From Alentia gelatinosa (lineage: Eukaryota; Annelida; Polychaeta; Phyllodocida; Polynoidae), in contig OX465580.1 of the NCBI GenBank assembly GCA_950022655.1, positions 45,506,028-45,570,027 on the forward strand: 64,000 nucleotides of DNA. Direction: 5' to 3'. Position numbers and translations under genes: made by a program. Shown in pieces: positions 1 through 64,000 of this stretch. Positions within the stretch are counted from its first letter, which is position 1. Each line of letters starts with the position of its first letter. The notes below the pieces were generated by a model, which made no database searches, was not told the origin of the DNA, and saw only the letters and a program-made list of their open reading frames with translations.

Positions 1-32
1 AATACATGGCCCATCCTGTGTGACCCTTCCTG

Positions 33-138
33 AGTGACACACACCGAGTGACACACACTAAGTGACATACACTAGGTGACACACACTAAGTGACACACAC
101 TAAGTGACACACATTAAATGACACATACTTAGTGACAC
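33..138. repeat. 14-bp minisatellite
   Basis: About seven and a half copies of a unit close to AGTGACACACACTA, with one or two substitutions per copy. It is simple tandem DNA with no reading frame. Confidence 0.9.
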
Positions 139-465
139 AATGAGTAGCCCTCTCTGACCCTTCCTGACTGACTGCAAGTCTACTTGACCTGGGACGGGAG
201 ATGCGCGGGGAAATGTCCCGATGCGCGGGAAACATCAAGGCAACAAAGAGCTCAGTCAGGTCTATTTTAAGTAATCGACCGCATCGGGGGTGTGAGTGGA
301 GGAGGGTATGACCTACATCGGGTGGAAGGTTGTGAGCATGAGCTGGAGGGAGTTGGGAGGGGGTTGGTTGTTACGCAGTGGAAGTGTGTCCCTGCTAGTG
401 GATGAGCACACCAGTCTAGTCACCCGATGCCTTACCACTTAGGAGTGGATGGTGACTGGACCATG
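139..465. other. Intergenic sequence, no gene seen
   Basis: Mixed unique-looking DNA left of the first LINE insertion. No open frame or recognisable repeat was found. Before the LINE inserted it was continuous with the sequence from 4241 onwards. Confidence 0.6.
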
Positions 466-481
466 TCGGCTATATGGAACA
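466..481. repeat. Left target-site duplication of LINE A
   Basis: The 16-bp string TCGGCTATATGGAACA occurs here and again at 4225-4240, exactly flanking the LINE. A perfect pair of this length is typical of target-primed reverse transcription. Confidence 0.9.
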
Positions 482-708
482 TACTTTCTTTTTTTTTTTT
501 GGTTGCTTTTATTTCATTCTGTCATATGTGACAGATCTTCCATGAAACAGTAAACAGTTTTACATGTAACAGTAAATTGTAAACATAGTCAATACATGTT
601 ATGATAATGAGAGGTTGGATGAGTATATATACACAACTTGTGACAATGGATATGTTTGCCACTCAACGAATCAATCTGCATCTACATGTCTGCAAGTTCT
701 TGTTTAAC

Positions 709-2109
709 TTATGTTTTGAATGAGGACTTAGTCACAGCTTTTTGCGTTTGTTCACTTAGTTTGTTCCACATTACCAATCCTCTGTACATCGGACTGCGCC
801 TATAACCATCTGTCTTAAACCTGTACTCCGTGAACTTTACCTTGCAATCTGCCCTTGTTCGGACATTCCTTTGTACAATATTTTCAGGTTTCTTCAACAA
901 TTTATGACATATACACATGAGCTGCCTAGACCTTCTTACCTTCAGCTTTTCTACTTTACACTCTTCATGCAGTTGTTCAATACCCATGGCTCTGACATGG
1001 GCTTGCATTACTATCCGAAGTCCTCGGTTTTGTAGGCGTTGTAACTTATCAATGTTAGCCTGTGTCGCACCATCGAGCAGGAAACATGCATATTCCATGT
1101 TTGGTCTTATTGTACTCACATATATTAGTCGGGCAACCTCCATGGTGACCTTACTCCTTAACTTTTGTAGTTTGAATAACTTTACATTTACAGATTTGAA
1201 AACTGATTTCATATGCTCGTCTAGACTAAGGGATGAGTCCAAGACCACACCTAGATAGCGATAACTATGGCAGTGTGGCAGTTGTCTACCATTGCATAGG
1301 AGGTTCAAACATCTCAGTCGCTTCATTCGAGGCTTAGTGCTGTACCAACATGTCATCGATTTTTTAAGGTTCATAGTTAACGCATTAGCATTGCACCACT
1401 CACTAATCCGATTGACAGATAACTGCAAGTTGTTTGCTGCAGATGCCGCATCCATATCTGAATCATAGAGAACCAGATCATCCGCGTACTGTACATTAAG
1501 ACTCTTATGCACATTATTACACATATCGTTAACAAAGAGTAAAAATAACAGTGGTCCTAGCACCGAGCTCTGAGGTACTCCAAATGAGACATCTGCCAGG
1601 CTCGATGCTAGTCCATTAACTCTGGTCCTCTGTTTCCTATCATGAAGATAATTACTGACCCAGAGTAACACATCTGGTGGTACCTTGTAGTATCCTCGTA
1701 ACTTGGCTAGTAAAAGTTCATGCGAAACACAATCGAAGGCTTTACGCACATCAACAAAGCAGACTGCTGTAACTTTAGCCTGGTCCCGAGCTTTGTATAA
1801 GTCGTCGCTAAAACGATACAGGGCATCAGCAGTCCCCATACCGGGACGGAAGCCATATTGACTATCTGTAATCAGCCCACGCTCGTTCACAAATCTATAC
1901 AACCTGTCATGCATTATTTTTTCCATTACCTTGTTGGGCATGTTCAAGTTGGTAATCGGCCGCCAGTTATTCACATCGGTTTTGTCTCCAGATTTAGGGA
2001 TGGGTGTTATACAGCCCACCTTCCAGGTTTTCGGCACAATTCCAGTTTCGAACGAGTTATTGTATAGTTCTTCAAATTCATCTATGAGTATATACATACA
2101 GTCCTTCAT
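709..2109 (-). pseudogene. LINE A reverse transcriptase half of ORF2
   Basis: This is the RT part of the LINE polyprotein, which copies element RNA at the nicked target. Visible RT blocks are WRPI (residues 49-52), the first catalytic aspartate in FVDVRKAFD (118-126), GVPQSSVLGPLLF (177-189), the catalytic YADD (208-211), and a C-terminal tail with YRGLVMWNKL. The GVPQ block normally reads GVPQGS; here the glycine is serine, which may damage the enzyme. The frame continues the endonuclease frame at 2129-3562 after a one-base shift near 2150, so the listed start is not a true initiator. Family assignment is certain, activity doubtful. Confidence 0.93.
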
Positions 2110-2128
2110 TACCCTAGATGAAACATGG

Positions 2129-3562
2129 TCAACTCTTATGTATACTTATGTCTCCAAACAATTTTAACAGTTCATCTCGGTCAGTTCTGATTGCTAGATT
2201 GGGTTCATTTTCATTTTCAGATGTGACACACAATTCATTTAACTCTGCCAAATTCTGTTTAATAAGGGCTTGGTCACACTTATTGTATAGATTTTGCCCT
2301 ATATTGGAGAAACAATTGTTGACATAATTCGGTATGTCTACCTCTGGTATCGACTCACCTGTGGTCTCATCTACTAAGGCACACGTTACATCTTGGGGCT
2401 TACCATGCAACAGGTCATTTATTCTCCGCCAGAACTCATTTGGCTGTTCTTTCGTATTAGCAACAACATTTTCACAGTATTCATCTTTGCAGCACTTCAT
2501 TTGATTGCGTATCCTTACCCCAAGCTTTTTTATCGCTAGTAGATCATTATTATTATTTGAGAGCTTATAATCCTTTATCATTCGTTGTTTATCATAGATT
2601 AGTGAGATTATCTCATCTGTTAGCCAGGGTGTTTTTTGCTGTTTAAACTTCATTTTTTTCATAGGGCAATAATTGTCTAGATATTCTGTAAGGAAATTAA
2701 GGATGTATTCCCATTGGTAGTCGGGATCTGTACTCAGCCAGAACAGGGTCCAGTCTTGTTGACTCAAATATGTTTCTAAGTCTAGTTTATTATATGACTT
2801 ATATGACCTTCCTTCAAAGTTAACCGGGCTTCTGTTTTCTCTTGGTTTTTTCCTCTTAGCATGTACTGAATAATGATCACTCACTAGATCCATACCTACA
2901 CCAGAATCCAACACATGTACTGAATTTGTGTAAATATGGTCCAGTATAGTGCCGGTGTTGCATTTGTTAGGCCTTGTGGTACTGTGGATTAGTTGTTTGA
3001 GTCCCATGTCCCTCGTTATGTTCAATATTTCTCGCATTCCGGGCTCATTTCTCTGGTTGAGATCGATGTTTAAGTCTCCAATCAGCCAGATTTCTCTCCC
3101 CAATAAGAGAGGATCTTCTAAAACCTCTTCAATCTTGGTCAAGAAGTTACACATTTTTCCCCTTTGTGATCTATAACAGATAATCAGGACCATCTTTTTG
3201 TTTCCTGGTTTTTCAATCTTCAGGGTCATGATCTCAAAGTCAAAATTACTGACACATAGTCCCTCTAGTCGTGTTATCCATCTCCCCAATTCTCCCCTTA
3301 TGTAGCAGGCAACTCCTCCACCCTTACCCATAGTACGGTCTTGTCTAAAAAATGTGTGGTTATCCCATTGTGTATGCGAGTTATCATGTAGAGTATGTAG
3401 CCACGTTTCACTGATGGTCACTATGTTGTCATCTTTAAACAATACTTTGACTAGATCTAAGTGGGGGATTAAGCTACATATATTGACATGCCGTATTAAC
3501 AGATCCTTCATCTGAATCTTCCCTGGGAACTGGGAGTGCTTTAATATTACATGTGCTTCCAA
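2129..3562 (-). pseudogene. LINE A apurinic-type endonuclease and linker
   Basis: This is the N-terminal part of the LINE ORF2 protein, which nicks target DNA to prime reverse transcription. The exonuclease-endonuclease-phosphatase motifs are complete: HVNICS (asparagine near residue 27), SETWL (E52), IGDLNID (162-167), LDHIYTN (207-213) and VSDH (227-230). A linker rich in charged residues follows. The frame ends at 2129 because of a single-base shift, and RT coding resumes at once in the neighbouring frame. Start chosen as the first ATG; the conserved endonuclease region begins about 20 residues later. Confidence 0.9.
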
Positions 3563-4224
3563 TGTATGTATTATGAGGATGAGAGGGTTAATGAGTGTGA
3601 TTGTGGATTACAGTATAGATTCCCAGGCGTAGGTGCTGCCCTAAGCCGGGGACGAAGTCACAGCACTGTCGTGTTTGCAGTGCTGCGACTTATAAACTTA
3701 TCCTAAGAGTCGTCAAGTAAGTATTTGTTGATAAGTGATTAATGAAATAGAGGGTGCGGAGGGAGTAATTGATCAATCAAAGATTGATCTTAATCTTAAG
3801 ATTACTCTTACGCCGCCGATTCGACATGCGCACATTTTAGTTGATATTGGGACCTGCAGGTGCCCTATACTCAGACAAAAATTTATATATATATAATCAC
3901 ATATATACACCCTGACCTTTCGCTCACATATTACTATGTACCTTGTCAGTTTTACAACGATTTAACTAGGCTGGCATCAGAGACCTTTCAGTAGACCAAA
4001 ACTTAGGTAACACAGAGCCATATTTCAGTCTTTGTGTGTCCTGGTCGTTAGACAGATCTGACTTCTAGATAATAGTCAAAGTCCTGGCTTTCATTCAATT
4101 TACTACCAGTCTATGTACAGACTAGGCCCAGACCACCTTCAGCTGGGAGTCAGAGGACACACACCAGTTAGGCTCCAGTGCCAGTCAAGTCCCACCCCAG
4201 CCCCACTTCAGTACAAGAGTAAAA

Positions 4225-4240
4225 TCGGCTATATGGAACA
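4225..4240. repeat. Right target-site duplication of LINE A
   Basis: Second copy of the 16-bp duplication also found at 466-481. Confidence 0.9.
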
Positions 4241-4261
4241 GACCCTTAAGACTACTCTTTT

Positions 4262-4607
4262 ATTGTTGAAATGCATAATTAATTCAGTTACTAAGCTAAA
4301 ACTTGCTTGAGCGGTGGAACGTTTTGGTAGAAAACCAAATTGGCTTGGAGTCAAGTAGTTTGAGTCAGATAATTCATCAAATAGTCTAGAGTGTAGCACT
4401 TTTTCAAAAATCTTAGAAATAAAGCTCAACACTGTAATAGGTCTCCAATTATTGTTATTTCGCAAATCCCCTTCCTTTGGTAACGGGGTTATTGTCCCAT
4501 GTTTAAGAATTTCCGGAAAATATCTCTCTTTGAACGAATGGTTGATTAAATTCACCACAATTTTTGGTCTTATACTACATAATTTTTTCAATAAGATACT
4601 ATAGAGG
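4262..4607 (-). pseudogene. LINE B early RT fragment
   Basis: The minus-strand translation contains PLPKEGDLRNNNNWRPITVL, the hallmark start of a LINE RT domain, followed by SQFGFLPKRSTAQA. It breaks off before the first catalytic aspartate. The upstream part of the frame (4608-4705) is hairpin-element DNA, not RT. It belongs to the same decayed copy as 4897-5407. Confidence 0.8.
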
Positions 4608-4747
4608 AAACCCATGAAAGTTGAGGGTCTGAGCCCGTATCCCATCGAATTTGAATCACATAGTAGTTCACAAGGCGAAGCCGCGTGAATTACTAAGTGA
4701 TTCAAATGAGATGGGATCGAGCTCTGACCCTCAACTTGAATGGGTTT
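4608..4747. mobile_element. Small palindromic MITE 1 in LINE B
   Basis: A roughly 140-bp imperfect palindrome. The left arm begins AAACCCATGAAAGTTGAGGG and the right arm ends CCCTCAACTTGAATGGGTTT; the centre is near 4679. It interrupts the RT frame of LINE B, so it inserted after the LINE. The family is not assigned. Confidence 0.7.
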
Positions 4748-4752
4748 CTGAA

Positions 4753-4896
4753 TTTATCTCACCCTTAATATTGACTAATGGGTTAACATTTGTGACATTA
4801 TCCCCCATTGGATATTTTTCCTAAATATCTAATGGGCGTTAGATACGAGTTCCCAATGTTAAGTCTATGGAGAAAAAATATCTGGGGTGAGATAAA
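4753..4896. mobile_element. Small inverted-repeat MITE 2 in LINE B
   Basis: The ends are TTTATCTCACCC (4753-4764) and its exact reverse complement (4885-4896). It lies directly beside MITE 1 and interrupts the LINE frame just after a WKSTG motif, the usual linker sequence before the RT core. The interior has short inverted segments and no coding capacity. Confidence 0.65.
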
Positions 4897-5407
4897 AACC
4901 TGTACTTTTCCAATTGTCCAGGGACCGTATAATCATTGCAATATCCTCCTCATCGGTTGTTAACTTATTTATCAATTCCTCTGGTTCTTCTTGCCTCCCC
5001 AAGTCATTTGTTCCTACATTATCATACTGGATGAAGTTAGTATTGCTTTCTACACTATTCCCTATATTTATGAAATATCTGTTCATCTCATTACTAATTT
5101 CTTTTAAATTTTTGCCTTCAGTTTTTGGATAATTACTAATTGGGTTTTCGGTGCCTTTCTAGATGTTATTTAACAGCCTCCAAAGATTTTTGGGATTTTT
5201 TTAGTTTGCTACTAGATTCTTTTGAATCTGCTTTGCTCTCATCTTTTTTAGTCCTTTATCTATTTGCCATCTAAGTTTCCTAATTTCCCTTAACATTCTA
5301 AGATATAATGGATCCAAACTTTGCAATTTGTTCAAGGTTGTCAAAGTTTTCCTTCTTTTTTCTATTTTTTCACTTAATCCCTTTGTAAGAGCTTCTCCAT
5401 TTTTCAT
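4897..5407 (-). pseudogene. LINE B linker region fragments
   Basis: Two minus-strand frames (4865-5086 and 5201-5407) encode a LINE linker with an N-K/S-TG motif (DNWKSTG) and a lysine/arginine-rich helix. They are separated by frame breaks. The same kind of region precedes RT in LINE A and LINE C. Clearly decayed. Confidence 0.65.
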
Positions 5408-5484
5408 TCTAATTTTCTTATTCTTTACAAGTTATCTGTTATTACATTCCCTATAAAGAGATAAAGGGCTTCGTATTTGTCCCT

Positions 5485-5829
5485 GTGAAAGGAGTATGGT
5501 CCAAACTACATCATCGCACCAAAACCAAATTTTTGCATCGTAGAAGAAAGGAATTATTGTTAGGTTATATGCGGAAGTGTTATTTTGAAACCCATGCTGA
5601 AAAATACTCAGAGGCAGAAGTGGGGAATGCACTCAAAAGCGATTCACAAATAACTCTCCGATCCAGATCGAAATTAAACTACAAGTTGGATCGCCCTCGA
5701 AGTGAATTTGTAAAAAAGTCACCTAGGTATAGAGGAGAAAAGGCTTGGAATGATCTACCAGTTAGCATCCAAAAGGCACCAAGTAAAAGCGCGTTTAGAT
5801 ATGCAATCAATAAAATTGAGTTGTTATGA
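5485..5829 (+). pseudogene. LINE B C-terminal ORF2 fragment
   Basis: The plus-strand frame ends with SPRYRGEKAWNDLP and VSIQKAPSKSAF, matching the tail motif YRG...WN.LP...Q....S..F that ends LINE A, LINE C and other LINE ORF2 proteins in this window. It is the 3' part of LINE B in the opposite orientation to 4262-5407. The first residues of the listed frame are not recognisably RT and may be junction sequence. Confidence 0.8.
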
Positions 5830-6060
5830 CCTAATAGAATGCTGTTTAGAGCGATACATAATGTTAAAAAGATTGACGATCCATCTTTGTATGGCTGCTA
5901 ACCCCAAAGAACATTGGCTATTCTACTTTCTCTGTACATCTCTCATAAACCACCCTTCAATGTCTAAGAGCTATGGCTAAATGCCTAAATTGTTATTATA
6001 TTATCTATGGTACTGTCGATGCGTTCATAAGCGGTCATCATAATCATAATATCATAAAAT

Positions 6061-7383
6061 CATCATACCTCCTTGCACTCAACAAATGTATGTAACTGAT
6101 TACTGGCATATATGTTACTCTAAGTAATACCAGACTGACTGAGTGTAACATCATTATTATTATTCACTACTTACATGTAAATTTATACAACCAGACTAGC
6201 TAATACTGTATACTGTACACTGTCCAGACTGTATGATGCATTAATGGAAGACACACTACCTCGCTTCACTCAGCTAAACACCTTCAGGCTCTCAGCAACT
6301 CACCCTGACACTGCAAATGTGTCACCAAAACCCCAAACCATGAGTTTCAAGGCTAAATTTCCATCTTTAAACCTGCTGCCTACCTGTTGCCTTTGTCTGG
6401 TCCTGGCCAACAGTCATCCTCACAGACCCATCATCGCCGCCCTAATCCACAGCTCATCAGCTTTAGACTTGGGCATGTCAAGCACCCGGGCACCCCTCTG
6501 AAGGCGGCTGACTCCAATACTGCCGGACCACCCTCCAAGACCTCTCTCTCATCTTCCAAGACCCAGAGCGCAACCAAATCTTTCCAAACTAAGTCCCCCT
6601 TCATCACCCCTCCATGTCCCTCTCCCCCCTACAACCTGGCCCACCTCTCTGCCCCACCCATTCCCTCCTCGTCATGCCCCTATTGGACCGTCCCTTCTTA
6701 TTCCCTCCACCCACCGGGAGAACCGCGCCCCCTACCAACCCTCCATCCTCACCTGTCCTTCCACGTGTCATCACACATCCCCTCCACAAGTCACTGCACT
6801 TGACTCCCTCATCTCTGCCTGGGCTCCGGGCACCTCAACACCGGGTAGCGCCCCCTCTACATGTCTCTACATCAGCCCCATCGGGGGCCCAACTCTCGTC
6901 CCATAAACCTCAGATTCCTCCCGGCTGACGTCAACCGTCTGTCCCTACACATTAACGGCAGCCGCCTCCTCTGCGGCCGCCAACGTGACGGCTCAACAGC
7001 AGCTTCACCTCCTGGCCACCACAGGCCACTCGCTTTTCATCCTCGGGCACTTCTGCTCTGTGCGATGTCCCTGAAGGCTGTCCTGCCTGGGCCTGAGCCC
7101 TGACCTGGGTCTCGCCAGCCCCCCTACAACCTCTGATGAACCCCCCCCCCCCTACAGCTCTATTACAACTGGCTAGGGCTCACAGTCTCCACAGAGCCAC
7201 TGCGGCTCTCTGTCACCAGACTAAAATATTTCAATACCTCCAGACCAATTGCCTCGGCAATTACCCCAGGGGAATACTTGTTCGACTTCTTTCTCTGCAA
7301 TGACCTTCTCCTCTTCTTCTCCTCCTGTCACTTTGCTACAGCCTTGGCCTCCGGATTACTTTCTCCCTCTGGACTCCATCCAC
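6061..7383. other. C-rich non-coding stretch
   Basis: Contains short ATT repeats near 6150 and a pyrimidine-rich block (about 6400-7150) with a poly-C run at 7141-7152. Several proline/serine-rich frames exist, but they overlap in all phases and look like by-products of C-richness. No gene or mobile element was recognised. Confidence 0.5.
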
Positions 7384-7830
7384 TGGTAATTTCAATAGCT
7401 CATGATATTTGTCTTATAAATTTTATTACTCTAAAATTTCTCTCGTAGTATATTTAAGTGTAACTCAATAGATTTTATCCATAGTAAGACTTCTGTGTAA
7501 GGCATTTAGGGCTAACCGGAGGGTTGTTGGTAATGCGTAACAGAGGAGACTTTGCTACGCACGCCAACTCACATGGTTCCTGTCATGTGAACCTGGCCAC
7601 CACCTCATCCACTACCTCATCCACTGCTGTCGTACCCTTCATCCTGGGATGCCAACGACCCACCTATCCTACAGTAACTCTTGACTTTCATGTTCTTTAT
7701 TTCCCCAACTTCATAGGGCCATTTCAATAGCTTGTGACATTTCTCTTAAATATGTTATTACTCTAAAATTTCTTTTGTCGTTTATTTGAGTATAACTCAA
7801 TAGATTTTATCTCTAGTAAGGCTTTATTGG
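7384..7830. repeat. Diverged 105-bp direct repeat
   Basis: Two copies, about 7384-7490 and 7725-7830, share the blocks ATTTCAATAGCT, TTATTACTCTAAAATTTCT and TAACTCAATAGATTTTAT in the same order and direction. The 230 bp between them differ. They could be remnants of one repeat family; no coding is seen. Confidence 0.75.
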
Positions 7831-7837
7831 GGCATAG

Positions 7838-8141
7838 ACCTGGGACCTGTTTCAGTAGTCTCGTAACATTAAGCCTAGACAGACATCAACAGCAGCACCA
7901 ACAGTGCTAGCAACAGCGGAAAAAGACTAGCAAATATCTGAAGATCGAAGTGGCCAATCTTCTTCATATTTGGAATGAGTATAGATTATATGTATCCCCT
8001 ACTCATGTTAAAGTGTCATTGCTTAATTCCTACGAGAAGTGAGTGAAACGTGTGTCATCGACTGCAATCTTGTGATGTATCCGTATGGTGTCACAGACGC
8101 CATCTAGACATGTCACAAAACTACTGAAACAGGTCCCAGGT
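7838..8141. mobile_element. MITE with perfect 22-bp terminal inverted repeats
   Basis: A 304-bp element whose ends (starting ACCTGGGACCTGTTTC) are exact reverse complements over 22 bp. The interior is non-coding. About 90 bp inside it (around 7945-8045) closely resemble the inner segment of the larger MITEs at 15980 and 30736, although the terminal repeats differ. No clear target duplication was seen, so the superfamily is open. Confidence 0.85.
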
Positions 8142-8214
8142 CACTGTACCCCGAACCAGGCCTGTTCATTGGCTTGAATGTGAATTTGGATCCCGTCTGC
8201 GTTCCACGGGGACT

Positions 8215-8650
8215 GCCATGGATATAGTAGATGGTCACAGACCTTTGTAAAGGGATATAGTAGACATTTGCAGAACCTCATAGATTGATATAGCTGACAA
8301 TTGCAGATTTCTTGTATATGGACATAGCAGATGGTTGCAGACCTTCAAAGATGGACATCAGACTGTGACAGACCTTCATAGATCAACATAGCAGACAGTC
8401 ACAAGCCTTCGTATATGGACACAGCAGATAATCGCAGATATGTTGTAGATGGAAATATGATTCCATTGCAAAGATGGATGGATAAAGCAGACAATCACAG
8501 ACCTGCCATAGATGGTAATAGCAGGCAGTACAGACCTGTTGTAGATGGACATAGCAAAGAGTCGCAGATCTGTTCACATTGCCGACATAGATAAATAAAG
8601 CAGTAGTTATAGACCTTCATATATGGACATATAGCACTATGTCTTAGACC
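8215..8650. repeat. Degenerate minisatellite, about 35-40 bp unit
   Basis: More than ten diverged copies of a unit containing GATGGACATAGCAGA followed by a variant of CAGTCGCAGACCTT. Unit length drifts. The minus-strand frames here are repeat translations, not genes. One isolated related piece lies near 9100. Confidence 0.8.
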
Positions 8651-9453
8651 TACCGTATAGCTGGACAGAATACAGGACACTTGCCTCTGCCACTATTCTT
8701 GGCTACATGGTACAATATATCATCTTTCATGTATGCACTTTGTAGAAAGGCATAATGGCTCACAATGTTCAAATTCTTGCAGTGTACAAGAACTCCCTTC
8801 CAAGGGAAGAATTGTTAAAAAAACAGCTAAAAAAACAACCACGCTGCGGTTCCCCGTCGTGATCTCGTGGGGACACCCTCTGATTGTATAACGTGGCTTT
8901 TCTATAAGAGAAAAAAGAAACTTAAAAAAACATATTTAAGATACCGTGTAAGTATTGCATTAGTGTATTTTATATTCCCAGTCAGTTTGAACCATAGAAC
9001 GGATTTTTGGGAGCTTCACAACATGGCACAGTGTCCACGTTTACTCCACAAGAAAATTAATATGCTGCCAATGTAGCGTAGTTTTCGGATACCAACGTCC
9101 ATAGCAGACAATCGCACACATGATCCAACACAAATGTTAGCTCATAGGTAGGAGATGCTACCATTATATAACTAATGATTAACTAGAGAGCGCATTATAG
9201 TATATGGTATTTATTATACTTTGGACAATTTATACGTAGTATAACAATTGAGTATAGTAATACCGATGTGTAATACAATTGACAAGGTATTACGAGAGTA
9301 TTAAATTGGTAACATGAAATTTGAAAATTGCAGATTTGACAATTGTTATACAGATACACACGTAGTGTAAGAAATTGATACAATGTATCAAAATGACATT
9401 GGATAATTGTTGAGTTTATCAAAAAACAAGTACCAACCGGAACGTTGATAAAG
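8651..9453. other. AT-rich non-coding, includes 3' end of DIRS element
   Basis: No gene was seen. Between about 9190 and 9420 the sequence is very AT-rich, with recurring GACAATT/ATAC-type short repeats in both directions. This may be the terminal repeat region of the DIRS element that ends here, but I could not match it to the other end. Confidence 0.4.
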
Positions 9454-10332
9454 TCAGTTGTGTAAGTATGTGGCCAAGGTCTGCTCTGAAGACCACGTTC
9501 CGAGTTTGCAGATGTCAGATGCCGTCATACCCGATGCGGATGCATGTTGGGCGCCGCCCCTCCTGAAGGAGTGTGGAGTGTAGGCTGCTGGGTGCGGGAT
9601 GCGGGCTTGGTGGAGGAGGATACGCAGGATACGTGTGAATGCATCTGAAGTGAGAGGTACTCCTGGTCTGACCAGAAAAATGGGGTCCAGCGGGGCCGCA
9701 GGGGCTGCCGCTCTATAAGACTCCCATAATTCTGCAGGTGAATAACGAGGGTCCGAAGCCGCGGGGACCACGATAACCTGAGTTGAAGAAGGGGCTATCG
9801 TTTTTGATGATATAATCCGTACGTGTAGTGTGCCTTGTTGGGCGATAACGTCACCCCTGGTGATAACGTGAGAAGCCCTGGAGGAGGGAGAAGCGAACAA
9901 GTTTGAAGCCCTAAGGAGGGAATAAAACGTGAAGACTGCTGCCGTCTTGAAGAGTAGGCCTACGGTAAGCCCGTCGGCCAGGTCACAGATCCTATGAAGA
10001 ATATCCAACGTGATGGGGGGGGCTCTGTTGGTAACATGTCCTGAGAGTATAGCAGACCCCCGGAGAACTGCAGAAGCCTGAGGCGATACAAACGGAGAAA
10101 TATCGCCCCCATGGTCCGATATCCAAGACTTCGCCCCCGATACGTAGTTCTTCACCGCACCCGGGGAAGACAGCTTGTTGGCGAGGGCTTGTATGTACAA
10201 GGAAGCCTGGAGTATCGAGGGTCGTCGAGGATCGACTCCATGTCGGCCGGCCCACTGGAGAAAAAACGTCGCTTGCGACGACTTGTTCTTTATCGTTGAA
10301 TTTGCCGCTGCTGCGATGAAAGATGAAGCCAT
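9454..10332 (-). CDS. Tyrosine recombinase of DIRS-type element
   Basis: This 292-residue enzyme integrates the element by site-specific strand exchange. The N-terminal half is a core-binding-like helical region. The catalytic half shows the arginine in LLRASNL (R141), the HSFRRGG box (H254, R257) and the C-terminal tyrosine in TWSSEQTLATYL (Y289), so the R-H-R-Y set is present. A basic residue for the beta-hairpin lysine is available near 176-177. The frame is open throughout. It is the last gene of the element, about 60 bp after the RNase H region. The ATG used fits the start of the core-binding region. Confidence 0.9.
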   Translation of the reverse strand: MASSFIAAAANSTIKNKSSQATFFLQWAGRHGVDPRRPSILQASLYIQALANKLSSPGAVKNYVSGAKSWISDHGGDISPFVSPQASAVLRGSAILSGHVTNRAPPITLDILHRICDLADGLTVGLLFKTAAVFTFYSLLRASNLFASPSSRASHVITRGDVIAQQGTLHVRIISSKTIAPSSTQVIVVPAASDPRYSPAELWESYRAAAPAAPLDPIFLVRPGVPLTSDAFTRILRILLHQARIPHPAAYTPHSFRRGGAQHASASGMTASDICKLGTWSSEQTLATYLHN

Positions 10333-10374
10333 CTGGGCGTGTAGAAGCGGGTCTGTACCTGTAATCAGGTGAAA

Positions 10375-10610
10375 TCACTTAACATGGCGATCAGGGGGGG
10401 GGGGGCGGTCGACGCGGAGAGTGGGTAAAACGTCTCGCGGCGCCGGGCCCTCGGCCAGGACCTCCTCGGAGTCCAGTAAAGCCGCAAGCAACCACAACTT
10501 GTGGGCGCAAGCGCCCACAAAAACATCCTTGATCCTGTGAGGGGAAATAACTGCCCGAGCTCCCGGGCTGTTGGTGGTTATAAGTATAACCGAGCGCTTC
10601 ACCGAGCGTG
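10375..10610 (-). pseudogene. RNase H C-terminal part of DIRS element, shifted frame
   Basis: This frame contains ITTNSPGARAVIS followed by KDVFVGACAHKLWLLAALLD, which resembles the end of the RNase H domain of DIRS-type elements (a TDN..A..VI..G...D..VN block, then LW.LAA). The main RT frame above it becomes glycine/proline-rich nonsense at this point. I infer a frameshift near 10600 that separates RNase H from RT. Confidence 0.6.
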
Positions 10611-11233
10611 GCCGCTATGATAATAGCTAGGGTGCCCGTGCGCAGACTGGAAGGCGCCACGTTGACCTCTAGGTCAGACCAAGACCACGTGACTGCCTTG
10701 GCGACGACTCGTGCGTGGGCGGAATCCTTTGCTACAAGTAGCGTCATGAAAACGTGCGCTTGCGGCCGCTGAATCAGATAATTGCCATTGGCCCGCTCTG
10801 CGTAGTGGGTTAACCAGTTGACATCTCCCATCAGGGCGGGGCTTATTTGTATGACGTCACAGAAACGAGCTGCCCGTAAAGCTGCGAAGATGCGTGTTGT
10901 AAAGCGCCTCGCGTGCCTAACGCAGGCGGCGATATGTACAACCCGTCCCGCTAACGACTGGAGCATGCGGAGAGTAGCATGAGTCTTGTCCCGCCAAGCG
11001 CGGCAGATCTCAATTACCTCGTGTAATTTTTCCGGGGGAATTGAGACGATCATGGCGACCGAACCCACGTGGAAGCCTAGCCACGTGAGACTTGTCGTAG
11101 GCGGGGAACACTTTTCACGAGCGAGTTGGAGGCCCAAGTCGCGAGCCAAGGCCAGAAAGGTCGCGTAGGCCCAGTCGGCCTTTTCTTTATTAGGCTCCAC
11201 CCCGGCGTAGTCGTCTAGGTAGGCCAAGGCCAT
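10611..11233 (-). pseudogene. DIRS-type RT, catalytic C-terminal part
   Basis: Begins at the catalytic box LAYLDDYAG (YLDD) and continues with LTWLGFHVG and the RT connection region into early RNase H. An in-frame TGA between 11246 and 11233 separates it from the N-terminal RT block; both lie in the same frame. The stop could have arisen by C-to-T change at a CpG in an arginine codon, but that is inference. Confidence 0.85.
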
Positions 11234-11245
11234 GATGTCTTGGCC

Positions 11246-12085
11246 TCATAGGATGTATATGACTGCGTTGGCCACGCGTTGACACACCACAGAAGAAGTT
11301 CTGCAGTCAAAGGCTGGGCAAAGGTCGATGTAAAAATTATCGCCCACCTTGAAACACATGAGGGAGGTATCGGCGGGATCGAGCCTTAGCTGGCGATAGG
11401 CTCGGCTCAGATCCGCGGCCCAGAGCCACGCCCCCTTTCCTATGATTTCGATATGATTCAGCAGGTCCCGGATGCTGGGGAGGGTGTATTTTGCAGAACC
11501 GCCGAGATACATCCCTTCCGCAATCCCGTCGTTGACGGAGTGTCCCGGGGGAAAAGAGAGGTCGATTATCACCCGTCTATCGCTGGAGTTCTTCTTTTCT
11601 CTCGTCATAAGAGGGGAAACTTGGGTGTGGTCCCCGAAGGGAGGGTCTGACAAAGGCCCCAGAATCGCTGCGTGTGATAATTCCGTGTCTGTGAAAACGT
11701 CGAGGGCGTCTTTGAAAGCGCGGGCGCTGTGGTGGTTGGTGTAGGTGGGCAGAGGCCAGTTGTCGGCGTCGTAGCTAACTGGCCACCCGTACCTGAGAAA
11801 AGTGCAGACTTCGTAGTCGTGATAACCTTGGAGACGTTTTTCCCACTCTCGAACGTTTAACGCGGAAACAACATCACACTTAGCACCACAAAAATTATAT
11901 GTCCCCTCCTCCACAATGCGTGAGTAGAGGTGGGCAAAAACCGGGAATTTAACCTGGCATTCAAAAGAGGGGGGGGGCCTCCCAACCGGCGACTCCGACG
12001 TTGGTTGGACCCGCTTAGGGCGATACACGTGACCAATAATCGGGTTGTCCGTCCCGTGGTCACTCAGACAGTGTGTATCGCCCCC
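11246..12085 (-). pseudogene. DIRS-type RT, N-terminal part
   Basis: Contains RRVIIDLSFPPGHSVNDGI and then LWAADLSRAYRQLRLDP, the first RT motifs of DIRS and Ngaro elements, with the first catalytic aspartate in AADLSRAY. The frame ends at a TGA, after which the YLDD part follows in phase. The frame is open upstream to about 12120 and overlaps the end of gag in another phase, so translation may need a frameshift or internal start; the listed boundary is approximate. Confidence 0.85.
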
Positions 12086-12098
12086 CTCAGGGTGGTAC

Positions 12099-13241
12099 TC
12101 AGGCTGAGTTGAAGGGGGTTGCGGCAGACCCTCGGCCTGCCACAGGCCTAAAGGGCGTGGCTTTGGCAGGTGTAGGCTGAGCTGTGGTGGATTGGTGCTT
12201 AATGCGACACTCCTGGAGCACGTGGGGATGGTGAAGTCCTAGAATGGAGTGGCAATATTCGCAAATATGGCTGACAAGCCCCCCATCAGCATTGGTATGG
12301 GGGGGTCTCAAAGTGCACCCCTTAGCCGAGTTATAATCCGCGCAAGGGGGGTTGGTGAGGACTTGCTTCGATTTCTGACGTTTGGTGGACTCAACATCCT
12401 GCTTTTGTAGACGGGAATTCTCAGACTGCGATATAGCGGTCCTGAGGTGCTGTATTTGGTTATCGCTGGCCCAGCCGTTAGGGAAACGTCCTTCTTGTAT
12501 CCTCGCAAACGTCTCCTCACTCCAGCGCCTCACTGAGGATAAATCGTAGTCGAGGGAATCTTCGACTACCTCACGGAGATGCTGAAGTAGATGCGGCTTA
12601 ATGGCCGTATCTGTGTCGGTGTCGTCTATCATCCGCAGTATCCCCCAAACATATTCCTGGATGTTCAGAGATCCCAAAGACGTTTTTACCTTCTTTAAAC
12701 CTTTGAATACGTACTGAAACGGCTGATAGCGCTTACCGCTAATAGGACGCAAAACGTGGCTGGGGTGTTGGAGAATGCGTTGGATCTCGTCATTGAGGGT
12801 TGTGTCCAGGTAACGCGGGGTTGCAGCACTCTTAGTCTCCCAGGCACTCGGCTGCCGCACGAGGTATGACGTCACGAAGTCCTGTTGAGTTCCCGCGCTT
12901 AGTGGGACCTGGATCTGGGTCCCGGGAACGGCGCCATTTTGAAAACTTTGAGCTGTAACTGTCTTCTGTATGGGAATCGTTTCACTTACTGTGTTTCCCT
13001 GTGGCAGTTGCGCTTGTGCGTTGATGGTAATGTGCTCCTGCACTTGGGGGGTCTCGGAAACGTTTTTGGCGGCTTTTGCACTCTGGGTATTAATGAAACC
13101 CATGATGGCGTTTTTCATTTCTTCGACTTGTCCTTGTAACGCGTCGATTCTTTTATCGGCTTTAGTCTGCCTCGTAGTTGTAGGAACCGCGCTTTTCTGG
13201 ACTCTCGTTTTTCCCGCAGTCGCTGGCTTCTTCGGCGGCAT
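12099..13241 (-). CDS. Gag-like protein of DIRS-type element
   Basis: A 380-residue frame, first gene of the element. The N-terminus is lysine/threonine-rich, followed by a short coiled-coil-like stretch (about residues 28-50), a glutamine-rich spacer and a folded middle region. Near the C-terminus, a cysteine/histidine cluster (C..YN..KGC, then HICEYCHSILGLHHPH and C) fits a nucleic-acid-binding zinc finger seen in gag proteins of this order. The end overlaps the RT frame. No break is seen. Starts at ATG 13241 after a roughly 380-bp leader. Confidence 0.8.
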   Translation of the reverse strand: MPPKKPATAGKTRVQKSAVPTTTRQTKADKRIDALQGQVEEMKNAIMGFINTQSAKAAKNVSETPQVQEHITINAQAQLPQGNTVSETIPIQKTVTAQSFQNGAVPGTQIQVPLSAGTQQDFVTSYLVRQPSAWETKSAATPRYLDTTLNDEIQRILQHPSHVLRPISGKRYQPFQYVFKGLKKVKTSLGSLNIQEYVWGILRMIDDTDTDTAIKPHLLQHLREVVEDSLDYDLSSVRRWSEETFARIQEGRFPNGWASDNQIQHLRTAISQSENSRLQKQDVESTKRQKSKQVLTNPPCADYNSAKGCTLRPPHTNADGGLVSHICEYCHSILGLHHPHVLQECRIKHQSTTAQPTPAKATPFRPVAGRGSAATPFNSA

Positions 13242-13620
13242 GGTTGATGCGTTTTCCTGACAGATCTAAAGTGTAATTCCACCGTGAAACCCCGGAGCAA
13301 AATTTAAACGTCTTCTTGAGATAAAGTTCGAAGTGAAGACTGGAGGTCACGTGACCGAGCGTGGTCTTATAAACGTCCGATAGGGTGCGCCTGAGTCTAT
13401 GAAAGCGCCATCTGTATTCATTACTGTTCACAAGTTCGCTCTAATTACGTGATTCTTCATTGGTACTTCCATATTAGTTAATGTATCGTTTGGCAATATA
13501 TTGACTATAGTATCAAATATGTTTCACAAGGCTAGCACGTGTCTGTCCTTAATGTTTGAAAAAACATTCAGCTTTAAATGATATCATTATTGCATATTTC
13601 GATATTGTGTAGGCGCGGCG
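13242..13620 (-). promoter_or_regulatory. Leader of the DIRS-type element
   Basis: Sequence upstream of gag, more GC-rich near the gene and AT-rich beyond 13440. It probably contains the 5' terminal repeat and promoter, inferred only from position. No TATA box or matching repeat at the other end was confirmed. Confidence 0.35.
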
Positions 13621-15979
13621 GAACTAACTGCAAATTTAAACAAGAATCAGGCATCAAAGATTATTTATGTTAGGATAATATGAATAACCGCATGTGCTAA
13701 ATAGAACCTCTCACAATGATTATGGTTATCATAAACCTCAAGTTTAAATGAAAAATGTTTCAAACACCTTTTCATTTGATAAGGAAACATTTTGTTCAAT
13801 AACCGCGTCATTTAAAACTGCAATCAGAATCTCGGTTTCACATCGCGATATTTCCCTAAAAAATGATGAGAATTATTCTTTACCTTTTGCAGTTTTCATT
13901 TTTTACAGCTTATCTCATGATATTCCCTGAAGGGTGAAAAGAAGTGGGACTCTGTTTTCCATGGGACAGGCAGAGATGTTCATCTCCTGTTTACTCGAAT
14001 GACGGAGCACTGAAATTGTTTTTCATTATTGATGTCAATAAAGAGAATATTTCAATTTACAGAAAAGGGCCCCTGATAAAGTACATGTGTGTAGACAAGT
14101 CGCCAATGAATCTCGCTGATCAGTCTCACTTTGGGCAAAAATGTATTGAAAAAAAACCCAGAATGAAACAAATTTCAAATACAGATTCTAGCCATAGACA
14201 ATGATGATTACAAGAAACAAAGTCATTCACAAGTTGTCGATGGAAGTGACTATCTACACATCTTTCAGATTCTATGAAAAGATAAATGCACCACCTGATG
14301 CTATTTTTTGAATATTGTAAGGGTATCCAATGAGACTATACGACAGAAATACACATAAATGTTGATGCTTTATATAATTTACCTTTTTTAATCGTCGGAG
14401 CATGCCATGAGTACAACAGACGTTACACTTTTTCATATCTAATGCAGTAAACCCCAGCTTAAGGGACACATTGCGTAAAGAAACATCCGCTTTAGCAGTT
14501 AGTTTTGCTCGGAATGGACAAATATTCAGGCTTTAGATGCACATTTCAACCTTGTATTTGGAGATATCCCGCGTTTTAGTACAAAAAGGCTGCTCAACTT
14601 TGTGTAAGGTGAACTTGCAGGGACATACAATCTACAAAGTTCAATGTGCGATCCCCTCGCCGTGAGGTAGGGAATTCGGGACATTGAAAGTATCATGTAA
14701 AAGAGATAAAGGGAACTAGAGTACATAGTATAATAGTAACATATCAAGACTCTCAAAACCATAATAAGGGAAGAAAATGTTGTTTAACACTGTTAGAAGC
14801 CGATGTAACTGTCAGATAAGATATCACCTATTCACCCCATACACCCCATCTCATACCATCTTGCACCATACTGTCACTTGGAACTATATGTACACTACAG
14901 GAGGCGATTGCCTACAGGAAGACCTGATGTACTTCAGATGTTGCCAATAAAAACTATACCTTTTGAAATGTCAGGGAATAGACTGAGGACAACACTCCAG
15001 AATATCTGTATTGTCATTATGGTATCAAAATAAGACTCTGAACACCGCCATTCACAGACCTGTATACAACAGAGAAGCATTGTCACCTGGGTGCTGCCAT
15101 TTAGCCCCTGGCGCCAAAACAAACACCAGGTGGTGCATGCAATTTACAATGGATATCAATAGGTGCTGAGAACAGACTCTACCCCCCCCCCCCCCCTTCC
15201 TCGTCCGGACTATCTGCGCCATCTTTACAGGATAGACTGGAACTCCCCTACTCTCCCTGGCATTTAACATTTAAAAAGGACGGTCTTAGAGATAGGAAAT
15301 CTCAGTGAGTCCTCTGACAGCATATAAAAAACTAACAGTACCTGTGTGCCTATGAGCGTCTGTGTAGGCAGTTATGGCTATCTGTCCAGTTAAAACAGGG
15401 CCATCTCTCTACCTATTTACAGTCAGACATTACTAAGAAACACTATTATGTTCACCTTAATGAAAGAGCATGGAATTTAAAAAGTTAACGATAAAGATAT
15501 TTGGGGTCTATTAACCAAACCCCTTACCAGTTGACATTATCCAGTCAGTTGATCATTTGCTGTATCGGACTTGATAATGAGCCAAACAACCTGTTTTACA
15601 ACTGCCTATGTATCATTTTGGGGCCCAAATGGGCACCAGTGGGTCAATGAAGTACTTTGATCTGAAGTGGTTGGTCACCTTCAGCTGGACACTCCTTAAG
15701 ACATTCTAGGGCACACTTGTCCGCTGTACCTTTACCAATCCTACAGGCCAATCCCACTGATGGTGGGTATTATAGTGTACAACATGCTGAAAGTCTTTCT
15801 TGATCCTTTTCTTTTATTCATTCAGATAAAGTAAGAAAATGTCATGTAGTACAATCACCAATAGGCGTTCTTCCGAGTACCGCTCAAATACTGCGATCTT
15901 AATGACAGACATTGAGCAAATAATCCATAGAGTAGTTAATTTTTGCTACTCACGGCGTTATCAGGATTATATAGAAACA
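13621..15979. other. Non-coding region, no gene seen
   Basis: AT-rich sequence with only short frames in conflicting phases. A poly-C run lies at about 15182-15197. No repeat family, RNA gene or exon with convincing splice sites was recognised. Confidence 0.5.
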
Positions 15980-16733
15980 GGGCCCGGTTTTTCAGTCACG
16001 ACATAATCGGACATACACGGTCTCAGTGCGGCGCGCTCGATCGCCGCTAAAAGTGTCTCAAGTATAGAACTGTCTCAGGTTCTATCAAACCTCACTGTGT
16101 GTATATAGAGGATTTGCCGTGCTTCCCATAAGACTTTAGAATTGAAATTTTAACACGAGTAGGGGATACATTTGACTTATAATCGTATTAAATATGAAGA
16201 AGATCGGCTTCTTCGTTCCGAAGTTATCGGCGTTTTAATTTCGTCATAGCAATCGTCTGCTCGCTCTGGTGGCCAGTCACCCTCCCACCTCCGGATACGC
16301 AGTCAATGTCAAGGTAGCTGCATAAATTAGCGGAGGTGTCGGAAAATACACTGGCCAGCAGAGCAGATGATTGCTATGACGAAATTCAAACGCCGATAAC
16401 TTCGAAACGGTGGGACCGATTTTCTTCATATTTGGGAGGATTATAGGGTATATGTATCCCTTACTGGTGTTAAAATTTCATTGCTTAATTCTTACGGGAA
16501 GTGAAGTTGCGCATTCTGTACGACATGTCCATAGATGTCTTAGGTCTAAGACACTTTGGAAGACATTTTGAACCACGTGACCCTTAAGATGTCTTATCTA
16601 TAGTACACCTGGCTGCAGCCTAAGTGCCCTTGAGGGACAATCGTTGGCCGATCCCCAAAGAGGTCTTATCTATAGTACACTGACAGCTGTAAGATGTCTT
16701 ACAAAGAGGATATCGTGACTAAAAAACAAGGCC
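15980..16733. mobile_element. MITE family M, copy 1 (about 755 bp)
   Basis: Ends match in inverted orientation over about 25 bp (left GGGCCCGGTTTTTCAGTCAC; right GTGACTAAAAAACAAGGCCC). The core (about 16190-16435) is a palindrome with arms containing AAATATGAAGAAGATCGG and its complement, and a small central loop. Near the right end the string GTCTTATCTATAGTACAC occurs twice. No coding capacity. Copies 2 and 3 lie at 30736 and 31514. Confidence 0.85.
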
Positions 16734-17929
16734 CAGGATTCCTGTGGAGTAAGTTTCTGGTTTCCAAACTTTTTTTGCCAAAGGTTTAAACTGAGTTCTT
16801 TAGAACCAGGTTTAAACCTCCGGAGAAAGAAGTGAGGAAGCAGAAACTTATGGACCTCGCTATCATGTTTCTTAATTACTATATACCTCAAATACAGTGA
16901 GATATTTACTTTATTTAAGATGTTTGAGACATTTCAAATCTAATTTGGGCACACAATGGTTTACACCCCAACCTTCAAATAGCCTATAGTACTGTCAGTT
17001 CTCACCAGATGGCGTTTTCATTATTCAAAGCACTCTCCCAGCAGATCAGCCGTGGTGTTTGTGCTTACTAATCTCTGCTCCAACCCAATGACTAAATTCG
17101 GGATTCAAAAATGTGTAAGTGTCAAAGTTATGAAAGTCAAACAACTCATATATTATGAGTTAGAGGAAAAACCGTAAGGTTTGAACCCACTTAAACTCTT
17201 CTTTGGCTCTAAATGTATATGGATTTGCCCCAAAAGGCTGGTTGGTGCACAGATACTTGTAAACAACCCAGGAAGTAAGACTAAGAATATCTGCGTGGAG
17301 AGTGACTTTAAAGTCTGACTTTACCATTGCCAATGTCGCTTTTTGGAGAGACTAACGTGGAGCCTACACACATGTTGGATCATTCAATTTAAACGACAAC
17401 ACTAATCTGATAATATGACTGTGAGTGGAAGGAGATTAACACACTGATTATGTGGTCTATTTTGATTGAGATTACTATTAACCACCGCATCAAATCGTTA
17501 TGATCTGTCTGGCCTATTCCTCAATCTGCCGTGTGAAGCTGTCAATGTCCGTGTTATTTTGCCCACTAGGACTCTCATCTCAGAAATGATAACGTCACCT
17601 CCATACACTGATATGTGTGAGCTATTTGGATTGACATCAATATAAACTACCGCATTCTTAGATGGATATTAGTGAGTATTCACATATTTTCTTATCCTGA
17701 GGACAGGGTATGATAAATACTAAACCGAACTAGAGATGGCATTGTTAGTTTTTATACCACATCAGTTTACCTGGGTTACTGATGACGTCACATACGGTAT
17801 GCCCTTGTAAAGTTGAGGGTTGGAAAGGGGGGGGGGCATTAGTTTGAACAGTTGGTGGCCCATAATCAGCCACTCTGTGAGATTCCATTTTTTAGTGCCA
17901 ATGATATTTATGCTATTTCTTTTATTGAC
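16734..17929. other. Non-coding region, no gene seen
   Basis: No long frame, RNA gene or repeat was recognised. A poly-G run occurs near 17827-17836. Confidence 0.5.
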
Positions 17930-18077
17930 AGTGGCGTCAGAATAGGGGGGGAAGGGGGGGCGACTGCCCCCCCCCCCCCCACACACACACACACACTTTT
18001 TTGCCAGCCCAAAAAAGTCAGCAGCTTCAAATTTTACGCAAACGTGTGTAAAACCTGTCTTGACTTTTCAGCTTAGA
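17930..18077. mobile_element. Possible DNA-transposon end with G/C and AC runs
   Basis: The sequence CAGTGGCGTCAGAATAGG, then G runs, a C14 run and (AC)n, resembles ends of non-autonomous hAT-like elements, which often begin CAGTGGCG. A C-rich segment near 18890 could be the far end, with a minisatellite between. This is tentative: no full terminal repeat or target duplication was seen. Confidence 0.3.
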
Positions 18078-18820
18078 AAAATGTCTGACTTTCTAGTGTG
18101 CAATGATGGATAGGTCCTGACTCTTCAACATGGAAAAGTGTCTAAGTCTGACTCTTTAGCATGCAATAATGGCTAAGCCCTGACTCTTCAAAGTGGAAAA
18201 GTGTCAAAGTCTGACTTTTTAGTGTGCAATGAAGGCTAGGTCCTGACCTTTCACCGTAGAAAAGTGTCAAAGTCGGACTTTTTAGCATGCAATGATGGCT
18301 AAGCCCTGACTTTTCACTGTGGAAAAGTGTCTAAGTCTGACTCTTTAGCATGCAATACGCTCTCCAGAGGTTACTCGTCTCCCGATTATCGCCCAGGGTA
18401 AACACAAGTTCCGCTTGCGAGTGGCTGGGCACACTACGATCACATGAACCACAGTTTTCCCATTTATATTTGAGATACCTGAATAAAATTTCGGCTATAC
18501 ATGTAGAAATAGCTGAAATTTCCATTTCTGACATCGGATTTCCCATTTGAAGACTTATAAAAACCGTTAAAAAGCAATGATTGTGTGTTATGGGTCAAGG
18601 GTCTATCACCATACAACGTCGGTAACCAGCGCACACCGGGACCTGTAAACAGACTGAATTTTGGGATACCTCAATAGGGTCTATGATGGCTAAGCCCTGA
18701 CTTTTCACTGTGGAAAAGTGTCAAAGTCTGACTTTTTAGCATGCATTGATGGCTATGCCCTTACTTATCACTGTGGAAAAGTGTCAAAGTCTGACTTTTC
18801 GCAGACTTTTCGCAGATTCA
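18078..18820. repeat. 62-bp minisatellite, interrupted
   Basis: Four to five copies (18078-18357) of a unit containing GAAAAGTGTCAAAGTCTGAC and TTTAGCATGCAATGATGGCT. After a 328-bp unrelated block (18358-18685) the same array resumes for about two copies (18686-18800). Confidence 0.88.
18358..18685. other. 328-bp block inserted in minisatellite
   Basis: Unrelated sequence splits the 62-bp repeat array. It has no clear terminal repeats or target duplication and encodes nothing convincing (two 65-71 codon frames on opposite strands overlap). It is either a small mobile element or foreign filler captured during repeat rearrangement. Confidence 0.5.
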
Positions 18821-19316
18821 CAGTAAATCCAGAGGAACAGGCAAATGTCTGATTTCATACCGAGAAAAAAGTCAGCAATTTTTCAGTTCGCCCCCCCACT
18901 TTCAAAACATACAAGTAAATAATATCCGGTCTTCGTGTAGCATACCTCATAGAATGGTGAAAGGCTTCTGTACCAATCTCATCTCTTTAGTCACATATGT
19001 GTATCACCCGACCTTGCTGTCGGTTATATAATTTATATTGTATATGATGAATGTGTTCCTCTACGATGTGTAATTATGCCCCGCGGCTCATAAAACCTGC
19101 AAACTAGCAGACTACCCTGTATTGAACTTTCATGAAATGAAAAAATAAAATTAAAACATATATCGCGTTACCGCTTGTCAAATCAATGTGCCGAGGTTTT
19201 TCTGTCCGACGTCATCCGTTCGCTGAGACGTACGTTTCTACACGGCAGAGTGGAAAGTCACAGTTTCCGTTTGTATCGCAACGTGTTGTATTTACATTAG
19301 TTATGGCAGTAGGTAT
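18821..19316. other. Non-coding region, no gene seen
   Basis: AT-rich sequence between the minisatellite and the CACTA-like element. Nothing recognised. Confidence 0.5.
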
Positions 19317-20123
19317 CACTGCACGAAACTAACCACTTTGTATATGTATAGGCCCGGCGTATATATAGTATGCTCTTGCGTATACAAAGTCGTCCTATTC
19401 CCCATGTGTATGTATACGTCTTATCTGTAGACGCCTGATTCATATGTATATGCCTGAATCATATATACGCCTGATTCTGTTTTATTTACACTGCTATCCA
19501 TCAGTTCCAATCTCTGCTACTTGGGGACACCACTGTTAGCATATTTCATTTCCCATTAACCATCAAAGTCTTTATTATATGAAAAATGTAATCTTATATT
19601 ACCAATTTATTCAATAAATCCTTTATAAAACCTGATTGAGTATAAATTGATAAATTACACATAATAAACCCTGCATTATGTTGGGATTTAGTATATAATG
19701 GCCCTCTTCAAATTTATAGGTTCACGCTCAGGTCCAGGCTCAAGTGCTGAAACAACACAGTGGCGGCAATACAGCCGGACGAGGGGCGGGCGCTGACGAG
19801 GGGGTGGGAGAGGGCTTCAGTGTAAGTGTATGCCAGGGTCATTGGGGGAGGGCTTCTCACTGAGGCCCACAGCCCTTTTTTTTCATCATGTATATGCCCG
19901 GTGTATATATATATGTCCCGCAGAGTATATTTCCTCTTATATACGCCAGGTGCGAAATACAGCCAAAATGCGTCCGTATACAGAAGGAAACGGTTTTGTA
20001 TACGCCTCATACGCAGGTGCTGATTACAGGCATATACAAATGAAAACAATGCATGATACAGCGGATACGTGCGCTGCCGCCATGGCTCATATGTATGCAT
20101 AAAGTGGTTAGTTTAGTGCAGTG
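19317..20123. mobile_element. Non-autonomous CACTA-like DNA transposon
   Basis: An 807-bp element. The left end reads CACTGCACGAAACTAACCAC and the right end is its reverse complement with one mismatch; similarity extends to about 30 bp. It is flanked by TAT on both sides (19314-19316 and 20124-20126). CACTG/CAGTG ends, a 3-bp duplication and many subterminal copies of a TATACGCC/GTATATGCC motif in both directions all fit the CACTA (EnSpm) superfamily. No transposase is encoded; the overlapping frames at 19714-20102 come from repeat-rich sequence. Confidence 0.8.
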
Positions 20124-20410
20124 TATATAGTGATGGATAATGTTAAACGTCCAGGTCATATAATCTATAATGGTTTGTTATATATTTTTTGTGTGTCAAC
20201 CGTGTTTAGATGACTGGGTAAGTCATAGTTTCGTTGCATTCTAAAGACGGTGAGCTAATGATATTTCCATTTACAATAGATTAGTGCGGTACTTCTAAAA
20301 TACAATAGAGTCTCACAAAACAACCACCTTGATAGTACAACTATTTACAAACACTATGTCTTAGTCCCAATCCTTTTTCCTATTTCCTGTTTCGATAACA
20401 TTGGGTTACA

Positions 20411-21010
20411 TGGTCAGTAGGAGTACAGGGGTGAATAACTGGTCAAACTGGTTTGCCGGCTCTGTGCCATGTAGTGAGTCTGTCCCGTCAGATATCAGTG
20501 TGCTCCGATTGTTAGTAGAGGAGGTCAGTGAGTAGTTGTGGGGGTTGGGGATAGGGGTGAGCAGGGGAGGGCTTGGTCTGTGGTCACAAGGGTGAATAAC
20601 TGGTCAAACAGGTTTTCTGGCTCTGTCCCATCAGATTCTGATTGTTAATAGAAAAGTCAGTGAGTGGTTGTGCGGATGGAGATGGGAGGGGAGGGGTTGG
20701 TTTGGTCTGTGGTCAGTAAGAGCATGAGGGTGTATAACTGGTAAAACAGGTTTGCAGGCTCTGTTCTATATAGGGAGGCTAAATCTAACTCAAACCTTTT
20801 AATTATTATTCATTTATGATTGCACGCTCATTCATCTATGATGAACATACTATTTGCTCCTAGTTAGTAGAATATGTGAATGAGTTGTTGCGGGGATAGA
20901 GGTGGGAGTGTGTGTGTGTGTGTGGTGGTTTAGTCTGTGGTCAGTAAGAGCACAAGAGTGTGATGCCTCTGCGCCATGTTGGGAGTCTGTCCCATCATGG
21001 CAGTGCTCAG
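20411..21010. repeat. Diverged 140-200 bp tandem repeat
   Basis: About four imperfect copies sharing GGGTGAATAACTGGTCAAAC, GGCTCTGT, GTCAGTGAGT and TTGGTCTGTGGTCA in order. The last copy contains a (GT)n run near 20910. Non-coding. Confidence 0.75.
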
Positions 21011-21549
21011 AATATCAGGGTGTCTGAATATAATGTATTTAGGCCTGTCCCATGAAATTCGAAAATATAAATACCACATCTGGTCATTTTTACTCCTTTC
21101 CCAGTGGCAGATAACAATCTCCATAACTAAGTGTATGTTATTCAATGACATGATTGATACAGTGAATCACTTGTCCCCAAAAAAAACCATAAACAAAAGG
21201 TTCTATTTTTAGGAACGATGTCAGTAGTAGGGCAGGGAGGTTGGTAAGGTTGGATACTGGACCCTGCTGCTTTTACCAGGCCTTAATAGTTTGCGCATTC
21301 ATAGTGAAGGGTTAAAGCTGATACAAAGCAAATAATCTCTGTTAATTAATTCTAAAGAGTATGCCCCGCCCACACAGCCATCAGACGCATGCGGAACGGG
21401 GCTGACAGGTTACTTTCAGCTACACTGGTTCCCATTGAGGCACAGCTCTGCTTGCTCTGTAAGTCATAGTAATTGTTTCCTGACATCCGCCTACTGGGGT
21501 CCAGTGGTGTATAACTAGATCTCTCCCATGCTATGGGTCAGTGACTTTA

Positions 21550-21605
21550 TACAGGATGATTTTACTTTGTGTTACAGGCTTTCTTATGTGTATACAAACT
21601 GAGAT

Positions 21606-21637
<32 letters not shown>

Positions 21638-22060
21638 GTGGTAGGAGCAGTGACCCATGGCAGGTACATTCAAGGTTGCACTGGTGGTAGTGGTGATTGG
21701 TGGTGGTGGTAGTGCTGGGGGACATATGTATGGAACTCTGTGTATAATGTGTCTAGATATCTGCATGCGTGTATGTGTATTTTTGTGTAGATACACATAG
21801 ATACACAAAAATACATATTCACACATGCAGATATCTAGACACATATGATATACAGAGTTTCATGATACATATGTACCCCCCACTACCACCACTACTACCA
21901 GTACAACCTTGAATGCACCTGTCATGGATCACTGCTCCTACCACCTCTCTCTCTCTCTCTCTCTCTCCACCTCTCTCCCTCTCTCTCCCTATCTATCTAT
22001 CTATCTCTCATTCTGCATACACATAAGCAAGCATGTAACACGAAGTAAAATCATCCTGTA
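21550..22060. mobile_element. Nested perfect-style palindrome with (GA)n/(CT)n arms
   Basis: A 511-bp palindrome centred near 21795. The outer ends are TACAGGATGATTTTACTTTG and its complement, and each arm carries a (GA)n or (CT)n tract. TA borders at both ends would fit a Tc1/mariner-type MITE, but the superfamily is inferred. It interrupts the left arm of the larger foldback element. Confidence 0.8.
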
Positions 22061-22127
22061 TTAATGGTGATGTACTTACACTAAATGTATGCCATATGAT
22101 ATTGTTTTGTATTTAAGTCTCACCACT

Positions 22128-22172
22128 CACAGTGCTCTGACTGCTCTGACTGCTCTGACTGCTCTGACTGCT
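22128..22172. repeat. 10-bp tandem repeat
   Basis: Four copies of TGCTCTGACT next to the nested palindrome. Confidence 0.85.
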
Positions 22173-23445
22173 AGGCAGTCAGTGAGCCATAGCATTGGAG
22201 AGATCTAGTTATACCCACACCACCCCAGAAGGCGTATGTCTGGTTGCCCTGAAAGTATTACTAGTAGAGGAGCAGATCTGGAAAAAATGGTTATCTGAGT
22301 TGATTTTGATTCTAGAGACTCTCTACTTTTTAGTGTGGGTGCTCTGGCGTTGCAGACCTTTCAGCATCACTATTCCATATTAGTACAAGGTCATCACATG
22401 GCACACTCTTAAAGAATTCTCATGGATATCAATATCTATGCTGAATCCAATTACTACAATAGAAGGTTAACCATGGTAGTATTGTCAGATTTGTCACCAA
22501 ATATCCAAAATTTTATAGTTGACCTTGGGAATATGACCTTGACGTTGGGTCAAGGTCATTATCTGGGTAGGTTTTGGAACTTTAGATATGCAGCCTTCAT
22601 CATGTCCAATATGAAACCCATACTTGTTATAGCTAATGGAATATTCGCAATCTAGTTTAGAAGTTGAATGTGACTTTTGCTGTTTCGCTAAGGATTTCTA
22701 TACAGTTTTCATTAATTGGTGAGCATCCAATTCTTTCTTAAGTGGATTAGGTATGTGTTTTATATGGTCTATATGGGTGAATAGCATACCAGATTGAAGA
22801 TATTGGTTCAGGGAATAATACGGAATTGTTTCTTTATCAAGTTTCTGATATGTATGGTTGCCATGGCAACTGAAACATACACATGTGCAAAAAATAGGCA
22901 ATAAATTTATGTTTGACCTTGAATTCAGTGACCTTGACCTTGACCCAAGGTCATATACATTTGCATACTTAAAGACTTTGATGGGGTATATATGCTTATT
23001 CAATATGAACCTCCTAGCTCATAAAGGGTCAGAGTAGGGAGCACATATGTCTTAAAAATTGAGATCTCTTTCATTTTAGTGACCTTGACCTTTGACCTCA
23101 GATAGAATAGTGATGCTAAAAGGTCTGCAACGCCAGAGCACCCACACTAAAAAGTAGAGAGTCTCTAGAATCAAAATCAACTCCGATAACCATTGTGGCG
23201 AGCCGGCAAGAATTCTAAATTTTCAGATCTGCTCCTCTACTATACTATGAATTACAGTGAAAACAGAGCTGTCATTAGTGAGCATTGCCTCAATGGGAAT
23301 CAGTGTAGCTGGAAGTAACTGGTCAGAGGCGGCCTCACTGCAGACCTGATACACTCCCCATTATCACGTGCCTGACAGGCATGTGGGCGGGGCTTATTCT
23401 TAAGAATTAATAAACAGAGATTAATTACTTTGTACCACCTTTAAC

Positions 23446-26400
23446 AAGCTAGAAATTCATTAAAAAACGAACGATGCCGTGCATTTAGATGTCTTCAAGA
23501 ACGGCGACAGATCCAGGAATAGAATTAAGGAAAACTTTTAAAAATTACAATTTTTTTTTTTTTTTTTTTCAGAAAGTGAATTCTATCGAATTTGAGCCGA
23601 ATACGGATCAAACAAACCATCGGATATTCATGGAGAACGTATCCACAAAAATCCTTTGCCTGCATTGCAAATTCCGTTTGAAACGGTATTAAATATGACT
23701 CCCAGTAAATAGGATATTGCTATAAAAGTCATTCCTATTTTACCTTTCTCTTTCAGGACAATGGCGTTACTCCCATTGAAGTCATGCACGATGCGTGAGA
23801 CGGATGTATTATCGCTTCGATCAAATCTTACTTGCCATAGCCTTATTTTAGGTTATATCGATAAATCGGAATACACCGCCCACAACTATGATTGAAGGTG
23901 CTATTCTCTATCGAAGCTACTGTGGAAACAACGATAACTTTGGCAAGAATCCTATTCTGATAGATATAATATTTCTATATAGTGAAAACAATTTATAATT
24001 CAAATAGTAGTCCCAACCAATACTCGGAGGACTAAAAAGTAATTATTTTCCTTGTATACCCGCACAGGATTATGTTGCAATATCAAGGATAGTCTGTTCT
24101 ACATCTCATTACGCAAATCATGTGTCACGTGTCAAACTTTAGCCAGCTTTTATTCCCTTGGGCTGTCTGCGAGCTGTTTTAATTACCATGATTTTAATTG
24201 AAAATCTCCACGATAGCGGCAACAAACGGTTGCCAGATGATGAAGTATGTGAGTTCAGCTGTTTTATGCGGAATGGGTTTTGTCGACCCCACAGTCGAGT
24301 TTCCCAGCAGCAATGAATCGTCCGCGCGTCTTGCCGACTTGTCAGACAGCGTTGTCATAATAGTCAAACCGAGGAACGAAGTGTCCCCTCGTTCTAAATC
24401 GGGCCACTTTAACCCTTTTATTTCGATACTGAAGTATCCCCAGAAGGCATTGGGGCCCCTAGCAAAGTTCATGTAGAAATATAGTTTTAGTGTGTGGGGA
24501 CGAGGCGTATGGTCCAATGTACGACTGCACAACTCAATTCTTTTAGGGCATAAACAGAACCCAAATCTGATCAATGCCCCAGAAAAATTGGAAATATAGA
24601 AATATAGTTTTATGGGTTTTTTTTAAATTGCATCAAGTTTCAGAAATACATCGAATAATTTCTAGACCTGTGCCCGACTGCCTACCTGTTCTTCATGAGT
24701 CAAATTCTTGATTTCCTTTATAGGATTGTTTTATTTCTAAAAGGTGAATGTATTAGATCTCCCTTTAGTCTTGGTGCCCCTTTCGGCGATAACTTGATGG
24801 ATATCGGGGCCCCAGGTGGTCAGGGCAAGATATGGTGTAAAAAAGAAAATTTAATATACTGAACAATGAAAGGAAATGACCGCATTCTGCCGTAGATGCT
24901 GTGTGGAAGTCTTGAGAAACTTGCCGGAAAAGGCAACCTATGTGGCGATATCTTAGGTTAATAACAGGAATGGCATACGGTTAGGATATTGGAATCAACT
25001 ATAAATGTCAGAAAACATTCAATATAAAATGAAAGAATTGACAAACGTTTTATCGAAAGAACAATATATACTCATTGTAATGATGTGACCTTGGATCTAA
25101 TATTGATTTTAATCTGACTCAGACTGTACCAACATTGTATTTGTGCATGACCAGTTAGTCTAGAATGTTCAAACATCGCATCTTTGAACGTTTTGCACTG
25201 CCTGTAATTCTATTTCAATAAGGATAACAGCGACCGCCCGACTGGCACCAACCATCTTAGCCGAAATTGTCCAAAGGTACGTGATTAAATCATCAACGTG
25301 AAAGTGAGCTTCGAAGTTTATCATTACAAAGTTAGGAGTCAACGTTGTGAGTACACCATGATATTTAACTGCCTACCCTTTGCAATATGAATACGCGAGC
25401 GGTGATCGTGTCTGACTCTAGAGAGGGTGACTTAGAATATCACATAAATCGCCATAATGATTTTAGAATCCGCATGTATACAAGTTAACTGTAACCCGGG
25501 TGCAACGGCCATGAGGGCCGCGAGCAGAGCAATTCGGCTGGAGAACACAAGTCTAGGGAAACAGTATTACTTGGTGGTAGGCATCAATGACACCACAGTT
25601 AAAGTAGGAAATGTGGTAGATATGTGCTTTAAAATTACCATGTTACAAACTCATAAACTCTGTTGTTTAAACATTTTATCAAGTTGGCATCAACCTAATA
25701 CAAATGTTACTAATGTTATTTAACCGTTACTATAGTTGGGTTGGGGTTCGGCGTATATACCAATGTTTAGAATATTCTTGAGGAAATGACCGACACACTT
25801 TAAAAAATAGAGCTGATTGATGAGGTGAATGCCAAGCAAATTATCATCGATGAGCCCGTACCAGAAATCAAGTAATATTTTTTTTAAATTAGAATCAACG
25901 AACAAATGCTACACGTGGACTGCTAACCTAATACACCCACATAAAAAGGGGTGATATATTTCATCTTTTATATATATGGCTTTCATCCAGGCGAATATTT
26001 GTTAGATTGTTTTAAATGTAATAGAGGACAATTTATTTTTCTATCAGTACTTTTCTATTTGTATGAGCAAAAGTAGATTACAAACGGTCAGAAGGTGGTC
26101 GTTCAATAACAGAAAACCTTAAATTTGGAACTAAGCTTCAATGATAAGTCTAATACTACATTAGGATTATAGATTCAAAGGGATACGACATGTGCACCAG
26201 AAATTCAGAAAGTACTCAATTTAGAGTATATTAAAAAAAAGTAAGAGGGTCACCAGACATGCATCAGTAAAGTATATAGAAAATATTAGTTTTGATGAAA
26301 GTAGTATAGCGTTGGAAATCCACTGTAAGGAAATCACAGCCCATTCACACTGTCACAGAGTCACAGGGTGAATTTTAGTCAAGCAGCAGATTAGATTAGC

Positions 26401-26706
26401 TTTATAGAACTAAGGTCGTGAAAATTCTGAGTCAAACACGTTACTTCTATCAGGTAAAACCATTAGTTAATAAGGTATTTTGAAAATGGTCGGGAACAGA
26501 TGAGAGGTGCCACTAGCTGTGGGACGTTCTCTGTTAAAACCAGTAGATATTACATAACCAAATTAGACTTGTATAGAACCTCCTGACCATGCTGTACAAA
26601 CTATAAAACGAGATGATGATTTACAGTTCGTACAGAACGAGGAATTTACGCCGAGTTCCGTACAAACCATAAATCGTTATCGAATTTTGTGGCTTGTGTA
26701 ACCTAG
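23446..26706. other. Non-coding region, no gene confirmed
   Basis: Contains a poly-T run (about 23551-23571) and otherwise unique-looking sequence. The plus-strand frames at 24198-24476 and 25457-25723 have fairly non-repetitive composition and could be exons or old pseudogene pieces, but I recognise no domain and see no convincing splice sites. Confidence 0.4.
25457..25723 (+). other. Unassigned 88-codon frame
   Basis: An open frame whose middle (residues 10-55, containing QYYLVVGINDTTVKVG) has a protein-like composition. The family is not recognised. There is no paired exon, and the tail looks non-coding. Listed only as a candidate. Confidence 0.15.
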
Positions 26707-27390
26707 TTATTTGTAATGTTCCCGGTTACAGGAATAACTAGAAGATGGAGCTTTTAGATGTTTAATGTAGAGCATAAGATAAGATCCAATGAACAATATA
26801 AACTGGGGAGATATTGATATAATCCACATCAAGGTACAATATCCAGTAATACAGTAGCTATGAATATCCAGCACACATACACAGCAGTCCTTTGTTAATC
26901 CTACATGGCACAATATTTAACAGTGACTATAGTTCACAGTATTGCACACACTAGTCCCATTGGTTGCAGTAGTTCCAGCATAGAGGATGTCCTGTCACAT
27001 GGCTGCTTGTAGCGTGGTCCCAATTATTATCCAAGCTCTATGGCAATAATAGCTGACTTCACGGCTGGTCTTGCTCTGATGGTCACGGCTGGTCTTCTCC
27101 CGATCATCTGAAGACTGTCCTCCCTTATATACTGGGTATATTTAATATTCAGAGAGCACTATAATGTTTCTAAAAATAGATTACAACATCACCTTCAAGA
27201 TGGGTTTTCCCTACAAGTGACTCCCGGTAAAGCTGTCTCACCATGAATCACACACTGGCTCAAGGATGTTTCCCGCTGCCTTTTCCCGGAACAGTGCTTG
27301 TCACTGCAGGATGAGTTTCTTAAGAACAGCTCAGAATCCATCAATTATTTGATTATGGGTTTGCACCAGGATGTTACAGAACACTACATT
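26707..27390 (-). other. Possible solo LTR or promoter-bearing repeat
   Basis: Starts TGTAATGTTCCC and ends near GATGTTACA (27376), short inverted ends of the TG...CA type. Its minus strand contains AGTATATAAGGGAGGAC (around 27120-27137), a TATA box followed by an initiator-like region. This resembles the internal layout of the gypsy LTR at 43620-44271. No partner LTR and no clear target duplication, so confidence is low. Confidence 0.25.
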
Positions 27391-27954
27391 TAAATATAGG
27401 AGTAAAGTCTTATGTATAGAACTATAAGCTAAAACACTATTACACTTGTACAAGCATGGTAGGTCGTTCTATATATACTATAGATCCGAAATTAAGAAAA
27501 CTCATTAAGATCATTTGGGTTAATAACTAATATTTTGATAAATATTTACGGAAGTGTTCCGTATTTTCCCGTAAGGAACACTGTTCCATACGGTATTCTT
27601 ACGTTATATGGCGAAACATTGCATATTTACAGTATATACAGCATGGGTATATAGTAATTTTCTATCTATAAATGTTGCATGTTTAAATGTGTTAAATGTT
27701 GAACGTCAAATATGTGTTTTTACATGTTGAAGTAATCTATCAAAGATGCTGTATTGAGTCTTGTACGATATAGATAAGGGCGTGTCCCTTTATGTATCAC
27801 TTAGGTGCATACTTTGGATGAGATATTGGGCTAAAGAAGACGTGTTGTTGGTTTGTGCCTAGAAAGGTTATCAATGCTCGTGCGGTTGACACTTCTCACC
27901 ACTCCACCTTGGTTGGGAAAAGAGGAATTCTAACTCCCTCACCATGAATGATCA
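27391..27954. other. Non-coding region, no gene seen
   Basis: AT-rich unique-looking sequence; nothing recognised. Confidence 0.5.
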
Positions 27955-28350
27955 GATATCTAAAGTCTGTTAACGTTAATGGAATCGATGACAAAATTTA
28001 AAGAAAATCTACTGTTACTCATATAAAGAAAAGCTACCACTCATGCCTACCGCAGAAAACACATTCTACGAAGGAAACAAACATCCTCTGGGAAAGGGAA
28101 TGGGGTGGGAAAGCAATAGCAATGGCTGTTTGACCTCTAGAAGGGTCGGCATGACACTTAAATTATACCCTGCTTAATACCATAAGTGATTTAGAGGGAA
28201 GATGCCTCTTATCAAAATTAGATTAGAAGAAACAGAAAAACTTATGGGAATTGTTTATGCCCCTACTCAAGATAAGTAAAAAGAACAGATGTCCGTTCTA
28301 ACAGAGGTTACAAATATGGTAAAATCTCATCAAGAACTACCTATCCTATT
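27955..28350 (+). pseudogene. L1/Tx1-like LINE endonuclease remnant
   Basis: Plus-strand translation in shifting frames gives SVNVNGID (endonuclease start), a W.REWGG segment, SDLEGRCL and then MGIVYAPTQDK followed by KSHQELPIL. That order fits the endonuclease of L1/Tx1-type LINEs. Stops and frameshifts are frequent. It seems distinct from the jockey/CR1-type LINE remnant that follows at 28440. Confidence 0.5.
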
Positions 28351-28439
28351 TTGATGTGTTTATTTCCAGATATTACAGGTTACATGTCATCAATGTGGGT
28401 GTTAGTATTTAGTATCTACACTTCTCACTACATACAGTC

Positions 28440-29137
28440 AAGAAAACTGAACTAAGAGCTTTGAGCAAGAAAATAAGGAAAGACTTGAATATTGGGAGGA
28501 AAAGATTAATAGAGACAAAACTAAGGGAATGCGCTTCCCACCCTAAACAATACTCGAAGGAGTTAAATAAACTTATTAAGCCTAGCGGTAGTAAGATGGA
28601 AGTTTGTTTCAAAGATCAATCTGGGGAAATATTAACGTTAGATAAATGTGCTGAGCGCGAGAATACCTATTTTTAGCTCTATCAGAAAAAATCTATATGA
28701 ATCGCTGGATAAAAATGTCATGCTAAGTTATGTACATAGGGAGAACAAGTTGGGGAGGGAGGTTGATGCTGAAGCTGTGCCTAACAGCGAAGTGATAAAA
28801 CTTAACCACCGACAAATCGTCAGGTATAGATGGCGTAAAATGTAGCTTATTGAGAAACTCATTATAGGCATGTTCGGAGCATTTCGCCCAAATGCTGAAG
28901 CAACTAATCCAAGAGTGTGAATTCCCCGAGAGTGGCAGAATTGCCCCTCTACCAAAGACAGGGGGCAGAAGTTGTTTATATTTACCCAGACCAATGAAAG
29001 AAATATTTTGGAGATCTGCTGTTTACTTTGGAGTCAGCCCCTGGAACACGTTATCTGCAGATGTACAAAAAAACCAACTAAATCTACGTTCAAAAAAGGA
29101 ATTCTCGTCAAATTGCAGCAATGAATATCATTTGTGA
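28440..29137 (+). pseudogene. LINE remnant with RT core deleted
   Basis: Plus-strand frames show a basic linker (IRKDLNIGRKRLIETKLREC), then DQSGEILTLDKCA, matching the linker of LINE C (ENQNGEVIPISECA). The frame at 28892-29137 starts with the RT entry motif ECEFPESGRIAPLPKTGG and jumps directly to the C-terminal tail motif RSAVYFGVSPWNTL. The whole catalytic RT core is missing between those motifs. Confidence 0.75.
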
Positions 29138-29779
29138 AAACAAGCTTACATGGTTAAGCAACATCCCTTTAGTTCACCATACAGGTTGCACCGTCATCTA
29201 GTAGCACTCTAGAGAGAATCATGATTTGATTATTCTGATGATATAAAATCGCAACTAAGGTACGATCTGTACTCAATCAAAAATGATATTGAGTGAAATT
29301 CATTGCTAAAAGTTTTGGATGCATTGTACATTATCATACAAATTGTTGACTGTTTCATACCATGCCCTTGCTGGAAGAGCGATTTGTACTGAATCGAAGC
29401 AATAACGCTTTTTCAAAAAATAAAAAAAAGCTTCCTTTTCTTTTTTTCTTTTTGATAAAATAAAAGAATTGATATTGTTTTGTTGATATCAGAACTGAGA
29501 CAACCTTCAGACAATTGAATGATATTTTATTATTTGTGATCCTGTTAACAACTTTTCAGCTAGCAGTGAGTCAATATCCAAGCGAGTTATCACCACTTTC
29601 TAGGAACATGTTCCTAGACAGACAAGACTTCACCTATGAAAATAGACACACTGCACATAATCTGTAATGGAATTTAGTCAAGGAAGGGGCTTTTTATACA
29701 CACATATAGTTTTTTAGATCGGAAAAATAGTTCCAGTGTCAATACAGAAAATCATTACCGTTCACAGATTGTACAGTTT
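29138..29779. other. Non-coding region, no gene seen
   Basis: AT-rich; possibly the 3' end of the preceding LINE remnant. No further motif was found. Confidence 0.45.
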
Positions 29780-30650
29780 TTAGACGATTACGATCTAGCT
29801 GACATATGAAGAGAGCGATATCCTAAACCTAGAAGATACACCTTTCACTAAGCAAATCAAGCTTCCTGTTAGGACTATTGGCTTGTTTCTGAATTTACAA
29901 AAAATAGAATCTATAAGTGTAGCATTTCTCCCAGTCCCCGTTTCAGTAAGGATGAAATTTATAATCTTTAATAGTTTGGCTATTCCTGTATTGTTATATG
30001 CTATAAAACAATTAAGCCCAATACACATCTACCGATTCAGGATTGAACGATTAGTTCCCAAATCGTATAGGAGTCGGTATACTTGTCCCAGGCAAAATTC
30101 GTAATACCTCGGCCTGTGCCACTATTTATCAACCCGTTGTCAGCGACTAGATTTATCAACATGTTGATAAACTTTTGGCCACCGATTTAGGAACATAGAA
30201 ACCACAACTTGTCGGTGACAAAATTACATCTGAAGGAGGTAGCTCACTAATCGCTGCCTGACCATTGCCTAACTATGCTACATCTACTGACTACGGCCAA
30301 CTCCGTTAGGATGCCTCGCCTGAGACAAATTACTGTCCGTTTGTCGCCGAAAAAGGTACATAAATGTTTCCAAATTGGTAGATGTGTATTGGGCTTTATA
30401 CATAGATAGAAATGGAACAGCAAGGTTAAAGAAATTTGATATTCTACTCTCGCCCAGGAGATATCCAGGGAAGGATTGAATCTACTGAATCTAGAATCCA
30501 AGTACATAACTGAAATGGCTGGTTCACATATGTAATGAACAGTGTGCCAAATGGGATAACATTTTTAGGTATTTCATTGACTTATTAAAAGGAAACTGGG
30601 AGCATTCTAGAATTGTTTAGACAAAAATGCCAAATTGGAGATAATTAAAA
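29780..30650 (+). pseudogene. Possible LINE C-terminal remnant
   Basis: Plus-strand translation around 30445-30520 contains REGLNLLNLESKYITEMA, reminiscent of the GGL...N...K region after RT in L1/Tx1-type LINEs, and a hydrophobic segment precedes it at 29883-30000. Frames are broken and the match is weak. It could belong with the 27955 remnant. Confidence 0.3.
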
Positions 30651-30735
30651 ATTGTATATTAATTATCCACCACTCCACCTATCCTGGCTCTGAGAACTAT
30701 CCGCTAAGTGTGACGTCATCACCTACTGGGAACCA

Positions 30736-31512
30736 GGGCCCTGTTTTTCAGTCAAGACATAATCGCCCAACGATACCCTAAGATGTCTCCACGATTGGAT
30801 GACAATTTGCAAGACACAAAATGGCGGGTGTGCTATAGACACGGTCTCAGTGCGGCGCGCTCGATCGCCGCTAAAAGTGTCTCAAGTCTAGAACTGTCTC
30901 AGGCTCTATCAAAGCTCACTCTGTGTATATAGAGGATTTCCCGTGCTTCCCATACGAATCTAGGAATGAAATTTTAACACGAGTAAGGGAGACATATAAC
31001 TTATAATCGTACCAAATATGAAGAAGATGGACCACAACGTTTCGAAGATATTGGCGTTTGAAGTTCGTCATAGCAAACGTCTGCTCTGGCCATTGCACCC
31101 TCCCACCTCCAGTGAACTCGAGGTCACTACATAAATTAGAGTCACGTGAGCGTAGGGGTACACTGGCCACCAGAGCAGAGATTGCTATGACGAACTTCAA
31201 ACTCCGATATCTTCGGAATGGTGTGGCCGATTTTCTTCATATTTATTATAGGTTATATGTATACCTTACTCGTGTTAAGTGAAGTTGCGCATTCTGTACG
31301 ACATGTCCATAGATGTCTTAGGTCTAAGACAATTTGGAAGACATTTGGAACCACGTGACCCTAAAGATGTCTTATCTATAGTACACCTGACTGCAGCCTA
31401 AGTGCTCTTGACGGACAATCGTTGGCCGATCCCCAAAGATGTCTTATCTATAGTACACTGACAGCTGTAAGATATCTTACAAAGAGGATATCGTGACTGA
31501 AAAACAGGGCCC
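30736..31512. mobile_element. MITE family M, copy 2
   Basis: A 777-bp copy with ends AGGGCCCTGTTTTTCAGTCA and GACTGAAAAACAGGGCCC. It shares the palindromic core and the doubled GTCTTATCTATAGTACAC motif with copy 1 at 15980. It abuts copy 3. Confidence 0.88.
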
Positions 31513-31513
31513 A

Positions 31514-32469
31514 GGGCTTTGTTTCTTAGTCACGATTTCCTCGGTTGTGGCTGTAGTTGTGGTTGTGGCTGTGGTTTTGGCTGTAGAAATGGTTGTGGTT
31601 GTGGTTGTGGCTGTAGTTGTGGTTGTGGTTGTAGTTGTGGGTGTGAGTGTGACTGTGGTTGTGGCTGTGGTTGTGGGTGTGGGTGTAGATGTGGTTGTGG
31701 TTGTGGGTGTGGTTTTGGCTGTAGATGTGGTTGTGGTTGTGGCTGTAGTTGTGGTTGTGGTTGTAGTTGTGGGTGGGGGTGTGGCTGTGGTTGTGGCTGT
31801 AGATGTGGTTGTGGTTGTAGATGTGGCTGTAGTTGTGGGTGTGGGTGTGATTGTGGCTGTAGTTATGGGTGTGGTTGTGGGTGTGGCTGTGTTTGTGGTT
31901 GTGGTTGTGGGTGTGGCTGTGTTCGTGGTTGTGGTTGTGGATGTGGGTGTGGGGATGGGTGTGGGGGGTTGGTGCAGGGGTGGGTGTGGTTGTGGATGTG
32001 GGTGTGGGTATGGGCGTGGGTGTGGTTGTAGGTGTGGGTGTGGGGATGGGTGTGGCGGTGGGTGCGGGGGTGGTTGTTGGTGTGGTGTGGGTGTGGTGTG
32101 GGTGTGGAGTGTTAAGTGCAGACTATTGAGTGTGGACTGTTGAGTGCGGACTGGTGAGTGCGGACTGGTGACAGAGGACTGTTGGGTGACAGGAGCATCT
32201 TGTTTTCTTGTTCTCATGTGGTCACATGGCCAAAAGATACCTCTAAGACACCTCTAGGACACCTCCAACCTTGTCTTGGGCTGAGACCGTTTTGGAGCCA
32301 ATTTGTGCTAAGATAACTCAAGATAATCTTGACTAAAAGACACCTATGACGCCCCTAAGACGTCTCAGCCCAAGATATATCAAAGATCCTCTAAGATATC
32401 TTGTCTATAGCACACTTTGGTCTTAAGACGGTCTTCGCCAAAGATTATCTTGACTAAATAACAAGGCCC
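31514..32469. mobile_element. MITE family M, copy 3, carrying a minisatellite
   Basis: Starts GGGCTTTGTTTCTTAGTCAC and ends TTGACTAAATAACAAGGCCC, the same terminal repeat type as copies 1 and 2. It lacks the copy 1 core and carries a long TGTGGN array plus CTAAGACACCTCTAAGACAC-type repeats. It lies directly against copy 2, so the two may have moved as a composite. Confidence 0.75.
31540..32110. repeat. TGTGGN hexamer minisatellite
   Basis: About 570 bp of (TGTGGN)n with N mostly C, T or G and occasional 5- or 7-bp units. The long frames on both strands (poly-threonine/proline on minus; valine- or cysteine/glycine-rich on plus) are repeat translations, not genes. The G-rich plus strand could form G-quadruplex-like structures. 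Confidence 0.92.
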
Positions 32470-33650
32470 AGCTTTCTTGATGCCACAACCACTATACAAT
32501 GGACATACAAAATGTGCCGAGTTACCCTCCTCCCTGCCTTAATACCATCCCATGTTTACTTCTGAAATCTATATGTTCATTACATTTGAGTTAGAAATCG
32601 TTTCCACTTATCAAATTTGTAATCCTTGTTTTCACAATAAGATATGTATTTTTCCATCTTCAGGCTATTTCCAAGCGCTATGCTCCAGTCGTAAAGGCTC
32701 AAATGGTTGTTTTCGAATAGGCTTTGCTTGTATATATATATACAATTTGGCATGTCATGTCAAATAATTGTACCTCTCTGCCGCCAAACCTCTGTCTGTC
32801 ACCCCCAAAAAGATGTGGGCTAATTTTCATTGGACGAATAATAAATAGGAGCATTGTTCGTTATAAAAGCAAAAAGGATAATTGATAACTGGAGTCATAA
32901 TTCCTCGTAATATGTTTGCGAATGAAACATCAAAATAAGTAATTAGAACAAGAGTTAATATATGTCATGATTTATGACACATATGCCTATTCAGTTCTAA
33001 CATAAGGTAAAATAGAACCTCCTAAATTTGCATGATTTTATCCACAGGAGAGTTCTATAACGCAATTATCTGCTGATATCCTCCAACGACTATAAAGATT
33101 TATGCATTATTCTCTTAAGACCTGTTTATGAACACATTTTACACCATTTGGCATTTTTGATTGGAGCTTAAGTGGTGGAAAGTGTTTGCATGTGTATTGT
33201 CTAGGTCAATCTCAAGCATCATGTTATATTTACACACCGGCATTCTGTCCCCTGTATAAAGGATACAAATCAGCCAAGATGCTCATGAGCTGCTCGTGAT
33301 GGGTGTCAGCGGTTGGTCGAAGTGGCCTGCTGGGCTGCTTAGGTTTTGAGGAACCATGGGCGATAATTGCTCCACGCAGGATTATTAGTATCTCTCACGC
33401 ATCCTGCAAGTGGGAGTAGCTTAGTCCAGTTGAGTTGGCGGCTCCACGGGTGAGCCAGGTTGGCATGGGTGCTAAATCAGTAACTTCCAAGTTAATCTCA
33501 AAAACAGGTGTCTGTTGGATGATTGTTAACAAATGCTATTTTCAATACAAATACAATGAACATAGATATTTACAACAAGGAACCACCAACAGGTGCTTTC
33601 CCTGAACGAAAAAAAAAAAAATTACCAATTAGATATTAAGATGTACTTCC
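32470..33650. other. Non-coding region, no gene seen
   Basis: Mixed sequence with an A13 run near 33608-33620. Nothing else recognised. Confidence 0.5.
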
Positions 33651-33779
33651 AGGTGGATCTAGCCAAACAATTCAGAATAGGGATAGGTTCCGGAGAGGTG
33701 TTGCTCTGGCCAGTATATGAACCTTTTACTCAAGTACTGTTCATTTATCTTCGAAAGTTATAGAAAAGGTGACTAAGAA

Positions 33780-34270
33780 ATGATTTCCAAATTGTATAAC
33801 AGAGCCCTCAGAATAACCACCTATAAGAATACAAGAAATATGAGTATATCAAATTTATTGGAAGTCTGTAAAGTAGACTCACTAATGAAACGCCGAAACA
33901 AACAATTACTCTGTCCCATGTACCGTAACAGGCACAACAATTCCTGTGTAGATTCCGCAGAAAGGAGAACCAGATCTGGCAACAACAAAATTTTTTATAT
34001 TGAACCTACAAAAAGTTCCCTAGTAATGAATTCCCCCTACTACCGAGGAGTACGCATGTGGAGCAGCCTGCCGTTTGCAACGCAATTTGCCAGTGATAAG
34101 AAAATATTTCATTAACTAATTTTACCTTATTTATAGGTTTAAAAAATGACGAAGTAAGAGATTAAAGGACACTCCATATTGTATCATCACATTTGACGAA
34201 ATTTGTATCACCCTCTTCTAACCCTATCGGGTATTATTAATTATTTTTGATTTCGATGTAAAATCATGAA
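33780..34270 (+). pseudogene. 5'-truncated LINE, C-terminal ORF2 and tail
   Basis: The frame 33780-34115 ends with SPYYRGVRMWSSLP, the YRG...W..LP tail motif of LINE ORF2 proteins, preceded by ALRITTYKNTRNMSISNLLE, typical of the post-RT region. No RT core is present. The Penelope-like element inserted just after it, at 34271-34285. Confidence 0.75.
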
Positions 34271-34285
34271 TTGTCTTAATTATGT
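34271..34285. repeat. Left target-site duplication of the Penelope-like element
   Basis: TTGTCTTAATTATGT occurs here and at 39346-39360, directly flanking the element. Confidence 0.9.
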
Positions 34286-34863
34286 GGTGTACGAGGCACA
34301 ACGCGACTAACGAGCAAGTGACAAAATCGAATTCGCGGGCAAGACGTTTCCGCCGTTTCGCATTCACCCGTGTCCTACATTTCTCGACCGTGATTGGTGC
34401 GCCGCGTCACGTGACCGCGGTCCGACTCGCGGATTCGCTGTTGCTACGGACGCGTTGTTAGCTGAAGCTTGTTGCGCGGTTTGACGGAGTTTTCGCTGGT
34501 TCTCTAACGTAGTCAATGCCGCAAGGCCTATGGGCGTTTTGTGGCACTCGACTGGTGTTAGAACTGTGAACCGTTTCTCCTGTATTCCCCCTACCAACTG
34601 GTGGTTATCGGGTGAACTGCTATGTAGGTTATCAGTGATGGGAGGTGTCTTAACTTAGATTTCCCGTCTTACTCGTTAGTTTCGACAGTGATATGTCGCG
34701 TCAGGCGTCTATTGTGTCCTTCTGTGGTCTCTCAGCATCGTGACAGCGTTTATTTCGCTTCCAATGCTACTGAACGGAACTGAAGGTAGGTTCTTCAGTT
34801 TTTTTCGGGTGGTGCTCGACACTGTCACTTGTGTGTGTCGCTGCGGATAAACAACGTATGTAA

Positions 34864-35520
34864 TCATAGCGTAAAATCTTTGCAGTCGGATGGGTTTCCG
34901 AGCCTCAGATGTCTGACAGCGTGTTGGTTCGGCGTCATTTCGACGAGAAAAATTTTTTGACGTGGCATTTGGGTGTTGTTATCCGTATTTGCTATCCATT
35001 GTATTGAGCCCCCTTGGTGCTTGGCACCCGAGACGGTGAATCTAATGTATTCAATTTTGTCTCGTAGGCGGCTCGCGTTTTTGCTTTGTGGATGTTGATA
35101 TATGTAGTCTACTACATATATTTGTACATTCTCCACTCCTTTATGCTCATGCATGTTGAAGTGTTTTGGGACATTGCTGATCCCGCTCTTTTTCTTGATA
35201 CTTCTCAGGTGTTCAGAGAGTCTCTCTTTAAGCTTCCGCTTCGTTTGGCCCACATATTGTATGCCACAACGTTTGCATTCAATGCAATAGATGATGTTGG
35301 AACTATTGCACGAGACATTGCTTTTGCAATGGTGTTTGGTGCCTTTTGATTTCGAGTGGATGGTTTTTGATTTTCGTATCATGGGGCAGTATTTGCAGTC
35401 CTTTTTGATGCATTTGTTGTCCCATTTCTCCTTAGGATCGTTTGCCTCTCCTGGGTGGAACACTGTCCTAGCCTTTACTAGGTGGTCCCGTAGGTTTTTG
35501 GGGCGTTTGTAGCCCCTCAC
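34864..35520 (-). pseudogene. GIY-YIG endonuclease domain of Penelope-like element
   Basis: This domain is thought to nick DNA for element insertion. The frame shows cysteine motifs KDCKYCPM and CKSNVSC, then NIIYCIECKRCGIQYVGQT and LKERLSEH (about residues 75-105), the GIY-YIG core as found with its cysteine cluster in Penelope-like elements. The last 27 codons lie inside the 84-bp inverted repeat. It follows the RT frame after breaks between 35880 and 35520. Confidence 0.88.
34869..34952. repeat. 84-bp inverted repeat, 3' arm of Penelope-like element
   Basis: Reverse complement of 39262-39345 with one mismatch. It covers the stop codon and last 27 codons of the endonuclease ORF. Confidence 0.92.
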
Positions 35521-35879
35521 TAGTTTCGAATGGTAGATGTTTTTGGTGGTACTCGATTTACCTAGGATCTCCCAGTTTTTGTTTACCAGGTCCGGTAGGG
35601 TTTTGTGTCCCTGTCAGAATGTGCTGATGAGAAAAACTTTCTCGTCAGTATCCTTTTTCTTGGTACTTTTTTGCAGGGCTTTTGCTCTGTCTACTTTGTC
35701 TACCCTTTCTTTGCATTTTTTCAGCAGATGTGGCGGGTATCCTCTTTCTATGAAATCTCGCGCCTTTGTCTTTGGGTGGGCTTCATAGTCATTGTTTTTT
35801 GAGCAGATACGTTTTACTCTCAGTAATTGAGAGTATGGTATACTGTTCTTTTGTGATGCCGGATGGGCCGAATCGTACT
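35521..35879 (-). pseudogene. Linker between RT and GIY-YIG, frame-broken
   Basis: Minus-strand translation in more than one frame gives NSIPYSQLLRVKRICS and then ARDFIERGYPPHLLKKC, the conserved RT-to-endonuclease linker of Penelope-like elements. A stop and frame changes interrupt it. Confidence 0.7.
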
Positions 35880-36677
35880 TTAAGTACGTGTTTTCATCGG
35901 TGGGTTTGCAATATAGGTCAGTGTATAGACGTTTGAGTCTACTTTGACCGTCGTGTCCAGGAAATGTACCTCACTTTCAGAGGTCTCTTTCGTGAACTTT
36001 ATACTGCGGTGAGCATTATTCAGATGCTGGACCCATTTATCCAGTTCTGATTTTCCATGATTCCAGATGAAGAATATATCATCGATATATCTCCACCAGA
36101 CCTTCGGTTTCAATGGGTGACCGTCTAGGAGTTTCTCTTCTAGACTCTCCATGAATAGGTTCGCGTACGAGGGGGCTAGCCTAGTCCCCATCGCGGTCCC
36201 ACTCACTTGGATATAGTTGGTCCCATTGAACTGAATGTTGTTGTTTTCTAACACAAGTCTTAGTAGCTCTATGATACTTTCTGTGTCAGGTTTCTCTTTG
36301 GCTAGGCGTTTGGATGTGAGTTTCTTTCTGACTGTTTCTATCCCCTCGCTGTTGGGGATATTGGTGTATAGGGCACCTACGTCGAGTGTGCCTAATATAT
36401 CACCTTTCTCTACTTGACCCACCTCCTGGATTTTTTCTAGAAAATGGTTTGTGTCCTTAATGTAGGACGGGATACGTGGAACTTCCGGTTTCAGAAAAAA
36501 GTCTACAAATTTGGAGATTTTTTCTGTTGCACATCCGTTGGCCGATACTACCGGCCTGCCGGGTGGCGGTAGCTTCCCCTTGTGTATCTTCGGTAGAAAA
36601 TACACCTGAGGTGCTCTGGCTTCTTTAGTTGTTAGGGCTTCCCCCATTTTGGGGGTCAACTCTTTGTCCTCTATCAT
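35880..36677 (-). pseudogene. Penelope-like reverse transcriptase core
   Basis: RT motifs in order: YFLPKIHKGKLPPPGRPVVS (residues 26-45), LDVGALYTNIPN (98-109, first catalytic aspartate), GTAMGTRLAPSYANLFM (150-166) and WWRYIDDIFFIW (YIDD at 187-190). Catalytic residues are intact. The frame is separated from the upstream N-terminal part by a one-base loss in an A run near 36680, and from the linker by another break. Confidence 0.92.
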
Positions 36678-36682
36678 CTGGT

Positions 36683-37534
36683 TTATTTTGTGGCTATTTT
36701 ATTGTTTAGGAAGCTGGTTGGATCTTTGCCTAACTTGTGATACACGTTGGTATCATTGAGTTGACGGTGTGCTTCCTTGACATAGTCTAGGGTGTTCATG
36801 CCTACAGTGGCACCCCCTTTGTCTGCCGGTTTGATGACAATGTTTTTATCCTTAGATAAAGATTTGAGAGAGTATCGTTCTGCCTTTGTGATGTTTTGTT
36901 TCACCTTGATTTTATGGGCATTGGCATTGGTAAGGCTTATTTCATTTACTGCTATGAACCCTTCAAGATTTGAGGACCCTTGTGGGGCAGAGAAGCTAGT
37001 GGTTTCTTTAAGTTCCTTAATGAGGCTTTTGTTATCAAAAGGATATGAACTTACGGAAGCAGGTATGTCGGTCCTTATTTGTCCGTCCACGTTCTGTTGG
37101 ATGATCTCGTCTCCGGTTTGGGCGACGGGTTTCTGCACTGTCGGTGGTTTTTTCTGAAAGAATTGCTTAAGTCTAAGGTTCCTATGGAACCTATCTAAGT
37201 CCATTTTCATTTCACCTTCTTCAACATTCAGGGTTGTCGGGCAGAAGTTAAGACCTTTGTCTAGTAGAGAAAGTTCAGAATCGGTTAGTTCTTTATCTGA
37301 TAGATTTACTACAGTGCCCATTTTGCAATATTTTATGGGGGTTGACCCCTTGATTTGGTCTACGAGATGTAGGTTACTATTATCTGAGTCAGTTTTCTGT
37401 TTCGAAACTTCACATGCAAAAGAGGAACAAACAAACGAACACTGTTCAACACGTTTAATACTCACTGGTTGTACTACACATGGGGTCGTTACAGTGTTGT
37501 CTGACGTGCACTCAGCACTGTCTTCGGTGGTCAT
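36683..37534 (-). pseudogene. N-terminal part of Penelope-like main ORF
   Basis: Contains the family-typical VNLSDKELTDSELSLLDKGL and CPTT block (about residues 75-95) and later NIVIKPADKGGATVGMN, which precedes the RT core. It runs into the RT at 36677 after a frameshift. ORF1 ends 78 bp upstream. Confidence 0.85.
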
Positions 37535-37611
37535 GGATACGTTACTGTCTATAGTTTGGTAGACTGTGACGCTGCTGGCTTGTTTTGGCCTCGCTTCGCT
37601 CCACGATTCCC

Positions 37612-39222
37612 TCAGCCCCCACGGCCGCGGCCTCTGTTCTTGTTCTGCGGAGCAGGGGATTTCGGAAAATCCGGCTGTTTCTTAGCACCATCGTGGGATG
37701 TGCTAGGAGTCGCTCCTTTCGGGTCCATGATGGTCCCTGCCTTGGGAGCCCGAGTCGCTCGCTTCTGGAGTCGGTCCTCCAGAATCGTCACTTCTTTGAG
37801 GTAATCCCTCTTGGCAGTGAGTTCCGCGTGTGTCTTGACTTGAGCGAGAGTGTTGTCGACTTCAACCTCTTCCATTTTCGAGTCGAGCATGGTACTACGC
37901 ATTATCCTCATCGATTGCTCTCGGATTTGTAGCTCCACTTCCTCCCTGGCTTTCAGGGACTCTGCCACCATCTTGGTGATTCGCATGGCTGAAGCTCGGC
38001 GTTCTTCGTAGATCTTGGTACGGGTATCAGTGTCCAAGTATCCGGGCAGCGGGGCAAGCCCCACCGTCCATGGCTCTACGTGGTCTAGGCGATGTGCTTC
38101 GAAGAAGAATGCCGCCCTGGCTTCGCTTTTCATTTGTTTGCCCGCGGCGTCCCTTAGTTCTCGCCACGTGCGATGCAGAGAGCTGGGCAACATGTCGTCA
38201 ATGATCTGAAAAGATGAAGACCCTGTATTAATCGTGTGTTTATTACAAGTCTTGCGGCTCACAGAATCGTGTTTAGGTGTGTCATCATGTTCATCAGTTG
38301 CTCTTTCTTTAACTAGGTTAATGGCCTGATGATTTGTCATGTTGACATTTGGTCCTAAATCATTGACATTGTTATTAGTCCTGCCTAGTTCAGCAGGGTC
38401 TATGGAGATCTCAGAGTCACTATTGTCTACCAGAATTTGTAGTGTATTTAGATTCTCTAAGTCCTGATCAATTAGAGTGGTGTCACTCTCACTTCTCAAT
38501 GACACGGTTTTATTTGAAAAACCACACGTATTGGCTGTGTCTGTGGGTATGGAGACCGTCGAGTGTCTTCCCTGAACGGTGGCGCAACAGCTGTCTGCTC
38601 CGGCGTGTTCGGTATGTGAAGTCAGGCGAAAGCCTGCTGTCACAACATCTCCGACATAGCCGTCACTAGACGCCGCTGACACTCCGTCCGGGTTGATACT
38701 GCCGGTCGGCCGTGTACCCGAGCACACGCCAGCGGTTTTTCCGCACCGGGTCCGTGTCGGCGTGTCACCGCGAGTCTGTACGCGGTGTTTATTCGACAAG
38801 TCCGGCACCAAAAGGTTTCCCGACTTGTTGAAATAGTCTGTAATTCTACCTCTTTTGAGGTCTAACACAGGCTTGTCATTTGAATTCTTTTTCAAACGAA
38901 TAGAAGGTCTGACAGCTTTGACAGTCTTTCTGTTGGAGACAGCTACAGGTACATTGTTATGTTTACAAGTGCTGGCTTGAGAGTTTTGACAGTTTAAACT
39001 AGCTTCTGGGGAAACACACATAGTATTCCTATCAGTACAAGTATAAACATAGTCATTGCAACTTGGTGTACTCACTTCGTCTCCGGTGGATGTCTTGGGG
39101 GCTTGTTCCGGCACTTTTTCGATTTGAAAAACGGTGTAGGATTTAGCTCCCTCGACTCCGGTCGACGGGTCGTCGCCCACACGGCGACGTTTCAGTGTCG
39201 GTACACCTTGCTGCATGTTCAT
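37612..39222 (-). CDS. ORF1 protein of Penelope-like element, function unknown
   Basis: An intact 536-residue frame upstream of the RT ORF. The N-terminus has a basic cluster (KRRR, residues 11-14). At residues 125-131 it reads GRITDYF, similar to a PCNA-interacting (PIP-like) motif but lacking the leading glutamine. The middle is low-complexity and polar. From about residue 340 a more ordered part starts (IDDMLPSSLHRTWRELRDAA), followed by a long charged helix likely to form a coiled coil (about 405-490) and a basic GRGRGG tail that could bind RNA. I do not recognise a named domain. Its intact state contrasts with the broken RT ORF. Confidence 0.75.
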   Translation of the reverse strand: MNMQQGVPTLKRRRVGDDPSTGVEGAKSYTVFQIEKVPEQAPKTSTGDEVSTPSCNDYVYTCTDRNTMCVSPEASLNCQNSQASTCKHNNVPVAVSNRKTVKAVRPSIRLKKNSNDKPVLDLKRGRITDYFNKSGNLLVPDLSNKHRVQTRGDTPTRTRCGKTAGVCSGTRPTGSINPDGVSAASSDGYVGDVVTAGFRLTSHTEHAGADSCCATVQGRHSTVSIPTDTANTCGFSNKTVSLRSESDTTLIDQDLENLNTLQILVDNSDSEISIDPAELGRTNNNVNDLGPNVNMTNHQAINLVKERATDEHDDTPKHDSVSRKTCNKHTINTGSSSFQIIDDMLPSSLHRTWRELRDAAGKQMKSEARAAFFFEAHRLDHVEPWTVGLAPLPGYLDTDTRTKIYEERRASAMRITKMVAESLKAREEVELQIREQSMRIMRSTMLDSKMEEVEVDNTLAQVKTHAELTAKRDYLKEVTILEDRLQKRATRAPKAGTIMDPKGATPSTSHDGAKKQPDFPKSPAPQNKNRGRGRGG

Positions 39223-39261
39223 GGTATGAGCGGTATGCGAATTCCCGAATGAACGGAAAAC

Positions 39262-39345
39262 TTTTTCTCGTCGAAATGACGCCGAACCAACACGCTGTCA
39301 GACATCTGAGGCTCGGAAACCCATCCGACGGCAAAGATTTTACGC
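39262..39345. repeat. 84-bp inverted repeat, 5' arm of Penelope-like element
   Basis: Exact outer end of the element, inverted copy of 34869-34952. It lies just upstream of ORF1, so it may include promoter sequence. Confidence 0.92.
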
Positions 39346-39360
39346 TTGTCTTAATTATGT
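39346..39360. repeat. Right target-site duplication of the Penelope-like element
   Basis: Second copy of the 15-bp string at 34271-34285. Confidence 0.9.
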
Positions 39361-40420
39361 ATTGGATCTATGGATGTGTCTGAAAAACTCGGTATTTGCC
39401 GAGAGACTCTGTTTCTAAATAATAATAAAATTTAAAAAAAAACCTTTTGACCCAGTTTGTCAATCTGTAAATCGCTGGCGTATGAAAAAAAATATACACT
39501 TGAATTGTGTTGAAAATATGGAGTTTGATGTGTGAATAAATATATATCAGTGATCTATGGATATTAGGACGTCATCTGGAAGTACAATTTAGTTTCAAGA
39601 ACAGAACATACGTATCTAGTAAATCTTAAATACAATATTGAAATATCCATCATGTCTCATTGTCTGCCCAGCCTGTAGTGCTGCCTTGCTTCCTTTCTAC
39701 GTCATCCTCACTAGCCCTCAGAGCTTCTGTGACCTTCTCCCACCCAGAGGATGCATTGAGTTAGGCTGCACTGTTGTTGTCTTTATCCGTCACTGAAGGC
39801 GTATCATCTTCCTCCTCACTGTCCTCTGACTCGCTCCTCCTCCTCTCGGGTGTCTCCGTAAAGTTTGAGTTATCCAGCTTGGCTAAACCTTGCTGCAACC
39901 ACCTGGTCTGGCCACATGGTATGTCCAGCTCCTTGACTTCGCCTGTTGTCATAATGGCTAAGATGTCGAAGTCGGCATATTCCTCGCTGGATAATACCTC
40001 TTTTTTCAAAATTTCTTAATTAATAACATATCTGTGTTACATCATTTCTGGTTTTGTTTCGTTTGATTCAACAAAGTGGGGTTTGCCGTCAGCACAAACA
40101 TTAGTGTTGGTTTCAATCGGTTCCCATATTACAGGTGATATTTCTAGGCGAGAGATTTTGAGTAGTTGGGAGTGTTTCTACGATGGCGACCCACATCATA
40201 TCACTTTCTGATCATATCTTTTAACATTTAGTTCATTTAGTTCTTGACCTTGACATTGGAAATGGCTGCACCCCTCTTTGATATAATAAAGATATCCACC
40301 AAGCATTATCTTATTTTGTTTTGTGGAGTCTGCCTTACTGATGCAGGCAAACCATTCCATAATTGACCACAAACAAATCCAGCACTTCTTGTGTATGCCA
40401 CACAATTCGGCCTTGTAACC
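39361..40420. other. Non-coding region with one candidate exon
   Basis: AT-rich sequence, continuous with the DNA left of 34271 before the Penelope-like insertion. Apart from the frame at 39761-40009, nothing was recognised. Confidence 0.45.
39761..40009 (-). other. Candidate terminal exon with acidic tail
   Basis: A minus-strand frame of 82 codons with a protein-like first half (DFDILAIMTTGEVKELDIP) and an acidic/serine C-terminus (SESEDSEEEDD) before a stop. It is not transposon-like. A possible splice acceptor AG lies just before the frame, but the preceding pyrimidine tract is poor. Family not recognised; it could be the last exon of a host gene or a chance frame. Confidence 0.25.
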
Positions 40421-41506
40421 GTTAAAGCTTATATAAAGCAATTAAGGTGTGTTAATTAATCCTAAAAATTAAGCCCCGACCACACCGCCGACAGCAGGCA
40501 CTCATGGATCGGGGCTGACAGGTGCATATATTGGGTGAGGTGTAGGGTCCGGTCGCGACCACCAAGGAGCTGTTTCAAAAGTCGAGTGAGATCTCGCCAG
40601 CGGCACGTCACATTTTGTAAGCGAGAGGCCGGCAACAGCGAGCGGCACCTCAAATCAAAGCGGCAGCAAAACTACTACCAATATCCCATAGAGAGCGGCA
40701 CCTCCACCTCGACAGCGACGCCTCAAGTTCCATTGTTGGCCTCTCGCATTGGCGATGAATACTCTTGTTTAGCACCGTCCCGACTACTGAAACAGCTCCC
40801 TGGTCCGGCCTACACCACCTATAAAACCATTCCGAGCACTGTGTACGCTTCACTGACTCTCTGACTCTCACTGTGAACACATGTACCCGGCTGTATTTAG
40901 TAGGGTGAGATTGGGATACACAACTACACAACATGGCATATTGTTGGAGTAAGTATGATAAGCAATACCTTATAAGTTATAGATTGAGTGTGGACCATTA
41001 TACTGTATAACTCTGTGTATGTGAGCTTTTACCTGAAGTATGCCTGTCTGTGTGTCTATATGTATTGTTGCAGCTATGGCTCTGTGAGCACATGTGTGCC
41101 TGTCAGACACAATGTCAACCTGTGTGATTCTATGTGTTGATACTATGTCTGTGTGTCTGTATATATTCCCTGTGTCTGTGCATCTGTGTAAGTTTGTTCA
41201 TCACTCTGGTTATGTCTCACCACATCTCACACTAAATAAAATAGCATCACTCACAGGGAATCTTCATGTACTCTCTGGTCTCCCCTACTCTGACTTGTTA
41301 CGATCCCTGCATGCATATAAATGACCAGTAGATCCCCTCCCACCTGGTTTATATACCCCCCTGACTGGCCCTACTGCCGACCTGACTGGTCGCCAACGCT
41401 GCGGGTGCCTTCACACACAAGCCTGTGCTCTCACTATGTGATGGGCGGGTCTCTATTTTTTTATTACGATTATCATCAAGATTAATTTATGTATTTCAGC
41501 TTTAAC
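40421..41506. mobile_element. Second TTAA-flanked inverted-repeat element
   Basis: The left end GTTAAAGCTTATATAAAGCA and right end GCTTTAAC pair in inverted orientation, and TTAA lies at 40422-40425 and 41502-41505. The left subterminal part (TTAATTAATCCTAA, CCCCGACCACAC, GGGGCTGACAGGT) matches the left end of the foldback element at 21311, so they are one family. It carries a smaller nested MITE and no gene. Confidence 0.65.
40552..40808. mobile_element. Nested MITE with GGAGCTGTTTCA ends
   Basis: Left GGAGCTGTTTCAAAAGTCG (40566-40584) and right CGACTACTGAAACAGCTCC (40781-40799) are near-perfect reverse complements. The core GCTGTTTCA/CTGTTTCAGTAGT resembles the terminal repeat of the MITE at 7838. 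The interior repeats AGCGGCACCTC. Non-coding. Confidence 0.65.
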
Positions 41507-41807
41507 ACTGGTGCTGCACCGAGTCGCGTTAGTCTCGGGCTTATGTCACAGTACTTTGCCTTGGCTGCCCGTTTATAACAAGAGTTCCTTACATGGGCCT
41601 CTCTCCTGTTTTCAAGGAGAGGGGTATATATTATACCATAGATATAATCCGTACCTTGTTCTGGTGATGCTTTTGTTGTTATTCGCAGGCTTCTGTTTTA
41701 GAGCACCTGCAGTTTCCTTTTTAGATATTTGTAGGCTCCATGGTACAAAACACCCCCATAGTCCATATAGAGCAAGATAGTGGAATTATACAGCAGAAGT
41801 GATGTTT

Positions 41808-42300
41808 TTAAAAAATAAAATATTGTCGCATTTTGCTTAGTTGATGCATCCAGTGCACACATTTTCTGTGGACATCTGCTAGTTGCTTATTATACGTCAA
41901 ACCATGGTCAAGTGTGACGCTCAGGTACCTGTATGAGTTTACTCTTTTTGATATCTCACCGTTCAGAGAAATCTGCAGGTTTGGTTCTTGTTTGACCCTT
42001 TGGTCAGATCCAAAATTCATGTATTTTGTTGTGGTTAAAGTGATGGTTAGTTTATTTAATTCCCACCAAAGTGCTAGGTTATCTATTTGCGTCTGTACAG
42101 TTCTCTGAATGTCACTGGTCTTGGTACGATGGATGTATAGTATAGTATCATCTGCGTACGGTTTACAGGTTACATTTTCCAGTATGTTTATACAGTCATT
42201 CACGTATACCAAATACAGTGTAGGGCCTAAATTGGACCCTTGCGGGACACCGCAGACCACTCGATCTCTGTTCGATACGTAACCATTAGCTTTGGTAGTT
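41808..42300 (-). pseudogene. LINE D reverse transcriptase fragment
   Basis: Minus-strand frame with VCGVPQGSNLGPTLYLVYVN and then CKPYADDTILYI (YADD box) and NSYRYLSVTLDHGLTYNKQL, covering the middle of a LINE RT. Both ends are missing. Sequence differs clearly from LINEs A and C, so it is another family. A short A-rich run at 41806 may be a breakpoint. Confidence 0.85.
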
Positions 42301-43619
42301 TGAATGTGGTCTTTCTTTCAAGGCCCACCAATTTCCAAGGTAGGTCGTCCGCCACGCCATCTCCCGTCCCGCATCTCCCCGCAGCTATTAGAGACTGAAA
42401 TGCTGAAAGCTTGGACAAAAATGTTCCCCTGAGGACCTTTAGATTGTTACGGGGACTAGAATATGAGTTTATTGAACGTTTTTCTGGGTTTGACAGAGAA
42501 AACGAAAATCTTGGCGATATTTCTGGCGAAAATGAAGAGAATGGAGACGAAACAGATCTGGACGAAAAGCCACTACCTAGCATGGGCAGATGTCAAAGAT
42601 GGTGATAGCAGGGGGACGGTTCGCCCAGGTGATATAAAAACCCGAAGTATTGGACAATAACATCCTGAAACCTGGAATATTCAATGAAGTCGATTTATTG
42701 ATGACAAAAACGGCCATGATTGTTTTTCACACTGGAATTCACGGACAAGATTGTGGACTATATTAACGCATACACTGACAAGTGCAGGGCCACCTGCTAA
42801 CCCACCCCAACTCTACAAAAGGAATACTCAATTCTCACCACTTCTAGTGCCAAAACAAAACAAAATCTAGGAAAACCCAGGGAAGCAGGAGATGCTACGC
42901 TTTTGAATGTTAACATTCCTGGTGGAACTGATCAAAGAGCCTAACATCAAGGAATACTGGTGCGACATAATATAATGGCATTCAATAAACCTGCCTTCGG
43001 CTGTCGGATGGTGGGGGACCGTTTCAGGAAAACACTGTTTATCCTTCAATGACGTCTCTTCATTTAACGGTCATTTCACTGAAAAATATGTCCCCTACTT
43101 GCAGCGTCAGGACATATATGTGAGTTAAGGGTTCAGTAACTATGTTACCTAATATAACTTCCTATTGCTATTACTAGCAGCAGTTAACAAAAATTGAAAA
43201 GCCCACTTTTATTGCAAGAATTAACAAATATACACCACTCATTTATGTTTGTCAGTAACAATGGCGGATTCTATTTATATATGGAAGGAAATACCGAGTC
43301 CATGGTCTCAGACATTCGTCTCGGCAAATGCCCTGAGAGATTTAAAAACGTGTAAGAACACAAGCAAAGAACACAAATTCCACAAATGGGAAAGCTTTCT
43401 GGAAGCCTTATTGTAGGCCTATACAGAAAATAAGAACTATTTAGAACGTATGCAATACTCGCTGCCAGTGTAGGTAAGCTCTTGGAGAAGTCGTGGTCAA
43501 GTTAAAAACTCATCGTTTACCTATTAGAGAGCCTGGACTTGTCATGAGATAGATGTGGTTTAATTGTCATGCCCTGTATGTACTTTGTATACTGTCGTTT
43601 TTTCATGAGTATGTAACAT
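42301..43619. other. Region with no confirmed gene
   Basis: Two plus-strand frames, 42411-42605 (acidic) and 43261-43416 (starts MADSIYIWKEIPSPWSQT), look somewhat protein-like but match nothing I recognise. The remainder is unique-looking non-coding DNA up to the gypsy LTR. Confidence 0.4.
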
Positions 43620-44271
43620 TGTCACGTACAGTAGCTAAGGCCTAATCCTATAGACTAGCTAACCCAGTGACAAGAAAAGAGAATTCAGAATATCTTCTAT
43701 ACTAAAGGAAGAAGACAGATAACCATACACAGATATGTATCAATAACATATATTATAACAAAGTATACAGTTACATAACAATTCTCATCAACATACAAAA
43801 TCATATACACTTCTGTAGTGTACATATGATATAAGTCCTCTTGTTCAAAGCAGTACTCACAAGCTATCACTCTCAGCTATTGTTCAATGTCTCCTTGACT
43901 TGTGGATATAGATGATCCAAGTAGTTGTAGCAGTCATCAATGTCTTTTCCTCCAGTGCTGGGGAGATCATGGAGAAACCAAATCCTCAGTAAAGGCCTCT
44001 ATAGCATAGAGTCCTATGATGTTTCAAGCCTGACACTGTAGTGGTGGTAATGTTAAGCAGCCTGGAGATGTTGATGCCACGGTGTCTGGGTTCCAAGTGA
44101 GCTGTGAGTTCAAATCTGCTTCCTTATACCCTATCGGGGGGTCAGTCCAAACGAAGACAGGGGACAGTTCAAACGCTGGGGGTGGCAGTCCAAACGGTTA
44201 GGCCTTGACCACTATCTAGAGTGAGGACCTGTTAGGAAGCACCCTGTGATATTCTTAATACATACATCACA
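43620..44271 (-). repeat. 3' LTR of the gypsy element
   Basis: 652 bp. On the coding strand it begins TGTGATGTATG and ends CGTGACA. The first 137 bp on the plus strand match 63864-64000 with one difference. A TATA-like AAGGAAG/TATAAGG region lies near 44120-44130 on the coding strand. The outer flank is ...GTAACAT; the matching duplication should lie beyond the right window edge. Confidence 0.9.
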
Positions 44272-44282
44272 CCTCCCTCCTT
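44272..44282 (-). promoter_or_regulatory. Polypurine tract
   Basis: The coding strand reads AAGGAGGGAGG immediately before the 3' LTR, the expected plus-strand primer position. Confidence 0.85.
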
Positions 44283-44465
44283 AAACAAAAAAACAAAAAT
44301 TTCTTTTTTTTTCTAACATCATACATCAAGAAATATGTTATACAATATAATAAATGGCATTCTGCAACATACATTTACCTTTTGTCAAAATTAAATTTAT
44401 TACCTTTTATCATCTTTGGGTAATAATACTTGAAATCATAATATGTACATAATCAAAGGAAACAT
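44283..44465 (-). other. Gypsy 3' untranslated segment
   Basis: AT-rich sequence between the piggyBac insertion and the polypurine tract. Non-coding. Confidence 0.6.
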
Positions 44466-44469
44466 TTAA
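44466..44469. repeat. TTAA target duplication, left side of piggyBac
   Basis: TTAA pairs with the TTAA at 53869-53872; piggyBac transposases insert at and duplicate TTAA. Confidence 0.85.
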
Positions 44470-44470
44470 C

Positions 44471-45540
44471 CCATTCCCCGCAGCACGGTGTTACCCGGTT
44501 GGCCACTCGATCGCAGCGCCCCCTATCGTTATACTGTGTACTACCGCAGCAGGCTTTTACCAGATTCACCGCTCTACCGCAGGCATGTTTTGCCGCTAGG
44601 GGAGTGAGGAAGGTGGTAGTGGTAGAATTTCTCCATTTTCTCCGTAAATTGATGATTTATGAATAAAAGATGACCATTTCTATAACGGCAAGACCTGTAT
44701 CTTGGTGTGTATATGTATTTTGTCAATAAAATTAACGGTTGAATATATGTAATCTCGAACTGAAGTTGGCCTAAAATATGCGCCTATGTAAAAAATAACC
44801 GTCCATGGCGTCCGCCTATCTAAGGCCTTACACACTACGATAGCAGATTTCTTCGCATCAATATATTTAATCGTTAAAGTCGATGAAACCCACATTGATA
44901 TTCAAATATGAACCCTACCTACAGGATTCTAAAGTATTATGAAATAAAACGACTCCTAAGGTGATCTAAGCAATATCGAAAATTCAAACTTGACACAGTG
45001 CAAAGCGGTTGGCGGGGGCGGGAGTGTCAGTGTAAACATGGATGGCTAAGCAGATTCCTCTACGGAATGGACGCTGTGTAAAATCATTTCTCCTCGTCAA
45101 ATAGCGGATTAACAACAGAAATGGAACCCAGCACGTTCATTATAAGGCTTGTGCCTACAAAAGGATATAAATATTATGGCGGAAAAACCATCGAAAGTGT
45201 GGTTAATACTGTCATAACTTCGGATCTGAGGCTGGGAGTATAGGTGTCAAGTCCAGTGACAGCGACATGTCTGCTAAGCTGTCTGCTACAAGTCGATGCG
45301 ACAACCCACAGAATTGCCATTTATATCTTCCTATGGCGTCAACAGTGTAAACTGAGACCAGCATTATGTTCATCTGATCAGCAGCTATACGAAGGTGTCA
45401 GACTTGACACGGTGGAATTAACAGAACGCTTTGTAACTAATATCGGCAAAGCCTCTATAGAGTGCTGTGTAGATTATAAGGTTGAATCTATGGGAAGCCT
45501 TGTCACTGCTCGAAACGTAGGGTTGTCAAGTTAGAATACA
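44471..45540. other. Left subterminal region of piggyBac
   Basis: Contains GCAGC-rich sequence near the end (44480-44600), then AT-rich DNA with short frames in both directions (44680-44895 minus, 45244-45534 plus). Neither frame resembles a known family. Confidence 0.45.
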
Positions 45541-47630
45541 AAATCAGCTCGCACCGGGTTTAAACTTTAGATTAATGATGAATGATACGTATATTCATAA
45601 TCTACATACTGTAAGGTTTCTTTCTATGTAAATAATGTCCAGGTTTGACGAGTTTATATTTAATCATTCAAATTTAGCCTTGGGTATTACGCAGTCGGCT
45701 TGCTGGTTCAGTCGAATTTCATACGATGATCACAAGATCAGCTCAGATAGGGTTTAAACAATATAATTAACCACAGGGAAGTGTATTTTCTTATTCTATA
45801 GACTCCAAGGTTTGTTCCAGTATGTATTTTATCAAATTAAGATGTGCAGAGACCAAGATATTAAAATATTACGATGCGAGTTACGCACGTTGAATTCTTG
45901 CCTAGCTTGATCCGCCATTTTTCATACTGTGTAGTTAAGGTGGTCGAGCTGTCATTAGAAATCAGCTCGCACCGGGTTTAAACTTTAGATAAATGATGAA
46001 TGATACGTATATTGATAATCTACATACTGTAAGGTTTGTTTCTATCTGAATAATGTCCAGCTTTGACGTCTTTAGATTTAATAATTCAAATTTAGCCTTG
46101 GGCATTACGCAGTCGGCTTGCTGGTTCAGTCGAATTTCATACGATGATCACAAAATCAGCTCAGATAGGGTTTAAACATTAGAATTAACCACAGGGAAGT
46201 GTATTTTCACATTCTATAGACTTCAAGGTTTATTCCAGTATGTATTTTAGCAAATTCAGACAAGTAGAGACCAAGATATTAGAATATTACGATGCGAGTT
46301 ACGCACGTTGAATTCTGGCCTAGCTTGATCCGCCATTGCTTATACTGTGTAGTTAAGGTGGTCGAGCTGTCATTAGAAATCAGCTCGTACCGGGTTTAAA
46401 CTTTAGATTCATCATTAATCATATATATATTGATATTCTACACACTCTAAGCTACCTTTCTATGTAAATATTGTACAGGTTTGATGAGTTCAGATTTAAT
46501 ATTTCAAATTTAGCCTTGGGTATTACGCAGTCGGCTTGCTGGTTCAGTCGAATCTTAGACGAGGTTAAGAAAATCAGCTCAGATAGGGTTTAAACAATAT
46601 AATTAACCACAGGGAAGTGTATTTTCACATTCTATAGACTCCAAGGTTTGTTCCAGTATGTATTTTATCAGATTTAGACAAGAAGAGACCAAGATATTAG
46701 TAAATTAAGATGCGAGTTACGCACGTTGAATTCTGGCCTAGCTTGATCCACCATTTTCCATACTGTGTAGTTAGGGTGGTCGAGCTGTCATTATAAATCA
46801 GCTCGCACCGGGTTTAAACTTTAGATTAATGATGAATGATACGTATATTGATAATCTACATACTGTAAGGTTTGTTTCTATCTGAATAATGTCCAGCTTT
46901 GACGTCTTTAGATTTAATAATTCAAATTTAACATTGGGTATTACGCACTCGGCTTGCTGGTTCAGTCGAAACTTAGACGAGGTTTACAAAATCAGCTCAG
47001 ATAGGGTTTAAACTTTAGAATTAACCACAGGGAAGTGTATTTTCACATTCTATAGACTTCAAGGTTTGTTCCAGTATGTAATTTATCATATTTAGACTAG
47101 AAGAGACCAAGATATTGAAATATTACGATGCGAGTTACGCACGTTGAATTCTGGCCTAGCTCGATCGGCCATTGTTCATACTGTGTAGTTAGGGTGGTCG
47201 AGCTGTCATTAGAAATCAGCTCGTACCGGGTTTAAACTTTAGATTCATGATTAATCATATATATATTGTTATTCTACACACTCTAAGCTACCTTTCTATG
47301 TAAATATTGTACAGGTTAGATCAGGTTAGAATTAATAATCGAAAAAAGAAAGTCAGCATTACGTATTTTTGGGTTTCAGCTAACTAAATCATCTCTTTCG
47401 GGGTTTAAATCTTAGATAAATGAATTTTCGTATATTCTAACGTGAACTACACACTCTCAGCTTCATGATGATATAATATTGTCCATTTTGGTCGATTCGA
47501 GACCAAGTAATCGAAGTATTAAGATGCGCCATACGCACTCTCTATACATTACTATAGGTTCAGTATGGGAGTGTGGATCTGGGCCAGTCACGATTCAGAA
47601 ATTCATTTATTATAAGGATTTAACTTGGAT
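45541..47630. repeat. 418-bp satellite with higher-order structure
   Basis: Copies start at 45541, 45959, 46377, 46795 and 47213, exactly 418 bp apart each time, each beginning AAATCAGCTCG.ACCGGG. Within a unit a second half begins near ATCAGCTCAGATAGGGTTTA, so the 418-bp unit is itself a diverged dimer of about 209 bp. Units 2 and 4 share variants, as do units 3 and 5, giving an 836-bp alternating super-repeat. Non-coding. Confidence 0.92.
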
Positions 47631-48600
47631 TCTATTACTGGACACATTAATATTCGTAAACTACAGATTCTCAGCTTTCTCTTGATATATACTTTGTGTA
47701 TTTCAGACAATGTGGGATTTAGTTATCGAATTTAGAAGATTAAAAGCTTTACTATAGGCTTGGTAGGGGATTCAGGCGCTGGTCGAGATACGGTTTAGAA
47801 AATCTTTTATTATGAGGATTTAACTTGAAATATTTCAATGGAGACATTAATATACATAAACTACGGGTTATTAGCTTTCTCCTGATATATGATTTGTGTA
47901 TTTCAGTCAAGGTGGGAATTAGTTATCGAATTTAGAAAATTAAAAGTACTCTGTCAATAAATTGGCCTATTTCGCCACAGCTGGGTTCTAAGACATCTCT
48001 TTCAAAATGATTTCTTTGAGGCTTTTAACCTTGAATCTATGAACGGGGACTTATATCAGGGTAAACTACACTGTCTGAGGTTTGGTTATATAAAATATCA
48101 TTGACTTTGAACCAGCGAAGAATTTAGAATCGATTTAACAGAAAAGGTATTCTATCATAGGCTTTACTATAGGAGCGGTACAGTAGTAGGGCTCAGGTCA
48201 GGACATGATTTTCAAAATCTTTTTTTAATAGGTTTTAACTTGAAATATATGATTGGAGACATCAATATTCGTAAATTAGATACTCTCAGCTTTCATTTGA
48301 TATATATCTCGACCATTTCGGACAAGTTGGGACTTAGATATTGATTTTTGAAAATTAGATTCGAGCAGTGACTATATTGGCTTATTTCGCCATTGATTAT
48401 ACTATGGACTCGCCTACGGATTCTAATGGAGTTTGATCATTACAAGGCTATATGTGGTTATCTCCCACACTCTAAGGATCATCTACATATATATTTAATG
48501 TCCAGGCTGATATATTGAATTCGGAAAATTCGACTTGTGCCTATTCAGCATTGACATCTCCAGGAGGAGTTAACTTTTAAATCTATTGCTGGACAATGAT
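47631..48600. repeat. Decayed edge of the satellite, about 200-bp units
   Basis: Repeating blocks with GGATTTAACTTG, GGA.ACATTAATAT, TCTCAGCTTTC and TTGATATAT recur about every 200 bp with much lower similarity, grading out from the ordered 418-bp array. Confidence 0.7.
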
Positions 48601-48699
48601 TGATTATATCTACAGACGAATACTTCTGAAAGGCAGAAAAGAAGACAAGGTAGGTGAAGTAAGATTTAAAATATATTTTAATAATGTGTTGTATTTTTT

Positions 48700-50500
48700 T
48701 TCAGATCAATTATTCAGCAATATTGTTCAATATATATATACACAGGTTGACAAGGCTTGATACATTTCCAGGTGCAGCAGTCGTCATCGTATTCACAATA
48801 TGTACATAGATTAGTGTTGGCTATACACAGATAGGCATGTTTTATTTCAGATTCAACAAGGTATATGATCAATTTCTACAGTTCTGAGGTTGATCTGAGA
48901 CTGAATCAACACTATATATATATATTACACAGGCAGGAATGATTTTTGTTTCAGATAGAAATAGTCGACAAGATATAAATATGATCAGTGTCTGTCTGGC
49001 ACTCAACGTGGTCGGACCTGGAGGCTTTTTCTCCGATCTAATAATCAGTTTAACCACTTCTGGTCGATATATTTTCACAAAATGTACATGTGGAGAACCT
49101 TGAAGGTCTATAGATCGTGCAGGATTACTTTGTTTCAGGTTGATATCGTAGATTAGATACAAAACCAAAATATATTTCATGGTCGTACACTTCGCAGTTG
49201 AATCATAGAATAGCATTACATGCTAGATCACATAGGCAGGAAGCTTTCATTTCAATATAAATAGATTCAGAATATGAAAAGGAAGAGACATATGAGGCTG
49301 GGGGTTCAATAGTCGGCAGAATGATATATATATATATAACTTACACAGGCAAGAATGATTTTTGTTTCAGATTGAAATACTCAACATCGTATTCACAATA
49401 TGTACATAGCTTAGCTTTACACAGGCAGTGATATTTCTCAGTTGAATCGTAGAATAGCATTACGTGCTAGATCACATAGGAATGGTTCAGGGTGATATAA
49501 ATTTATCAGTGTCTGTCTGGCACTCGACGTGGTCGGACTTACAGGCTTTTTCTCCGATATAATAATCAATTTGACCACTTCTGGTCGATATATTTTCACA
49601 AAATGTACATGTGGAGAACCTTGAAGGTCTATAGATCATCCAGGATTACTTTGTTTCAGGTTGATACAGTAGATTAGATATAAATACCATATCGTTTGTG
49701 TCCATAGACTTCACAGTTGAATGATAGAATAGCATTACGTGCTAGTTTACATAGGCAGGAAAGGTTCTGGTTGATATAAATTTATCGATTAGCGACTAAA
49801 AAACGATTCACACTAACAGTTGAATCATAGAATAGCATTACGTGCTAAATTACATAGGCAGGAATAACAAATGATATGCTTCAAGTTGAAATACTATCCA
49901 TGGATCTAATAATCAATATCGAGGTTGCGAAAGATGAGACAAATGAGGCTGTAGGGTGCTTTGTTTCAGTTTGAAATACTCGACAAGATATACATTGATA
50001 ATACATTGATAATCGTTCAGGATGTCTTTGTTTCAGATTCATGTAGGTGAATCATAGAATAGCATTACGTGCTAGATCACATAGGCAGGAATGTTTCAGG
50101 TTGATATTTAAATTTATCGGTGTCTAGCTGGCACTTGACATGGTCGGAGGTGGGGGCTTTATCGCTGATATAATAATCAATCTAACCACTTCTGATCGAT
50201 ATATTTTCACAAAATGTACATGTGGAGAACCTTGAAGGTCTATAGATCGTCCAGGATTACTTTGTTTCAGGTTGATACAGTAGATTAGATATAAAAACCA
50301 ATTATATTTAGTGGTCGTACACTTCTCAGTTGAATCATAGAATAGCATTACGTGCTAGATCACATAGGAATGGTTCAGGGTGATATAAATTTATCAGTGT
50401 CTGTCTGGCACTCGACGTGGTCGGACTTACAGGCTTTTTCTCCGATATAATAATCAATTTAACCACTTCTGGTCGATATTAGATTAGTTTAGATACAAAA
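48700..50500. repeat. Second complex repeat array
   Basis: The module AATCATAGAATAGCATTACG followed by TGCTAGATCACATAGGCAGG recurs near 49197, 49445, 49712, 49826, 50048 and 50333. A longer module (TCAGTGTCTGTCTGGCACTC through the TTCACAAAATGTACATGTGG segment) recurs near 48980, 49508, 50110 and partially 50395. Spacing is irregular, so these are interleaved modules, not a simple array. Small minus frames at 48869-49216 and 50124-50348 are copies of the module. Confidence 0.85.
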
Positions 50501-50802
50501 ATAAACCAATAAAAAAAGATTCACTGGTGTATAGGTTATCAACAAGACATCCGATCGAAAAGTTACATGGGGTATACATATAATTTAGAATTTCAGGTTC
50601 GAAAATTGAGTTGACAAGGGTTTTTTTGCGATAGAAAATTATAAGTAGCAAACGCCACAGGCATTTTAATATTTAACAAGGTATAATTCACCGATAATAT
50701 GAGAAATTTGGATATCATGGGAAGTGTGCTATTGACATTTTTACTTTAATTTGGAGCCTAAAAGGGTGGGGGGGGGGTGAGATGGCTGATCAATTTAACT
50801 TC
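50501..50802. other. piggyBac 3' flank of transposase
   Basis: AT-rich, with a G10 run at 50769-50778; holds the transposase 3' untranslated region. No further feature. Confidence 0.5.
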
Positions 50803-52018
50803 CTATTCTTCTGTGGCACTGTCAGAAATTTCGAAATTTGATTTTGTGTGATAAATCCGAAAACAATGTGGAAGACAGAGGTGAGTACCACAGGTTTTAC
50901 AACCGTAGCGAGTTTGCTTCCTAGGTCCAAATCCGTTCTTGTTACGATAATAGCAAACCCGGCAAAAACTTTTACGCTCTAAATCGTCAGGAAAACATCT
51001 ACTCGTTAATCGATTTGCAGAATCCGAAAGGGGTCTAGCGACTTCCTCGTTAGTTGCAGTCATAATCTGCTGGACCAGACAGAGAGAGAAGTCGACTAAA
51101 CTGATTTTCTTGTCCGAAAGTGAGTTGTACATTATCTGGGAGTTCAATTTCATGATCTCCATCACGAAAAAGAAGAATTTCTTGGTCCATTTCCTGCTTT
51201 TCCTACCAAAAGAATAATACGAAGCCATTTGATCAGCTAAGTCGACCCCGCCCATGTACTGACTGTAAGATTTGATTGTGTCTGGACAAGGGATTTCTTT
51301 CTTAGCGAATTTGCCGTCAGTACCCCGTAGTGTTCGAATACAAGTGGACATCGTGGAGCCGTGAATGGTGGACAGAATGCGAATTATCTTACGATCTAAC
51401 CAACAGGTCAATAGCAAACACCCAGCCTTAGCGAAAATCGAGTCGCCCCGCTGTGTCAACTCGGGATGTTTCCTCGCCATGTAGGACTTAGGCACCTCCG
51501 TGCGATTCATTCGGAGAGTACCACAAGTGTAGGTTTGAAGTGAGTGGAGCCGTTCGAGAACCTGTACACCAGTGTAGAAATTATCGAAGAAAACATGGTA
51601 GCCTTTGTTTAATAGTTTAGCACCCCGTAACAGCCTCATAATTATATTTTCTGTCGAGTTACTTCCCTTACGGTCGTCACGGCCAAAGAAAGGAATCACC
51701 TGAAGCACAAAGCCCGTACACGACTCCGCCAGCACCCAGCACTTGAGACCCCATTTACAAGGCTTGTTAGGCATGTACTGACGATGTCGTGTACGCCCTT
51801 TGTGCTTCACGATTGTTTCGTCAATCGCAACCTCACGACGGGGGACATAAACAGAGTTACAAACAGAATTGAAATGCTGAAATAAAAAGTCAGTCATCGT
51901 GTGTGGAGATCTGGGGCGGGAAGTCGATGGACCGGATGTTGTCGCGGGACCGGATGCGGCGCTCTGAGGACCAGCGTCTGCTCCAGTCGTAACGTCAGGG
52001 TTTGAGAAATGCAGGAAT
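50803..52018 (-). CDS. piggyBac transposase, exon 2
   Basis: This exon carries the catalytic core. In the spliced 588-residue protein, the three aspartates lie in VAIDETIVKHKGR (about D250), VFFDNFYTG (about D329) and MGGVDLADQM (about D443), the DDD set of piggyBac enzymes that excise and insert at TTAA. The C-terminus has a cysteine-rich domain (CRVCYYRNKNGF, then CKTCGTHLCLPHC), as in this family. The first 40 codons, after the splice, begin FLHFSNPD, completing a RF.SIL.FLHF motif. No stop or frameshift is seen. Joined to exon 1 across 52019-52240. Confidence 0.93.
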
Positions 52019-52240
52019 CTTTAAAATACAAGGGGAAGAATGGTCTAAGACTCTAGGAATACATAATACATGTATATTCTGAACTAATGTGAGGAAGACA
52101 GGGCTATATTTGCGATATAAATATATGAAAATCGATTCGCCGCTACAGTATCTGGAAATCGTTTCACTGCGCTTGCGCAGCTCTGAGTCTGGGCTGAAAT
52201 ATAAACAATGATACTGTCAACATTAGCGAATTAAACTTAC
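52019..52240 (-). other. Intron of piggyBac transposase
   Basis: On the minus strand the donor is CTACA|GTAAGT and the acceptor TTGTATTTTAAAG|ATTCC, 222 bp apart. Splicing keeps the frame and joins the two halves of a conserved motif; without it exon 1 ends at a stop. Prediction from sequence only. Confidence 0.85.
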
Positions 52241-52791
52241 TGTAGAATAGAGAGAAAGCGAGTTCTGGACATCAGTGATTTCAAGCCAGGGGTGGCGTAT
52301 TCGACTATCGTTGTCCAATAGTGCTCCACATCTGGTTTCTTCAGTATTCCCATCAAATATGTGAGGCCGATAAACCGCAACATCTCGTTGATTCCCACAG
52401 GAGTCCAGGCCGTCATTTTCTTCGGCAAGCCACGCCCACCCTTGTTCGCCTCTGCGTATCTGTTGGTCCTGTCCACCAAACTCGTTATAAAACTTAGCGA
52501 AAGAAAAACTCGCAGAAAGTCTAACGATGTCTTCGTTTCTGCCGTGTCGACGGCTGCTGTTACTCCAGGTGTGCTTTCAGTGGGTTTCAGCGTTTCCCAC
52601 CGTCCGATGTTTTCGGGGTAAGTTACCCATCGTCGCCCTCCTGGAGTAGTCGCTATCGTGACAGTCGATTCGTCCTGGAGCGAGTTTTCTTGTTCCTCGT
52701 CCGCACTCTCGTAATCCTCCTCCGAAGAGGAATCCAAAAGTAGCTCCCATTCGTCATCGTAGACGTCTTCAAAAGGATCATTGCAGGCCAT
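52241..52791 (-). CDS. piggyBac transposase, exon 1
   Basis: N-terminal 183 codons plus two bases. Starts MACNDPFEDVYDDEWELLLD, with an acidic, disordered N-terminus (SSSEEDYESADEEQ) usual for piggyBac proteins, then the start of the folded domain with FIGLTYLMGILKKP and SRTRFLSIL. The ATG context is CCAACATGGC-like. Spliced to exon 2 to give a 588-residue protein, in the usual size range. Likely promoter in the 52800-53680 region. Confidence 0.92.
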
Positions 52792-53740
52792 GTTAGCAAA
52801 TTTCGTTGTGTTTCGCTAAGCAGGTGGTGTAGAGGCTCACTCTGTGAAAGTGCGACGCGCTCTACGCATCATCGAAAGTTTTTGCGACTTTTATAGTCGC
52901 ATATCAACGTCGCCATGGCAATATATGAACCCCAAAAACACATATTTATCGAAATTATAATGTTTTATTTACGTATTGGAGGTATTCTAACACTTTCCGA
53001 GTTAAATCGCGTAAGATATGACAGTGTGCGGATTGTCGGGGGGAAAAAAGAAAAAAAAAAAATGTCCATACACTTCTGCTGTAAGTGCGGTGACTGATAC
53101 AACAAGATACACTTATGTTTTATTTTGTTTTTCTGATGACCAGATTCACAATATATTGTGATATTTTTAATAATATACAGGTTTCAATGATTTATTGGTC
53201 TCGATTTATAATAATATACGAGCTTTGGTGCTTTCCTTGGTCTCAGCTTTGTTGTGGTTGGGGCGGGAACGTAAAACTAGGGCGACCGGAAGTATAACTC
53301 TCCACTGCTGCGTTTGCTCTTGGTGTCGAATAAAATGTAAACATCGGCGGAGAATTCGCAAAATAGTAAAAACGAAAGGATAAGACTGCCTAAAAACTCG
53401 CAAATTAGATAGTATATGTATATTCTGTACTAGTGTGAGCAAGACAACCAATTCCTTAGGCTATAAATATGTGACAACTCGTTCCACATTTCACTATATC
53501 GGGAATTGCGCTGTCAGGCACTCCACTCGTCCATAGGCGCGACTCGATCGGTGCATTATTTAATTTTTCTCCGTGTTCTACTCGCAAATAAACATCTCCA
53601 TTTCACTAAATAGACTCAATACACACAAATACATTGATTTTAAACTGTTTTATTTATATATGGAGCTTTTCTTAACCCTTCTGTGCTTAAATCTACTGAA
53701 AAAGTGACTTTATAAAAATAACAACTCTATGATGCCTCAA
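52792..53740. other. piggyBac 5' region upstream of transposase
   Basis: Non-coding; expected to hold the transposase promoter. About 53420-53480 shows partial similarity to the transposase intron (TGTATATTCTG.ACTA.TGTGAG.AAGACA). A TTAACCCTT string at about 53681 resembles a piggyBac end. Confidence 0.5.
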
Positions 53741-53858
53741 GGCATCATGCTGCGGTTCGCACGGGAATGCCTGGAGGCATCATGCTGCGGTTCGCACGGG
53801 AATGCCTGGAGGCATCATGCTGCGGTTCGCACGGGAATGCCTCCAGGCATCATGCTGC
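53741..53858. repeat. 35-bp tandem repeat at piggyBac right end
   Basis: Copies start at 53741, 53776, 53811 and (partial) 53846, each beginning GGCATCATGCTGCGGTTCGC. Repeated subterminal motifs like this often bind transposase, which is inference here. Confidence 0.9.
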
Positions 53859-53868
53859 GCCTAAAGGG

Positions 53869-53872
53869 TTAA
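53869..53872. repeat. TTAA target duplication, right side of piggyBac
   Basis: Partner of 44466-44469. It also supplies the stop codon of gypsy pol. Confidence 0.85.
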
Positions 53873-55046
53873 GAAGCTCGTGACAATGCATCAGCACAGA
53901 CATTGTCTACACCTCGTACATGAAAAATCTCAAGATTGAATTCTTGCAACAACAAACTCCAGTTTAGCAATCGCCTGTTTTTGTTTTTCATCTTCTGCAA
54001 GAATGTCAGGGGGTTGTGATCTGTATACACAAGTACTGGATCTAGAGGGGATGACACATAAACACTGAAGCGTTGTAAGGCCAACACTAATGCCAAAGTT
54101 TCTTTTTCAACTGTTGAATAGTTCTTTTGGTGACAACTGAACTTCTTTGAAAAGTAGCATACAGGGTGCTGAACACAATTGTCATCATTCTGCAGTAACA
54201 CTGCACCTACCCCATGGTCACTTGCATCAACCATCAGAACAAACTTCTTGCCAAAGTTTGGAGCCATCAGAACAGGTCCAGAACACAAAATATATTTTAC
54301 TTTCTCAAAAGCATCATCACAATCTTTGGGCCATATGAAGTCTTTCTTTTTCTTCAACAGGTTTGTAAGTGGAGCAGTGATGTCAGCAAAATTCTTACAG
54401 AACTTCCTGTAATATCCAGCCATGCCAAGAAACCTCATTAAACTTCTCTTGTTTGCTGGAACTGGATATTCAACAATACTCTTGATTTTGGCTTTGACTG
54501 GTGCAACCTGACCTAGACCAACAACATGTCCAAGATAAATCACCTTTGCCTGTCCAAACTCACTTTTTGTCAGGTTTACATTTAGGTTTGCTTCTTTGAG
54601 CCTTTCTAACACAGATTGCAGCCTGCACAAATGCTCTTCCCAGGTGTCACTGTAAACCACAATATCATCAACATACACTTCCACACCTGGCAGACCTTTC
54701 AAACACTGGTTCATCATTCTTTGAAAAGTGGCTGGAGCATTCTTCATACCAAATGGCATCACCTTGTATTGATACAAACCATCAGGAGTAACAAAAGCAG
54801 ACACTCGCTTTGCTCTATCACTCAAAGGAACAGCCCAGTAACCTTTGAGTAAGTCACACTTGGTGATATACTTGGCTTTGCCAATTTTGTCTATGCAGTC
54901 ATCTATTCTTGGAATAGGATATGAGTCTGTCTTGCTGAGATTATTTACTTTGCGAAAATCAGTGCAAAATCTAACAGAACCATCTGGCTTGGGTACAAGT
55001 ATACAAGGAGATGACCAGTCACTGTTACTTGGCTCAATGACGTTAT
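53869..55046 (-). pseudogene. Gypsy RT (second half) and RNase H
   Basis: Continues RT after the LINE insertion: VIEPSNSDWSSPCILVPKP, VMPFGMKNAPATFQ and VEVYVDDIVVYSD (YVDD box), then RNase H with FVLMVDASDHGVGAVL and YTDHNPLTFL, ending in VDNVCADALSRAS and a stop. The stop codon TAA lies within the TTAA used by piggyBac. The frame is open from the LINE junction. As integrase is upstream, RNase H is the last domain of pol, as in Gmr1-like elements. Confidence 0.93.
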
Positions 55047-55434
55047 TCTTTTTTTAAATTTTTTTTTTTAAATTTTTTATTTCTCGCATTCAAAATGTAC
55101 ATTTTGTTCTTCCAAGCGGGAAATTTGTAAGGACAACAGTGTCAACGCAACAAGAACACCTTATATACAGATTGATGACAGATATAAGATGTTTTCTGGA
55201 AAAATAAATCACATCAATTATGAATTTGAAATGCTGTAATGAATCCGATCGGTAATAAATAAGTATCTCTTGACCGAAGTCGCTTCTTTTTAGTGGATCA
55301 TTTTTCTTATATCTTAGTAACATGGCATTATACAGGTGATGTATCACTACAGTTCATCGGTTTACCACTGATCTAAATCTGTACCAGTAGTATGGGCAGT
55401 AAGATGGTTTCGGTGTCTGTCGTAATAAACCCAT

Positions 55435-56865
55435 CTACAGCACTCTTTCTTGTTTAAGCTTGTCTAGTACTTCCTTCTTGAATAGTGATTTGGACATTGT
55501 GCGCTGAACAGCGACCGGTAGTTGGTTCCAGAGCTGAATCCCTTTGTAGTACGCGGATCGTCTGTACTTCTCCTTCTTGGGGAACGGCAAATATAGATTG
55601 TCTTTGTCTGTTGTTCTTGTTATTCTCACTCTGCCAGGTCGTTTGTTATCGAGTAGTAATGCATCTATGTTCTTTAAACTTTTAACAATACCCATTAACA
55701 GTGTCGTTCGTCGTACATCGGGATGGACTACATCGCATTTATGAAACAAGGTCTCATTACTTATCGGTATACCATCTCTATACGCGTCCTTACCTATTGT
55801 GGTCCTTAAGACCCTACAGATTATTACATTTAGTTTGTCACGAGTTTTCTTAGGGGCGCCATCAAGGAGGAAGGAACAGTGGTCAGTTACAGGTAATAGA
55901 CAGGATTTGTTTATTTGAATTGCAGTATTAAGATTTATAAAATTCCGAATTTTCCAAAAAATCGCCCATTTATCGCATAGCGCGTTTCCCAATTTATTCC
56001 CATGTTTTTCGAATGTTAAGTCACTGTCAATAATAGCTCCTAAGTAGTTCATTTCGTTAGCAGTCTCTATCTCTTGACCATGCAGGTAAATTTTGCTCCT
56101 ATTTTCAGCCATGATCTTTCTTTTGTTTCCGTGATAAACTATTCTAGTTTTTTTGACATTGATGGTTAGCCTATTAGATGTGTACCAGTTTTCTAAGTTA
56201 ATACAGACATTATGTGTTTTTGCTTCAGTTTCCTTGATGGACCGGCCACTTGTTATCACCACGAGATCATCCGCATACAGTAAAAGTTTACTATCCTTCA
56301 CCGCCTCTGGCAGATCATTTATGTACACAAGGAATAACAAAGGGCCCAGTATGGAACCCTGTGGAACCCCGTACATTACTCTCTGCTTGTTAGAATCTTT
56401 GTCCCCATAGTTTGTGTAACAATACCTCCCCTCTAGATATGACTTCATCCAGGTGATCAGGCACGTGCCTATACCAGCTTCTGCTAATTTAAAAAGTAAG
56501 ATGGAATGGTCGACGCAGTCAAAGGCCTTTTTGATATCTATATAAAGGGCTGTAGCTATTTTATTGTTATTAATGATGTCTAAGATAAGCTCTGTGAGTT
56601 TTAAGACTGCGCCACCAGTACTTCTAAGTTTACGAAACCCAAACTGGTTTTTGTTGAAAAAACTTTTATCTTCTAGAAATTGATACAACCGTGTGTGTAC
56701 CACGCTCTCCAGCAACTTGCCGGGTACGGGTAGCACACACAGGGGCCTCCAATTTCCCACATCCCTAAGAGAACCCTTTTTTGGTAGCGGTGAAATATGC
56801 CCTAACTTCCAAGAGCTGGGAAAAAGACCAGTTTCAATAGATCGGCGCAGTAATGAGACAAACAA
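55435..56865 (-). pseudogene. LINE C reverse transcriptase half of ORF2
   Basis: RT motifs are intact: WRPLCVLPVPGKLLE, YIDIKKAFDCVDH (residues 108-120), YGVPQGSILGPLLFL (165-179) and the catalytic LLYADDLVV (YADD 197-200). The C-terminal part has a cysteine/histidine-containing region and the tail motif SAYYKGIQLWNQLP. The frame connects to the endonuclease-linker frame near 56865 after a frameshift; the ATG given is internal. Confidence 0.93.
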
Positions 56866-58195
56866 GTCTGAGCAAGATGTTAGTATTTTTTTTCAAAAAT
56901 TCGCAATTAATACCTGTTATTCCTAAGGATTTTTCTATGTCAATCAATTTAATTAGTTTCTCTACCTCCTCTTTTGTTATGTCATTCCCATTAATTTCAA
57001 ACCCATTCCCATTTTGCCTCTGGATATAATTCAGCATATTAGCATTCCCTAGATCTTTGTTTAGGTTAGCCCCTATTTCGCAAAAAAACTTATTGATATA
57101 GTTAGCACATTCCGAGATGGGGATCACTTCTCCATTTTGGTTTTCGAAACATTTATTATCATCTTTGCCTTCTTTAGGGTTCATAAAGCTATTTATTGTC
57201 TTCCAATACTTTTTGGGATCGTGCCTAAATTTAATCAGATTACGTTCGATAAAAGATTTACGTGCATCGCGTAGCTTTATCTTGATTCTATTGCGCAAAC
57301 TTTTTATTACCTCCAAAATTTCGACTCCCGCCTCATTTGGTCTAATGAATTTTTTCCGTTTAATGAACTTTTGACATAACCTTCTATTTTTATCTATGTC
57401 ATTCTTTATATCATCTGTTATCCAGGGGGTTAGTTCATACCTGGAACTAAAACTCTTAAATGGAGCTTTCATATCCAGATATTCCACCATATGGCGGTGC
57501 CATCCATTCCAAATTTCATCTGTACTAAACTTATTTGGGTTAATCACTTGCGTTTCGGATCTTAATAATGTTGTCATATCTGTTACCTTAACCTTGGAAT
57601 AATTTCTTGCTAGCCTTGCGACTTTGGGATGGACTTCTCGTGCTTTCTTCTTTTCGGCAAAAACTATTAAGTGGTCGCTCTGAAATATGTCTAAAGTACC
57701 TGATTGTCTTAGGAATTTTGTATTTGTGAAAATCTCGTCTATACTGCTGCTGTTCCCTATGTTTGGTCTAGTAATAGTGTTTATTATTCTCTTCATATTA
57801 AAATTTCTTATTGTGTTCATAAGTATTTTATTTCTAGGGTCCCTCCTGTTTCTCCCGTCTAAGTTGATATTGCCCATGATCCAAATTTCACTGTCCTTTA
57901 CTATATTATCTGAACATATTTGGTCTATGTATTCTAGCATAGCATCAATGTTGTAACCTGGTGTTCTGTAGATGTTTATTATTGTCATTATACGGTGTTG
58001 TGGTTTTCTGATCTTTAAAGCAATGGTTTCCAATTTTTCAGTTATGAACGTAAATTCTGACAGAAGTTCGGTAAATGGCGACCACCTTTGGTTAACGTAT
58101 ACCCCCACCCCCCTCCTTTTCCCAGTGCCCGATCATTTCTAAAAAAAGTTAACTCAAGTTGGACATTTTCGTGTATGGATCCGTCTGTGTCAGTT
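56834..58195 (-). pseudogene. LINE C endonuclease and linker part of ORF2
   Basis: Endonuclease motifs include WIMGNINLD (where GD.N is usual, so the catalytic aspartate appears replaced by asparagine), IDEIFTN and QSDHLIVF. The frame from 58108 upstream is shifted at a G run, where the other phase gives LTFFRNDRALGKGGG. The expected first 35-40 residues with the asparagine and glutamate motifs are not seen between the end of ORF1 (58200) and this point, so the endonuclease start is deleted or badly decayed. The linker ends with KSLGITGINCEFL before RT. Confidence 0.85.
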
Positions 58196-58199
58196 ATGT

Positions 58200-60034
58200 T
58201 CAACGATCTCGGAATTCCATGAGTATGTGCCCGAGTGTGTTCCAGCCCGTATACTCACCGGTTTCATATAGGTGGCTTTGCCTAGTGGCCCCGCCTCCCC
58301 AGAATTGCGATTCTGTTGACTCCACTAGACTTGCGCCCTTTGTTTTCTTTAGTATCTCGTGTAGCCAAGGGTTCTGAGTGAATTTCTCGGCTATGAGGCC
58401 TTTCATTACCTCCACTCTGCCACCTGCCATTCATCTTTTTTGGGTTGCTCCTGTCCGAAGTCACCCATTTTCTTTATGTCGTATATGTTCATTTTCAGTC
58501 TGAGAACTGAATCCGCCGTTTCTGTCTTGCCATGGTACAAGCACTTTTCGTATACGTAGGCCTTTTCGACCGACTTGAAGTTTATTTCTTGGCCATTAAT
58601 GACCTTAACCAATTTAGACCCGTGCAAATTTGATAGGGGGCATTGTTTGCCATTGAACAGTATGCCTGATCTCATTAGTTTCGCACCCATCGGTACTATT
58701 GGGTTGTTTTCGTTGTTTTTTCCTAGATCGGTGTGGGCTTTTAAGTGGTCATTATTAGCTATGTTTTGAAGTCTCTCTTCAATGGTTGTTTGTGCTTGTT
58801 TTACCCTGTTTACTTGTTCATCAGCGTTATTAGCCGTTGCAGTGTCTTTATCTGCTAGGGGGATTTCTATTGCTTTCAGTTGTGCTACGAGGGTGGGTAG
58901 AGTAGCAATACTACTCTCAGTTGGGATTGGTGGGCGCGCGACTTTAGCACCTATTGACCCCGCATCTTCAAGACTGTAGAATGTCCCGTCTACCACTGCA
59001 CCTTCACTAGTGATGTGTGCGCGTTGACCCTGTTGTTTCGTTGTTCTAACCGCCACTCGGAGCTTGTACCGGGCTTCCCGGTTCTCCTTCGACTCACACC
59101 TTTCTATCCATACACCCCTAGCTCGGTCGATGCCTTTCAATAGTGTCTTGTTGTTTATCACATGTTCGACTAGGGGGGTATCACTCAGCCTGATCATAAT
59201 TGGCCTTTGTCTATTTCGTTCTGACGACGTCTGTTTCCCCACTCTCTGTGCATCTACTTTGTTTCCTGGAATTAACCTGATATTGATATCCTCACAAATC
59301 TGTGTGAATATCAGCGCTAGGTTTTCCATCGGATGTTCCTCTATCCCCACAATAAAAATCTTGTAGTTGTTTTCATCAAAGTGTCTCTTAGGGGTACTTC
59401 GAAGTTTCTGTGCGTATGTAATGTTGTCAGCGGGCGTGTTTATCACACCTTGTTTTTTCATGTTTTCTTGTTCTGTTTCGAGGGCACTCACTCTTTCTTT
59501 CAAAGTCGTTATTTCTTTATTTTGAACTTCTATTCTAGCATTTGTTTCAAGTTGAATGTCATCTATTCTGCCATGCAGTTCTTTCATGTTTTTTGATATG
59601 GTGTTTGTCACGTTTTGTTCGAGAGAATCAAAATCTTTTTTCTTAAGTGACGTGTCATTATTATGTCTAATTTCAAGCATAATGTCATTTAGTGTAGGTT
59701 CGTGTTGTTGGTGTTGTGCTCAATGTTGATCGTCTTGATCATGTTGTGTGGAGTCAGTTATTACCATGATACTTTCGTCACCATGTGTACTACTCAGGAA
59801 GTCGCTAGGTAATGGAACCTTTTTTGGGTTAGAATGTCTACTGTTCGGGCTGACAATTTCACTTGAGGGAGAAAGCAATCTCTTGCTACTTACTTGATCG
59901 TCTTGTTCCCCATTATCCCTCACTTTTCCATTCTTATTCGGTGTATCATCGAGCTGTGCACGGGTTAGCGCTGGGAAATCCACATGGTTGGTGCACTGCA
60001 CAAACCCTGCCGTGGCGGTGCCCGGAGCCGCCAT
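58200..60034 (-). pseudogene. LINE C ORF1 protein with C-terminal NADAR (YbiA-like) domain
   Basis: About 610 codons. I chose the ATG at 60034 (AACATGGCGG context). An in-frame TGA at 59720 interrupts it. Next come a coiled coil (ending near KERVSALETEQENM), an RRM-like region (NYKIFIVGIEEHPMENL through GVWIERCE) and a polar linker. The NADAR-like domain follows: GILFNGKQCPLSNLHG, NFKSVEKAYVYEK, a frame break near 58430, then VMKGLIAEKFTQNPWL, ESQFWGGGA and GWNTLGHILMEFR. These match the family's LSN, E..Y...K, KF.QN, WG.G and G.N.LG..LM..R positions. Known NADAR proteins act on ADP-ribose adducts or riboflavin intermediates; the role here is unknown. Confidence 0.87.
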
Positions 60035-60265
60035 GTTGCTTCCCGTACCGTGTAGTGCTAGTAGCGTTTCCCTCTCGGTGTAAATCACAGATATTTCGTT
60101 GGAGAGCCGTACCTCAAGTTCCTCCTTTCGTAAGATTAGTCTCCACCCTTATTTGAGTCTCTGGGCCGAAATCGAAACTTGAGTGATGATGATAATCCCG
60201 GTTTAACCCATAAGTCTGCGGAGCGTACACACACACGTCTACATGCTACGGTGCAAACATAGCAC
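60035..60265 (-). promoter_or_regulatory. LINE C leader
   Basis: Non-coding leader, which should contain the internal promoter. A run of ACACAC occurs near 60227-60235. Its 5' junction with gypsy RT lies at about 60262-60268. Confidence 0.45.
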
Positions 60266-60927
60266 ATGTAAGATACCTCTTTGCTCATTTTCTCAGCCTT
60301 GTGTGGGCTAACTCTGTAAGGATGTTGTTTGATAGGGAGAGCTTCTCCCACATCTACGTCTTGGATGGCAATATCAGTTTGACTAGGAACATCAGGAAAG
60401 ACTTCCTTATACTCTCTGAGCAATATGCTCAATTCCTCTTTCTGTACTGGAGGCAGGTGCCCTAACTTGGCATCTAGATTTGCAAGAACATTTGAGTTGT
60501 TCAGTTTTACACTGTAGTCTATAGGTACAAAATCAGTTGTTTCTTCCTCATCACTCAGTGCATTCATGCACCCAGCTGTCTTGACACTGTTGGAACTTTC
60601 TCTGTTATAGTAAGGCTTCAACATGTTGATATGACACAACTGAGTAGATCGTCTTCGGTCAGGAGTTTTGACAACATAGTTCACCTCACCAATTCTTTTG
60701 ACTACTTCATAAGGACCATGGTAACGAGCCTTGAGTGTATGCCCAGTAATAGGTAGTAACACCAGCACCTTGTCTCCCACAGAGAATATATGCTCTTGGG
60801 ATTTCAAGTCAAACTGGTCTTTCATCTTTCTTTGAGCTTCTTTCAGATTCTCACGTGCTAGCTCACAAACACGAACTAGCCTAGTTCTAACTTTGGAAAC
60901 ATAATCCAAGACATTGTTGTTTTCCTA
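60266..60927 (-). pseudogene. Gypsy integrase C-terminus fused to start of RT
   Basis: One open frame begins with an integrase C-terminal region (KDQFDLKSQEHIFSVGDKVL, YHGPYEVVKRIGEVNYVVKT, LCHINMLKPYY) and runs directly into the RT N-terminus (LLREYKEVFPDVPSQTDIAI, then PIKQHPYRVSPHKAEKMSKEV). This physically links integrase to the following RT and proves the domain order. The frame ends in LINE C leader codons after YM. It is separated from 60949 by a frameshift. Confidence 0.92.
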
Positions 60928-63141
60928 ACCAGTGTTCCTTCAATACCTTCAATGGACCTCGCACTGTATGACCAAAAACCAGCTCAAAAGGACTGAATCC
61001 CAATGATTCTTGAACAGACTCTCGAGCACAAACAACAACATACCAATACCTTCATCCCAATCTTTCTCATTCTCAAAGCAGTAAGTTCGCATCATGTTCT
61101 TCAGAGTGCAGTGGAATCTTTCCAATGCACCTTGAGACTCTGGGTGGTAAGCACTGGACTTCACCTGCTTTATACCTAGTTCGTGAACTACTTGCTGGAA
61201 CAAGCCAGACATGAAGTTTGAGCCTTGATCAGACTGAATCTCTCGTGGAAGGCCAACCAATGAGAAGAAATTAATCAAAGCTTTGACCATCTTTGGGGCA
61301 GAGATATTTCTGAGTGGTATAGCCTCAGGAAATCTTGTAGAAGCACACACTATTGTGAGCAAGTACTGATTACTAGATCGAGTTTTGGGCAGAGGACCTA
61401 CACAGTCAATAATGACATGGCTGAATGCTTCTCCCACTGCGGGAATGGGCCGTAATGGAGCAACAGGGATCTTTTGATTAGGTTTCCCAACCAATTGACA
61501 TGTGTGACAGGTTCTACAAAATTGGGCAACATCTTGCCTCATCTTAGGCCAATAGAAGTGCCTCATGATCTTTTCGGATGTCTTGTTAACACCCAAATAA
61601 CCACCCATGGGTAGTTCATGTGCTACATTAAGAACCTCAGAGCGATAAGCCCTAGGAAGCACAATTTGATAAACAATAGACCAGTCCTCTGATGCTGGGA
61701 TATCTGGTGGTCTCCATTTTCTCATGAGAACACCATCTTTAAAGAAGTACCCTGTGGAGACTTTGTCAAGCTCTTCTTCTGAAAGTGCATGGCGGGTAAG
61801 CAATGAGATCTCAGGATCTTGCCTTTGTTCAGCAATCAACTTACTCCTGCCAAGAGGGACTTCATTACTCAAGTTAGTCTTGTCATCATTTTGACTTGAC
61901 CCTGGTTGAGAACCGACAAAAGAATGACCTTTAAGGTGTTCATCCTTTGAGTTGATAAATGTCAGAGACAAATCAATGATATCATCCTCAGTCTCAACAA
62001 CCACAGAATGCTTTTGGCTTAACTCTTTAGCCTGAGCCCTAGTCACAGCACAAGAGGGATAAACTTCACTTATCTCCTCATCAATGACATCATCTTCTGA
62101 TGACAAAGTGACTGGCTCAAGAACCATCTTTGGTTCTACAAAGACTTTTTCCCCTGCTAGATCATTTCCTAGCAACATTGATACACCGTCAACTGGCAGT
62201 TCAGATTTTACTGCAACTTCAACAGACCCTGATACCAAATCAGACTCTAGTCTGATTGTGTGAAGAGGTACACTCATGAAACCACACTCAACACCACGAA
62301 TAATGACATATACACCAGTGGCTGAACTTGAACTGAAAGGCAAAGCATTTTCTAAAATCATGGATTGAGATGCCCCAGTATCTCTCAAAATACGAATCGG
62401 GACAGAATCTGCAGTGTCACTACCTAGAGACACATTACCTTCAAGTATAAATGGTTTGTATTCTTCTCTGACATCAGTTACCTTATCTGTAACAAATGGC
62501 ACAATAACACACTCTGACTTTTTGGATGTTATGAATGCATTTGGCTTGGGCTCAGCTTTCTTCTTTTTCAGTGCCCAACACTCAGACATAATGTGACCCA
62601 GTTTGTGACAGTAATGACATTTTAGACCTGAACTCCTTCCTGAGTACTCACCTTTTGGCTTCACACTAGATTTCAGATCTTTGCTATCACCACCTTTTGC
62701 TCCAAGACTAGAATTGCTCCCTTGAGGTGCACTCTTCTTTTGTTTAACACTAGTCTTATGGGTTATGGCATAATCATCAGCAAGAGTGGACATTTCATGC
62801 AAGGACATTACTTTCTTTTCATCGAGATAAGTCTTGAGATCATTATATGTGCAGCGCTTAAATTCTTCAACAAGGCACAGTTGTCTGAGTTTATCAAAAC
62901 TATCCTCCACTTCCATAGATTTGCACCACCTGTCAAAGTACACTTCCTTTTCATGAGCAAACTCTACATAGGTTTGATTATCTTGCTTACAGTAACTCCT
63001 AAACTTCTGACGATATGCCTCTGGTACCAGTTCATAAGCCTTGAGAACAGCAGCTTTGACCTTTTCATAATCTAGACTGTCATTCAAAGACAGTGCCGAA
63101 TAAGCTTCCTGAGCTTTACCCCTCAAAACACTCTGTAACAT
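60928..63141 (-). pseudogene. Gypsy gag C-terminus, protease and integrase core
   Basis: Order along this 730-residue frame: capsid C-terminal region resembling a SCAN fold (about 38-120), zinc knuckle CHYCHKLGHIMSEC (175-188), protease active site LRDTGASQS (DTG 254-256), a spacer, the integrase zinc-binding H...H...C..C (to CRTCHTCQ, 549) and the DDE core with D579 (VIIDCVGP), D638 (SDQGSNF) and E674 (GALERFH), a DD35E spacing. All catalytic residues are present. Frameshifts at about 63130, 61040 and 60925 separate it from neighbours. Gag and pol appear to share one frame. Confidence 0.93.
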
Positions 63142-63799
63142 CTTTTGGCCATTTCATGCTTTGGGCAACCTTCTCAAAATGTTGAAAGTACTTGTCAACC
63201 TCATTTTCATTGAATGATGGCACTAGCCGTACATCTTTACTAACATCACAAATGTTCCGTTGGTTTGTCCTCTCAGAAGCAAGCTGTAGCTCCATTTCTT
63301 TAAGCCTAAGTTCTTTGTCAGCCTGAATCCGATCATGCTCTCTTTCCTTTTCAGCCTGAATCTGAGCAAGCTCTCTCTCTTTTTCAGCCTGGACTTGAGC
63401 AAGCTCTTTTTCAGCCTGAATCCGATCATGCTCTCTTTCCTTTTCAGCCTGAATCTGAGCAAGCTCTCTCTCTTTTTCAGCCTGGACTTGAGCAAGCTCT
63501 TTTTCTGCCTGAAGTCGAGCATGTTCTACTTCTAGTTGTTTGAGTTTTATCTCTCTCTCTAAAACCTCTTTACGACCTGCTTCTGAGGGACCACTAAAAT
63601 CTGATTCATGTAAAACATCTTCTGGTAATAACTCATCATCAACCAATATTTCAACAATAGCTTTTTTCAGTTCAGCTTTTCGGCTAGACCTTTTCACATC
63701 AAGTTCTAACTCCCTAGCAATTGCTAACAATTCATCCCTTCTTAACTGTTCTAATTCCTCCACAGAGGGTGACTGTAGAAAAGCTTGGTACTTAGACAT
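63116..63799 (-). pseudogene. Gypsy gag N-terminus
   Basis: Starts MSKYQAFLQSPSVEELEQL. The first 55 residues resemble a SAP-like helix pair (LRRDELLAIARELELDVK). A long charged coiled coil follows, built on a 31-residue repeat (QAEKELAQVQAEKERELAQI-type) present about two times, corresponding to a 93-bp DNA repeat (63321-63507). Then comes capsid start VRLVPSFNENEVDKYFQHFE. The frame is lost near 63130 and continues in the next phase. Confidence 0.9.
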
Positions 63800-63840
63800 T
63801 CTGATTTGTTGTACTTATCATCAAGAGAACAGTTTTTCAT

Positions 63841-63858
63841 ATCCCGGACAAGCCCCCA
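63841..63858 (-). promoter_or_regulatory. Primer binding site, tRNA-Pro type
   Basis: The coding strand reads TGGGGGCTTGTCCGGGAT, five bases after the 5' LTR. This differs at one base from the proline-tRNA primer site well known in murine leukaemia viruses. Confidence 0.85.
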
Positions 63859-63863
63859 ATTTC

Positions 63864-64000
63864 TGTCACGTACAGTAGCTAAGGCCTAATCCTATAGACT
63901 AGCTAACCCAGTGACAAGAAAAGAGAATTCAGAATATCTTCTATACTAAAGGAAGAAGACAGATAACCATACACAGATATGTATTAATAACATATATTAT
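63864..64000 (-). repeat. 5' LTR of gypsy element, partial
   Basis: The first 137 bp of the LTR (plus-strand start TGTCACGTACAG), matching 43620-43756 with one difference. The rest lies outside the window. Confidence 0.93.

Follow-up and report, generated by a model that had tools for sequence, protein, structure and literature searches.

Has a LINE retrotransposon made an ADP-ribose-processing domain a regular part of its own ORF1 protein, and what might such a domain do for it? Accessory domains of LINEs are few and poorly understood. The question arises from a 64,000-nucleotide stretch of the genome of the polynoid annelid Alentia gelatinosa (contig OX465580.1; hereafter the window). An earlier note on it, made from the letters alone, proposed that ORF1 of one LINE runs into a NADAR (YbiA-like) domain, captured perhaps to counter host ADP-ribosylation of nucleic acids or PARP-based defence, or to process the element's own RNA-protein particle. 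Outside DarT operons, the roles and targets of NADARs, those of animals included, are called unknown or unclear in published work (PMC11543638, PMC11125620).

A decayed LINE whose ORF1 ends in a NADAR domain

The element (LINE C, whose reverse transcriptase we take to be CR1/Jockey-like) occupies about positions 55048 to 60253 of the window on the minus strand, as delimited by the DNA match of a related copy, L050, and by inspection of the flanks. Its 5' limit lies near 60253, where the L050 match begins (78% identity over window 60253 to 58156), and its 3' tail is A-rich, near 55048 to 55090. Read by eye, the copy is inserted in a Gypsy-like LTR element (53869 to 63814) on the same strand, with Gypsy-like coding sequence (reverse transcriptase, integrase and gag-like frames) on both sides; no clear target-site duplication around the LINE was seen by eye. 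The window also holds a second LINE (LINE A, 709 to 3607) with endonuclease and reverse transcriptase frames related to L031 and L032, near which no ORF1, NADAR or esterase match was found at 1e-5. Three further stretches have, by eye, the look of a DIRS-like tyrosine recombinase element (9454 to 13265), a Penelope-like element with a GIY-YIG-like end (34864 to 39297) and a PiggyBac-like transposase (50803 to 52020).

ORF1 of LINE C is a broken frame of about 610 codons (58200 to 60034, minus strand), delimited by its reading frames and by tblastn with the L050 ORF1 (76% over 60133 to 58421 and 94% over 58418 to 58203). We read its start as a methionine near 60034; the L050 relative aligns from 60133. 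An in-frame stop (59720 to 59722) and one frame break near 58420 interrupt it, so that the minus-strand frame 58406 to 59719 is continued by the neighbouring frame 58430 to 58203. The extent of 58200 to 59680 given in the earlier note is therefore too short.

The motifs on which that note had built its case can all be read on the minus strand, where the ORF1 frame (58669 to 58410) has LFNGKQCPLSNLHG and SVEKAYVYEK and the next frame (58430 to 58203) has KFTQNP, FWGGGA and GWNTLGHILMEFR. Pfam NADAR (PF08719, curated cut-off 35.1 bits) matches the latter segment at 53.1 bits (E 5.6e-14, profile positions 89 to 161 of 163). By hmmscan the upstream ORF1 frame reaches 16.6 bits (E 0.0097), below the cut-off, over profile positions 9 to 86. 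Because the two halves of the profile are collinear and complementary, they represent a single NADAR domain (58203 to 58669) split by the frame break. The search that the earlier note had suggested thus yields a significant match in the C-terminal half, and we confirm that the window ORF1 ends in a NADAR domain.

Ahead of this domain lie a coiled coil (59459 to 59701), recognized from the sequence and by a Tnp_22_trimer match below cut-off (E 0.018), a putative L1-type RRM with a CTD (58973 to 59368) and a fast-evolving linker between CTD and NADAR (58670 to 58972), distinguished by its dN/dS between the window and L050. Pfam finds no RRM match in the window ORF1; the RRM and CTD were placed with a family profile built from eight ORF1s, a family-based result rather than one of the window row. 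The C-terminal part of this profile matches YbiA (2.4e-24) and the oomycete NADAR structure 8bau (1.1e-22), and its middle gives collinear, weak matches to the L1 ORF1p structures 2ldy (E 0.018) and 2w7a (E 0.12). The RRM-like part named in the earlier note gains support from this collinearity, at a strength short of proof. Domain predictions show ORF1 as a coiled coil, an RRM-like part with a CTD, a linker and a C-terminal YbiA-type NADAR. The predicted order coiled coil, RRM, CTD would be that of L1 ORF1p (type II), from which the window family differs by the additional C-terminal NADAR.

Both ORF2 domains of a LINE with an APE-type endonuclease and a reverse transcriptase were found by Pfam in the window element. 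The endonuclease remnant (56834 to 58132; PF14529, E 1.1e-6) has lost its N-terminal piece, and the reverse transcriptase (55438 to 56892; RVT_1, E 4.6e-37) stands in another frame. By tblastn the endonuclease aligns to L031, the ORF2 protein of a related element, only from residue 81 to 89 on, and the esterase-like ORF that relatives carry between ORF1 and ORF2 has no tblastn match in the window at 1e-5. Since the L050 match stops just behind ORF1 (58156) and the L031 match resumes some 80 residues into the protein (58146), we read the segment 58146 to 58156 as the junction of a deletion that took away the esterase-like ORF together with the beginning of the endonuclease. The window element is a decayed, dead copy.

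Whole LINE families share the ORF1-NADAR fusion

We searched the genome to which the window belongs (1.23 Gb, 101 contigs) for further copies. With PF08719 there were 3136 first-look candidates, and all 150 that were scored pass the Pfam cut-off. As read from the list, 146 of these 150 are free of stops inside the domain, and 92 belong to open frames that are 540 or more amino acids long. With the window ORF1 DNA as query (1501 bases), the genome gave 12 matches including the window itself, five of the others being near-full-length at 74 to 80% identity. These five (L050 to L054) all have an open ORF1 of 597 to 644 amino acids with an uninterrupted NADAR; the L051 frame opens behind the place of the L050 start codon. 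The intact copies that the earlier note had said to look for are therefore there. More distant open ORF1s also carry the domain, with Pfam E-values of 1.2e-31 (L029), 3.8e-33 (L003) and 2.9e-32 (L014), or 110 to 116 bits. In the PDB, the homologues of the L029 ORF1 include YbiA (2b3w, 2e-10) and an oomycete NADAR with bound ADP-ribose (8bau, 9.9e-7). Natural copies are open and in part near-identical (for example, L003, L004 and L005).

We also approached the question from the endonuclease. Among the 80 endonuclease matches compared (the first 80 of 150 listed), 54 had a NADAR or esterase match upstream and 26 had neither. Five of the 26 were inspected by eye: four have no recognizable ORF1, owing to 5' truncation, and in the remaining one an internal deletion has taken out the RRM, the NADAR and the first part of the esterase-like ORF. 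No otherwise complete copy without NADAR was found among these five. Copies lacking the domain had been named in the earlier note as a sign of chance insertion in a single copy; those that we examined are truncated or internally deleted. Our data support the view that in whole LINE families NADAR regularly belongs to ORF1.

The best NADAR match in the genome is a stand-alone frame of 242 amino acids (L001), which is probably a host gene. The 92 long frames also include one that is not a LINE ORF1 (L060:224-3346; G000:C5 near 15167223). This open frame of 1040 amino acids has an LRAT domain (1.2e-6), long degenerate repeats and a glycine-zipper-like stretch. It ends in a NADAR (3.9e-30) similar by eye to those of the LINEs and is possibly a host gene that acquired a LINE NADAR.

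Selection and catalytic residues

Pairwise Nei-Gojobori counts were used to estimate dN/dS. Between the window and L050, synonymous differences number 31 and non-synonymous ones 3 over the 71 codons of the C-terminal NADAR half (ratio 0.011), as against 0.061 for RRM-CTD, 0.089 for the coiled coil and 0.336 for the linker. The N-terminal half (83 codons; 41.5 synonymous, 14.5 non-synonymous) is saturated and yields no ratio, as do many comparisons between families. The same contrast between linker and NADAR appears in the pairs L009-L003 (1.18 and 0.032), L009-L004 (0.51 and 0.021) and L016-L006 (0.237 and 0.031). For NADAR alone, the median is 0.089 and the maximum 0.51 over the 20 of 406 pairs with dS between 0.1 and 2; the high values come from distant pairs near saturation and from L015-L026 (0.49 at dS 0.13). 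NADAR is constrained like the RRM part and far more than the linker of the same protein. Since relatives of the window copy have an intact domain under strong selection, NADAR seems to matter for the spread of these elements.

We aligned 29 LINE NADARs to 8bau, noting that these rows are not independent. The equivalents of E43, K50, W89 and W133 are present in all 29. The equivalent of E125 is glutamate in 28 (lysine in L015), and that of K75 is kept in 28, with one arginine. The window retains the E43, K50, W89 and W133 equivalents by reading (VEKAYVYEK, DEW, FWG) and has E at the E125 position (VESTES), which holds E in YbiA, D in the BC4488 type and H in the phage type, placing the window domain in the YbiA subfamily. 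At the D130 position, 24 rows have D and five have S, the latter being L050 to L054, the window's own subfamily; the window has S too. In the NADAR work consulted, loss of D130 has not been tied to loss of activity. Among the 29, the residues that bind the pyrophosphate and adenine in 8bau (R79 and Y84; PMC11543638) are not conserved; the D86 equivalent varies, and at the R93 position 23 rows have K, 3 have R and 3 have E. Residue conservation in this alignment indicates that LINE NADARs have retained the catalytic side, around the ribose, and have changed on the adenine side. Substrate recognition may differ, given the divergent R79 and Y84 positions and the serine at D130 in L050 to L054. 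LINE NADARs thus share the domain and the catalytic residues of the YbiA/DarG1 hydrolases (2b3w, 8bau; PMC11543638) and differ from them by fusion to a transposon ORF1 protein and by their adenine-side residues.

Two LINE groups and a separate esterase-like ORF

The ORF2 protein of the L029 element (L031; 980 amino acids, endonuclease and reverse transcriptase) fails to match L1 ORF2p when compared with the PDB set at E 0.001. In a reverse transcriptase tree of seven rows, the window groups with L031 at 100/100, the rest being weak. We therefore rejected a placement of the window element in the L1/Tx1 group. We presume the reverse transcriptases of the window and L031 to be CR1/Jockey-like from their motifs and the lack of an RNase H match, an assignment distinct from a clade test against named LINE reverse transcriptases. 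In contrast, the reverse transcriptase frame behind the L014 ORF1-NADAR (L035) matches L1 ORF2p at 9.8e-51 and is therefore assigned to the L1/Tx1 type; the ORF2 associated with L014 is in pieces. Tx1 belongs to the L1 reverse transcriptase group. Among the 40 Tx1-type endonuclease matches compared (of 150), 10 had a NADAR upstream on the same strand at 0.6 to 3.4 kb, within a non-random sample picked by eye, partly for an already seen neighbouring NADAR. By these assignments, NADAR-bearing ORF1s are present in two LINE groups, one CR1/Jockey-like and one L1/Tx1-like, which is new. Reticulate exchange of ORF1 types among LINEs has been described (PMC4120745), and such exchange could explain the presence of NADAR in both.

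Directly behind ORF1, L050 to L054 each have an SGNH-like ORF of 224 to 235 amino acids with the motifs GDSR, GIND and DGVHP. More generally, the motifs GDS, GIN and DG(I/V)HP were read by eye in these ORFs. Pfam Lipase_GDSL_2 matches that of L029 at E 4.2e-5 and that of L025 at 0.042, both under the curated cut-off; the SGNH-like ORFs of L003, L027 and L061 have no Pfam lipase match. As genome queries, the L029 esterase-like ORF gave 2386 candidates and the L029 NADAR 2921, with 150 scored in each case. Of the 150 esterase matches, 123 follow a NADAR match on their own strand at a distance of no more than 600 bp (median gap 41 bp), the partners being 123 of the 150 NADAR matches; 27 in each list have no partner. 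These lists hold the matches nearest L029 and say little about other families. Two of the partnerless NADAR matches, L007 and L061, were read individually. The order of NADAR and then esterase was also found in L003, L010, L013, L016, L022, L025 and L061.

Related copies therefore have the order ORF1, separate SGNH-esterase-like ORF, endonuclease-reverse transcriptase ORF2, and on these gene predictions the relatives of the NADAR LINE are three-ORF LINEs with a separate putative esterase, an architecture that is new. L061 is another three-ORF LINE: its ORF1 of 933 amino acids (L061:244-3045) combines NADAR with a very long N-terminal region, and it also has an SGNH-like ORF of its own (L061:3132-3830) and an endonuclease frame. 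L017 and L027 have a Tx1-kind ORF1-NADAR followed by an SGNH-like ORF (TDSRGR, GVNNLT, DGIHPG) that lacks a Pfam match and, in L027, differs from those of the others; in L014, the endonuclease follows directly behind ORF1. The L017/L027 arrangement suggests that a link between esterase and NADAR may not be confined to one LINE group.

Relatives elsewhere and published systems

In a NADAR tree of 36 rows, a branch supported at 35/73 sets the 14 LINE rows apart from the others, and the tree thus neither shows nor rejects a single capture of NADAR by LINEs. The stand-alone frame L001 falls in a six-row group (98/96) with stand-alone proteins and with P0025 and P0029, which are labelled TE-like. 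As a source of the LINE domain L001 is not favoured, since the LINE rows are not close to it.

Neither the window ORF1 frame nor the NADAR region of L029, used as queries, found a homologue at E 0.001. A profile built from 13 LINE NADARs picked up 65 proteins, of which 43 were inspected; most of these look stand-alone. By eye, P0001 (267 amino acids) and P0018 (178 amino acids), both from public contigs, have ORF1-CTD-like sequence ahead of NADAR, which suggests that the ORF1-NADAR fusion occurs in other species too. P0025 and P0029 have a short leader that by eye is maybe ORF1-CTD-like. In an AlphaFold model of P0001, the NADAR blocks have pLDDT 87 to 98, with one block at 58, and the part ahead 40 to 78. 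A scan of IMG/VR returned 11 pattern matches, with no relative among them.

LINE NADARs are not wholly new. A 2025 paper mentions in passing that several Pacific oyster Tx1 LINE ORF1s in Repbase have divergent matches, apparently to NADAR, and describes a NADAR at the N-terminus of Pol in Ectocarpus Gypsy elements (PMC12477816); among the literature matches listed, we found no other report of a LINE NADAR. The oyster elements share with ours a NADAR in ORF1, and with L014 a reverse transcriptase of the L1 group. The window family differs, as compared by description, in lying outside that group and in having relatives with a separate esterase-like ORF, and the account of the oyster domain, as consulted here, gives no selection or active-site data (PMC12477816). 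The Ectocarpus case is likewise a retroelement-borne NADAR, but in an LTR element, another protein and another position (PMC12477816). What is new here is the LINE group, the three-ORF architecture, and the evidence on selection and the active site. The interpretation in the earlier note is partly supported; it had missed the esterase-like ORF, the second LINE group and the oyster Tx1 paper.

An SGNH-type esterase upstream of endonuclease and reverse transcriptase is also known from ZfL2-1 and CR1 type IV ORF1p (PMC3905857, PMC4120745). There the esterase lies inside ORF1 (PMC3905857), whereas here an esterase-like ORF stands separately beside an RRM-like ORF1. Among the esterase ORF1ps of RepBase as surveyed in 2013, none had an RRM (PMC3905857).

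What the domain might do

ORF1p would coat the element's RNA and later its cDNA, and a NADAR tethered to it would hydrolyse N-glycosidic ADP-ribose from guanine in RNA, cDNA or target DNA. Guanine-specific ADP-ribosyltransferases of host or environmental origin would be the source of such adducts, which would stop translation, reverse transcription or integration. The observed fusion and its spread, the selection on the domain, its conserved catalytic residues and its partner of RNA-binding type point to this reading. That ORF1p-tethered NADAR strips guanine-linked ADP-ribose from the RNA or cDNA of the element is, in our judgement, a proposition as apt to prove right as wrong, for which we infer the enzymatic activity, the substrate and the benefit to retrotransposition. 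Published chemistry fits a counter to nucleic-acid ADP-ribosylation: NADARs free guanine in DNA of ADP-ribose (PMC11543638), and they are reported to be the one hydrolase family that does the same for guanosine in RNA (PMC11833690). Clams have a guanine-N2 DNA ADP-ribosylating activity, purified from one of them as CARP-1 (PMC11209040), so a guanine-ADP-ribose substrate can exist in invertebrates. A NADAR at the end of an RNA-binding LINE protein would be in a good position to take such adducts off the template. PARP-based defence, which the earlier note had also considered, appears a less likely target than base-linked ADP-ribose, because the NADARs assayed in PMC11833690 cleared guanosine-linked ADP-ribose in RNA and spared RNA phosphate ends.

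Other roles for the domain would explain part of the same evidence. The domain might strip ADP-ribose from proteins (ORF1p or host RNP) or degrade soluble ADP-ribose signals of host PARP-like immunity; a role of this kind has been proposed for NADARs of animal RNA viruses, in which NADAR and Macro domains are said to be largely mutually exclusive (PMC9503650), and the conserved catalytic residues would suit it equally. We consider it unlikely, given that tested NADARs act on guanine-linked ADP-ribose and neither on the thymine-linked form (PMC11543638) nor on RNA phosphate ends, and that fusion to a protein of RNA-binding type points to nucleic acid. The unconserved adenine-side contacts would fit a non-catalytic binding or packing module that aids RNP assembly, as would the mainly structural nature of ORF1 proteins. 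A pure scaffold has no need of a catalytic glutamate, yet the equivalents of E43, K50, W89, E125 and W133 stand in 28 to 29 of 29 rows next to a variable linker, and we rate a purely packing role as quite unlikely.

Clearance of another N-glycoside lesion, or a part in RNA-end repair or processing of a transposition intermediate, strikes us as improbable. NADAR enzymes do act on other N-glycosides, E. coli YbiA cleaving riboflavin intermediates (PMC11543638), and RNA processing has been suggested for the Ectocarpus Gypsy and oyster Tx1 NADARs (PMC12477816); Pfam found no partner RNA-repair domain in the ORFs scanned. Finally, the break inside the window's domain could be taken as the mark of a host NADAR gene inserted by chance beside one LINE copy. 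This reading is refuted and its probability negligible: copies elsewhere in the genome exclude a chance origin of the fusion, which is common to whole families, and the stand-alone L001 groups elsewhere.

If the guanine-clearing reading is extended, LINEs of at least two distant groups would carry an ORF1p guanine de-ADP-ribosylase that clears their RNA, cDNA or target site, as a counter-defence against CARP-1-like or pierisin-like enzymes of invertebrate hosts, in parallel to the bacterial DarT1-NADAR pairs, and with the separate esterase they would be three-ORF LINEs with two accessory enzymes. We offer this extension tentatively, as one that is rather doubtful as a whole. The open natural copies (L003, L004 and L005) make the question testable with natural proteins. 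A domain of this kind on an RNA-binding LINE protein, conserved and apparently catalytic in removing ADP-ribose, would suggest that animal retrotransposons face ADP-ribosylation of nucleic acids as a threat.
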